DNA of 36,370 nt. Origin: Kiritimatiellia bacterium. GTDB taxonomy: Bacteria > Verrucomicrobiota > Kiritimatiellia > CAIQIC01 > Lenti-01. Positions within the stretch are counted from its first letter, which is position 1; each line of letters opens with the position of its first letter. The stretch is taken from the NCBI GenBank assembly GCA_017445365.1, contig JAFSUH010000183.1, positions 1 to 36,370 on the forward strand, in the 5' to 3' direction. Shown piece after piece: positions 1-36,370 of this stretch. Below the pieces are notes generated by a model, which ran no database searches, had not been told where the DNA came from, and saw only the letters and a list, made by a program, of their open reading frames with translations. Made by a program: the position numbers and the translations under genes.

Positions 1-823
1 CGACCGCGCCCCCTTCTTCCGCAAGCAAACGCGCCTCGCGTTCGGCCCACGGGCGGATGCGCCCGATGGCGGTTTCCGGGTCCCACGGAAGCGAGAGGTC
101 GCTGAGCACCAGCGCGAACAATCCCGCGAGGACGGGCGTCGGCACCCCCGGGAACCGGCCGTCCTGCGCGCAGAGGAGGGCCATCACTTCGCTGCGGATT
201 TCCCAGCGCGAGCGCTCGAGCGCCAACCCCTGCGGCAGGGTCCGCCGGAACACCTCGCGCGCGGCGCGCCAGTTGCGCGAACTGCGGTAGCCGTACGCAT
301 CCGCCCCCTCCGGCGGCACCTCGCGCGCGATGGCGAGGATGTCCGGGCGCACGCGCTGCCACGTTTTCTCCGCCCAGACGGCGACGACCGCCTCGCGCAC
401 GTCGTTCCACGCCGCCTGCAGCTGCCGGGCGCCGTGGACGCCCTTGAGGGCCGCGCGCACGCGCTTTTCGCCGTCGCGGAGGAGCGCCTTCGTCTCCCGG
501 TCGCAATCGCCGCGGGTCTCCTGGTAGATCAGGAACCGCGCGAGGGCGCGCAAGGCCTTCCGCCAGCCGTCGCCGTCCCCGCCGTCGGCGGGAAGGGAGT
601 CGGGGCGGCGCGGGGAAAGGAGCGACCAGAGGGCGAGGACGGGGGCGGCCCAGGCGGCGAGGGCGACGGCCGCGGCGGGGGCGAACAGCGCGGGGCGGGC
701 CTGCCGGACGTGCCAAAGCAGGAGGAGGCCCGTGGCGGCGGCGAGCAGGCCCCACCAGAGGAAGAGGCCGCGCATTTCGTACACGGCGGCGCGCAGCGGG
801 CTGCGGTAACGGATTCGGCTCAT
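1..823 (-). CDS. Hypothetical membrane-anchored protein, 3' end beyond window
   Basis: An uninterrupted frame of 274 codons runs from an ATG at 823 off the left edge of the window, so the C-terminus is missing. The N-terminus has two hydrophobic segments, about residues 19-37 and 45-68, separated by a short Arg/Pro turn. This looks like a membrane hairpin, followed by a soluble Arg/Ala-rich region that should lie on the cytoplasmic side. I recognise no family motif. An ATG at 840 is followed within a few codons by a stop in another frame, so 823 is the better start. A promoter-like pair lies 41-69 bases upstream. The gene is divergent from the CotH-type gene. It is probably a real gene because the frame has the codon pattern of its GC-rich neighbours, but its function is unknown. 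Confidence 0.7.
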   Translation of the reverse strand, partial: MSRIRYRSPLRAAVYEMRGLFLWWGLLAAATGLLLLWHVRQARPALFAPAAAVALAAWAAPVLALWSLLSPRRPDSLPADGGDGDGWRKALRALARFLIYQETRGDCDRETKALLRDGEKRVRAALKGVHGARQLQAAWNDVREAVVAVWAEKTWQRVRPDILAIAREVPPEGADAYGYRSSRNWRAAREVFRRTLPQGLALERSRWEIRSEVMALLCAQDGRFPGVPTPVLAGLFALVLSDLSLPWDPETAIGRIRPWAEREARLLAEEGGAV

Positions 824-863
824 GGATTCGCCTCGGGCATGGGGTTTCCTTGGGGAGGAGGCG

Positions 864-892
864 ACTCTACACGATTCGCGGGGTTTGGCAAA
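864..892 (-). promoter_or_regulatory. Candidate promoter of the partial membrane protein
   Basis: On the minus strand TTTGCC (887-892) and TAGAGT (864-869) are separated by 17 bases, 41 bases ahead of the start codon at 823. The -10 resembles those in front of several other genes here (TAGAGT, TAGACT, TAGGAT). It is assigned from sequence similarity only. Confidence 0.4.
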
Positions 893-937
893 GGGCCGGG
901 GGCCCGTTTTCCGCGGCACCCGCCGCGCCTCCGGCCG

Positions 938-988
938 TTTTGCCAATGCTTGGCAAAACCGGGCCGTTTTTGCCGAACATTGGCAAAA
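938..988. repeat. Paired intergenic palindromes, family TTTTGCC..GGCAAAA
   Basis: Two adjacent palindromes: TTTTGCCAA-TGC-TTGGCAAAA at 938-958 and TTTTGCC-gaacatt-GGCAAAA at 968-988, separated by a short GC linker. Related pairs occur at 7582-7631 and 25973-26024, and a double pair at 28730-28855. This copy lies between divergent promoters. It could form RNA hairpins or bind a dimeric protein; neither is shown. Confidence 0.8.
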
Positions 989-994
989 TGCGGC

Positions 995-1024
995 TTGGAG
1001 GCGGCGGGGGGAAAACGCTAGGAT
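995..1024 (+). promoter_or_regulatory. Candidate promoter of the CotH-domain gene
   Basis: TTGGAG (995-1000) and TAGGAT (1019-1024) are 18 bases apart and lie 47 bases ahead of the proposed GTG start at 1071. A GGAAAGGA Shine-Dalgarno follows at 1057-1064. Confidence 0.4.
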
Positions 1025-1070
1025 GCTTCCGTTCCCCTCCCCTTCCTCCCCTCTCCGGAAAGGATTCCCC

Positions 1071-4000
1071 GTGAAAGCCAAATGCTTCCCCCTCCCCGCG
1101 CTGCTCGTTTCCTGCGCCCTGTCCGCTTGGGCGCTTCCGTCCGAACCCGTGTTCGACCCGCCGGCCGGCGTCTATCCCGACGCGGGCGAAAGCATTTCGG
1201 TGGCGATTGCCGCGGAAGACGGCTGCACCATCTGGTACACGACCGACGGGTCGCGGCCCGTTGCCACGAACGCCGCGGGGGAGGCGGTGCGGAGCGCGAC
1301 GGCGCGCGAATGCACCGGGGCGGTGGCCCTCGCCAACGGCCGCGAAACCGGCGAAAACGCGACGAGCCTCATCATGTCGGGCGAAAACGAAAACGACCCC
1401 TACGACCCGTGGTACGCGCCCGCGGAGCCGCCCCGGACGATTCCCGTCCTCCGCGCGGCGGCGGTGGACGCGGAGGGGAACGTTTCGCCCGTCGCCTCCG
1501 CGAGCTACCTTTTGGGCGACATGGCGACGCGCTACGGCAAGACGCCGGTCGTTTCGATTTCGACGGAACGGAGCGACCTGTGGGCGACGGACGCGGCGGA
1601 GGGCTACGGCATCTACCGCTATCCCCTGGCGGCGAACAAGAGCAAGGTTCCCGGCGCGTACGTCGAGTTCTTCGAAAACGGCGCGCGGCAGTTCGCCCGC
1701 TGGATCGAGTTGCGCGTGCAGGGAACGAGCACCCTCAAGCGGCCGAAGAAGTCGCTGCGCCTGACCGGGGCGAAGGGCTACGCCCCCGTCAAGATCAAGA
1801 AATCGCCGTTTTCCTACCAGTTCTTCCCCGGCAAGGATTGCACCGATTTCTCCTGCGTGGTCCTGCGCATGGGCGGCAACGACTGGAACCAGGGCATCGT
1901 CCGCGACATGCTTTCGCAGGCAATCAACAAGCACGGCATCGTGGACGTGCAGTACGGCAACGCATGCATCGTCTTCCTGAACGGCGTCTACTGGGGCATC
2001 AACGAAATCCGCGAGCGCTGGGAGCCGGGGTACTTCAAGTACCAGCACGGCCTCGAAGAGGAGGAGTTCTCGCTCCTGGAATACGGCGGCGGCGAGCAAT
2101 ACCCGCAAGTGGACCAGGGGCTGGGCGAGGACGACCCGCCCCGGACCAACCGGCCGTACGCGGACTTCTGGGCCATCCTCCGCACCATCGAGGAGGAATA
2201 CGGCGACGACCTTTCCCGGGAGGAGGCCTGGGAGTGGTTCACCAACCGCGTGAACCCCGCGAGCGTCATCCAGCACTTCGGCGCCTCCCTCTTCGCGGGC
2301 AACGGCGACTGGCCGCAGAACAACCAGCGCTTCTGGCGGGCGTGGGACACGGGCATCGACCCGGCGCGCGACCCGCTCTGCGACGGCCGCTGGAACTGGA
2401 CCTTCCACGACTGCGACTTCTCCTTCACGCTCCCCTTCCCCTACGTCAAGGACTTCGAGACGGGCACCTTCGCGGCCTTCGACCCGTACACGTTCATCTA
2501 TTACGACGAAAGCGTCGGCACCGTCGGAACCTTTTTCGAGGACGCCGCGCGCGTCTTCAAGGCGCCCGTGGGGAGCAACGAGGAGTTCCGCAACCGCTAC
2601 TTCGCGTTCGTCCATCTCTCGCTGGCGACCGCGTGGCGGCACGACGTCACCTCCGCCGTTCTCCAACAGTGCGCCGACCTCTTCCGCGAAGCGGGCATGG
2701 ACGAAAACGGCGCGCGCTGGCGCCAGCCGCAGACCGCGGCCGACTGGGAGAAGAACATCGCGGCGATCGACCGGTACCTCGCCGCGCGCCCCGAAGCCTT
2801 CGCGTGGCAGACGCGCCGCCGCTACGGCTTGGGGCCGTTGCGCGATCTGGTCCTTGACATCGAAGGCGACGGCGCCATCGAAGCGGGCACGTTGACGCTC
2901 GATGCGGCCGGTTCGACGCCCGGCGTCTCCTTCCCGCTGGACGTGGCCATCCCCAACGACGTCGCGGTCGAACTCACCGCCGTCCCCGCGAAGGGCGCCT
3001 CGTTCGTCGGGTGGTACGAAACGACCGCGAACCTCCCGGCGGCGGAGGCGGAAGCGACCGCGGAAGACTTCGCGGCGAACTACGCGAGCGCGTCCTATCC
3101 GCAAGATTCGCTGGGGACCGGTTGGGGAAGCTGGCTCGTCGAAACCAACGGCGCATACGCCGGGACGTGGACGGGGGAGAGCCAATACGCGCCCATCCAC
3201 CTGCGAAGCGAAAACGGCGCGTCGTTCGGCCTGTACGCCAACGGCGAAGGCACCGTTTCCGTCCGCCGCGAACTGGCCGGCGGCACCGTTCTCGCGGTCG
3301 GCGAAACGATGTCCGTGGATGTCGGCTTCGGCGTCGCGGGCGAGCCGGGCGCGGGCGTCGCCTTCGTTTCCGCGGACGACGCGTCGCGGCCCGTCGAGCT
3401 CATCCTCGCCTCCGGCGGGGCCGAAGGCGAGTGCTACCGGTTGCTGGTGAACGGGACCGCGTTCACCTTGGACAACTTCCCGCACGTCGTGGGCATGCCG
3501 ATCCGCCTCGCCCTGACGCGCACCGCGGAAAGCGCATACGTCCTCCGGCTGATCCGCGGCGGCGAAACCTTCGCCACGGCGGTCGCCATCCCGGAGGAAA
3601 TCACCGGCATCCGGCTGTACAAGAACGCCTACGGCGACGCCTCCGATTGGTGGAACCTCTGGTTCGACCGCCTGCGCGTCGCGCCCGACACCTTTGCCGA
3701 CGGCGCGGAACTCCTCGCAAGCGAAATGGGCGAAACGGTGTTTTTCGAGGACGGCAGCGCCATCGACAACTGGACCGCCGACCACGACGCCTCGTCCGGC
3801 GGCGCGGCGGGCAGCTGGCAGAACACCGAAAAGCTCTGCAACATCGGCTTGCCGAGCCTCGGACTTTGGGCCAACAACGGCGCGACCGCGAAGCTCCGCC
3901 GCCGGTTCGGGTTCGCGCTTTCGACAAATTGCGTTCTTTCCGTCGATTTCCAGAACAACGCGATTTCGGAAGAAAACGCGGCCGCGGGCATCAACTTCCT

Positions 4001-6047
4001 GACCGCGGACGGCGAGTCGTTCACCTTCATCGCCGCGCAGGGCGAAAGCAACTACCTCTGCGTCGTGGACGGAACCCCGATCGACACCGGCGTCCCCGTC
4101 CGTTCGACGGGCGTGCGCCTCGCCGCGACGGTGACGGGAGAGAACGCGATTTCGCTTGACATTTCGGGAACCGTCCTCGCGCTCGCCGCCGACGGCGCCA
4201 TCACGGGGCTCGAAGTCTTCAACGCGAGTTGCGGCAACGGCCCGCCCTGCAACGTGTACGCGAACCGCGTGTGGGTGACCAAGCCCGCCGGTTCGCCGGA
4301 CGTCACGCCGATCGACGACCCCGACCCGCTTCCCGTCGAGGACGTGGACCCGGCATCGGAAGACGGCACGCCCGCGTTCTACGAAGAGGGCGACGGCATG
4401 CTCAACTGGTCGTTCGCCGGATACGACGGCGTTTCCTCCGGGTACTGGATCGACCGGGCCGGCGACAGCGCGCCGGGGCTTTTCACCAACGCGCTCGGCC
4501 TCTGGGCCAACAGCGGCGCCGAAGTCACCGTCACGCGCGATTTCGCCTCCGCGGCCGGCGTCAACGCGGCAAGCGGCGTCGTCGTCCGTTTCTCCTTCGA
4601 AAACGGCGCCATCTCCGAGGAAGGCGGCGAAGTCGGCTGGGAACTCCTGAAAGTGGAGCACCGCCGGACGGGCGTCGTCACCCGGGTCGTCGGCGGCGCC
4701 TCGCTCGCGCACGGGGCCGCCAACTACGTCTGGACCGACGGGACGCCGCTCGCCGCCGCTTCCACGGGCGGCGCGCAGCACGTCCGCATCGCCTTCACGA
4801 CCCCCACCAACGCGGTCGTCTCCTTCCTCGGAACCACGCAGGAAGTTTCCTTCGCCGCGGAACCGGAGGCCATCCGCGTCTTCAACCGCTCCGCCGGTTC
4901 GGGAAGCGCCTGCAACGTCTTCGTCAACCACTTGGCCGTCTGGACGGGCGTCGATTCCGCCTCCGACGGCGGCGGCGACGGCGACGGAACCACCGTCTTC
5001 TCCGCGGACGGGAGCGACATCGTCAATTGGGATTGCTCCGGCAACCAGGACGACACCTCCGGATACGGAGCGGAAGCCAGCGCCCTCTTCGACGGGGCGG
5101 AGACGATGTATTTCTACGCCAATTCCGGCGAAACCTCTTCCGGCGTGCGCACGTTGCCCGCCGAAGCGGCCTTCGACGACGGGTGGACCTTCTCCTTCGC
5201 CTTTGCACACGGCGCCATCGCCAACGACGACGCCTCGGTCGGCTGGGCCTTGCAGGACGCGGACGGGGGGGAATTGGTCTATTTCCTCGCTTCTCCGCAG
5301 CAAGACGCGTATGTCCTCGGCGGTTCCGCCGCGACGGTGACGGCTTCGGGGGGAAGCGTGTCCGTTTCCGCCGGCGCCGTCCACCGCGTTTCGCTCGCCT
5401 TTTCCGCTTCCGGCGCATTTACGATTTCGCTTGACGGAACGGAATTGGCCGGCGTGGCGTCGTCCGCCGCCGTCCGCCGCCTGCGTTTCTGGAACTGCAA
5501 CGCGGGCGCGGACGTCAACCTCCTGGTCAACGACCTGCTCGTCACCCGCCCCGCCGCCTCCGCCTCTTCCGCGCGCGCCACCGCCCGAACGGCGGCGAAG
5601 GCGGCGCCGCGGGGGTTGACGGAAACGCTGCTTTCGACGGAGCGAACCATCACGGTGACCGCGACAACCGCCCGTTCGCTCGTCGCCCGCTTCACGGAAG
5701 CGGAAGGAAGCGTCTACGAAACCTGGGCGGCGGAACACGGCGTCGAGCCGTGGGGAACGAACGCCGCCACGGGCGTGGCGTACGCGGAGGAGTACCTCCG
5801 GGAAACCCAGGCGGCGGAGGTCTCGCAAAGCGCCGCGGGCGGGCGGTACGCGGTGCACATCCAAGGCGCCGACGGCATCGCCCTCGCAACCGAGGTCAAC
5901 GACGAACTGACGGACCCCGACGGCTGGCGCGCCCCGGCGGAGGGGGAACTCGTGGAGACGGAAGAAGGAAGCGGCGTCTACGACGTTTTCCCGACGAACG
6001 CCGCCGGCACCCTCTTCATCCGCCTCAAGCTCTCCCCGGCGGAATAG
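1071..6047 (+). CDS. Secreted CotH-kinase-domain surface protein with four nested beta-sandwich repeats
   Basis: A 1,658-residue exported protein. I chose the GTG at 1071 because GGAAAGGA lies 6 bases upstream and the first 21 residues form a typical signal peptide ending SAWA. The open frame extends upstream to 822 without coding character. Domains in order are a chitobiase/Fn3-like segment (about 25-60, with IWYTTDGSRP) and a CotH kinase-like domain (about 155-560), which has RVQGTSTLKRPKKS near 215 and a metal-ligand-like WTFHDCDFSF near 445. Half of an InlB-type repeat follows (VELTAVPAKGASFVGW, about 630-655). Four beta-sandwich repeats of about 200 residues begin near 672, 894, 1107 and 1313. 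The second half of the InlB-type repeat (TITVTATTARSLVARF, about 1520-1543) and a short tail end the protein. CotH homologues phosphorylate spore-coat proteins in Bacillus, but here the role is probably at the cell surface and the substrate is unknown. A strong terminator follows. Confidence 0.85.
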   Translation: MKAKCFPLPALLVSCALSAWALPSEPVFDPPAGVYPDAGESISVAIAAEDGCTIWYTTDGSRPVATNAAGEAVRSATARECTGAVALANGRETGENATSLIMSGENENDPYDPWYAPAEPPRTIPVLRAAAVDAEGNVSPVASASYLLGDMATRYGKTPVVSISTERSDLWATDAAEGYGIYRYPLAANKSKVPGAYVEFFENGARQFARWIELRVQGTSTLKRPKKSLRLTGAKGYAPVKIKKSPFSYQFFPGKDCTDFSCVVLRMGGNDWNQGIVRDMLSQAINKHGIVDVQYGNACIVFLNGVYWGINEIRERWEPGYFKYQHGLEEEEFSLLEYGGGEQYPQVDQGLGEDDPPRTNRPYADFWAILRTIEEEYGDDLSREEAWEWFTNRVNPASVIQHFGASLFAGNGDWPQNNQRFWRAWDTGIDPARDPLCDGRWNWTFHDCDFSFTLPFPYVKDFETGTFAAFDPYTFIYYDESVGTVGTFFEDAARVFKAPVGSNEEFRNRYFAFVHLSLATAWRHDVTSAVLQQCADLFREAGMDENGARWRQPQTAADWEKNIAAIDRYLAARPEAFAWQTRRRYGLGPLRDLVLDIEGDGAIEAGTLTLDAAGSTPGVSFPLDVAIPNDVAVELTAVPAKGASFVGWYETTANLPAAEAEATAEDFAANYASASYPQDSLGTGWGSWLVETNGAYAGTWTGESQYAPIHLRSENGASFGLYANGEGTVSVRRELAGGTVLAVGETMSVDVGFGVAGEPGAGVAFVSADDASRPVELILASGGAEGECYRLLVNGTAFTLDNFPHVVGMPIRLALTRTAESAYVLRLIRGGETFATAVAIPEEITGIRLYKNAYGDASDWWNLWFDRLRVAPDTFADGAELLASEMGETVFFEDGSAIDNWTADHDASSGGAAGSWQNTEKLCNIGLPSLGLWANNGATAKLRRRFGFALSTNCVLSVDFQNNAISEENAAAGINFLTADGESFTFIAAQGESNYLCVVDGTPIDTGVPVRSTGVRLAATVTGENAISLDISGTVLALAADGAITGLEVFNASCGNGPPCNVYANRVWVTKPAGSPDVTPIDDPDPLPVEDVDPASEDGTPAFYEEGDGMLNWSFAGYDGVSSGYWIDRAGDSAPGLFTNALGLWANSGAEVTVTRDFASAAGVNAASGVVVRFSFENGAISEEGGEVGWELLKVEHRRTGVVTRVVGGASLAHGAANYVWTDGTPLAAASTGGAQHVRIAFTTPTNAVVSFLGTTQEVSFAAEPEAIRVFNRSAGSGSACNVFVNHLAVWTGVDSASDGGGDGDGTTVFSADGSDIVNWDCSGNQDDTSGYGAEASALFDGAETMYFYANSGETSSGVRTLPAEAAFDDGWTFSFAFAHGAIANDDASVGWALQDADGGELVYFLASPQQDAYVLGGSAATVTASGGSVSVSAGAVHRVSLAFSASGAFTISLDGTELAGVASSAAVRRLRFWNCNAGADVNLLVNDLLVTRPAASASSARATARTAAKAAPRGLTETLLSTERTITVTATTARSLVARFTEAEGSVYETWAAEHGVEPWGTNAATGVAYAEEYLRETQAAEVSQSAAGGRYAVHIQGADGIALATEVNDELTDPDGWRAPAEGELVETEEGSGVYDVFPTNAAGTLFIRLKLSPAE

Positions 6048-6069
6048 CGCCGGCCGAGCCGGTCTCCCG

Positions 6070-6099
6070 GGCCCCGCGCGCCTCCGCGCGGGGCCTTTT
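6070..6099 (+). terminator. Rho-independent terminator after the CotH-domain gene
   Basis: A perfect 11-bp GC stem (6070-6080 with 6085-6095), a CCTC loop and four T's at 6096-6099, 23 bases after the stop codon. Confidence 0.85.
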
Positions 6100-6164
6100 C
6101 CATGGCCCGGCATCGGCAAAATGCAAAACGGCGCGGCGATTGCCGCGCTGGCGGGCGGAGCGGA

Positions 6165-6194
6165 TTGACTTTTCCCTTCCGGCACGGGCAAACT
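6165..6194 (+). promoter_or_regulatory. Candidate promoter of the alcohol dehydrogenase gene
   Basis: TTGACT (6165-6170) and CAAACT (6189-6194) are 18 bases apart, 61 bases ahead of the start codon. The -35 is good and the -10 is weak. Confidence 0.35.
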
Positions 6195-6255
6195 GCCCGC
6201 ATCCATCCCCCGCGGGCGGAAGCCCGCGGCAAACCCGCAACCCCAAGGAGTCCAC

Positions 6256-7416
6256 ATGGCATACCGCATCAACCTCAACGGCATTTCCTTCCACGGCAAG
6301 GGCGCCATCGCCGAAATCCCCGCCCTTCTCAAGGCCGGCGGCTTCAAGAAAGTCTTCGTCGCCACCGACCCCGGACTTCTCGCCATCGGCACGACGGCGA
6401 AGGTGACCGACCTCCTCAAGGCCGCGAAAATCAAGTTCGACCTTTTCAGCGACATCAAGCCCAACCCGACCATCGAAAACGTCAAGGCGGGCGTCAAGGC
6501 GTTCAAGGCGTCGAAGGCGGATTGCATCGTGGCGATCGGCGGCGGCTCCGCGATGGACACGGCGAAAGCCGTCGGCATCATCGCCACCAACCCCAAGTTC
6601 TCCGACGTGCGCTCCCTCGAAGGCCTTTCGCCCACGAAGAAGCCCGCGGTCTTCACCATCGCCGTCCCCACCACCTCCGGCACCGCGGCGGAAGTGACCA
6701 TCAACTACGTCATCACCGACCGCGCGAAAGACCGCAAGTTCGTCTGCGTGGACCCGCACGACATCCCGCAGATCGCCGTTGTCGATTCCGGCATGATGCT
6801 TTCGATGCCCGACAAGCTCGCCGCCGCGACCGGCATGGACGCTTTGACGCACGCCATCGAAGGCTACGTCACGCGCGCCGCCAACGACATGACCGACATG
6901 TTCCACTTGAAGGCCATCGAGCTGATTGCCGCGAACCTCCGCCAATCCGTCAACGGCAAGGGCGCGAAAAAGGAAGCGGCCCGCGAGAAGATGGCCCTCG
7001 CCCAGTACATCGCGGGCATGGGGTTCTCCAACGTCGGCCTCGGCATCGCCCACTCCATGGCGCATCCGCTCTCCGCGTTCTACGACACGCCGCACGGCGT
7101 CGCCTGCGCGATTCTCCTCCCGCCCGTCATGAAGTTCAACGCCCCCGCCACGGCCAGGCGCTACATCGACATCGCCCGCGCCATGGGCGTCAAGGGCGCC
7201 GACGCGATGCCCCTGGCGAAGGCCCGCAAGGCCGCCTGCGAGGCGGTGGCGAAGCTCGGAGCCGACGTCGGCATCCCGCCGGACTTGAAGGGCATCGTGC
7301 AGGCGAAGGACATCCCCTTCCTCGCGCATTCGGCTTACGTCGATGCGTGCCGTCCCGGCAACCCGCGCGACGTCACCGAAGAGGAAATCGCAAAGCTCTA
7401 CAAGTCCTTGATCTGA
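6256..7416 (+). CDS. Iron-containing alcohol dehydrogenase (FucO/DhaT-like)
   Basis: A 386-residue cytosolic NAD(P)-dependent oxidoreductase of the group III (iron-activated) alcohol dehydrogenase family, the usual length. Family members interconvert short alcohols or diols and the corresponding aldehydes. The GGGS nucleotide-binding motif is at 95-98. The four metal ligands align with those of FucO as D195 and H199 (in TGMDALTHAIEGY), H266 (in IAHSMAHP) and H280 (in YDTPHG). The start is supported by AAGGAG at 6244-6249. The gene stands alone between two strong terminators, so the context does not reveal its substrate. Lactaldehyde, propanediol or butanol oxidoreductase are all possible, and I give no symbol for that reason. 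Confidence 0.95.
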   Translation: MAYRINLNGISFHGKGAIAEIPALLKAGGFKKVFVATDPGLLAIGTTAKVTDLLKAAKIKFDLFSDIKPNPTIENVKAGVKAFKASKADCIVAIGGGSAMDTAKAVGIIATNPKFSDVRSLEGLSPTKKPAVFTIAVPTTSGTAAEVTINYVITDRAKDRKFVCVDPHDIPQIAVVDSGMMLSMPDKLAAATGMDALTHAIEGYVTRAANDMTDMFHLKAIELIAANLRQSVNGKGAKKEAAREKMALAQYIAGMGFSNVGLGIAHSMAHPLSAFYDTPHGVACAILLPPVMKFNAPATARRYIDIARAMGVKGADAMPLAKARKAACEAVAKLGADVGIPPDLKGIVQAKDIPFLAHSAYVDACRPGNPRDVTEEEIAKLYKSLI

Positions 7417-7436
7417 TTTCCCTTCGCCCCTCTCCC

Positions 7437-7464
7437 GGCGCGCGGCCTTGCCACGCGCCTTTTT
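7437..7464 (+). terminator. Rho-independent terminator after the alcohol dehydrogenase gene
   Basis: Stem GGCGCG-c-GGC pairs with GCC-a-CGCGCC (7437-7446 with 7450-7459) around a CTT loop and is followed by five T's at 7460-7464. Confidence 0.85.
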
Positions 7465-7581
7465 CGTTGTCCGCGCCGGTGCGCCGGTGGCACGTCGCTG
7501 GCGGCGCTTCCGCTTCGAAGGCGTTTTTCCGATGTCTGGCACGATTCAAAGGCGGGGCGGGACGGGGACCCCGGCGGGCCG

Positions 7582-7631
7582 TTTGCCAATGTTTGGCAAA
7601 TTCGGCCCGTTTTTGCCAAACGTTGGCAAAA
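7582..7631. repeat. Paired intergenic palindromes, family TTTTGCC..GGCAAAA
   Basis: TTTGCCAA-tgt-TTGGCAAA at 7582-7600 and TTTTGCCAA-acg-TTGGCAAAA-like at 7610-7631, with the same short GC linker arrangement as the copy at 938-988. It lies between the convergent alcohol dehydrogenase and vsr genes and overlaps the vsr terminator by a few bases. Confidence 0.85.
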
Positions 7632-7648
7632 CGCCTTCCGGGCGTTTT
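7628..7648 (-). terminator. Terminator immediately after vsr, probably bidirectional
   Basis: AAAACGCC (7628-7635), a 5-base loop and GGCGTTTT (7641-7648) form an 8-bp stem directly next to the vsr stop codon. A/T runs flank both sides, so it may act in both directions. It would end the minus-strand defence transcript. Confidence 0.65.
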
Positions 7649-8119
7649 TCAATTCCCGGCCTTGGCCGCGAACCGGCGGAGGCGGGCGTCCAGCCATTCC
7701 AGCGTTTTGTCCCGCCGCTTGCCTTCGAGCCCGCAGGTCCAAAGCACCACGACGCCCCACCCTTCCTCCCGCCAAAGCGCCTCGTGCCGTTCGTCCCGCC
7801 GCACGTTCGCGCGGAACTTCGCGTTCCAGAACGCCCGATTCGTTTCCGGCGTCGTCGCTTGGGGGCAGAAGGCCGTCCAGACGAGCTTCCGCCCGTCCCA
7901 CTCCCAGCCGTGCCGGTGCCAGAAGCACCCGCGGATTTCGATCAAGGTACGCGCCCGCGGCACCACGATGTCCGGCCGCCCCGTGAAGCGCCGGTCGCAG
8001 GTACGGAACCGCCACCCCCTCGCGTGCAGGAACTTCCGCACGAGCAGCTCCGGCTTCGTGTCCCGCGACCGGATCGCCGCCATCATCCGGCTCCTCGTCT
8101 CCCGGCTCACCGTGTCCAT
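7649..8119 (-). CDS. vsr: Very short patch repair (Vsr) endonuclease
   Basis: A 156-residue protein of normal length for the family. Vsr nicks next to T:G mismatches that arise when 5-methylcytosine deaminates, and it usually accompanies a C5-cytosine methyltransferase; one is encoded at 15509-16543. The N-terminus matches the family (TRSRMMAAIRSRDTKPE). Other family motifs are GRPDIVVP with the catalytic Asp at D50, GCFWHRH (64-70) and KFRANVRRD. The position equivalent to His64 of the E. coli enzyme is Arg63, and Glu61 stands two residues before it, giving a D50...E61-x-R63 arrangement closer to a general PD-(D/E)xK nuclease. The first 46 bases of the gene region are duplicated at 9484-9529, on the other side of an ATPase gene, so vsr once followed the DUF2357 gene directly. 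The gene is last in the island and is followed by a terminator. Confidence 0.93.
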   Translation of the reverse strand: MDTVSRETRSRMMAAIRSRDTKPELLVRKFLHARGWRFRTCDRRFTGRPDIVVPRARTLIEIRGCFWHRHGWEWDGRKLVWTAFCPQATTPETNRAFWNAKFRANVRRDERHEALWREEGWGVVVLWTCGLEGKRRDKTLEWLDARLRRFAAKAGN

Positions 8120-8121
8120 GG
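8076..8121. repeat. 46-bp direct repeat, copy within intact vsr
   Basis: It covers the vsr start codon and the first 14-15 codons. It is identical except for one base to 9484-9529, and the two copies bracket the ATPase gene at 8151-9362. Confidence 0.9.
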
Positions 8122-8150
8122 GTTCTTGTCCGGGTTCCGCCCGCGCCCGT

Positions 8151-9362
8151 TCAGTAAAGCAGGCCGAACATCCACAGGGGAATCCGGTGGCGGAATCCGA
8201 TTTCGGTGCCGTCCACGGCGAGGTACCCGTCCGCTTCGTCCGCGATTTGCGCGAACGTCTTGTTCTTGCCCCCGACCTCGAAAACCCACTTGCCGTCCAC
8301 GAGGAAGTCGCCCCGTGCCGGATAGTTCACCGTGCGGACCTGCCGGACTTGGTTGAAGAAGAACGTTTCCCGGATGGTTCCCGCGTCGGGCGAAGGCGAA
8401 AGCGCGTACATGAGGTTCGGGTCGCCGAGATAGATTTTGTCCGGCCGGGAAAGTCCCTTCAGGCTGCGGGCGCGGTCGGAGAGCAGGCCGAGAAGGCCAC
8501 CCCGTTGGAGCGCATCCAGCATTTTCAGCCCCTGGTTCCGGTCCGTTTCCAGTTCGCGGCAGAGTTTTTCGAAATTGACCTTCTGCGGGACCCGTTCCGC
8601 GAGAATCATCAGCATTTTCCGCGCCTTCCGGATGGTCGCGGGGGAGATTTCCTCGACGGCGGGGTAGTCGCTTTCGAGCACCTGCGCGGCCACCTGCGCG
8701 AGCCTTTGGGCGAAGCCGCGCTTCACTTCCTTGAAAAACGGGTAGTACCCGCTTTTGACGTACGCCTCGAACGCGGGGAGCACCCGGATGCGGGAGCAGA
8801 TGCCTTCGGCAATGGGAACGTGTTGTTCGAGGAGCCGTTCGAACGGGACGGCGGGCACGTCGAGACCGCACGCGAAAAGAAGGTATTCCCGGAAGGACAA
8901 GCCCGGCAGGTCGTAGACGATCTGCCGCCGCGAGAGATCGCCCTGCATCCTGTTCAGCCGCAGCATCGAAGAGCCGGTATAGACGAAATGCAAGCCGGGG
9001 AAATCGTCGTACAGGTTCTTGAGAAGCGTCTGCCAGTGGGGGACATGGTGCACCTCGTCGAGGAACACGTGCGTCCCGCCGTGCGTGAAATGGTCTTCCA
9101 CGAGCTCGGCGACGTCGTGCGCGGCGAACCAAAGGGCGTCGAGCGAGGCGTAGAGCGCTTTCGCCGGGTCGGGAAACGCTTCCCGGATGCGCTGGAACAT
9201 GGCGGTCGTTTTTCCGCAGCCGCGGGGACCCCTGATGCAGATCAGCCGGTCGTCCCAGTCGATCGCCGCGACGGGCGCGCGCCGGAACGCCATCGAAACG
9301 GCGGCGATCCGCCGCCGGAAGCTCCGGTCCAGTTTGGCAAAGTCTTTGGTCGATTGTTCCAT
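8151..9362 (-). CDS. AAA_14-family P-loop ATPase in an inserted cassette
   Basis: A 403-residue protein. The Walker A motif is GPRGCGKT (45-52). The Walker B motif is FLDEVHHVP (D102, E103). A sensor-like YTGSSMLRL follows and is typical of the AAA_14 ATPases that usually carry a DUF4143-type C-terminal domain. The C-terminal part ends in a beta-rich segment (VDGKWVFEVGGKNKTF), which may be a remnant of the nuclease-like fold. No function is established for the family; members are scattered as single, often mobile genes. The gene has its own candidate promoter and a start with AAGGAT upstream. It sits between a truncated and an intact copy of the vsr 5' end, so it arrived after the surrounding operon. 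A related ATPase lies at 21846-23051. Confidence 0.85.
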   Translation of the reverse strand: MEQSTKDFAKLDRSFRRRIAAVSMAFRRAPVAAIDWDDRLICIRGPRGCGKTTAMFQRIREAFPDPAKALYASLDALWFAAHDVAELVEDHFTHGGTHVFLDEVHHVPHWQTLLKNLYDDFPGLHFVYTGSSMLRLNRMQGDLSRRQIVYDLPGLSFREYLLFACGLDVPAVPFERLLEQHVPIAEGICSRIRVLPAFEAYVKSGYYPFFKEVKRGFAQRLAQVAAQVLESDYPAVEEISPATIRKARKMLMILAERVPQKVNFEKLCRELETDRNQGLKMLDALQRGGLLGLLSDRARSLKGLSRPDKIYLGDPNLMYALSPSPDAGTIRETFFFNQVRQVRTVNYPARGDFLVDGKWVFEVGGKNKTFAQIADEADGYLAVDGTEIGFRHRIPLWMFGLLY

Positions 9363-9386
9363 TGCGTTTGTATCCTTGCGAATGCG

Positions 9387-9416
9387 AATTTATGTGATAC
9401 GTCATGCATCCGTCAA
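9387..9416 (-). promoter_or_regulatory. Candidate promoter of the inserted ATPase gene
   Basis: On the minus strand TTGACG (9411-9416) and TAAATT (9387-9392) are 18 bases apart, 24 bases ahead of the start codon. The stretch is AT-richer than its surroundings and lies inside the inserted cassette, which would let the ATPase be expressed on its own. Confidence 0.5.
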
Positions 9417-9443
9417 CGAAAATTCATGTTTCAAGACACGATT

Positions 9444-9527
9444 TCAAAGGAACAAACCATGTCCGGAAACACGATTCCGGCCTGCCGCCATCATCCGGCT
9501 CCCCGTCTCCCGGCTCACCGTGTCCAT
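9444..9527 (-). pseudogene. Truncated 5' remnant of vsr
   Basis: From the ATG at 9527, 9 bases after the DUF2357 gene stop, the frame reads MDTVSRETGSRMMAA and then diverges and stops after 27 codons. The first 15 residues match intact vsr except for one Gly/Arg change. This is the original start of vsr, separated from the rest of the gene by the ATPase cassette. Confidence 0.8.
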
Positions 9528-9529
9528 GG
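9484..9529. repeat. 46-bp direct repeat, copy next to the DUF2357 gene
   Basis: Matches 8076-8121 at 45 of 46 positions. The two copies delimit an insert of about 1.4 kb. Confidence 0.9.
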
Positions 9530-9536
9530 CCGGTTC

Positions 9537-11708
9537 CTACCGCTTCAGCGAAAACAACCAGTATTCCGCGTGTCCCGGCTTCGGATATCCCATCCCGGAG
9601 AGTTTTTCGCGGGAAACCCGTTCCACGCCCGTGATGAAAAACACCTCCACGTCGGCGGTTCTCCTCCCGCGCGGCGGCGCGGCCAACGCCAGGATCCGTT
9701 TCCGCCGGGCGTCCGCCTCCGTCAGGATTCCCTTTCCCTCCGCCTCTTCGCACGGCAGGGGATAGAGCAGGCGCTTTTCCACCCACGCGGTTTTTTCCGA
9801 TTCCGCGCCGTGGCTTGTTCCGTAGAGCGTCAAATCTTCCGCGGCCCCCGCGATGCCGTCGACGAACGCCGACGTTCCCCGTGTCGGGATGGTGCCGTCG
9901 AGGTGGGCGTGCGCGTCCGCCTTCCCGAGGATTCCGCGGATGCACGCTTCCAGCGGCCCGAGATGTCCCGGCAGCAGCGGAACCGCCCCGATGTTTTCCC
10001 GCCGGATCGATTCCGCGTAATCCCCGCAGAGATGCGGCTCCGGCCTGCCCGGATAGAGCACGTAGGCCCCGATGGTTTCGCGTTTCAGTTCCGTCTTCCC
10101 GAGCCGGTAGAGGATGGCGTCCCGGTAGCGGTGCATGTCGTCGATGGCCGCGCGCGGCGAAGCGTCGATTTCCCTCCCGCCTTCCGTCTTCGTCGCGATG
10201 CGGTATTTCGCGTCGAAGAGGTAGGTGAACGTCGATTCCCCGTCGACAATCGACAGCACGATGTCCGGCCGCTGCGGGTTGAGTCCCGCCATCGTCCCGC
10301 CGTCGGCGCACTCCTCCGCCGGGTACGTCTTCTGGTAGGAAAGCAGGCACCGCCGCGACCCGTCCGAAAACGCCACGTCGATCTTGCAGAGCTGGCCGCC
10401 GTCCCCGCTTTCGTCCGTCAGCTCCGGCGCGTCCAGGAGTTCGTCGGGCGAACGGTCCCGCCACTCCTGGCTTTCCGGTTCGCCGAAATGCGCCTTCAGG
10501 ACGTCCCGCATCTTGAGGAAGCACCAGAATTCGTAGAGCGTGCTGATCGGCCGGTATCCGACGTCGATGTCGTCGCCTCCCGGACGGAGCGCCGACTTCA
10601 GTTTCAGCCATGCCGTGAGGATTTGCGCGTATCCCGTGCTTTTCTGCATCACGAGGCTCTGCTGGCGGAACCCCTCGAACCGCGACACGCCCCGGAAGAA
10701 CGGATGCCGCGCCAGCCGTTCCAGCCGCCGCGCCCGTTCGGCGATGCCGTCCTTCCAGCCCTGCGAGACGGCCTCCTCGTCCTCCAGCCGCCCGCCGAAC
10801 TCCCGGAGGCGCCGTTCCAGTTCCCGCAGCGTATGGAGCACGAAGCGGTTTTCCGGCGTGTCGCTCTCCGCTTCCAGCCGTTCCGTACGGAAGAACTCGT
10901 GCGCGCGCCGGTCGCCGTCCAGGCGGTGGAAGCAGGCGGCCAGTTGCGGCGTCCAGCGCCGGATGCGGTCGGCGCGCCGCCAGTCGTCCATCGCCAGATA
11001 CCGCCGGTGGGGATTCCCGGCGATGCGGCGGCAGGCGCCCTCGTAGTAGTCGAACACCTCCAGCAGGATGTCGTACCAGCTTTTCCCGTCCGGTTCGCCG
11101 CCCCGGTCGAGGGCCGCCCCCCAAAACGTCTTGCTGAGGAACGCCCGCACGATGTTCGGCTTTTCCGCGTCGATAGTCCGGACGATTTCCCCGTAGTCGC
11201 GCACCACGTTCATTTTCACGGAAACCACCGTGGATTCCAGCCGCACCGTCCGCTCCGTGCCGTCGTCGAAGGAAACGCGCAGGTCGAGCCGGAACCGCCC
11301 CGGCTCGTTGACGAAGTCCAGCGTCCCGACGAGGACCCCGCCGTCGAAGTTGAAGGCGTCCGCCACGCTGGCCATCCGGTGTTCCACGCGCACGTCCCGC
11401 ACTTTCCGTCCCCCCGCCTCCCCGAAGTCCCCCCGGAAGAAGTAGCGCGTCTCGAAAAACACGGGCAAGGCCTTCACGGGTTCGCCGCCCGCGGCGAATG
11501 CCCGTTCCGGGCCGTCCCCCGCGAAGCGGAACGTGCAGTCGGCGTTCGCGGAATACTCCGTCAAAAGCTTCGACTGGTCCTCCGGGAAATCCTCCAGGAT
11601 GCGCTTCCGGTAGGCCTCCTGTTTGCCGCCGATGTCGCCCCGCACCTTGAGAACGAGCCCGACGGACGGCACCGCCGCCCGGAACACCTCTGTCGCACCC
11701 TGCGCCAT
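9537..11708 (-). CDS. DUF2357 / PD-(D/E)xK nuclease, McrC-like restriction subunit
   Basis: A 723-residue protein. The N-terminal two thirds fit the DUF2357 type of McrBC-associated proteins. The C-terminal part has a PD-(D/E)xK nuclease core with RPD482I, then FD499AK501Y, and a downstream helix IDDMHRYRDAI. Proteins of this kind pair with McrB-like AAA+ GTPases; the GTPase translocates and the nuclease cuts. The partner gene is two genes upstream (13260-14816). The start lies 3 bases after the stop of the AlbA-type gene, so translation is probably coupled. It is the likely cleavage subunit of the island. GC content is high and matches the chromosome, unlike the upstream methyltransferase segment. 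The family assignment is by motif and context; target specificity cannot be read from the sequence. Confidence 0.85.
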   Translation of the reverse strand: MAQGATEVFRAAVPSVGLVLKVRGDIGGKQEAYRKRILEDFPEDQSKLLTEYSANADCTFRFAGDGPERAFAAGGEPVKALPVFFETRYFFRGDFGEAGGRKVRDVRVEHRMASVADAFNFDGGVLVGTLDFVNEPGRFRLDLRVSFDDGTERTVRLESTVVSVKMNVVRDYGEIVRTIDAEKPNIVRAFLSKTFWGAALDRGGEPDGKSWYDILLEVFDYYEGACRRIAGNPHRRYLAMDDWRRADRIRRWTPQLAACFHRLDGDRRAHEFFRTERLEAESDTPENRFVLHTLRELERRLREFGGRLEDEEAVSQGWKDGIAERARRLERLARHPFFRGVSRFEGFRQQSLVMQKSTGYAQILTAWLKLKSALRPGGDDIDVGYRPISTLYEFWCFLKMRDVLKAHFGEPESQEWRDRSPDELLDAPELTDESGDGGQLCKIDVAFSDGSRRCLLSYQKTYPAEECADGGTMAGLNPQRPDIVLSIVDGESTFTYLFDAKYRIATKTEGGREIDASPRAAIDDMHRYRDAILYRLGKTELKRETIGAYVLYPGRPEPHLCGDYAESIRRENIGAVPLLPGHLGPLEACIRGILGKADAHAHLDGTIPTRGTSAFVDGIAGAAEDLTLYGTSHGAESEKTAWVEKRLLYPLPCEEAEGKGILTEADARRKRILALAAPPRGRRTADVEVFFITGVERVSREKLSGMGYPKPGHAEYWLFSLKR

Positions 11709-11711
11709 GAC

Positions 11712-13244
11712 TCAAGTCTTCACGAACCACCCGCCCGTCCGCTTGGAACCGCGATATTCAATTTTGTTATGAGAGGCCAAACGGCCTAAAACGCGGCGGA
11801 TAGAGCGGGTGGAGGTCTTGATTTCGAGAAAAATAGCTTCCAGTTTTATTCCGGGGTGATTGTGAATCACTTCCAAAACGGCCTGATCTTGAGCATCTGT
11901 ATCGTATGGCTTCACTTGGTTTATCTGGCCACTCTTAGCCTTTATTGGGCCACTTTCCGGATTTATCTGGCCACTTTCCGCGTTTATTTGGCCACTCTCG
12001 GAGTTTATCTGGCCACATTTTGCTTTATCGTGCCACTTTGTCTGGCCACTTTCGCCCTGCGCCATGACGGTGACACGAAACTCCGTCCGCTTGTTGACGT
12101 CGAACTGCGCGGGAGGATTGCCGTTTTTCTGCAACTCCCGGTTGGCCTTGGCGATTCCGCGGTTGTATTTGTTCACCATGCCCAGAACCTTCATCGCCTC
12201 GGCCAGAAGCGGATTCCGATAATCGTTGACGAAAGGGAAATTCTCCGGCTTGGCCCGCCCGTAAAGTCCGCCGGCGTTGGAAATCTCGATCCGGTTCTTC
12301 TCGTATTCGTAGAACTTGACGGGAGCGTTCCCCAGAAAATAGTCCCGGTGGATGATGGCGTTCATCAAAAACTCGCGCAACGCCCAGGCGGAATACCGGG
12401 AAACGGGGTCTTCCCTCATGGCGGTGGCCAGAACGGGACGCGTCGCCGCCGGCCCCGTCTTGACGAACACGTCCAGTTCCTGAACCATTCTCACCAGCGG
12501 CCCGCGGAAAACGTTTTCCTGAAGCACGTCTCCGGCATTGTCCGCCCCGGCGAACTTGACGTATTGCACGTAAGCCGACGGGATGAAGCGTTCCGGATGC
12601 TTCGCAAACAAAAGAACACCCAGATTTGTCGGACACCCCTTTTCTGGGCTGTAAAACCTCAAGGCGCTCATCTGCTCGATGGTCGTGCGGTCGTCGTCCT
12701 CGATGACCTGGGCGTCGATGGCTTTGGGCAGATAGAAGGCTTTGAAGAGCGAGATGTCCAAATCGGTCATCTTCGTGCGTTCGCAAGGAAGCTCCTCGTC
12801 CCTTGCTCCGAATCGCGCACGGCGTTCTGTGAGAATGTGGATGTCATCCTCCCGTGCCTTGCACCTCCGCGGTCCCAGTCGAATCCAGACCTCCCCGTTG
12901 TAGCGGATGGGCGGATAGGCCGAAGGAAACACCTTAATGACGATGACATCGCCCTCCTTCAACGAAAACTTCTCCATGGACATCGACGGCGGCGGCAAAA
13001 GGTTGCCGTCCGTCTTCAGCCCGCCCAACGACGCCCACCGCTCGTCGTCGATGCGCCGCCCGGAAATCTTTCCGTCGTCATCGACGCCGAGAAGCAGATA
13101 CCCGGCCTCCTCGCTGCCCGAAATGTCGTTGGCGAACGCGCAAATCGCCTGCCCGATTTTGTCCGCCTTGTCGAATGCACGGGTGCGCTCGACGTGTTCG
13201 TCCTCGAACGCCCCGATCAGTTGCCTGAGTTCCTTTTCGTCCAT
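11712..13244 (-). CDS. AlbA_2/Schlafen-type ATP-binding protein with heptad-repeat linker and winged helix
   Basis: A 510-residue protein. The N-terminus (about 10-130) fits the AlbA_2 divergent AAA/Schlafen-like domain, with AICAFANDISGSEEAGYLLLGVDDDGKI. A central GHKL-like half (ALREFLMNAIIHRDY...RIEISNAGG) is the usual partner in 'RNA-binding/ATP-binding' transcription-regulator-like proteins. Residues about 394-445 are a linker of heptads built on SGQINxE. The tail (about 446-510) looks like a winged helix (HPGIKLEAIFLEIKTSTRSIRRVLGRL). Proteins of this family occur widely in defence islands and are thought to bind nucleic acid; their role is not settled. The start follows the McrB-like stop by 15 bases with GGAAAGGG upstream, and the stop is 3 bases before the nuclease gene, so it belongs to the same operon. 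Confidence 0.82.
   Translation of the reverse strand: MDEKELRQLIGAFEDEHVERTRAFDKADKIGQAICAFANDISGSEEAGYLLLGVDDDGKISGRRIDDERWASLGGLKTDGNLLPPPSMSMEKFSLKEGDVIVIKVFPSAYPPIRYNGEVWIRLGPRRCKAREDDIHILTERRARFGARDEELPCERTKMTDLDISLFKAFYLPKAIDAQVIEDDDRTTIEQMSALRFYSPEKGCPTNLGVLLFAKHPERFIPSAYVQYVKFAGADNAGDVLQENVFRGPLVRMVQELDVFVKTGPAATRPVLATAMREDPVSRYSAWALREFLMNAIIHRDYFLGNAPVKFYEYEKNRIEISNAGGLYGRAKPENFPFVNDYRNPLLAEAMKVLGMVNKYNRGIAKANRELQKNGNPPAQFDVNKRTEFRVTVMAQGESGQTKWHDKAKCGQINSESGQINAESGQINPESGPIKAKSGQINQVKPYDTDAQDQAVLEVIHNHPGIKLEAIFLEIKTSTRSIRRVLGRLASHNKIEYRGSKRTGGWFVKT
11920..12018 (-). repeat. 21-bp tandem repeats encoding SGQINxE heptads
   Basis: Four to five imperfect 21-base units, seen on the plus strand as TTTATCTGGCCACTnTC, inside the AlbA-type gene. 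They encode a repeating SGQINxE peptide in the linker before the C-terminal winged helix. Unit number is likely to vary between strains by slippage. Confidence 0.85.
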
Positions 13245-13259
13245 ACCCGTTCCCTTTCC

Positions 13260-14816
13260 TTACGGCCAAAACGTCAGATATTCGTCCGGGCGGGCGAGAA
13301 TCGCCTCCATCATCTTCGCGCTCATGCCCTCCGCCGGAACCTTGTCCTTGAGGCCCGGCAGGTTCTTTTCCCCGCCTTCGCCCTTGACCTTGTGCCCGTT
13401 GAAGAGGACATCGACGATTCTCCGCTCCCCGTGGATGCGGGGCAGGAGCTTCATCAGCACCACGTGGTCGAGCGCCTTGGCCGCGAATGCCTTTTTCGCC
13501 GCGTCCCCGGCCGCCGCCGTGTCGAATCCCTCCAGCTTCGCCAGCGCCGCTTCGTAGAGCGCGTATTCGTTCGCGAACCGGTAGGCCACGACGAAGGCCG
13601 TGTTCGCCAGCGGCTCGTTGATGCCGTCCAGGAGGGCGCTTTCGATTCCGCCCACCGCGCCGCGCACGCCGCCGTCGAGGAAGAAGCGGATGCCGTCGTC
13701 GTCGAGCAGTTCCTCTTCGGACGGCTTCCGGACGTTTGCCATGCCGCCGAAATCCGCTTCGGTCATGAGCAGCGTCATCGCCCGGTCGAGGACCTTGCGG
13801 GAGAACTGGCACGTCGTCTCGTCCATGTTGACGGTGCCGACCACGAACAGGTTCTTCGGGATGGTCAGCCCGTGCGCGGCGATCCATTCCGCCGCCTCGA
13901 CGGATTCGGCCCCTTTCATGACCTGCCCGAGGAACTCCGGGTCCGCTTCTTCCCCAGACCGCTCCGTTTCCACCAGCGGGTCGGTGAGCCAGACGCCGTT
14001 TTTCTCCTCCATGCTCTCGATGGCGCTCAGGTATTCGGCGAAATATTGCTCCACCGGTGCCAGGTTCATCTCGTCGAGGCAGACGAAGAACGGCGTCCCG
14101 GGATGGGCATGGGCCTTGCAGAGGAACGAGACGAACGGCGTGTTGACGAAGTGCCGCCCGCCCATTTCGGAGAAATACCCGAGAAGGTCGGACGAATCGT
14201 GCCAGTTGGGCTTCACCTGCACCATGCAGTAGTTGCCCGGGGCCGTCCGCCCCTCTCCTTCCGCCGCCAGCGCCTCGTCGTTGCACGTCATGTAGGCGAG
14301 CCGCCGCACCAAGCGGCTCTTGCCGGTCCCGGAATGCCCCGCGAGGATGGCGAACGGCTTGGTCCTGAGCGCCGCCGCCAGCCGCTGCAGCATCCCGTCG
14401 CCGCCGAACGCATCCGCCAGCGACCGGGCCCCGTGCTTTTGCGCCGCCTGTGCATCGACCCGTTTCCATTGCTTTTTCATGATTTCCTCCCGGGTTGCTT
14501 TGTCTCCTACATCCGCATGGACAACGGGAATCTGTCCCAAAACCATCTTTGCCATTTTTGCCAGAGTCCCCGCATAACCGTATTCAAATCGGTCAATCTC
14601 CGTTTTTCCGACGAGTTTTTCTCTCGCGGTTTGAGACGGCATGTCGGGAGATTCCCTGTATGCCTCCACCCATTCAGCGAGCAAAGCCTTGGAAATCGTG
14701 CGGACGCCAACCGCACCGTTCGAAACCGACTTTACGCTGTAGCAAAGCCTGTCTTCATCCAAAACAACCAGCGAATCATCCTGGGTTTTGTCGCCAACGC
14801 TCAATTCTTTTTGCAT
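13260..14816 (-). CDS. McrB-like AAA+ ATPase/GTPase with unidentified N-terminal domain
   Basis: A 518-residue protein. Its AAA+ core has Walker A GHSGTGKS (160-167), Walker B FFVCLDE (D248, E249) and the McrB-type signature GTVNMDETT...RKVLDRA (about 327-346). McrB proteins hydrolyse GTP, assemble as rings and drive a McrC-type nuclease, here probably the DUF2357 protein. The first 112 residues form an unrecognised domain in the position of McrB DNA-recognition domains. GAGGG supports the start at 14816. A second in-frame ATG at 14480 (Met113) follows GGGAGG, giving a 406-residue AAA+-only product. E. coli mcrB also makes a short form from an internal start. Base composition changes at the same place, with the N-terminal part AT-richer, so the gene may be a fusion of two origins. 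Confidence 0.9.
   Translation of the reverse strand: MQKELSVGDKTQDDSLVVLDEDRLCYSVKSVSNGAVGVRTISKALLAEWVEAYRESPDMPSQTAREKLVGKTEIDRFEYGYAGTLAKMAKMVLGQIPVVHADVGDKATREEIMKKQWKRVDAQAAQKHGARSLADAFGGDGMLQRLAAALRTKPFAILAGHSGTGKSRLVRRLAYMTCNDEALAAEGEGRTAPGNYCMVQVKPNWHDSSDLLGYFSEMGGRHFVNTPFVSFLCKAHAHPGTPFFVCLDEMNLAPVEQYFAEYLSAIESMEEKNGVWLTDPLVETERSGEEADPEFLGQVMKGAESVEAAEWIAAHGLTIPKNLFVVGTVNMDETTCQFSRKVLDRAMTLLMTEADFGGMANVRKPSEEELLDDDGIRFFLDGGVRGAVGGIESALLDGINEPLANTAFVVAYRFANEYALYEAALAKLEGFDTAAAGDAAKKAFAAKALDHVVLMKLLPRIHGERRIVDVLFNGHKVKGEGGEKNLPGLKDKVPAEGMSAKMMEAILARPDEYLTFWP
14478..14491 (-). promoter_or_regulatory. Internal Shine-Dalgarno and start codon inside the McrB-like gene
   Basis: On the minus strand GGGAGG (14486-14491) is followed after 5 bases by an in-frame ATG (14478-14480). 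It is among the strongest ribosome binding sites in the island, although it lies inside a reading frame. It would start translation at Met113, just before the AAA+ core. Confidence 0.6.
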
Positions 14817-14889
14817 TCAAGGCCCTCAGGTTGTTTTTGACACAAACGACATTCTCAACCCCAAAAACACCTCTCCCCCAGCCTGAATA

Positions 14890-15438
14890 TCACTTCCGCA
14901 ACTTTTTCGCAGTATGGACAGAAGCCGCAAGCAACTTGGCAATCTCTTTCCTCCACCAGTCAATCCCCCGTTGCAACCACTCTCGGCAATCGTCACATCC
15001 CCACTTTTCGGTATCGGCCATGGGCAAATAGGTGTTTTCCCAGTTGACAGCATGTTCTTGATCGACCATCACCCACATTTCATCGACATAGGAAGGTCTC
15101 ACCTCGTAAAAACAGGCATCATTCTGCTCTCCATGTATGAACCTGTGATAAACTAAGTAATCGTCACTATCGCATTCATCGTAACTTGTCTGCTCGCTAT
15201 ATTGCTGCTTTAGGGTGGCAAGCTCGGCACGGCGCTTTGTCCAAAGCGGATTGATGGCAGGATATTGTTGGATATCGTATTTCAACAGCACATCTTCGAC
15301 ACTGCGCAACGCAAGCAGACAAAATGTCCAATAAATCCTGAATAGTTGTTTGTCTTCGTGCGGCACGTTCTCCAAAAATCCCATAGCCCGCTGACAATCA
15401 TCAAGAACTTGGGTGGCTTTCAATTCTGTTGCAATCAT
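14890..15438 (-). CDS. Hypothetical protein, 182 residues, between methyltransferase and McrB-like genes
   Basis: I do not recognise this protein. The N-terminal 60 residues look helical, with a regular pattern of hydrophobics (LDDCQRAMGFLENV...FCLLALRSVEDVLLKY). The middle is acidic and aromatic (YDECDSDDYLVYHRFIHGEQ). The C-terminal part contains WGCDDCREWLQRGIDWWRKEI, where the CxxC could bind metal. AGGAG lies 5 bases upstream of the ATG. It sits 70 bases after the methyltransferase gene and 73 bases before the McrB-like gene and shares the lower GC content of the upstream genes. Position suggests an accessory subunit of the restriction system, but that is inference only. Confidence 0.75.
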   Translation of the reverse strand: MIATELKATQVLDDCQRAMGFLENVPHEDKQLFRIYWTFCLLALRSVEDVLLKYDIQQYPAINPLWTKRRAELATLKQQYSEQTSYDECDSDDYLVYHRFIHGEQNDACFYEVRPSYVDEMWVMVDQEHAVNWENTYLPMADTEKWGCDDCREWLQRGIDWWRKEIAKLLAASVHTAKKLRK

Positions 15439-15508
15439 GACATCTCCTGAGTCCTGTGGTCATTTTTCATTGGCAAACTTGATTCAGTAAGCTTCAGATA
15501 AAACTTTG

Positions 15509-16543
15509 TCAGAAAAGTAACTTTAAAATCGCTTCTCCTTGTGCCTTCGCCATCGGAGGAGGAAACGCCTCGCCAATCATGGATGCGACTTTCCCGAAGC
15601 CCAATTCGTGGGGAAACCGATATGTCTTTGGAAAACCTTGGAGTATCAGGGCTTCTAGCATGTTGATGCCCCGATTTTCGGATGGATGGATGAAACGCCC
15701 CTTTGACGGGTTACCGCATCCTCGCGTGATGGTAGGCGCGACATCATCCCATGCCATCCGCCCGTAAACATCCCGGAAGCCTTGTGGATAACGTTTATGG
15801 CATCCCAGCGCCATGGCTTCTGGCAAATCCGACCTGTTCTCCTTGATATGCTCAATGCGGGCCTGCACGACTGATGAAAAATGTTGCCGAAGTCCGGCAA
15901 GATGCCGCGCCGATTCCCATCCCTTGCCTGAAGGAATTTCAATGTTTTTGATGGCATCCGCAACGGTTATCCGCAAAGGACTCTTTTGGGGGAGCACAGG
16001 CCTTTTCTTGAGCCGGCATCCAATCAAAATCATGCGTTTGCGCCGTTGGGGCACATTGAAGTCCTTGGCATCGAGAACTCCATCCACAAACTCATAGCCC
16101 CATCTCTCGGCGAGATGTTGTTTGAAAAGTGCCAATCGACTGTCCTTCAACAATCGGGGGACGTTCTCGATCAAGATGCATTTGGGATGGAACGCCTCGA
16201 CAAACCGCTCCATTTGGAAGATGAGTTCGTTCCTCGGATCGTTCGCAATCTCGCCGTTGTGGGTACGGATGGAAGAAAACCCCTGGCACGGGGGACATCC
16301 CGCCAGCAAATCCAGCCGACCGCGACGCAGACCGAGTTTTTTCTTCACCTCCAAGGGATTGACCTTGCGAATGTCATCCAAAAGAAGCGTATTGGGATGA
16401 TTCAACTTGTAGGTATCCCGGGCCTCCTGCCGGATTTCGCAACACGCCAAAACCTTGAACCCTGCATCCTCGAGCCCCTGACTCAATCCGCCGCAACCGG
16501 AGAATAAATCAATGGCCAAATGCCGCTTACTTTTATTCTTCAT
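15509..16543 (-). CDS. C5-cytosine DNA methyltransferase
   Basis: A 344-residue enzyme that transfers a methyl group from S-adenosylmethionine to cytosine C5. The conserved motifs are present in order: motif I DLFSGCGG (12-19), motif IV GCPPCQGFSS with catalytic C86, motif VI ENVPR (126-130), motif VIII PQRRKR (165-170), motif IX APTITRGCGNP and motif X IGEAFPPPMAKAQGEAI. The target-recognition region between VIII and IX is short, so one specificity is likely, but the site cannot be read. I chose the ATG at 16543 rather than the upstream ATG at 16600, because GGGGAGAAG precedes it and motif I then lies at the usual distance from the N-terminus. It overlaps the receiver gene by 11 bases, so translation is probably coupled. 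Confidence 0.96.
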   Translation of the reverse strand: MKNKSKRHLAIDLFSGCGGLSQGLEDAGFKVLACCEIRQEARDTYKLNHPNTLLLDDIRKVNPLEVKKKLGLRRGRLDLLAGCPPCQGFSSIRTHNGEIANDPRNELIFQMERFVEAFHPKCILIENVPRLLKDSRLALFKQHLAERWGYEFVDGVLDAKDFNVPQRRKRMILIGCRLKKRPVLPQKSPLRITVADAIKNIEIPSGKGWESARHLAGLRQHFSSVVQARIEHIKENRSDLPEAMALGCHKRYPQGFRDVYGRMAWDDVAPTITRGCGNPSKGRFIHPSENRGINMLEALILQGFPKTYRFPHELGFGKVASMIGEAFPPPMAKAQGEAILKLLF

Positions 16544-18026
16544 CGGCAGGCTTCTCCCCGCGAAGGTCGCGTGACAGCGAAGGTTGATCGACCCCCACAC
16601 GCCGTATGCGTGACATATAACGACTCACTAGACGATTCAGAATATCTTGGCGGAACACTCCGGCAGGAGTTATTGGCGCCTTTAATTCATCTTTCTGTTT
16701 TGCCACCATGGCAGTTGCCTCATGCCAGAAAACGTACGCTTGTCCTTGAAAGCGCAATGTTGTCTTGCCTCTTGGATCCCTTTTGAGCTGATCATAATCT
16801 GGAAAATTAACACCATTTTCATGGTGCGAAAGCATCTTTTTCCCACGCAAGAACAGGAAAGATTTGGCACGCACGCAATCACAAGCTGCAGAAATGCAAA
16901 CGGCAATGTCGTCGCTGTTGTCAAACATGTTGCGGTACACTTGTCCCGGGCATACTTTTTGATCTTGCAGTTCACAAGCACTTTTCTTTTCGCAGAATTC
17001 TGTATAGGCCTCAATTTCCGAAACAAAACCTGCAACACACGGGATATTCCTTGCCTTTGACAATTGTTTGTACTGATTTGCCGTCAACTTTGACTGAGGC
17101 ACGTCACAAACGCACTTTCGGACCGAATCCAACAGGCCTTTGATACTTGAATCTGTGGTCGACAACAGTTGCTCCAAATTGTCCGTAGCGGCATTTGACG
17201 GCTTCAACATGTCCATGTCCAAGGAATCAAGTGGCAAAGCCAAAACAAGAGAGGCCAAATCTTCTAACAAGTTTGACGTCAAGCATTCCTGGATCTCCTC
17301 ACAACACTTACTCTCAGTATCTGTATCACCCGATTTCCACAAATTGCCGCGTTCCACCAAAATTCCGCTATCCGTTTTTTCTGGAAGCGCAGCAAGCCAC
17401 CGCGGGGCCAGGTCTTTGATCCGCCCTGCAATTTCCAATGCAACCACATGAAGGTAATCCGGACAGACTCCAAGCAAAGCCGCATGTATCCGAGTTATCA
17501 AATTCTCTTCTCTGAATTGGTTCTTTTGCAAGCTCAACAAGAACTGACCTGAATTGTTTTTCCACAGCCCATTTGACGGCTCTTGCTTGAAGGAAGGATC
17601 CAAATTTGCATAGTTATTCTTTGATAGTTCCTTCCTCGACAGGATTACAATAAACCTGAATCCTTTATCGGAACCCAATAGCTCCTTAATGATTTTCTCC
17701 GCGAAATCACTGGAATCCGTAGTTCCCAACATCCAATCGATAATAACGACATCAGCTTGTCGGGCGAGTTGGCAACATGAACGAATTGCTCCGTCGATCT
17801 CTGGCCGATCTGCATACGGATCGGCGACAGGCCTTGCTTCGGGGAACCCCATCATGTGGCATAGCAAGCCGGCCTTGGTGAATTCATTGAACTTGTCTTG
17901 GAAAATAGGGTTTGTCCCTTCTTCAGAAAGACCTTTGTCCAAATGGATTTCATCGTCGATCCACAAAACGGACTGGCAATATTGCCGTATGATTCGTTCT
18001 CGGATTGCTTGTGCTTTTTCGTCCAT
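16533..18026 (-). CDS. Receiver-like protein with large C-terminal region, partner of the GHKL protein
   Basis: A 497-residue protein. The first 140 residues resemble a response-regulator receiver: acidic pair D24-D25 after a hydrophobic strand (SVLWIDDE), an extended insert, then VVIIDWMLG with the probable phospho-acceptor D97, and FRFIVILSRKE as the strand carrying the Ser/Thr switch. The rest (about 150-497) is rich in Cys and helices and is not recognised; there is no obvious DNA-binding output domain. The gene starts 13 bases after the stop of the double-GHKL gene and ends inside the methyltransferase gene, so the three are one transcriptional unit. The pairing suggests that the GHKL protein phosphorylates or senses through D97. 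Function is inferred from domain and context, not shown. Confidence 0.8.
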   Translation of the reverse strand: MDEKAQAIRERIIRQYCQSVLWIDDEIHLDKGLSEEGTNPIFQDKFNEFTKAGLLCHMMGFPEARPVADPYADRPEIDGAIRSCCQLARQADVVIIDWMLGTTDSSDFAEKIIKELLGSDKGFRFIVILSRKELSKNNYANLDPSFKQEPSNGLWKNNSGQFLLSLQKNQFREENLITRIHAALLGVCPDYLHVVALEIAGRIKDLAPRWLAALPEKTDSGILVERGNLWKSGDTDTESKCCEEIQECLTSNLLEDLASLVLALPLDSLDMDMLKPSNAATDNLEQLLSTTDSSIKGLLDSVRKCVCDVPQSKLTANQYKQLSKARNIPCVAGFVSEIEAYTEFCEKKSACELQDQKVCPGQVYRNMFDNSDDIAVCISAACDCVRAKSFLFLRGKKMLSHHENGVNFPDYDQLKRDPRGKTTLRFQGQAYVFWHEATAMVAKQKDELKAPITPAGVFRQDILNRLVSRYMSRIRRVGVDQPSLSRDLRGEKPADEE

Positions 18027-18039
18027 TTTTCACCCAGCT

Positions 18040-20976
18040 TCAAAGAATCTTTGACAAAACAAAATTGGCACCTGTCAACCCTCCAAGTTCGGGTTCGTCT
18101 GCCAAGATAAGGTCAAAGCCAAATTCCTTTAATGACTCTCGGGCAATGTACAAACCAAGGCCCTGTCCACCAGGACGTCGGGAAAAGCCCGGTTCGAAAA
18201 TGTATGGAGCATCCATCTTTGAAACTCCAGGGCCAGAATCAGACAGTACCAATGAGCCGTTAGCTGACACCGAGAGTCTTACAGCAGGGATTAGTGTTCC
18301 CTGTTTCGCCCAATAAAGGGAGTTTATGAAAAGGTTGTGGATTGCACCAAGGAACACAGGCCGATTCAATCCGGACCACTGGGCTAATTTAAACGAGTCA
18401 GTAAATTCACCATACACCAATTCAAGTTCCTTGACGAATCTGCGTTTCAAAAAATCCTCAATTTGGGAGCCTGTAAGACTTTCGCTCTTTGAACTACGAC
18501 GGCGTATGAGTGGATCCATCAAACGTATACGCTCTTCAATGATACCAAACGAATCCTTCAGTGCTTGAAGGCGCGTCAAATCCTCTCCCGAAAGTCGCTT
18601 GGAAAGTTTCTGGATAGTATCACGAACAATATCCACTTGCTTCTCATACTCATGCGTTGCCGTCTCGAATACGAGACCCAACTGCGCAGCAGTGACTATG
18701 TGGGAATGTTGCTCGCGCAACATCTGCAACTCGCGCGTCTGATCGGAGAGAACAAAGACGCCATTTTCGCCATCCGTAAGATGTTGCAAATTTGCACAAA
18801 GAGTTTTAAGCCGTGGAAGCACATTAGACTCCAACTCGTCAACCTCAGCTTGGATTGCCATTTCAAAAATTTCGACAGCTTGGCCCGAGCAATCCGCTGC
18901 CACTATCCGAGGCGTCAAACCATTCAAGTAATTGTCGCGAACCAGCTTTAAATTTCCGATTTCCCTTTCTACATAATCGTTTAATGCAGGAGATAGTTTT
19001 TCCACCTGCTTGAATGGTTCTGCTACTAGATTTGATATCCTTTTACGAACGAGTTCATCAACATTCTGTAATCGAACCAAGAAATGTCGTTCACGTTCTT
19101 TCATTGGGCGGACATGCGCCGCCATTTTTTGAAAATCTTGTTCTTCGCGGGCAATCTCTCCTTGCAGATTTGTGATTTGAACAGCACGTTTGGAAATGTA
19201 ATCTGTAATAATTTCCCAAGCATCACCGCATATGACAACACCATCTGGTGGTTCAGCAACGGAGGTTTGCAACTCGTTCAGGTATTCACGCAGTTTTTCA
19301 ATGGCCACCTCGCACTCGTGCAATCCTTCAGCAGAAATCGCATTCATTGTACGATTGAGCAACTGGCGCGAATGCCTAACGGCAACAACAATTGTCTCTT
19401 TGAAATTATCTAGCCATCCACGGGCATAACGTATCCTGGTTTGATACTCTTCCTTTTCCCGCTCAAGTCGCGCCTGTGCAGCCGCTTTTTTCTTCTCTTC
19501 ACGCAAGCGTCGTTTATCTTCACGATCCGCCTTGCGACCGAGGAAACGGTCTGCAATATCCACAAATACATCTTCAAGCCAGAAACGAAGGCCTCGACTT
19601 GCACCATTAACGATGAAGCCCTCCCGTCCCGCTTTTTCCTTGATTTGGTTACTATCTGCTGGAAGAAAAACCCCGCCGAACATCCGCAAGTGCGAAAAAT
19701 AATAGCGGCCAGCATTCTTGAGACGCCGTTGTTCAAAGCCCGCAAAATCGCTGTCCGGTGCACCATATGGTTGAACATGGACGCCGCCTTTATAAATGGA
19801 AAAGCCACCAGCATACTGCAAACGCATATCCATTTGACGATGCAAATCTGGTGGTAAAAATGAAATTGCAGCCGTTCCTTGCACATATCCAATTTCGATT
19901 AAGAACCGGCCCGGCGTTCGCATGCCCAGCGGCAACCTCTTCAATTGTCGACTGTATCTTATTTTTTCGGATTGATAATTGGCGATATATCCCTTTGCAA
20001 ATCCATTCTCGGAAACTTCAATGCGGATATGGTGATCGCATTTCTCGAAATCGTCAGGACTCCAATAACGGTATTTCTTATCCTTGCGAACAGGCGTTCC
20101 GTTTTTGAAGACTTCAATACGGAACGGCCTGACTTCTTCAGAATGGAATGGGTCCCAAAAACTGGAAAAAGCATTGACCGACTTCAGTTCGTAAGCGGAA
20201 GCGTCTTCCAACTCGTCCGTTCTCACAGGCGAAGTTCTGAATAAATCGCGGAGATCTTCGTTCGTGTGTACGCACAGGAACGTTGTTCCCATTTCAAAAT
20301 CACATTTCAATTGGCTCAATATCTGTTCCGATGGAATTGTAATATCGGACTGTAGCTCACGGCGAAGCGATTCGTCCCATGTCTCGTCGTGAAGGATGCC
20401 ATCGACAAGAGGGGACTGTCTCAACGACGAAAAAACGGTCTCAAATTCCTCTGGACTTGGGCCATGGTCAAACTCGGCACATGGAATGGGCAAATCCGTA
20501 AGCAATTTGGTCGGATGCCGGAAAAGATGCCAGTGGACGATGCACAACGTCCCACGTTTTTTGGATCCTTCACCCCAAACCGACCAAAGGACGGTCATTC
20601 GACCCAGGGAAGCGACCGAGAGTCTGCCGATTCCTTTTTCGCCATACGTTGTTTTGAGCCATTCCTTCTGCTCTGGCGTCGCGAATTCAGTCCATCCGTC
20701 ATCTTCTTTCTTGGCGAATTTCGATTCGGTGGCAAGAACAAGCCATTTCCCGACCACATCTTCCTTGCAACGCATTCCAAGACCATCGTCGTGAATGGAC
20801 AAAAAACCGATGCCGTTGCTGTGGTCTGCATCGAAATAATCAACTTGAACACGTCTTGCTCCCGCATCAAGAGCGTTTTTGAAGAGTTCACCGGTAGCCG
20901 TTGGTGCATCGGCGATTTGCTGCCTCCCCAACAAATCAATTACACGGGCTCTGCTTCTGAAGTTTTCAATTGCCAT
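18040..20976 (-). CDS. Double-GHKL ATPase: HSP90/MORC-like N-terminus and histidine-kinase-like C-terminus
   Basis: A 978-residue protein. I chose the ATG at 20976, which has AGGG 8 bases upstream; a GTG three codons earlier is possible. The N-terminal ATPase has an N-box (GELFKNALDAGA, N33), DDGLGM (63-68) and GEKGIGRLSVASLG, the pattern of HSP90/MutL/MORC GHKL ATPases. A long charged coiled coil lies near residues 480-515. The C-terminal part resembles a histidine kinase: H775 in ETATHEYEKQ could be the phospho-acceptor, with an N-box around N881-N885, SDSGPG (D913) and FSRRPGGQGLGLYIA. GHKL ATPases of the MORC type are known from restriction-modification neighbourhoods. The receiver-like partner follows 13 bases downstream. 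GC content is visibly lower than in the rest of the window, consistent with transfer. Confidence 0.88.
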   Translation of the reverse strand: MAIENFRSRARVIDLLGRQQIADAPTATGELFKNALDAGARRVQVDYFDADHSNGIGFLSIHDDGLGMRCKEDVVGKWLVLATESKFAKKEDDGWTEFATPEQKEWLKTTYGEKGIGRLSVASLGRMTVLWSVWGEGSKKRGTLCIVHWHLFRHPTKLLTDLPIPCAEFDHGPSPEEFETVFSSLRQSPLVDGILHDETWDESLRRELQSDITIPSEQILSQLKCDFEMGTTFLCVHTNEDLRDLFRTSPVRTDELEDASAYELKSVNAFSSFWDPFHSEEVRPFRIEVFKNGTPVRKDKKYRYWSPDDFEKCDHHIRIEVSENGFAKGYIANYQSEKIRYSRQLKRLPLGMRTPGRFLIEIGYVQGTAAISFLPPDLHRQMDMRLQYAGGFSIYKGGVHVQPYGAPDSDFAGFEQRRLKNAGRYYFSHLRMFGGVFLPADSNQIKEKAGREGFIVNGASRGLRFWLEDVFVDIADRFLGRKADREDKRRLREEKKKAAAQARLEREKEEYQTRIRYARGWLDNFKETIVVAVRHSRQLLNRTMNAISAEGLHECEVAIEKLREYLNELQTSVAEPPDGVVICGDAWEIITDYISKRAVQITNLQGEIAREEQDFQKMAAHVRPMKERERHFLVRLQNVDELVRKRISNLVAEPFKQVEKLSPALNDYVEREIGNLKLVRDNYLNGLTPRIVAADCSGQAVEIFEMAIQAEVDELESNVLPRLKTLCANLQHLTDGENGVFVLSDQTRELQMLREQHSHIVTAAQLGLVFETATHEYEKQVDIVRDTIQKLSKRLSGEDLTRLQALKDSFGIIEERIRLMDPLIRRRSSKSESLTGSQIEDFLKRRFVKELELVYGEFTDSFKLAQWSGLNRPVFLGAIHNLFINSLYWAKQGTLIPAVRLSVSANGSLVLSDSGPGVSKMDAPYIFEPGFSRRPGGQGLGLYIARESLKEFGFDLILADEPELGGLTGANFVLSKIL

Positions 20977-20986
20977 ATTGCACACC

Positions 20987-21015
20987 CTGTTATTTCCGCT
21001 TTTTTAGCGGGACAA
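20987..21015 (-). promoter_or_regulatory. Inverted repeat in the candidate promoter of the defence operon
   Basis: CCGCT (20996-21000), five T's and AGCGG (21006-21010) form a 5-bp inverted repeat 20-34 bases ahead of the GHKL start codon. On the minus strand it lies between a weak -35 (TTGTCC, 21010-21015) and a weak -10 (TAACAG, 20987-20992), the place expected for an operator. The promoter call is uncertain because it would leave a leader of only a few bases. Confidence 0.3.
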
Positions 21016-21257
21016 CGGAACACATCGGAATCAGTTGGGAGGAGAAAACCGGCATGGGCACAACATCCTGTGGAAGAAGCCTTGGCAACCTAGCATCCCG
21101 ACCCCTTCCCCGGCAATCACCGATTCCCTTGCCGATAGCGCCGAGGAGAGTGGAGGGCGTTGGAAAATGCTTTGCCAACAAGGGGGAACGGCATGAGGAA
21201 GGCCTTTTGCGAAAGCGGACAAGGACGAACCCGCGCTTGCGCGGGGTTCCGATGCCG

Positions 21258-21406
21258 TTTTTTCGCGTTTTTTTCGGTTTGGGAGGCCGTTTTTTGCCGA
21301 TTTTTTCGAAATTTCGTAAATTTTTGGACGATTTTTTGGCGTTTTGTCGATTTTTTGGAAAATTTCGGCAAATTTCGGCAAATTTTTCCCGTTTTCAATC
21401 CCTTTT
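21258..21406 (+). other. Phased T-tract array, predicted intrinsically curved DNA
   Basis: Fifteen T-runs (3-7 T's, some as AAATTT) have centres near 21260, 21271, 21279, 21292, 21303, 21311, 21321, 21334, 21343, 21353, 21362, 21372, 21383, 21393 and 21404. The mean spacing is 10.3 bases, one helical turn. A/T tracts repeated in phase with the helix bend DNA in one direction, so strong curvature is expected. Such DNA often binds nucleoid proteins or marks promoters and recombination sites; its role here is unknown. Confidence 0.75.
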
Positions 21407-21632
21407 CGGCCATTTACCTGCCAAAATGCCGTCCCCCCTCCCCGCACGCTCCCCCTTCGCCCTCTCAATCCCGCGGGCGGGGTTCCCGGGACGGCCTTTT
21501 CGGTCGCTTCCCGGGCCAGCACGGCCCTTCCGGCGGCTTCGTCGGTGTTTCCTGGCACGTTTTTCCCGAAAAACGCTTTCTTTTGCCGCATCCCCGCTTG
21601 GCAACTTCGCCCATCGGGAGGCTCCCCGCCTA

Positions 21633-21659
21633 CGGCAAATTTGGAATCGAAATTTGCCG
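21633..21659. repeat. Perfect 10-bp palindrome with GGCAAATTT arms
   Basis: CGGCAAATTT (21633-21642) and AAATTTGCCG (21650-21659) flank a 7-base spacer. The arms resemble those of the intergenic palindrome family but the order of A/T and GCC is reversed. It is a possible protein-binding site. Confidence 0.6.
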
Positions 21660-21778
21660 CCAGTCCGACGCCAACTGTCACGACAAAAACACGCCAAACG
21701 TCACAATGGAGGCCGAACAATCCCGTTTCCGAGCGGCCATTAGGCGACTTTTTTCCATCAGTTCCGTAAAATCGGCGT

Positions 21779-21838
21779 CCTTTTTTACATTTGTGCCGTA
21801 AAAAAGGCGGGACATTCCGTCCGGGAATGTGCTAGTTT
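21779..21838 (+). promoter_or_regulatory. Two inverted repeats in the candidate promoter of the DUF4143 ATPase gene
   Basis: CCTTTTTTAC and GTAAAAAAGG (21779-21788, 21798-21807) form a perfect 10-bp inverted repeat with a 9-base spacer. ACATTCC and GGAATGT (21812-21818, 21824-21830) form a second with a 5-base spacer. The second overlaps a weak -35 (GGGACA, 21809-21814) and the spacer to TAGTTT (21833-21838), 7 bases ahead of the ATG. The position fits repressor binding, for example autoregulation. Confidence 0.45.
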
Positions 21839-21845
21839 CATCGCC

Positions 21846-23051
21846 ATGAAAACAAAATCCCGTGCCATTCTCGGCTCCAGCCGCAGTTTTTTCCTCTTCG
21901 GTCCGCGCGGAACGGGCAAGACCACATGGCTCAAGGAAACATTTCCGGATGCCGTTGTCATCGACCTTCTGGCCCCGTCCGTCCGGCGCCGGTTCCTGGT
22001 GCAACCGGAGCGGCTTGCCGAAATCGTGGAGGGGCGGAACGGAACGGATACTTTCGTCATCGACGAAGTCCAACGCGTTCCGGCCCTTCTGGACGTCGTC
22101 CATGAACTCATCGACACGAAGCCGGGGTTGCGTTTCGTCCTCACGGGATCGAGCGCCCGGAAACTCAAACGGAGCGGCAACGTCGATTTGCTGGGAGGTC
22201 GCGCCGTGCAACGATTCTGCCATCCGTTCCTCGCCTGCGAAATGGGGAAGGACTTTTCGCTTCCCCGTGCCTTGCGCCAAGGCATGATTCCCCTCGTCGT
22301 GCGGCAGCCCGAAAAGGAGGCGGCCGACATCCTCCAAACCTATCTGGACCTCTACATCCAGGAGGAGGTGACGACCGAAGGCGTGGTCCGCAACCTCGAC
22401 GCCTTCGCCCGCTTCCTCGAAGCTGCTTCCTTCTCCCACGGTTCCGTCATCTCCGCAAGCGGAATCGCCCGGGAGAGCGGCGTCAAGCGTTCGACCGTCG
22501 ATGGCTATTTCGCCATCCTCCGGGACATGCTCCTGACGGCACGGCTTCCCGTGTTCGCCAAACGCGCCAAACGGGCGCTCGTCGCACACGACAAATTCTA
22601 TTTTTTCGACGCGGGCGTTTTCCGCGCCCTCCGTCCGGCCGGACCGCTCGACCGGCCCTCCGAAATCGACGGAGCCGCGCTCGAAGGCCTCGTGTTCCAG
22701 CATCTGCGCGCCTGGAACGATTATTCCGGCGCCCCCGATTTCCTCGGATACTGGCGGACCAAGGCGGGGGTCGAAGTCGATTTCGTCCTCTACGGAGAGA
22801 AGGACTTCGCCGCCATCGAAGTCAAGAACGCGGCAACCCTGCATCCGTCCGATTTCACCGGCCTGAAGTCCTTCCGCGAAGATTATCCGGAAGCGCGGAC
22901 CCTCCTGCTCTACCGCGGCGAAACGCAATTCCTCCGCGACGGTATCCTCGTCGTTCCGGCGGAGAAGTTCCTCCGCTCGCTGGTTCCCGGACGGCCGCCG
23001 CTCGAAGCGTTTTCCGGAGAGGCGGCTTCCGCCTGCGCGGGAACGGATTGA
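21846..23051 (+). CDS. AAA_14 ATPase with DUF4143 nuclease-like C-terminus
   Basis: A 401-residue protein of the common AAA_14-DUF4143 architecture. Walker A is GPRGTGKT (19-26), Walker B is FVIDEVQRVP (D73, E74), and VLTGSSARKL serves as the sensor segment. The C-terminal domain has the DUF4143 pattern VDFVL (D312) and AIEVKNA (E325, K327), which resembles a PD-(D/E)xK nuclease core. The function of the family is not established; members occur in many copies per genome and in defence and mobile regions. The leader appears to be very short and its promoter carries two palindromes. The gene lies between the defence island and two tRNA genes and is oriented opposite to both. The gene at 8151-9362 is a distant relative in the same window. 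Confidence 0.93.
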   Translation: MKTKSRAILGSSRSFFLFGPRGTGKTTWLKETFPDAVVIDLLAPSVRRRFLVQPERLAEIVEGRNGTDTFVIDEVQRVPALLDVVHELIDTKPGLRFVLTGSSARKLKRSGNVDLLGGRAVQRFCHPFLACEMGKDFSLPRALRQGMIPLVVRQPEKEAADILQTYLDLYIQEEVTTEGVVRNLDAFARFLEAASFSHGSVISASGIARESGVKRSTVDGYFAILRDMLLTARLPVFAKRAKRALVAHDKFYFFDAGVFRALRPAGPLDRPSEIDGAALEGLVFQHLRAWNDYSGAPDFLGYWRTKAGVEVDFVLYGEKDFAAIEVKNAATLHPSDFTGLKSFREDYPEARTLLLYRGETQFLRDGILVVPAEKFLRSLVPGRPPLEAFSGEAASACAGTD

Positions 23052-23281
23052 AAACGGGATGATTGGTTGCCCGCGGTGGGATGCCGGATTTGCCGGAGGC
23101 ATGGCCGGAATCGGGAGCCGGGAACGGTTCGTTCACTTCGAAAATGCGCTTCCGGCAAAGCAGGGCGCGACAAAACGCGATTTCTGGAGTTGCGGCAAAA
23201 ATGCAGCACAAATTCCCCCGTTTTCGGCGAAAAAGGGGGAAAGAAGAGGAGGGACGGAAGCGGGAAAAGAGACTTAAAAAT

Positions 23282-23303
23282 AAAAAATCCCCGGGAAACG
23301 GGG
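23282..23303 (-). terminator. Terminator of the tRNA operon
   Basis: On the minus strand a CCCCG/CGGGG stem (23289-23293 with 23299-23303) is followed by six T's (complement of 23282-23287), about 10 bases beyond the tRNA-Arg 3' end. Confidence 0.75.
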
Positions 23304-23311
23304 CTTTTCGA

Positions 23312-23388
23312 TGGTGTGCCTGGCGGGGATCGAACCCACAACCTTCAGCTCCGGAGGCTGACGCTCTGTCCAATTGAGCTACAGGCAC
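23312..23388 (-). tRNA. tRNA-Arg (anticodon CCG)
   Basis: Read on the minus strand, the acceptor stem GTGCCTG pairs with CAGGCAC, and CCA is encoded. The D-arm is AGCTCAATTGGACAGAGC. The anticodon stem TCAGC/GCTGA encloses the loop CTCCGGA, giving anticodon CCG, which reads CGG arginine codons. The T-arm contains GGTTCGATCC. All arms of the cloverleaf are regular. It is second in a two-tRNA transcript, 2 bases after tRNA-Gln. Confidence 0.97.
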
Positions 23389-23390
23389 GT

Positions 23391-23464
23391 TGGTTGTCCC
23401 ACATGGATTCGAACCATGACTAACAGATCCAGAGTCTGCTGTGCTACCGTTACACCATGGGACA
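23391..23464 (-). tRNA. tRNA-Gln (anticodon CTG)
   Basis: Read on the minus strand, TGTCCCA pairs with TGGGACA, with CCA encoded. The 5' U and the D-arm GGTGTAACGGTAGCAC are typical of bacterial tRNA-Gln. The anticodon loop CTCTGGA gives CTG, which reads CAG codons. The T-arm contains GGTTCGAATCC. It is first in the two-tRNA transcript. Confidence 0.97.
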
Positions 23465-23474
23465 GACGCCCCGG

Positions 23475-23503
23475 AAACTTACTTTCTTTTTGCCCGCTGT
23501 CAA
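23475..23503 (-). promoter_or_regulatory. Promoter of the tRNA-Gln/tRNA-Arg operon
   Basis: On the minus strand a consensus TTGACA (23498-23503) is followed after 16-17 bases by TAAGTT/AAGTTT (23475-23481), about 11 bases ahead of the tRNA-Gln 5' end. Confidence 0.65.
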
Positions 23504-23518
23504 GTTTCCGCCTATGAT
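23490..23518 (+). promoter_or_regulatory. Promoter of ptsP
   Basis: TTGCCC (23490-23495) and TATGAT (23513-23518) are exactly 17 bases apart, 26 bases ahead of the ptsP start. It overlaps the divergent tRNA promoter, so the two may compete for RNA polymerase. Confidence 0.6.
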
Positions 23519-23544
23519 GCCCTTCCAACCCCGCACCTTCCCCC

Positions 23545-25848
23545 ATGAGCCACACCCAGAAAGACAATGTCGCCCTCATGTGCGACGTCGCCGAACTCAC
23601 AGGCCTCTTCGATTCCTCCCAGGGACTCGACGCGTTCCTCGGCCGCATCATCTCCACCGTCGCCTGGCACATGCGCGCCGCGGTCTGTTCCATCTTCCTC
23701 TACGACCCGTCCGCCCGGCAGCTCGTCCTCCGCGCCAACCAGGGGCTCAACCCCGACTTCGTCAACCGCCTCCGCGTCGCCATCGGCGAAGGCCTCACCG
23801 GCCGCGTCCTCGCCCGCCGCGGGCCCGTCTGCATCGGCAACGTCCATTCCGACCCGGACTACCGCGTCATCCCCGGCCTCTACGAGGAGCGTTACACCTC
23901 CTTCCTCGGCGTGCCCATCCTCCGCAAGAGCTCGCCCGTCGGCGTCATCGTCCTCATGGACCCCGTCGAGAACTACTTCACCACCAACGACGTTTCCGCC
24001 CTCCAGATCATCTCTTCCCAGCTCGCCGGCGTCATCGAGAACGTCCGCATCCTCCTCTCCGTCCGCGAAGGCCACGCCGCGCGTTCCGTCCCCGCCGGAC
24101 CGGCCGACGGCGGCGCCGACCCCGGCGGGACCTACCTCGTCCAGGGCCGCGGCGGCGGCCACGGCGTCGTCTTCGGCCTCTCCACCCGCATCAACCACTA
24201 CCTGCACGCCTCCGAAGAGGAGGCCGGGCGGCACAACGGCCTGACCGAAGCCGACTTCGACCGCGCCCTCGCCGAAACCGAGCGGCAGCTCCTCGACATG
24301 CAGCGGACCCTGCGCGACCGCCTCCACGAGGCCGCGAGCCTCATCTTCGACGCCCACGTCCTCATGCTCAAGGACGATGCCTTCTCCGGCAAGATCCGCC
24401 AGCGCATCCGCGGCGGGTACAACCCCTGGGCCGCCACCGTCGAGGCCGTCCGCGCGTACGCGAAGGCCTTCGCCGATTCGCCCCTCCCCGCCTTCCGCGA
24501 GAAAGTCCTTGACGTCGAGGACCTCGGCCGCCGCCTCCTCAACAACCTCTCCCCGGACGAAGGCGGCGACGGCATCGACTACAAGGGGCGGATCATCGTC
24601 GCGGAGGAAATCCTCCCCAGCGACCTTCTCAAGTTCTCGGTCGAAGGGGTGACCGCCATCCTCCTCCTCGGCGGCGGGCAGACTTCCCACGTCGCCATCC
24701 TCGCGCGGGCCCTCCGCATCCCGCTCGTCTTCGCGGGCGACCGGCGGCTGATGCGCCTGCCGGAGAAGACGCCCCTCCTCGTCAACGCGCAGACCGGCGA
24801 AATCGTGGTCCGCCCGGACCCGGCGGCCTGCCGCGAATCCCTCGAACGCGCCGCGCGGGAGAAGGAACTTCCCCCGCCGCCCGCCGACGCTTCGCCCGCC
24901 GCGCTGGCCGACGGGACGCGGGTGCGGCTTCTCGCCAACATCAACCTGCAGAGCGAACTCGCCGTCGCCAACCGCTTCCGCGCGGAGGGCATCGGCCTCT
25001 ACCGCACGGAATTTCCGTTCATCATCTCCAACACCTTCCCGACGGAGGAGGAGCAGTTCGCGCTTTACATCCGCGTGCTCGAGCAAGTTCCTTCCGGGCC
25101 GGCCGTCTTCCGGACGCTGGACATCGGCGGGGACAAGGCGCTGTCGTACTTCCCCCTCCAGCACGAGAACAATCCCTTCCTCGGCCTGCGCGCGTTGCGC
25201 TTCACGTTGCAGAACCCGGAAATCTTCCGCACGCAGTTGCGCGCGCTCATCCGCACCGCGGCGGCGGCGGAACCGGGGCGGGTGAAGGTGATGTTCCCCC
25301 TGGTGGCGTCGCTCGACGAGTTCATCGCCGCGCGCGAACTCGCGCTTTCGTGCGTGGAGGAACTGCGCGCGGAAGGGAAGGACTGCCGCCTGCCGCCGCT
25401 CGGGGTGATGTTCGAAATCCCGAGCGCCGTGTTCCTCGCCGACGAACTGGCGGCGGCGGCGGACTTCATGTCCATCGGCGCGAACGACCTGACGCAGTAC
25501 ACCCTCGCGGTGGACCGGACGAACCAGTCGATGAGCCCGTGGTACGCGCCTCACCATCCGGCGGTGCTGCGGTCGCTGCAACGCATCGTTTCGGCCGCCA
25601 ACCGCGCCGGAAAGCCGGTCTCGTTCTGCGGGAACATGGCAAGCAATCCGCAGATGATCCCGTTTTTGATCGGCATCGGCCTGCGCACGCTGAGCCTCGA
25701 CCCGCAGCGCATCCCGGTCATCCACGACATCATCGCGGGGCTGACGGCGGACGGGGCCGCGCGCCACGCGCGGGACCTGCTGGCCCTGGGCCGCCTGAGC
25801 GAAGTGGAGCGCTACCTCGCCGAAAACGCCCCGCCGCGCACGGTCTGA
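23545..25848 (+). CDS. ptsP: Phosphoenolpyruvate-protein phosphotransferase with GAF domain (PTS-Ntr enzyme I)
   Basis: A 767-residue cytosolic enzyme that autophosphorylates from phosphoenolpyruvate and passes the phosphate to an HPr-like protein. A GAF sensor domain (about 20-175) comes first and distinguishes PtsP from the sugar enzyme I. The PEP-utiliser N-terminal domain follows, then the swivel domain with GGGQTSHVAILAR, where H382 is the phospho-acceptor. The TIM barrel carries GLYRTEF, LDIGGDKALSYFP, GVMFEIPSAVFLADEL, IGANDLTQYTLAVDR and the active-site C695 in SFCGNM. Length and domain order are standard. No HPr or EIIA-Ntr gene is in the window, so its partners lie elsewhere. The family usually links carbon and nitrogen status to regulation rather than to sugar uptake. 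Confidence 0.95.
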   Translation: MSHTQKDNVALMCDVAELTGLFDSSQGLDAFLGRIISTVAWHMRAAVCSIFLYDPSARQLVLRANQGLNPDFVNRLRVAIGEGLTGRVLARRGPVCIGNVHSDPDYRVIPGLYEERYTSFLGVPILRKSSPVGVIVLMDPVENYFTTNDVSALQIISSQLAGVIENVRILLSVREGHAARSVPAGPADGGADPGGTYLVQGRGGGHGVVFGLSTRINHYLHASEEEAGRHNGLTEADFDRALAETERQLLDMQRTLRDRLHEAASLIFDAHVLMLKDDAFSGKIRQRIRGGYNPWAATVEAVRAYAKAFADSPLPAFREKVLDVEDLGRRLLNNLSPDEGGDGIDYKGRIIVAEEILPSDLLKFSVEGVTAILLLGGGQTSHVAILARALRIPLVFAGDRRLMRLPEKTPLLVNAQTGEIVVRPDPAACRESLERAAREKELPPPPADASPAALADGTRVRLLANINLQSELAVANRFRAEGIGLYRTEFPFIISNTFPTEEEQFALYIRVLEQVPSGPAVFRTLDIGGDKALSYFPLQHENNPFLGLRALRFTLQNPEIFRTQLRALIRTAAAAEPGRVKVMFPLVASLDEFIAARELALSCVEELRAEGKDCRLPPLGVMFEIPSAVFLADELAAAADFMSIGANDLTQYTLAVDRTNQSMSPWYAPHHPAVLRSLQRIVSAANRAGKPVSFCGNMASNPQMIPFLIGIGLRTLSLDPQRIPVIHDIIAGLTADGAARHARDLLALGRLSEVERYLAENAPPRTV

Positions 25849-25881
25849 AGTGCCGGAGGCGGTGCCGTCCGGCACGTTGCA

Positions 25882-25917
25882 CCCCGCGAAGCAAAGCTCC
25901 GCGGGGGCCCCGTTGTT
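25882..25917 (+). terminator. Probable terminator after ptsP
   Basis: CCCCGCG-a-AGC (25882-25892) pairs with GCT-c-CGCGGGG (25896-25906) around an AAA loop, 34 bases after the stop. A T-rich GTTGTTTT stretch follows a few bases later. A second GC hairpin is at about 25921-25955. Confidence 0.5.
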
Positions 25918-25972
25918 TTGCGGCGGCCCCGCGCAACTCCGTTGCGCGCGCCGCCGCTTCCGTTGTCAAGCG

Positions 25973-26024
25973 AATTTGCCAATGTCCGGCAAAATTCGCT
26001 TGTTTTTGCCGATGTCCGGCAAAA
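25973..26024. repeat. Paired intergenic palindromes, family TTTTGCC..GGCAAAA
   Basis: AATTTGCC-aatgtcc-GGCAAAATT (25973-25996) and TTTTTGCC-gatgtcc-GGCAAAAC (26003-26024). It lies between the convergent ptsP and beta-helix genes. Confidence 0.85.
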
Positions 26025-26055
26025 CATTCCCGCGCGCGGGGAACGGCGACGGCGG

Positions 26056-27708
26056 TCAAAAACGCAAGCGGTAGAAGCGCCGGGGGGCGCCTTCCCCGGC
26101 CGGAACGGCGAGGATGCCGTCTTCCGCCGCGACCGCGCCCGCCGCCGCCGTCCACCCGTCCTCCGCGCCCAATGCGCCGGTCGTCTCCACCCGGAAATCG
26201 TACGCCAGCAGGGCCGGATCCACCGCGAGCCGCACCCACCCCGCCGCCGCTTCCCCGCCCGAAGCGAATGCCAGGCCCCGCAGGCCCTCCGCCGGCGTTT
26301 CCGGCGCGCCGGGGTCCGCACGGCACAGGCAACCGTCGTCGCCGATGAACCATCCCGCCTCCGCCAGCGGGAATTTCCCGCGGTAGCGCGCGACCGCCGG
26401 GAAAGGCGCGGCATTCGTGAGCGCCTGCCATCCTTCGCGATACTCTTCCGGTTCCAGCCCGTACGTCTCCCCCGGCCGCGTCAGGACGCCCGTCAACGCC
26501 ACCGGCGCCGCGTTGCCGGCCAAGGCGATGGCACTTCCGATCTGGATGCTCCCCGCCATCGAAAGGCCGCTCCCGGCATGGTCGATGTCGTTCCCCGCCG
26601 TTTCCGCCGCGTTGCCGGACACCGCCCCGCCGAGCAACAGCAGTTCGCCGAAATTTTCGACGCCCCCGCCGAAACCGCCCGCGCGGTTGGAGACCAGCGA
26701 CGCGCCGGAAAGCTCGAACGTTCCTTCGTTCACGTAGGCCCCGCCGCCCGAATCCGTCGCTTCGTTGTCCGCCACCGTCCCGGCCGCAAGCCGCGCCGTC
26801 CCGCCGAAATGGACGATGCCGCCGCCGCATCCCGCGACGCGGTTCCCGTCCCCTTCCGCGCGGTTGCCCCGGATGTCCCCGCCCGACATCGCGAACGTGC
26901 CGAAATTGGCAAGGCCGCCGCCGTGCCCGTTCTTCCCGCCGTAGCCGAGGATGTACACCCCGTCGGAAAAATTGGTGCAGGTCGCGAGGTTCGAGGCGAC
27001 GGTGCCGCCCGCAAGCGCGAAGGTTCCCGCGTTGCACACCCCGCCGCCGCTTCCGCCCCAGTCCGCCGTGTTGAAGAAATTGCCGTCGTGGCAGACCCGG
27101 TTGCCGCGGATGGCGCCGCCCGTCATGCGGAAGGTCCCGAAATTGGCGACCCCGCCGCCGACGTACGTCGCGCAGTTGCCCGCGATCGCGCCGCCCGCCA
27201 TCTCGAAGGCGCCCTCGTTTTCGACCGCCCCGTAAAAGCCGAGGTGGCCCGTGAGCGCCGCGCCGTCTTCCAGGCGGAACGCGGCCCCGCTTTCCACCCG
27301 CACCATCTGCGGCGGGAGTTCCGCGGGGGCGTACCCCGCCGGGAGCCTCCCGTCCCCTCCCCCGTCGAACACCAGCGTCGCCGCCCCGCCGCCGCCCGTC
27401 CCCGCCAACGCGAAGGTCGCGGGCGCTTCCACGGTGAACCATCCGTTCGTGGCGAACGCCGCATTGGTCCCCGCGCGCACGCGCCGCACCGCGGCGCCGT
27501 CGTCCACGAGGGCGACGCTCCGGGACACCGCGACCGGGGAAGCGAGCAGCGCGTCCGCTTCCAGCACGATGGTTTCCCCGTCGCCCGCCGCGGCGAACGC
27601 CGCCTCCAGCGTCGCGAATTCCTGCGTCCCGACGCGCGCCACCGCGCCGGCGGCGGAAGCGCCCGCCGCCAGCCACGCCATCGCCGAAACCAGCCATCCG
27701 TGCCGCAT
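26056..27708 (-). CDS. Secreted right-handed beta-helix surface protein
   Basis: A 550-residue exported protein. The N-terminus is a signal peptide (MRHGWLVSAMAWLAAGASAAGA, cleavage after about residue 22). Residues about 30-380 consist of repeated turns rich in GG, N and short hydrophobics, such as GGGVANFGTFRMTGGAIRGN, the pattern of a pectate-lyase-like parallel beta-helix or polymorphic outer-membrane/adhesin protein. The C-terminal part is a smaller beta domain ending FYRLRF, an aromatic tail I associate with surface proteins of Lentisphaerota/Kiritimatiellota-type genomes. No catalytic motif of a polysaccharide lyase is evident. It may bind or cover the cell surface. It is transcribed divergently from the ParB-domain gene and convergently to ptsP. 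Confidence 0.85.
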   Translation of the reverse strand: MRHGWLVSAMAWLAAGASAAGAVARVGTQEFATLEAAFAAAGDGETIVLEADALLASPVAVSRSVALVDDGAAVRRVRAGTNAAFATNGWFTVEAPATFALAGTGGGGAATLVFDGGGDGRLPAGYAPAELPPQMVRVESGAAFRLEDGAALTGHLGFYGAVENEGAFEMAGGAIAGNCATYVGGGVANFGTFRMTGGAIRGNRVCHDGNFFNTADWGGSGGGVCNAGTFALAGGTVASNLATCTNFSDGVYILGYGGKNGHGGGLANFGTFAMSGGDIRGNRAEGDGNRVAGCGGGIVHFGGTARLAAGTVADNEATDSGGGAYVNEGTFELSGASLVSNRAGGFGGGVENFGELLLLGGAVSGNAAETAGNDIDHAGSGLSMAGSIQIGSAIALAGNAAPVALTGVLTRPGETYGLEPEEYREGWQALTNAAPFPAVARYRGKFPLAEAGWFIGDDGCLCRADPGAPETPAEGLRGLAFASGGEAAAGWVRLAVDPALLAYDFRVETTGALGAEDGWTAAAGAVAAEDGILAVPAGEGAPRRFYRLRF

Positions 27709-27813
27709 GGCGCCACCATACCCCGCCGTCCCCGCTTCCTCCAGCCCATTCGGGACCGGCCGCGCCGATCCGCCCGCCCGGGAAACCCGCGCGGATTTTC
27801 CGGGGAAGGGCGC

Positions 27814-27842
27814 TTGAAAACGGGAAAGCGCGCGCGTAGAGT
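27814..27842 (+). promoter_or_regulatory. Candidate promoter of the ParB-domain gene
   Basis: TTGAAA (27814-27819) and TAGAGT (27837-27842) are 17 bases apart, 72 bases ahead of the start codon at 27915. Confidence 0.5.
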
Positions 27843-27914
27843 CCCGCGCGCCGCCAAAAGCGGAAGGCCGGCAACGCCCTCCTTTCCCCCACCCCGCACC
27901 CGAAGGATTCCCCC

Positions 27915-28700
27915 ATGCTCACCACCAAACGCTTCGATTACGTCCCCTACGACGCACTCCGCCAGCACCCCTCCATCCTCAACCACCGCCCCCTCAACCT
28001 CTCCAAGGTCGACCACTACGCCGAGGACATCCTCGTCAACGGCCTGCTCGAACCGCTCGTCGTCTGGGAGCGCAACCCCGGCGAGTTCTACCTCGTCGGC
28101 GGCTTCCACCGCTACAACGCCATCGCGAAGATCCGCGCCGCCCACCCCGGGTACTTCGACCGCATCGACGTGCGCGTCGTCCACGGCGACCTCGACGAAA
28201 TCCAGGCCCTCAACCTCAAGCTCAACGCCGACCGCCTCGACGCGCGCATCACCGATTACTTCGACGCGATCGTCTTCATGTCCAACGCCGGCTGGAACAC
28301 CGCGCGCATCGCCTCGTTCCTCGACAAGTCGCCCGCGTGGGTGGACGACATCCTCCGGTACGCGCCGAAGCTCGACGGCCGCGTCCGCCGCCTGCTCGAA
28401 GAAGGCAAGATTCCCTGGGCGCGCGCCAAGGCCATCACCAAGAAGGTGCTCGCGTCCGAACCGGGCAGGGAGCGCGAGACGCTGGAAGCGGAACTCGCGG
28501 CGTTGAACGGCTTCGCCCTCAAGCCGAAGAAGCTCCTCACCTTCCGGCGCGCGACGAGCCGCCTGGAAAAGGCCGGCAAGCAGACGTACTCGCTCTCCGG
28601 CGCGGACCTCGCGGCGCTCCTGAAGCTCGTCCGCGGCAAGGAAGTGGACGACGCCTCCCTCGCGCGCGTCCGCAAGGCCCTGCCGGGCCTCTTCCAGTAG
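27915..28700 (+). CDS. ParB/sulfiredoxin-fold domain protein
   Basis: A 261-residue protein. The N-terminal part (about 1-95) fits the ParB N-terminal fold, with HPSILNHRPLNLSKVDHYAEDI, an ILVNGLLEPLVVW strand and GGFHRYNAI in the position of the nucleotide-binding GERRxRA motif. The centre has a helix-turn-helix-like segment (TARIASFLDKSPAWVDDILRYAP). The order resembles ParB, but the protein is short, has no clear C-terminal dimerisation domain and no parA neighbour, so chromosome partition is unlikely to be its job. It may bind DNA and CTP as other ParB-like proteins do. The start is supported by AAGGA 7 bases upstream. It appears to be a single-gene transcript. Confidence 0.82.
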   Translation: MLTTKRFDYVPYDALRQHPSILNHRPLNLSKVDHYAEDILVNGLLEPLVVWERNPGEFYLVGGFHRYNAIAKIRAAHPGYFDRIDVRVVHGDLDEIQALNLKLNADRLDARITDYFDAIVFMSNAGWNTARIASFLDKSPAWVDDILRYAPKLDGRVRRLLEEGKIPWARAKAITKKVLASEPGRERETLEAELAALNGFALKPKKLLTFRRATSRLEKAGKQTYSLSGADLAALLKLVRGKEVDDASLARVRKALPGLFQ

Positions 28701-28729
28701 CGCGCGGCGCCAGCCCCCGGCTCCAGGCG

Positions 28730-28855
28730 TTTTGCCAATCCTTGGCAAAACCGGGTCGTTTTTGCCAATGTTCGGCAAAATGAACCCCGCGTAAAGGCAA
28801 ATGATTTTGCCAATGTTCGGCAAATTTGCACGATTTTTGCCAATGTTTGGCAAAA
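28730..28855. repeat. Four intergenic palindromes, family TTTTGCC..GGCAAAA
   Basis: Four copies: 28730-28750, 28759-28780, 28804-28825 and 28834-28855, all variants of TTTTGCCAA-N3-TTGGCAAAA, arranged as two pairs with a 23-base AT-richer gap between the pairs. They lie between the convergent ParB-domain and exonuclease genes and are the densest cluster in the window. Confidence 0.9.
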
Positions 28856-28929
28856 TGCAAAAAATCGCGCGTCCTTGCTTCTTTCCTTCTTGCTTCGCGT
28901 GGCCTGCGGCGGCATCCCGCCGCCGCACG

Positions 28930-29754
28930 CTACGCGTTGCCCCGCGGCTTGGGGAAGCGGCCGACGAGCGCGTCCGAGGCGATTTTCTTCGCTTCGTCGC
29001 CGAAGTCCGCCTTGAGCATCCAGCGGAGGAATCCCGGTTCGTTCCGCGCGACGTCCTTCAGGGGGCGGCCGGAATTCTTGCCGAAGTTGAGCACGACTTC
29101 GCCGTTCTGCCAGCGGAACTTCCGCTCGCGGTCCACGAGCGAGGGGTCGGGCGGGACGGAATACTCGTAGAGCGAGGCGACCGTCGTCGGCAGGTCGCCG
29201 TAACGCCGGAACTGCCCCGAAAGCACTTCCACCGTGGCGATGGCGTCGCCCATCGCGTCGTGCGCTTCGGCGTGGTCTTCGCCGCAGTAGAACTTGAGCG
29301 CCGCGGAAAGCGTGCGCGGCTCGCGCTTGAAGTAGATGCGCTGGACGTCGAGGATGTCGCGGCCGGAGACCTTGAACTCCATGCCCGCGCGCGCGAACTC
29401 GCAGCAGAGCAGGTCGATGTCGTACCCGAGGATGTTGTAGCCGCCCAGGTCGCACCCTTCGAGGTCCTTCCTGACGACGGGCGCGAGGTCCGCGAAGGTC
29501 GGCGCGTCGGCGACGTCGGCGTCGGAAATCCCGTGGATGGCGGTGGCTTCCGCGGGGATGGGAACGGTGGGGTTGACGAGGTAGTAGATGCGCCGCGGGG
29601 CCGCCTCGGCGCCGGGCTCGTAGCGGAGGATGGCGACGGAAACGATGCGGTCGGTCTTCTTGTTGAGGCCCGTCGCTTCGAGGTCGAAGAAGGCGAGCGG
29701 GCGGGAAAGGCGCAACCCCGGCGGCAGCGCGGGAAGGGAAAGGTCGGTAGTCAT
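28930..29754 (-). CDS. DEDDh 3'-5' exonuclease (DnaQ/ExoX-like)
   Basis: A 274-residue nuclease. The exonuclease domain (about 18-185) has all acidic motifs of the DEDDh family: FFDLEATG (D24, E26), NILGYDIDLL (D112) and EAHDAMGDA (H165, D170). It removes nucleotides from 3' ends using two metal ions. The C-terminal part (about 215-265, FGKNSGRPLKDVARNEPGFLRWML) matches the tail seen in exodeoxyribonuclease X-like proteins. It could serve in repair or as a stand-alone proofreading activity. A TTGCGT-18-TAGACT promoter (29764-29793) predicts a transcript beginning only about 3 bases before the ATG. The gene is next to the CRISPR locus but has chromosomal base composition and is not a known cas gene. 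Confidence 0.92.
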   Translation of the reverse strand: MTTDLSLPALPPGLRLSRPLAFFDLEATGLNKKTDRIVSVAILRYEPGAEAAPRRIYYLVNPTVPIPAEATAIHGISDADVADAPTFADLAPVVRKDLEGCDLGGYNILGYDIDLLCCEFARAGMEFKVSGRDILDVQRIYFKREPRTLSAALKFYCGEDHAEAHDAMGDAIATVEVLSGQFRRYGDLPTTVASLYEYSVPPDPSLVDRERKFRWQNGEVVLNFGKNSGRPLKDVARNEPGFLRWMLKADFGDEAKKIASDALVGRFPKPRGNA

Positions 29755-29763
29755 GGTCCGGCG

Positions 29764-29793
29764 AGTCTACACCCCCCCCGCCCCCCGACGCAA
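29764..29793 (-). promoter_or_regulatory. Candidate promoter of the exonuclease gene
   Basis: On the minus strand TTGCGT (29788-29793) and TAGACT (29764-29769) are 18 bases apart. The -10 lies 9 bases ahead of the ATG, so the mRNA would be nearly leaderless. Confidence 0.4.
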
Positions 29794-30056
29794 ACCGGGT
29801 GCCGGATGCAACGCGCGGGCCGCGCCCGGACGTGACCAAGGGAATCGCCATCAACGAGCATTTGGTGCGCCACGGGCCAAGTTGAGCATCGCCGACGAGT
29901 GGCAGCGCTTCGGCCGCCGGCAGGTGGACGGCGCGGAAGCGGCCCCGGACGGAGACGCGCCGTCGCCCCCCAGCGGCAGGACGGCGGGTTGCCGGGCTTC
30001 GGCAACTTCGGGCGGGATTTGTCCGCCCCCTTCTCCGGCAGACAAGGCCCAGGGCG
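29794..30056. other. Non-coding region between the exonuclease gene and the tracrRNA
   Basis: I see no gene in these 263 bases. Open frames exist on both strands but translate to Pro/Arg/Ala-rich peptides without domain character. A small hairpin (GGGCGG with CCGCCC, 30010-30028) is present. The right end abuts the tracrRNA terminator. Confidence 0.6.
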
Positions 30057-30129
30057 AAAAAGCGGGACCGGCGAACCGGTCCCCAGTCTTAAAACGACTT
30101 CGGCATGTAGCCTTGTTGTGATAAGATGC
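30057..30129 (-). ncRNA. tracrRNA of the type II CRISPR system
   Basis: The minus strand begins GCATC-UU-AUCACAAC, an anti-repeat to the first 15 bases of the crRNA-sense repeat (GTTGTGAT-TT-GATGC): 8 bp, a UU/UU internal loop and 5 bp. AAGGCTACATGCCG follows, with a GGC/GCC nexus hairpin, then a small AGTC/GACT hairpin. A perfect terminator GGGACCGG-TTCG-CCGGTCCC (30064-30083) ends in GC and five T's (30057-30061). The RNA guides crRNA processing and Cas9 loading. It is transcribed away from cas9. The predicted length is about 73 nt. Its start is placed from the promoter at 30136-30163. Confidence 0.88.
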
Positions 30130-30135
30130 AGATGC

Positions 30136-30163
30136 ATTCAAACAGACGACTTAGAAATGTCAA
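30136..30163 (-). promoter_or_regulatory. Promoter of the tracrRNA
   Basis: On the minus strand a consensus TTGACA (30158-30163) is followed after 16 bases by TTGAAT (30136-30141). Transcription 7 bases downstream would begin at 30129, exactly the first base of the anti-repeat. The site lies between the tracrRNA and the cas9 start codon. Confidence 0.7.
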
Positions 30164-30182
30164 GAAAACCTTGGAGAAAACC

Positions 30183-33100
30183 ATGAAGAAAGCGTTGGGT
30201 CTCGATTTGGGGAGCAACTCGCTCGGTTGGGCGATTCTGGACAACGACACGGGGGCCATCCTCGATTCGGGCGTGCTGGTGTTCCCGGAGGGCATCAACC
30301 CCGCCGATGATTCACTGCAGACGCCCGCCGCCATACGCCGGGCCGCGCGCATGGCCCGCCGCATCAAGTTCCACCGGAAAATCCGCAAGTGGCAACTGCT
30401 CTCCGTCCTGCTGGAGCACGGGATGTGTCCAATCACGAAGGAGGAGCTGGCGGCCTGGAAAGCCCACGGGTGCTATCCCACGGCTAACCAGGCGTTCATC
30501 CGCTGGCTGAAGGCGACCGACGCGAGCAATCCCTACTGCGACCGCGCGGCGGCGGCGTCCGGGCCGGTAGCGCCGGAAGTGCTGGGCCGGGCGCTCTACC
30601 ACCTCGCGCAGCGCCGCGGCTTCAAGAGTTCCCGCAAGGATGCGGCGGAGGCGGACGCCGACGGGGGCGACGACCGCAGCGAAACCGGGAAGGTCAAGAC
30701 GGGCATCCAGGCCCTGACGACGGAAATCCGCGCCTCGGGTTGCAAGACGCTGGGGCAGTACTTCCGGAAGTGCCTCGAAGAGGACCGCCGCAAGCCCGCC
30801 AAGCGCCGCATCCGCGCCCGCTACACGGGCCGAATCGAACACTACGAAGCGGAATTCGCAGCCATCATGGACGCCCAGGGCGCAACCATCACCCCGGACC
30901 TCCGCGAAAGCCTGCACAAGGCGATTTTCTACCAGCGGCCGCTCCGTCCGCAGACCCATCTCGTCGGGCCGTGCCTCCTCGAACCGAAGAGTCCGCGCGC
31001 GCAAATCGCGCATCCGGCGTTCGAAGAGTTCCGGATGCTGGCGTTCATCAACAACCTGACGCTGGAAGACGCCGCCGGCGAGTGGCGTGACGCCGTGGGG
31101 AATCCGCTGTATCCGCTGACCGCGGCGGACCGGGCGCTCGTCCGCAAGGCGTTCATGAAAGCCTCGCCGACCTTCAAGTTCGGGGACATCGCCAAGCTCT
31201 TCAAGAAGGACCCGCGCTTCAAGCGGGACCACCTGCGCTTCCATTACTACCGCAACGAGGAAACGCTCCCCAGTTGCATGCTCCTCCACCGCCTCGGGGA
31301 CATCTTCGGAAAGGGGGACGACGCCGACCCGTTCTCCTACCAGGCCGAATTCGACGCCCTGACCTTCCATGACGACACCGACAAACTGCGCGCTTGGCTG
31401 GCGAAGCACCATCCCGAGCTCCCCGAAGACGCCGCCGAACGCTTCCTGAAGCTCCGCCCGCGCGAAGGAAACGCCCAGTATTCCCTGAAGGCGATCCGCC
31501 GCATCCTTCCCTATCTCCGCGAGGGCCACGTCCTCTCCGACGCCCGCTTCTTCGCCAAGCTGGCCGACATCATCCCCGACTTCGCCGCCCGCAAGGACAG
31601 CATCCTGCGCGCCCTGCTCGACATCGAAGAAGCCTACCGCCGCGAGCGCGCCAACCGCTCCCGCGAAGGCGCCGCGCGCGACCAAGCCCCGCTCGTTCCC
31701 CTGATGGACCGCTGGCGCGCCTGGCTCGAAAAAACCTGCGGCGTGGACGAGGAGAAGTGGAAGCGCCTCTACCTGCGCGACGAAAGCCCCTACGCCCCCC
31801 AGACCGAAAACCGCGGCACGCCCCTTGCCAAGCCGCGCCTGCCGCGCGTCGAGCTTGGCATGATCCGCAACCCCCTCGTGCAGCGCTCCATGACAACCCT
31901 CCGCCGCCTCGTCAACTACCTCGGCGACCACGGCAAAATCGACCCCTCCACCACCATCCGCATCGAACTCGCCCGCAACGTCAACGACTACGCCACCCGC
32001 AAGGCTTGGCAAGCTTGGCAGAAGAAGCGGCAGGACCAGCGCGAAGACGCCCGGAAAGCCATTGCCGAGGCCGGCACCGCCCCGACCGAAGACCTCGTCG
32101 ACCGCTACATCCTCTGGCAGGAACAGGGGTGCAAGTGCCTCTACACCGACAGGAGCATCTCCCTGACGGATTTGCTGAACGTCTCGCGGAACGCCCCCTT
32201 CGACATCGAACACACCATTCCCCGGAGCCAGTCCGGCGACGACTCCCTGGCCAACAAGACCCTCTGCGAGATGGCCTACAACCGCCAGACCAAGAAAGGC
32301 CGCATCCCCCGCGATTGCCCCAACTGGGACGAAATCGAACTCCGCCTCCAGCCGTGGCGCGAAAAGCTCGAACAGCTGGAGAAGGGCGTCAAATCCGCCC
32401 AGGGCAAGGCCCGTGCCGCAACCGACCCCCAGGCCCGCGCCAACGCCCGCATCAAGGCCCTCTCCCTGCGCTTCGAACGCGACTACTGGCGCGACAAACT
32501 GCGCCGCTTCGACGCCACGCGCGAACAGCTTGCCTTCGGTACCGGGGAACTGGCCGGATTCAAGAAACGCCAGCTCGTCGATACCGGCATCATGGCCCGC
32601 CACGCCGTCGCCCTCCTCAAGTGCCTCTACCCGCACACCTACCCCGTCAACGGCACCGCCACCGCCTTCGCCCGCAAGGCCTGGGGCATCCAGACCGACG
32701 AAGCCAAGGACCGCAACGAGCACACCCACCACGCCACCGACGCCATGGTCATCGCCGCCTTGAGCCCCGCCCGCTTCAACGCCATCTGCTCCGCCCTCAA
32801 GGACGACGGCCGCGACCGCCGCCGCCCGTGCGACATCTGCCCGCCGCCCTACCGCGACTTCGCCCAAACCGTGCGCCAGGCCACCGACCGCATCCCTGTC
32901 AAACACATCCTCCGCCAGACCACCCTGCGCCAGAGTGCCAAGCGCAATGTTCTCGCCAAAGCCCACGCCCCCAAGGGCAACCCCGACGGCAAGCCCGTCA
33001 AGGCCGTCCTCTCCCGCGGCGATACCGTGCGCGGCGCGCTCCACAAAGACACCTTCTACGGCTGCATCCGGGTCCCGGGAAGCGCCGAAAAGAAATTCGT

Positions 33101-33869
33101 CGTCCGCAAGCCCCTGGAAGGGAAACTCTCCGACATCAAGGCCCTCGCGGGCAGCATCGTGGACCCGACCATCCGCGCCATCGTGGAAGCCGCCGTCCAA
33201 TCCGCCGAAGCCTCCGGCAAGACCGCCTTCCTCGCGGGAGAGATCGCCATGCCCTCCGGCGTCCCCATCCGCCGCGTGCGGGTGTATGCCTCGTCTTCCG
33301 TCGGCCCGGTCCGTTTGCGCGACCATGCCATGCCATCCCGGCACGACCACAAGACTCCCTACTACGTTTCGACCGCCGAAGGCAGCAATTTCCGGCTGGA
33401 CTTGTTCCTGAAAAACGGACGCTTTTCGGCCGTTCCAGACAATTCCCTCTCGTGGGCGCAGGATCACAAGAAGCCGGAGTTCGTCCCCTTGCACGGACGG
33501 GAGGGATTTCTGGGATACGTCAAGCCCGGCAGCATGGCCTTGGTCCATGCCCCGGACAATCCCGAAGAACTGCGGACGCTCGCACCGGCAAGTCTCCGCA
33601 ATCGCCTTTACAAGGTCGTCAAATTCGAAAAGAATGGACTGATGACCTTGCGTTTTCATGCAGAAGCACGGCCAAGCACGGTCCTGTCTGCAACTTTGTC
33701 GTCGGCGGGCAAACGCGGAAAGGGTGAATCCTCAATTTCATTGGATAGTCCACATGAGCTGTTGAGAATCAGTCCTTCGACCTACCGCAACCAAGTCCTG
33801 TTCGAAGGCATCCATTTCCGGATGCTTCTGGACGGGACCATCCGCTTCCTGGATACGGACAAGGCATGA
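30183..33869 (+). CDS. cas9: Cas9 RNA-guided endonuclease, type II-C
   Basis: A 1,228-residue effector that cuts both strands of DNA matched by a crRNA:tracrRNA guide. All catalytic residues are present. RuvC-I is GLDLGSNSLGWAI (D8). The Arg-rich bridge helix lies at about 51-70. RuvC-II is IRIELARN (E595). The HNH domain has FDIEHTIPRS (H677) and LANKTLCEMAYNRQTKKGR. RuvC-III is HTHHATDA (H850, D853). The remaining about 370 residues form the wedge and PAM-interacting region. I chose the ATG at 30183 because GGAG lies 6 bases upstream and RuvC-I then starts at the usual place; the frame extends to 30126 but would overlap the tracrRNA promoter. Type II-C follows from the cas9-cas1-cas2 order without csn2 or cas4, although the protein is longer than the roughly 1,000-1,100 residues common in that subtype. 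It overlaps cas1 by 4 bases. Confidence 0.98.
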   Translation: MKKALGLDLGSNSLGWAILDNDTGAILDSGVLVFPEGINPADDSLQTPAAIRRAARMARRIKFHRKIRKWQLLSVLLEHGMCPITKEELAAWKAHGCYPTANQAFIRWLKATDASNPYCDRAAAASGPVAPEVLGRALYHLAQRRGFKSSRKDAAEADADGGDDRSETGKVKTGIQALTTEIRASGCKTLGQYFRKCLEEDRRKPAKRRIRARYTGRIEHYEAEFAAIMDAQGATITPDLRESLHKAIFYQRPLRPQTHLVGPCLLEPKSPRAQIAHPAFEEFRMLAFINNLTLEDAAGEWRDAVGNPLYPLTAADRALVRKAFMKASPTFKFGDIAKLFKKDPRFKRDHLRFHYYRNEETLPSCMLLHRLGDIFGKGDDADPFSYQAEFDALTFHDDTDKLRAWLAKHHPELPEDAAERFLKLRPREGNAQYSLKAIRRILPYLREGHVLSDARFFAKLADIIPDFAARKDSILRALLDIEEAYRRERANRSREGAARDQAPLVPLMDRWRAWLEKTCGVDEEKWKRLYLRDESPYAPQTENRGTPLAKPRLPRVELGMIRNPLVQRSMTTLRRLVNYLGDHGKIDPSTTIRIELARNVNDYATRKAWQAWQKKRQDQREDARKAIAEAGTAPTEDLVDRYILWQEQGCKCLYTDRSISLTDLLNVSRNAPFDIEHTIPRSQSGDDSLANKTLCEMAYNRQTKKGRIPRDCPNWDEIELRLQPWREKLEQLEKGVKSAQGKARAATDPQARANARIKALSLRFERDYWRDKLRRFDATREQLAFGTGELAGFKKRQLVDTGIMARHAVALLKCLYPHTYPVNGTATAFARKAWGIQTDEAKDRNEHTHHATDAMVIAALSPARFNAICSALKDDGRDRRRPCDICPPPYRDFAQTVRQATDRIPVKHILRQTTLRQSAKRNVLAKAHAPKGNPDGKPVKAVLSRGDTVRGALHKDTFYGCIRVPGSAEKKFVVRKPLEGKLSDIKALAGSIVDPTIRAIVEAAVQSAEASGKTAFLAGEIAMPSGVPIRRVRVYASSSVGPVRLRDHAMPSRHDHKTPYYVSTAEGSNFRLDLFLKNGRFSAVPDNSLSWAQDHKKPEFVPLHGREGFLGYVKPGSMALVHAPDNPEELRTLAPASLRNRLYKVVKFEKNGLMTLRFHAEARPSTVLSATLSSAGKRGKGESSISLDSPHELLRISPSTYRNQVLFEGIHFRMLLDGTIRFLDTDKA

Positions 33870-34768
33870 TTGCGAAAACGCTGGCGTTCGGTTCTCCCGG
33901 AAAGTTGAGCCTCAAGGACCGGCAACTGGTCTATGACGGGGAAGACGGCGTCCACCGCACGTTTCCCGTCGAAGACTTGGGGTTCGTGTTCATCGAAACG
34001 GGACGGGTTCTCGTGACTTCCGCCTGCCTGCAAGCCTTGTCGGAAGCCAATGTCGCCGTGGTGGTTTGCGGTCCTTCCCACCTCCCACAGGCCCAGTTGC
34101 TGCCCTTCGAGGCGAACGCCACCATGCAGGAAACCGCGGAAGCCCAGTTGGAAGCGACCCCGGCGGCGCAAGGGCGCCTTTGGAAGCGGATCGTCCAAGC
34201 CAAGCTCCGCAACCAGGCCGCCCTGCTTTCGGCATTGGGACAACCGGGCGGCGGACGCCTCGAAAACTTGGCTTCGGCTGTCAAAAACGGCGATCCCGCC
34301 AACTGCGAGGCGCAGGGGGCGAGGATTTATTTCCAATCGTTGGCCCCCACCGCGGATTTCCGGCGGAACCCGGACGGTGTTTGGCCCAACGCGGCGCTCG
34401 ATTACGGCTACGCCGTCCTGCGGGCCGCCGTCGCCCGCGCGCTCGTGGGCTCCGGACTCGTCTGTTTCCGCGGCATCCACCACCACAACCGCTACAACCC
34501 CTTTTGCCTGGCCGACGACGTGATGGAGGCATACCGTCCTTTTGTCGACCAGTTCGTCTTCGGCCCGGATGCTCCCGCGCGTTCTTCGCCGGATGGCAAG
34601 TTGACCCCGCCTATCAAGGCGGCGCTCCTCTCCTGCCTGACGTGCGATGTCGCCATCGGCGGGCTCAAGCGGCCCTTGATGATTGCCCTTTCGTCCACTT
34701 CGGCGTCGCTCGCCCGGTGTTATCTGGAAAAAACGCCGGACATTTCCTTGCCCGCCTTTCTCCCGTGA
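33866..34768 (+). CDS. cas1: Cas1 integrase of the CRISPR adaptation complex
   Basis: A 300-residue, type II-sized Cas1. With Cas2 it inserts new spacers into the array. The metal-binding active site is visible as E148 (NCEAQGARIYF), the GIHHHNRYNPFCLADDVMEAYRP block (His205-207) and the acidic residues D217/E221. The start codon ATG overlaps the cas9 stop (ATGA), so translation is coupled. There is no reverse-transcriptase or Cas4 fusion. Nothing suggests loss of function, and the identical repeats of the array fit recent or well-maintained adaptation. Confidence 0.98.
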   Translation: MIAKTLAFGSPGKLSLKDRQLVYDGEDGVHRTFPVEDLGFVFIETGRVLVTSACLQALSEANVAVVVCGPSHLPQAQLLPFEANATMQETAEAQLEATPAAQGRLWKRIVQAKLRNQAALLSALGQPGGGRLENLASAVKNGDPANCEAQGARIYFQSLAPTADFRRNPDGVWPNAALDYGYAVLRAAVARALVGSGLVCFRGIHHHNRYNPFCLADDVMEAYRPFVDQFVFGPDAPARSSPDGKLTPPIKAALLSCLTCDVAIGGLKRPLMIALSSTSASLARCYLEKTPDISLPAFLP

Positions 34769-35109
34769 CGCCTTCCCATTCCGCCCTCAACGGTTACGAC
34801 CTGATGTGGCTCTACGTCATGTTCGACTTGCCCGTGGAAACCAAAGCCCAGCGCAAGGCCTCCGCGCGTTTCCGGAAAGACCTCCTGAAAGACGGATTCG
34901 CCATGCACCAGTTTTCCGTGTACATCCGCCATTGCGCTTCCCTGCAATCCGCCGCCGTCCACATCGAGCGCGTCCGGCAACTGGTCCCCGACGAGGGGTT
35001 TGTTTCCGTCCTCAAGGTCACGGACAAACAGTTCGGCGAAACCATCCACATCCAAGGCCGTAGGGCCAAACCACCGCCCCCTTCTCCGGCGCAGCTCGAG
35101 CTTTTTTGA
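34765..35109 (+). CDS. cas2: Cas2 of the CRISPR adaptation complex
   Basis: A 114-residue protein starting at a GTG that overlaps the cas1 stop (GTGA). The N-terminal ALNGYDLMWLYVMFDLPVE is the typical type II-C Cas2 pattern, with an extension before the first strand, so the GTG is better than the ATG at 34804, which would remove that extension. D21 is the conserved acidic residue. TDKQFGETIHIQGR and the terminal QLELF are also family features. Cas2 dimers bridge two Cas1 dimers during spacer integration. No cas gene follows. Confidence 0.95.
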   Translation: MTPSHSALNGYDLMWLYVMFDLPVETKAQRKASARFRKDLLKDGFAMHQFSVYIRHCASLQSAAVHIERVRQLVPDEGFVSVLKVTDKQFGETIHIQGRRAKPPPPSPAQLELF

Positions 35110-35121
35110 GAAAAATCGGCA

Positions 35122-35158
35122 GGACGGGCTCGAATTTGGCCTTGCCCGCCTCTTTTCT
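35122..35158 (+). terminator. Possible terminator of the cas9-cas1-cas2 operon
   Basis: GG-a-CGGGC (35122-35129) can pair with GCCCG-CC (35144-35150) around a 14-base loop and is followed by TCTTTTCT. The large loop and bulge make it weaker than the other terminators here. Confidence 0.4.
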
Positions 35159-35172
35159 CCCGTCCCAAATCA

Positions 35173-35209
35173 TTGAGAAATGACGGACACCAAAGGTGTT
35201 TCAAACACC
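35173..35209. repeat. Degenerate inverted half-repeat and palindrome between cas2 and the array
   Basis: TTGAGAAATGACGGACAC (35173-35190) matches the crRNA-sense repeat segment TTGAGAATGACGTACAC with one inserted A and one change, but it lies in the opposite orientation to the array repeats. A palindrome GGTGTTT-c-AAACACC (35195-35209) separates it from the first repeat at 35213. A minus-strand transcript leaving the array could fold the last repeat back on this element. Confidence 0.75.
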
Positions 35210-35212
35210 AAT

Positions 35213-36370
35213 AGTGTACGTCATTCTCAAAGAGCATCAAATCACAACGGTCGCGATCGACACGGCGACGGAAGCCAAGTGTACGTCATTCTCAAAGAGC
35301 ATCAAATCACAACGTTATCGGAGTCGAGGATACGTATCTTACTAGTGTACGTCATTCTCAAAGAGCATCAAATCACAACCATGCGCGCCCATTTGCGCGA
35401 GCAGGCGTTAGTGTACGTCATTCTCAAAGAGCATCAAATCACAACGCGTTGCGGAAAACCGCCTTTCGAGGCTCGAGTGTACGTCATTCTCAAAGAGCAT
35501 CAAATCACAACTGAGGGGGGCGCCCATGCGGCGGGCGGCGGAGTGTACGTCATTCTCAAAGAGCATCAAATCACAACATGTTGGTCATGCACAGCACCAG
35601 GCCGCAAAGTGTACGTCATTCTCAAAGAGCATCAAATCACAACTGGGGGTGGCGCGGAGGTGCCAGCGGTCGAAGTGTACGTCATTCTCAAAGAGCATCA
35701 AATCACAACGCCGCAGCACGTGGGCGTGCAGGACCTGGAGTGTACGTCATTCTCAAAGAGCATCAAATCACAACCCAGCTCGAACTTGGTGGGAGCGAGG
35801 CGGAAGTGTACGTCATTCTCAAAGAGCATCAAATCACAACAGCTCGTCCTACGACCCGATCGCGCAGATCAGTGTACGTCATTCTCAAAGAGCATCAAAT
35901 CACAACCCTGGAGCACCATGATTGGCAGGGCGCCACAGTGTACGTCATTCTCAAAGAGCATCAAATCACAACTTTTTTCTTGACATGGTTTTCCACTAAA
36001 TAGTGTACGTCATTCTCAAAGAGCATCAAATCACAACGAGGCGGTGGCGGTGGCGTGCTGCCCGGCAAGTGTACGTCATTCTCAAAGAGCATCAAATCAC
36101 AACGAGGGGAGCGAGCGGAACTGCGACCCGAAGAGTGTACGTCATTCTCAAAGAGCATCAAATCACAACCGGCGTACTTCGCCGCAACGGCATGCACCTA
36201 GTGTACGTCATTCTCAAAGAGCATCAAATCACAACGTTCTGGCGTGTGGAGATGCAACAGCGCAAAGTGTACGTCATTCTCAAAGAGCATCAAATCACAA
36301 CATCCAAGCCCTGCTTGGGAAGTCCAAGAAGAGTGTACGTCATTCTCAAAGAGCATCAAATCACAACTGA
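35213..36370 (-). CRISPR. Type II-C CRISPR array, 18 repeats visible, continues past the window
   Basis: Eighteen copies of a 36-base repeat, starting AGTGTACGTC and ending AAATCACAAC on the plus strand, the first at 35213 and the last at 36332-36367. The copies look identical. Seventeen complete spacers of 29 or 30 bases differ from each other; an eighteenth is cut after 3 bases. The tracrRNA anti-repeat pairs with GTTGTGAT..GATGC, so crRNAs are transcribed from the minus strand, opposite to the cas genes. On that strand every repeat ends in TACACT with TTTGAT 17 bases upstream, which looks like a promoter in each repeat. No spacer obviously matches another part of this window. Neither end has a degenerate terminal repeat in direct orientation. 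Confidence 0.99.

Follow-up and report, generated by a model that had tools for sequence, protein, structure and literature searches.

Does a run of genes for a kinase-like sensor, a receiver, a DNA methyltransferase and an McrBC-type nuclease form a single restriction-modification system with its own signalling pair, or has it been put together from separate units? The question is raised by contig JAFSUH010000183.1. In the window, which is the whole stretch of 36,370 nucleotides that was analysed, ORF calling and domain searches place nine same-direction genes on the minus strand between positions 7649 and 20976. The source assembly is a MAG of 248 contigs, 66% complete, and the locus lies on a single contig, without reads. 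The host is a gut bacterium. The features, in the direction of transcription, are as follows.

18040..20985 (likelier start ATG 20976), minus strand: sensor kinase-like protein P0001, with HATPase_c_3, HEF_HK and a C-terminal HATPase_c
16533..18026, minus strand: receiver protein P0002, with Response_reg_2, a helical middle and a C-terminal beta domain
15509..16543, minus strand: C5 cytosine DNA methyltransferase (PF00145, TIGR00675; motifs PCQ and ENV present)
14890..15438, minus strand: 182-aa protein without a Pfam match, probably of a HEPN-like family
13260..14816, minus strand: McrB-like AAA+ GTPase P0005 (AAA_5, PDC-M26A, PDB McrB 6hz4; NxD motif, NMDE)
14490..14515, minus strand: module junction inside mcrB (blastn and GC bins)
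11712..13244, minus strand: SLFN_AlbA_2 and HATPase_c_4 protein (PF04326, PF13749)
9537..11708, minus strand: McrC-like DUF2357 and PD-(D/E)xK nuclease, PDDEXK_7 (PF09823, PF04411; RPDIV...LFDAK)
9477..9529, minus strand: 53-nt copy of the vsr start (repeat search, 92%)
8151..9362, minus strand: AAA_14/DUF4143-like ATPase, 403 aa (PF13173)
7649..8119, minus strand: Vsr mismatch endonuclease (TIGR00632, PF03852)

A first-pass annotation had listed a double-GHKL protein, a receiver, a C5 methylase, the 182-aa protein, McrB, AlbA_2, the nuclease and Vsr, all of which are confirmed by the ORF and domain searches. It missed the AAA_14 gene at 8151-9362, as it did a GC step inside mcrB, the absence of some 300 residues from McrB and the 53-nt duplicate of the vsr start.

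Base composition and the junction within mcrB

The front genes have a GC content of 46-52% and the back genes one of 56-69%, with the step falling inside mcrB at about 14,450-14,510. The low-GC part is flanked on both sides by host-like sequence. A repeat search of the window found no att-like repeat around it, and an ancestral empty site, sought in family relatives where gene order is not kept, was not found. Promoter matches in the window were not above those in shuffles, and terminator-like matches exceeded shuffles by only about 1 sd. Judged by composition and alignment, the low-GC front is made up of the genes for the sensor, the receiver, the methylase and the 182-aa protein, together with the first ~105 codons of mcrB. 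The high-GC, host-like back end consists of the GTPase, AlbA_2, nuclease and Vsr portions and is related to other genomes.

The McrB protein matches the solved E. coli McrB (PDB 6hz4) weakly but really, and the PADLOC PDC-M26A model at 4e-40, in pieces. The motif TVNMDETT can be read directly in P0005, and it is present also in L064, L035 and L036. The protein is only 518 aa long: after the first ~105 aa, and ahead of the GTPase, some 300 residues found in its relatives are absent. Residues 5-113 are 72% identical to L064, an operon from the same family, and residues 109-518 are 69% identical to L033 as against 44% to L064. In blastn the DNA match to L064 stops at about 14515 and that to L033 begins at about 14490. 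GC climbs from 0.48 to 0.75 just past this junction, which keeps the reading frame of mcrB. On these alignments the cluster is a chimera of both ends, joined in frame at 14,490-14,515, and not one inherited unit; where a single composite system had been proposed, two joined units are found.

Since the McrB recognition region (~300 residues) and a second methylase are missing, restriction by the window copy is doubtful; it is argued not to be a working restriction system and may not restrict at all. Its target-reading part has probably been lost. The window copy probably methylates and may retain signalling, whilst restriction with normal specificity has probably been lost.

The sensor pair and its companions

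The sensor kinase matches PF19191 (HEF_HK) at 27.2 bits against a cut-off of 24.1, and also PF13589 and PF02518 in Pfam. Its N-terminal ATPase is a HATPase_c_3 of the paraMORC type; for the paraMORC-like class, looping of DNA between recognition and cleavage sites has been proposed (PMC2292703). The phospho-acceptor His778 and both sets of ATPase motifs are conserved in an alignment with three plasmid relatives. The homologues in L063 and L064 align from residue 4, which makes the ATG at 20976 the likelier start. The receiver matches PF19192 (Response_reg_2) at 43.8 bits against a cut-off of 27 and has an acidic pair, D24/D25, and a phospho-acceptor, Asp97. D24, D92, D97, C377, C382 and D383 are invariant in 41 relatives, and D25 is nearly invariant.

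The sensing module, which the first-pass annotation did not recognise, is already on record: the HEF_HK/Response_reg_2 pair (PF19191/PF19192) was published in 2021 as occurring with C5 methylases and Vsr, and linkage of HEF_HK, receiver and C5 methylase was reported in 628 strains (PMC8011034). The text of that paper mentions neither McrB nor DUF2357, and its domain section holds no description of the receiver C-terminal domain. No published experiment on the pair, biochemical or phenotypic, was found in the literature.

The AF2 model of the receiver (pLDDT 81.6) gave Foldseek matches to the receiver 2rdm and, for the C-terminal domain, to MazF (E 6e-4, TM 0.72 of target). The C-terminal beta domain is thus predicted to carry a MazF-type fold. 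MazF homology by sequence is ruled out, hhalign giving a probability of 0.2% in profile-profile comparison against 100% for the PemK control. Neither Pfam nor Foldseek revealed a DNA-binding output domain in the receiver. The fold, if real, would hint that the receiver acts as an effector and not as a transcription factor. It is conceivable, albeit improbable, that the family is a phospho-switch in which the MutL-like sensor, on detecting unmethylated or restriction-resistant DNA, phosphorylates the receiver and so frees a toxin-like, MazF-fold domain; this would back up restriction modules that can be exchanged for one another, among them McrBC and GmrSD, as a second defence.

The C5 methylase (PF00145, E 3.6e-55; TIGR00675, 162 bits against a cut-off of 100.65) is 81-82% identical to methylases of L063 and L064. 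L064 has two such enzymes; no second C5 methylase, or relic of one, was found in the window. The 182-aa protein has no match in Pfam or PDB profile searches, is present in 4 of 346 genomes of the class, its own included, and had no relatives in the viral contigs or plasmids searched. Three of its relatives read RNSAVH, RNNVVH and RNIAVH (RNxxVH) where the window copy reads QNDACFY. The motif defining HEPN proteins is Rx4-6H, with a polar residue after R (PMC3710099). The alignment suggests that this is probably a HEPN-like family, the RNxxVH motif being lost in the window copy. A structure model from the lone sequence is helical, but at pLDDT 49 it is too weak to judge the fold.

The back end and the wider distribution of the modules

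The nuclease (PF09823, 112 bits; PF04411, 100.6 bits) is 73% and 70% identical to those of L033 and L034, and the GTPase 69% in that comparison. McrB and the DUF2357-nuclease lie close together, in unchanged order, in relatives that have both. The AlbA_2 protein (PF04326, 65.8 bits; PF13749, 51.5 bits) is encoded by a gene with 21-bp tandem repeats at 11920-12053, which specify SGQINxE heptads. The AlbA_2-DUF2357 order is kept in L034, with remnants in L051 and L052, and no AlbA_2 gene stands beside McrB in L064, L083, L121 or L035. By this distribution AlbA_2, which had been taken for an accessory of the system, is part of a sub-branch of the McrBC back end and not of the system generally.

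Vsr scores 108.2 bits with TIGR00632, against a curated cut-off of 97.85, and matches PF03852; its relatives, at 66-69%, lie in two same-family genomes with McrBC not nearby. The duplicate of the vsr start sits some 10 nt past the nuclease stop, a 53-nt scar implying that vsr once came directly after the nuclease gene, and this is the ground for assigning Vsr to the McrBC back end. Between the 53-nt repeats stands the AAA_14 gene (PF13173, 97.9 bits), whose family has 10 matches in its own genome and a 75% relative in another genome (G411). It is probably a later insertion, outside the system. The idea that the gene is mobile and produces target duplications as a rule was rejected, as other copies are without a comparable repeat and show only 15-17-bp matches (L218, L220). 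Membership of Vsr and AAA_14 in the low-GC cassette is likewise ruled out, by GC, codon bias and host-wide paralogues or relatives.

Of the best 80 HEF_HK loci, 78 include the receiver, and a C5 methylase is present, by tblastn, in 78. McrB with McrC adjoins HEF_HK in only three, L064, L083 and L121 (Kiritimatiellae, Victivallales and Gemmatimonadota), a count that omits L111, where McrB is on the opposite strand, and alongside which the McrB label of L076 is weak (42 bits). PF19191 and PF19192 were confirmed in all three, so that the sensor pair and McrB/DUF2357, whose never occurring together had been named as fatal to a common system, do occur together. The two modules are genuinely paired, but only now and then. 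In L035 and L048, McrBC comes with GHKL/receiver pairs of a related kind. The linkage of HEF_HK, receiver and C5 methylase across nearly all 80 loci, with the constant McrB/DUF2357-nuclease order, indicates that the gene set is not chance.

In L064, the closest complete relative, one operon holds the sensor pair, with a C5 methylase on either side of it, together with McrB and the DUF2357-nuclease (McrC). Identity to the window is 68% for the kinase, 82% for the methylase and 72% for the McrB N-terminus, and falls to 44% for the GTPase and 42% for the nuclease. L064 and L035 share a nuclease at 77% identity, with methylases only 26% identical. L063 (Kiritimatiellae RGIG2266) has a cassette whose kinase and methylase are 82% and 81% identical to those of the window and in which GmrSD and a second C5 methylase take the place of McrBC; a 599-aa protein considered there as 'DUF2357' is identified by Pfam as a C5 methylase.

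Possible mechanisms and known systems

We consider it fairly likely, on balance, that the cluster is a restriction-modification operon of the LlaJI-like, McrBC-type and GTP-dependent kind, equipped with an HEF_HK/Response_reg_2 control pair and built by module exchange. In complete relatives the methylases would mark self DNA, the N-terminal region of McrB would locate unmarked sites and McrB would drive the DUF2357-nuclease, whilst Vsr would mend T:G mismatches arising from deamination of 5mC. We infer sensor-to-receiver phosphotransfer, its signal and its output: the MutL-like N-terminal ATPase of the sensor may register incoming or incompletely methylated DNA, phosphate would move from His778 to Asp97, and the receiver C-terminal domain would then license the restriction arm or add an RNA- or protein-directed effect. 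Front and back modules need not work together, since McrB and McrC adjoin so few of the best HEF_HK loci.

That same scarcity, McrBC being absent from 77 of the 80, speaks for regarding the cluster as two independent neighbours, an HEF_HK/receiver/C5-methylase system and an unrelated McrBC-AlbA_2-Vsr operon, made adjacent by defence-gene clustering. The two halves differ in GC, and many McrB-DUF2357 loci (L038, L039, L041, L047, L049 and L050) come with a methylase of their own but lack a sensor pair. However, the boundary lies inside mcrB and not between genes, the L064 cassette likewise continues into mcrB with a GC step inside the gene, and the directional pairing recurs in other lineages (L083, L121); this reading is unlikely. 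An artefact is less probable still. As it is known from one MAG contig without reads, the junction may have arisen in assembly, and the window would then be not one real locus but the operons of two strains, spliced inside homologous genes, a setting in which an assembler may pass from one strain to another; the contigs of some relatives do break nearby (L033 at mcrB, L034 in AlbA_2). Against such a splice stand the intact frame, host-like sequence on both flanks of the low-GC part, the internal mcrB GC step of L064, which is in another genome, and the lack of any long stretch common to both kinds of sequence around the junction, the true parents not being in hand.

A different question is whether the pair signals by phosphate at all. 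It might instead be a MutL/MORC-like DNA clamp with a pseudo-receiver, loading or positioning the restriction complex with ATP binding as the signal, a possibility to be kept in mind though one we doubt. The paraMORC-like HATPase_c_3, of a class proposed to loop DNA (PMC2292703), and a receiver protein without a recognised DNA-binding output domain would suit it, but a pure clamp would not need the H-box His, acidic pair and phospho-acceptor Asp that are invariant, or nearly so, in the 41 receivers and the aligned kinases.

In hundreds of bacteria a C5 methylase is accompanied by a soluble pair of this kind, kinase and receiver. In the loci analysed here, pair and methylase travel as a front end that is coupled to restriction back ends of different kinds, in places inside a single gene, and this makes the role of the pair testable. 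The parts were already known; the join within a gene shows that halves are exchanged between such systems.

The window shares with the described HEF_HK/Response_reg_2 loci (PMC8011034) its domains, their adjacency, a C5 methylase neighbour and the frequent Vsr, and differs in that its cassette continues into mcrB and holds the 182-aa gene. The sister cassette L063 has a similar front end, but there GmrSD and a further C5 methylase stand in for McrBC as the restriction module. As the first-pass annotation recognised, the core resembles LlaJI (PMC1459862), in which a McrB-like GTPase, a PD-(D/E)xK subunit and a C5 methylase share one operon; the two-methylase arrangement of LlaJI is explicit in L064, whereas the window has one methylase, adds the sensor pair and the NxD motif, and has a McrB without the N-terminal recognition region. 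The self-toxicity argument of that annotation requires no sensor, because LlaJI cleaves unmethylated DNA (PMC1459862). E. coli-type McrBC (Type IV) has an NxxD motif, ADAM/DUF3578 and no cognate methylase; the window has NMD(E), no DUF3578 match and a methylase. In CoCoNuT systems McrB/McrC is fused to, or lies next to, a long coiled-coil, and Pfam shows none in the window. The window McrB matches PADLOC PDC-M26A, a candidate family only, and the other window proteins match no partner so named. The window also resembles the NxD McrBC branch, in which NxD is followed by E or D: a 2024 census found such GTPases often neighbouring methyltransferases and two-component genes, all features of the window, although no coiled-coil or HEPN fusion is recognised there by Pfam. 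That paper leaves the details of the branch for later and notes that characterization of an NxD McrB is still lacking (PMC11090510).

Organisation of the island

The island lies on the minus strand and comprises nine genes, listed here in order of transcription from 20985 to 7649:

Gene 1, minus strand: sensor kinase-like protein (HK) of 981 residues, with two GHKL ATPase domains and HEF_HK
Gene 2, 16533-18026, minus strand: Response_reg_2 receiver protein
Gene 3, minus strand: C5 DNA methylase
Gene 4, minus strand: 182-residue protein
Gene 5, minus strand: McrB-like AAA+ protein
Gene 6, minus strand: SLFN_AlbA_2 and HATPase_c_4 protein
Gene 7, minus strand: DUF2357 and PD-(D/E)xK nuclease
Gene 8, minus strand: AAA_14/DUF4143-like ATPase
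Gene 9, minus strand: Vsr

Eight of these were named in the first-pass annotation, which overlooked the AAA_14 gene. Intergenic distances from HK through to the nuclease, taken from the coordinates, are -11 to 73 nt, compatible with a single operon. HK probably starts at ATG 20976, since the alignments of its relatives begin there. No att-like repeat was found around its low-GC part. To the right of the island lie a further, plus-strand AAA_14/DUF4143 ATPase (21846-23051) and tRNA-Arg(ccg)/tRNA-Gln(ctg) (23312-23464); a 1741-aa ORF at 822-6047 resembles, by eye, a large secreted CotH-type protein with repeated domains.

Linkage of the sensor pair to McrBC

HK scores 27.2 bits against PF19191 (cut-off 24.1) and the receiver 43.8 bits against PF19192 (cut-off 27). 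Both families date from 2021, when a soluble two-component-like pair was described from 628 strains (644 regions), linked to R-M genes, chiefly C5 methylases, and often with Vsr immediately downstream (PMC8011034). A genome-collection scan with the HEF_HK alignment yielded 262 relatives, and the best 80 were examined. Of these 80 loci, 78 contain the receiver; a C5 methylase turns up in 78 according to tblastn, or in 74 when a stricter profile count is applied, and 29 have Vsr. McrB and McrC adjoin the cassette of HK, receiver and methylase in three: L064 (Kiritimatiellae RGIG3636), L083 (Victivallales) and L121 (Gemmatimonadota), the last with a PF10117 McrC. PF19191 and PF19192 were confirmed in each. 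The first-pass annotation named, as one refutation of its reading, homologous clusters in which the pair and the McrB/DUF2357 genes never occur together; here they do occur together. When the phylum was searched from the nuclease side, McrB-DUF2357 loci were frequently methylase-linked without a sensor, but in two further relative loci, L035 and L048, McrBC and a methylase stand with a different GHKL/receiver pair. Of 388 genomes sampled across the phylum, only the window's own had PF19192. Among the carriers that also have McrBC, the closest is L064, whose contig belongs to G411, a same-family genome. The association is thus real and recurrent, but occasional.

A mosaic join within mcrB

The front genes have a GC content of 47-52% and the back genes 56-69%, with a step inside mcrB at about 14,450 (0.48 to 0.75 in 150-bp bins), where protein identities also shift. 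Against L064 the window is similar in front (HK 68%, methylase 82%, McrB residues 5-113 72%) and less so behind (GTPase 44%, nuclease 42%); against L033/L034 the GTPase is 69% identical, the nuclease 73/70% and the AlbA_2 C-terminus 72%. The DNA match to L064 stops at 14,515 and that to L033 starts at 14,490. The locus is a single MAG contig without reads, so that an assembly chimera is a possible, though unlikely, source of this join. The mcrB of L064 has a GC step of its own (0.48 over its first 330 nt, 0.63 thereafter), and L064 and L035 have similar back ends (nuclease 77%, McrB 62%) but dissimilar front ends (methylases 26%). In L035 a segment at about 7070-7245, a stop-codon-broken remnant of the McrB N-terminal segment common to the window and L064, lies upstream of an mcrB whose product has a different N-terminus; this suggests that the exchange point is recurrent. 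In L063 (15509-19323) the same cassette, with an HK 82% identical to the window's, is combined with GmrSD and with a second C5 methylase in place of McrBC. We conclude from these comparisons that HK-receiver-methylase-McrB(N) is a front end swapped onto different restriction back ends.

With the join the window McrB lost about 300 residues; L064 retains all of them, and their C-terminal part is also present in L033, where the contig ends. L064 carries a second methylase just upstream of HK; it is absent from the window, where no relic of one was found. Methylase loss would be bearable only with weak restriction or a one-enzyme site, so that this loss and that of the McrB region would both fit a disarmed copy.

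Accessory genes and proposed action

A 53-nt direct repeat (92%; 8069-8121 and 9477-9529) flanks the AAA_14 gene, whose family has 10 matches in the window's genome. It consists of the first 17 codons of vsr copied about 10 nt behind the DUF2357-nuclease stop and reads as the scar of an insertion: vsr formerly stood directly after the nuclease, and the AAA_14 gene was probably inserted between the two afterwards. In the AlbA_2 gene, 21-bp tandem repeats (11920-12053) encode SGQINxE heptads in a linker before the C-terminal part, with possible copy-number variation. The AlbA_2 regions of two other relative loci, L051 and L052, hold broken AlbA_2-DUF2357 remnants, with the nuclease's first 60-70 or so residues and stops: the same back end decaying in two class genomes.

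The 182-aa family occurs rarely, in 4 of 346 genomes of the class, the window's among them. Three relatives have E-R-N-x-x-V-H, of which the window copy has lost both R and H; Rx4-6H is the pattern of HEPN ribonucleases (PMC3710099). Neither a profile match nor a confident structure was obtained for HEPN, and a HEPN-like reading is therefore only a lead. L052 has two genes of this family (12263-12817 and 17933-18415) around C5 methylase pieces, one of them starting with a segment like an McrB N-terminus.

The receiver is the fastest-changing cassette gene, at 44-48% identity between close relatives against 68-82% for its neighbours; G361, C377, C382, D383 and R386 are invariant. Its predicted structure (pLDDT 81.6) comprises a receiver domain followed by a helical middle region and a C-terminal beta domain. 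The best Foldseek matches in the PDB are to MazF (E 6e-4, TM 0.72 of target), and a receiver is also among the top matches. The MazF-like match would fall at residues 355-475 or thereabouts, since no other stretch of such length is mainly beta; no similarity to PemK emerged from profile-profile comparison.

Phospho-sites and ATPase motifs are conserved. The methylase would mark self DNA, the McrB-GTPase and nuclease would attack unmarked DNA, and Vsr would guard methylated sites against mutation, whilst phosphotransfer from HK to the receiver would control the timing of the restriction arm. What the sensor pair does can now be put to the test; the useful part of the result is the mosaic join with its exchangeable back ends.

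LlaJI provides a precedent for McrBC-like restriction at sites that lack methylation: it has two C5 methylases, and its McrB-like subunit, the counterpart of the window McrB, reads and binds the target site (PMC1459862). The window McrB has the motif NMDE as its NxD motif. Front and back halves are each of a known kind and neither is new; the locus is a variant built from known parts.

What the first reader, a model, noticed from the sequence alone, without database searches (positions are those of the whole stretch)
21258..21406. Fifteen T-tracts phased at 10.3 bp beside the defence island
Seen: T-runs recur in step with the helix over about 150 bp (mean centre spacing 10.3). Known: A/T tracts in helical phase give strongly curved DNA. 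Inference: the array may recruit a nucleoid protein that silences the AT-richer island, act as an upstream element for one of the two flanking promoters, or mark a recombination boundary. The regularity is much greater than in any other non-coding stretch of this window.
Basis: partly seen in the sequence, partly recalled or inferred. Interest (0 to 1): 0.58.

Follow-up and report, generated by a model that had tools for sequence, protein, structure and literature searches.

The report
Curved DNA array between two genes
A 150-letter stretch between two bacterial genes has runs of T spaced once per turn of the DNA helix, so it is predicted to be strongly bent; related bacteria carry similar arrays beside quite ordinary genes, so it is a DNA-shape element of a known kind, not something special to the neighbouring defence genes.

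Summary
Window 21258-21406 holds 15 T-runs of 3 or more, mean centre spacing 10.29 bp; 0 of 2000 shuffles reach its periodicity, and nothing else in the window, or in 425 kb of the same genome, comes near it. Two wedge models predict a bend of about 100 degrees per 73 bp. It is non-coding.

The one relative with an orthologous defence gene has no array there; no H-NS gene was found in 19 genomes; the array lies 281 and 439 bp from the two start codons. Similar arrays recur between genes in other genera of the same family (18 non-coding in 266 kb of G007), beside genes such as glutamate dehydrogenase and EF-G. They share a period of 10.25 +/- 0.14 bp and use A- and T-runs interchangeably. Two sites comparable with a congener lack the array there.

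Best reading: a phased A-tract cluster (known kind) acting through shape, probably placing a supercoil tip or loop; a neutral, fast-turnover array is the main rival. A separate order-wide dyad repeat, about 515 copies here, was found in passing.

The parts
21258..21406 (.). phased T-tract array, 15 T-runs, period 10.2-10.3 bp, non-coding
21407..21427 (.). weaker continuation of the same phase (ATTT 21412-21415, AAAAT 21423-21427)
21360..21395 (+). two exact copies of CGGCAAATTT, and a 22-base exact match (21374-21395) to a species dyad pair elsewhere in the genome (C51)
21290..21387 (.). degenerate dyad-like positions (matrix score 6.1 at 21293, 9.9 at 21343, 12.8 at 21354, 11.8 at 21364); not significant against permuted units
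21227..21249 (.). GC-rich hairpin with a one-base bulge, immediately beside the array
18040..20976 (-). flanking gene: HATPase with HEF_HK domain, first gene of the AT-richer island; start taken as ATG 20976 by comparison with the G001 orthologue
21846..23051 (+). flanking gene: AAA_14 + DUF4143 ATPase (PADLOC PDC-S01)

Best explanation
The stretch is a non-coding phased A-tract cluster: T-runs placed once per helical turn, giving a static bend. It belongs to a class of similar arrays, about 100-200 bp long, scattered between genes in several genera of its own family. Shown: the phasing, its non-coding character, the recurrence of the class, the shared 10.25-bp period, and interchangeability of A- and T-runs, which points to DNA shape and not to a letter-by-letter binding site or an RNA. 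Modelled: a bend of about 100 degrees per 73 bp. Inferred: in the supercoiled chromosome such a bend favours the tip of a plectoneme or a loop, alone or with HU-type proteins, and so fixes where the chromosome folds. This is an architectural role, not a switch for the neighbouring defence genes.
For: Phasing. Predicted bend over 73 bp 108 (Bolshoy) and 101 degrees (AA-wedge), 99.92th and 99.98th percentile of the genome sample. Phased T5-T5-T4 pattern against out-of-phase pattern in the 17 genomes of the family: own 17 v 2, G007 197 v 4, G002 64 v 5, G009 38 v 3, G021 27 v 1; all 17 are given in the full report. Contig samples: non-coding arrays 18 in 266 kb (G007), 4 in 153 kb (G002), 2 in 178 kb (G009); four control period bands together 3, 0 and 2. 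Period 10.25, sd 0.14, over the 46 of 49 arrays with vector strength above 0.7; A-to-T phase offset 0.45 +/- 0.61 bp in the 17 arrays that hold at least three of both. Intrinsic curvature is reported to pin plectonemes, with a tip of about 73 bp and a 240-degree arc, often upstream of promoters (PMC6301789, abstract and passages).
Against: The array is rare in its own genome: in 425 kb the only non-coding one is the window's own, so 0 in the other 389 kb. The G010 (108 kb), G004 (108 kb) and G012 (92 kb) samples hold no non-coding array, so the class is not needed in the family or order. Two G007 array sites comparable with G002 lack an array there. Shuffled arrays that keep the T-runs reach the same modelled 73-bp bend in 20 of 300 (Bolshoy) and 12 of 300 (AA-wedge) cases, and under the Bolshoy model several other stretches of the sample are more curved. 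No experiment and no supercoiling data.
Confidence: 0.45

Rival explanations
1. Neutral or selfish low-complexity array: it grew by small tandem duplications of 1 to 4 helical turns and turns over quickly; the bend is real but has no function.
For: Self-similarity at lags 9-11, 29-32 and 39-43 bp exceeds unit-permuted versions (12, 13 and 5 of 500 reach it); lag 19-22 is reached by 105 and lag 49-54 by 39 of 500. TRF sees a 50-bp unit, 2.1 copies. G007 arrays are partly paralogous (pieces of 83-91% identity). Absent at two syntenic sites in the congener.
Against: A tight common period across genera, and phase kept when A-runs switch to T-runs, are not expected of simple slippage.
Confidence: 0.3
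2. Degenerate cluster of the species' own dispersed dyad TTTTGCCAAnnnTTGGCAAAA, bound by the same unknown protein.
For: Of the 15 positions scoring between 0 and 15 with the dyad matrix in the 424 kb scanned (137 above 0 less 122 above 15), 5 lie in this array; 0 of 400 dinucleotide shuffles reach its best score. A 22-base exact match to a dyad pair in C51.
Against: Permuting the array's own units reaches the same best score in 76 of 400 cases. G007 has many arrays but only 14 dyads in 377 kb; G004 has 22 dyads in 108 kb and no array.
Confidence: 0.12
3. Curved upstream sequence that activates the promoter of one flanking gene.
For: The gap is divergent; curved DNA upstream of bacterial promoters is well documented (PMC516772 passages; PMC6301789 passages).
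Against: 281 and 439 bp from the two ATGs; no array near the G001 orthologue of the - gene nor at comparable strength near 53 homologues of the + gene (best 4.57, in an AT-rich genome).
Confidence: 0.08
4. Nucleoid-protein recruitment site that silences the AT-richer island.
For: Position at the island's edge; composition step near 21 kb.
Against: No H-NS (PF00816) or archaeal-type histone (PF00808) in 19 genomes; arrays elsewhere flank housekeeping genes; the G001 orthologue lacks it.
Confidence: 0.05
5. Strong gyrase site that wraps about 130 bp.
For: Similar length; the E. coli gyrase motif has phased GC content on both arms (PMC6379681, passages).
Against: That motif has period 10.75 and an unphased 36-bp centre; here the phase runs through at 10.2.
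Confidence: 0.05
6. Coding sequence: periodic Lys/Phe codons of an amphipathic or basic peptide.
For: Long ORFs cross it in several frames; comparable arrays in own L087, L092 and C114 do lie in predicted coding sequence.
Against: Best frame scores -0.13 per codon, 5.7th percentile of predicted-gene windows; two candidate ORFs have no Pfam match.
Confidence: 0.02

Closest known systems
A-tract clusters / curvature-related periodicity of bacterial intergenic DNA (Hosid 2004 PMC516772; Abel and Mrazek 2012 PMC3431218; Tolstorukov 2005, cited there, not read)
   Same: runs of A or T in helical phase, intergenic, predicted curvature
   Different: far more regular than the genome around it; period 10.25 where about 11 is reported for E. 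coli (different method); dense only in some genomes of one family
Plectoneme-pinning curved sequences (PMC6301789)
   Same: strong intrinsic curvature over at least 73 bp
   Different: not tested; about 100 degrees per 73 bp modelled here against the 240-degree arc of a tip
Periodic An/Tn clusters (PATCs) of C. elegans (PMC7725773, start of abstract only)
   Same: non-coding runs of A or T in helical phase
   Different: bacterial, about 150 bp, no chromatin silencing known; the likeness is recalled
E. coli gyrase motif (PMC6379681)
   Same: about 130 bp with phased AT
   Different: period 10.75 with an unphased centre

Membership tests
phased A-tract cluster / curved intergenic DNA | A/T runs at 10-11 bp beyond chance | tested here: met
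phased A-tract cluster / curved intergenic DNA | non-coding | tested here: met
   codon model, no Pfam match of two candidate ORFs
phased A-tract cluster / curved intergenic DNA | anomalous gel mobility | not testable with these tools
   only wedge models
plectoneme-pinning site | high curvature over about 73 bp | tested here: inconclusive
   99.9th percentile of the genome sample, but 20 of 300 and 12 of 300 run-shuffled arrays reach it
promoter UP element | lies at about -40 to -60 of a promoter (recalled) | tested here: not met
   281 and 439 bp from the start codons; transcription starts not mapped; no sigma-70 consensus hit in 20900-21900
H-NS-type silencing site | genome encodes H-NS | tested here: not met
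   PF00816 0 of 19 genomes, control E. coli rings; own genome is 66% complete; other silencer families not searched
strong gyrase site | two phased arms of 10.75 bp around an unphased 36-bp centre | tested here: not met
   continuous phase at 10.2 bp against the motif in PMC6379681
species dyad repeat | TTTGCCRANNNYYGGCAAA | tested here: not met
   window dyads score 26-42 with the matrix, the array at most 12.8

The most novel reading that the evidence does not exclude
In this family of Kiritimatiellae-like bacteria the phased arrays and the order-wide dyad repeats are two parts of one lineage-specific chromosome-folding system: curved modules and paired protein sites at near-helical spacings (22, 30/31, 42, 51-53, 63, 73 bp) recognised by an undescribed nucleoid protein.
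Probability: 0.12. Interest if true: 0.8.

Novelty: new member of a known kind. Interest (0 to 1): 0.42.

Why it matters
Why bacteria keep phased A-tracts is an open question. Here one family has a species with many regular non-coding arrays (G007, about one per 15 kb of the sample), species with few (own, G009) and a genome with none in the sample (G004), all at 62-67% GC in the samples. That gives natural presence/absence pairs in which curvature, supercoiling and expression could be compared. For the finding itself the value is mainly corrective: the array is not a part of the defence island.

Tried and rejected
Array as part of the + gene's control region: 53 homologous loci scanned, strongest 4.57, in an AT-rich genome. 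Array as part of the defence gene: G001 orthologue, strongest 2.2. Plasmid and phage copies: no match. Other copies of the whole gap in the own genome: only two short dyad-type matches. Target-site duplication: only a 6-base repeat (ATGCCG) flanks the array, and random pairs share even 7-mers in 19% of trials. Histone-like and H-NS-like binders: none. Orientation of gaps that hold arrays or dyads: dropped, because my codon-based gene finder picked antisense frames in the window itself; the same weakness limits the exact gene borders. Own-genome arrays in C75, C114 and C213 lie in long ORFs (C114 matches PF07697 across the array; the C75 and C213 ORFs given had no match); C244 was not read. G007 arrays with a dyad within 150 bp: 2 of 18, random mean 0.12, random maximum 2: suggestive only.

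Full report
Check of the observation. Spectral power at 10.3 bp is 37.7; none of 2000 dinucleotide shuffles and none of 2000 shuffles that keep the runs and redraw the gaps reach it. The window's next best stretch has under a third of the strength. In 425 kb of the same genome (41 stretches, window included) it stays first, and the next three are in predicted coding sequence.

Surroundings. The array lies in the gap between a - strand HATPase/HEF_HK gene, the first gene of an AT-richer stretch with a Response_reg_2 protein and a C5 methyltransferase, and a + strand AAA_14/DUF4143 gene. It is 281 bp from the first ATG and 439 bp from the second. A GC-rich hairpin sits at 21227-21249. No second copy of the gap exists in the own genome beyond two short matches, and no match was found among plasmids or phages. 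A codon model trained on the same genome puts its best frame at the 5.7th percentile of predicted-gene windows.

Shape. Two dinucleotide wedge models, with parameters recalled, predict 108 and 101 degrees of bend over 73 bp, at the 99.92th and 99.98th percentile of the genome sample. This is not decisive: arrays with the same runs in random spacing reach it in 20 and 12 of 300 trials, and under one model several other stretches of the sample bend more.

Is it tied to the defence gene? The only clear orthologue of the - gene among 18 relatives is in G001 (68% identity). There a gene that reads by eye as a C5 methyltransferase sits directly upstream, a gene resembling the Response_reg_2 one by eye lies downstream, and the strongest phasing in the locus is 2.2, against 6.9 here. 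None of 53 loci with homologues of the + gene has an array of this strength (best 4.57).

A family-wide class. A search for three T-runs in phase, against the same runs out of phase, gives for the 17 genomes of the family (phased v out of phase, both strands): own 17 v 2, G007 197 v 4, G002 64 v 5, G006 40 v 18, G009 38 v 3, G021 27 v 1, G010 23 v 10, G011 21 v 4, G023 19 v 3, G020 18 v 2, G001 10 v 0, G022 10 v 2, G003 6 v 9, G005 5 v 0, G008 3 v 4, G019 3 v 0, G004 1 v 1 (overlapping matches are counted, and some are coding). In contig samples scanned with a periodogram, non-coding arrays number 18 of 19 in 266 kb of G007, 4 of 4 in 153 kb of G002, 2 of 3 in 178 kb of G009, 0 of 1 in 108 kb of G010, 0 in 108 kb of G004, 0 in 92 kb of G012, and 1 of 3 in 425 kb of the own genome, that one being the finding itself. 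Six small single-contig samples (G001, G003, G005, G013, G017, G018; 16-20 kb each) hold none. Gene borders come from a simple codon-based finder, not a standard annotator.

Properties of the class. Over 49 arrays (18 from the G007 sample, 24 targeted in G007, 6 from other genera, and the window) the 46 with vector strength above 0.7 have period 10.25, sd 0.14. A-runs and T-runs alternate freely in many, and their phases differ by only 0.45 +/- 0.61 bp in the 17 arrays that hold at least three of each. This favours a constraint on DNA shape. Genes beside targeted G007 arrays include a TonB-dependent receptor, a type ISP restriction enzyme, glutamate dehydrogenase, elongation factor G, a sigma-54 activator, a pyruvate-ferredoxin oxidoreductase and a sigma-70-type factor; three of the ten proteins scanned had no match. 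So there is no general tie to defence. Some G007 arrays are paralogous. At two places where G007 and G002 could be compared beside an array (L122/L188, L161/L158), G002 has none; in L122 the extra DNA begins, by eye, next to an ATGGAAAACT half-dyad that both share. At a third (L111/L182) G002 does have an array in the neighbourhood, but the gene on its other side differs, so it is not a clean comparison. The arrays therefore seem to come and go.

Mechanism. The most economical reading is a static bend. Curvature is reported to pin plectoneme tips (PMC6301789, passages), and phased A-tracts have long been proposed to help fold bacterial nucleoids (reviewed in PMC3431218, first part read). H-NS and archaeal-type histones were not found in 19 genomes; HU was not searched. 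The gyrase motif has another period and an unphased centre. A neutral origin by local duplication is the main rival: order inside the array is non-random at lags of one, three and four turns.

Link to a dispersed dyad. The genome carries 513 forward and 517 reverse matches of TTTGCCRANNNYYGGCAAA (a near-symmetric pattern, so about 515 sites), while 17 of 18 relatives have none and G010 has one. In the 425-kb sample 103 dyads lie mostly in groups with steps of 30 or 44 bp. The array holds weak dyad-like positions far above dinucleotide shuffles, but permuting its own units gives the same in 76 of 400 cases, so descent from dyads is possible and not shown.

What is in print. I saw search listings for phased A-tracts and sequence periodicity in prokaryotes, part 1 of 3 of PMC3431218, and passages of PMC3940949, PMC6301789, PMC6379681 and PMC516772. 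A search for 'Kiritimatiellota' with 'A-tract' gave 0 papers, and one for Kiritimatiellae with repeat terms listed no paper containing that name among its ten rows shown. The name Kiritimatiellae for this lineage is inferred from the titles of homologous contigs.

Noticed in passing
window 939, 969, 7582, 7612, 25975, 26005, 28731, 28761, 28806, 28836 and genome-wide: Species-specific 19-21 bp dyad TTTTGCCAAnnnTTGGCAAAA, about 515 copies in 2.3 Mb, mostly in steps of 30 or 44 bp, with spacers that look unrelated. Relatives carry a sister dyad TTTTCCAnnnnnTGGAAAA with genus-specific cores (such as TTTTCCAATCATTGGAAAA in G004, TTTTCCACACTGTGGAAAA in G010, TTTTCCAAGGCTTGGAAAA in G012) at spacings 22, 30/31, 42, 51-53, 63, 73 bp. 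Function unknown; no paper was found, but the search was slight.
   Followed up: partly
window 21748-21809: Two 30-bp copies (80% identical, 32 bp apart), the second with a 10-bp inverted repeat, just upstream of the AAA_14/DUF4143 gene; by eye, homologues L030-L032 have pairs of different palindromes at the same place, as if each family member kept its own operator.
   Followed up: partly
window 21633-21659: Palindrome CGGCAAATTTGGAATCGAAATTTGCCG, sharing CGGCAAATTT with the array.
   Followed up: no
L122 1690-2100, L161 4600-5200 (G007): Composite dispersed repeat of dyads, phased array and a shared segment of about 80 bp, in opposite orientations; looks by eye like a non-coding mobile or REP-like element.
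   Followed up: partly
window 30126-34768 and 35200-36370: Type II CRISPR locus: Cas9-like protein (HNH_4, RuvC_III, Cas9_a), Cas1, and a repeat array at the contig end.
   Followed up: partly
window 7649-14816: Second defence-like cluster: Vsr, AAA_14, DUF2357/PDDEXK_7, AlbA_2 and AAA_5 proteins.
   Followed up: no
L133 1309-1540 (own C114): A phased array of period 10.4 inside a coding sequence, in the 7TMR-HDED region of a predicted protein; phased arrays may also enter genes as linkers.
   Followed up: no
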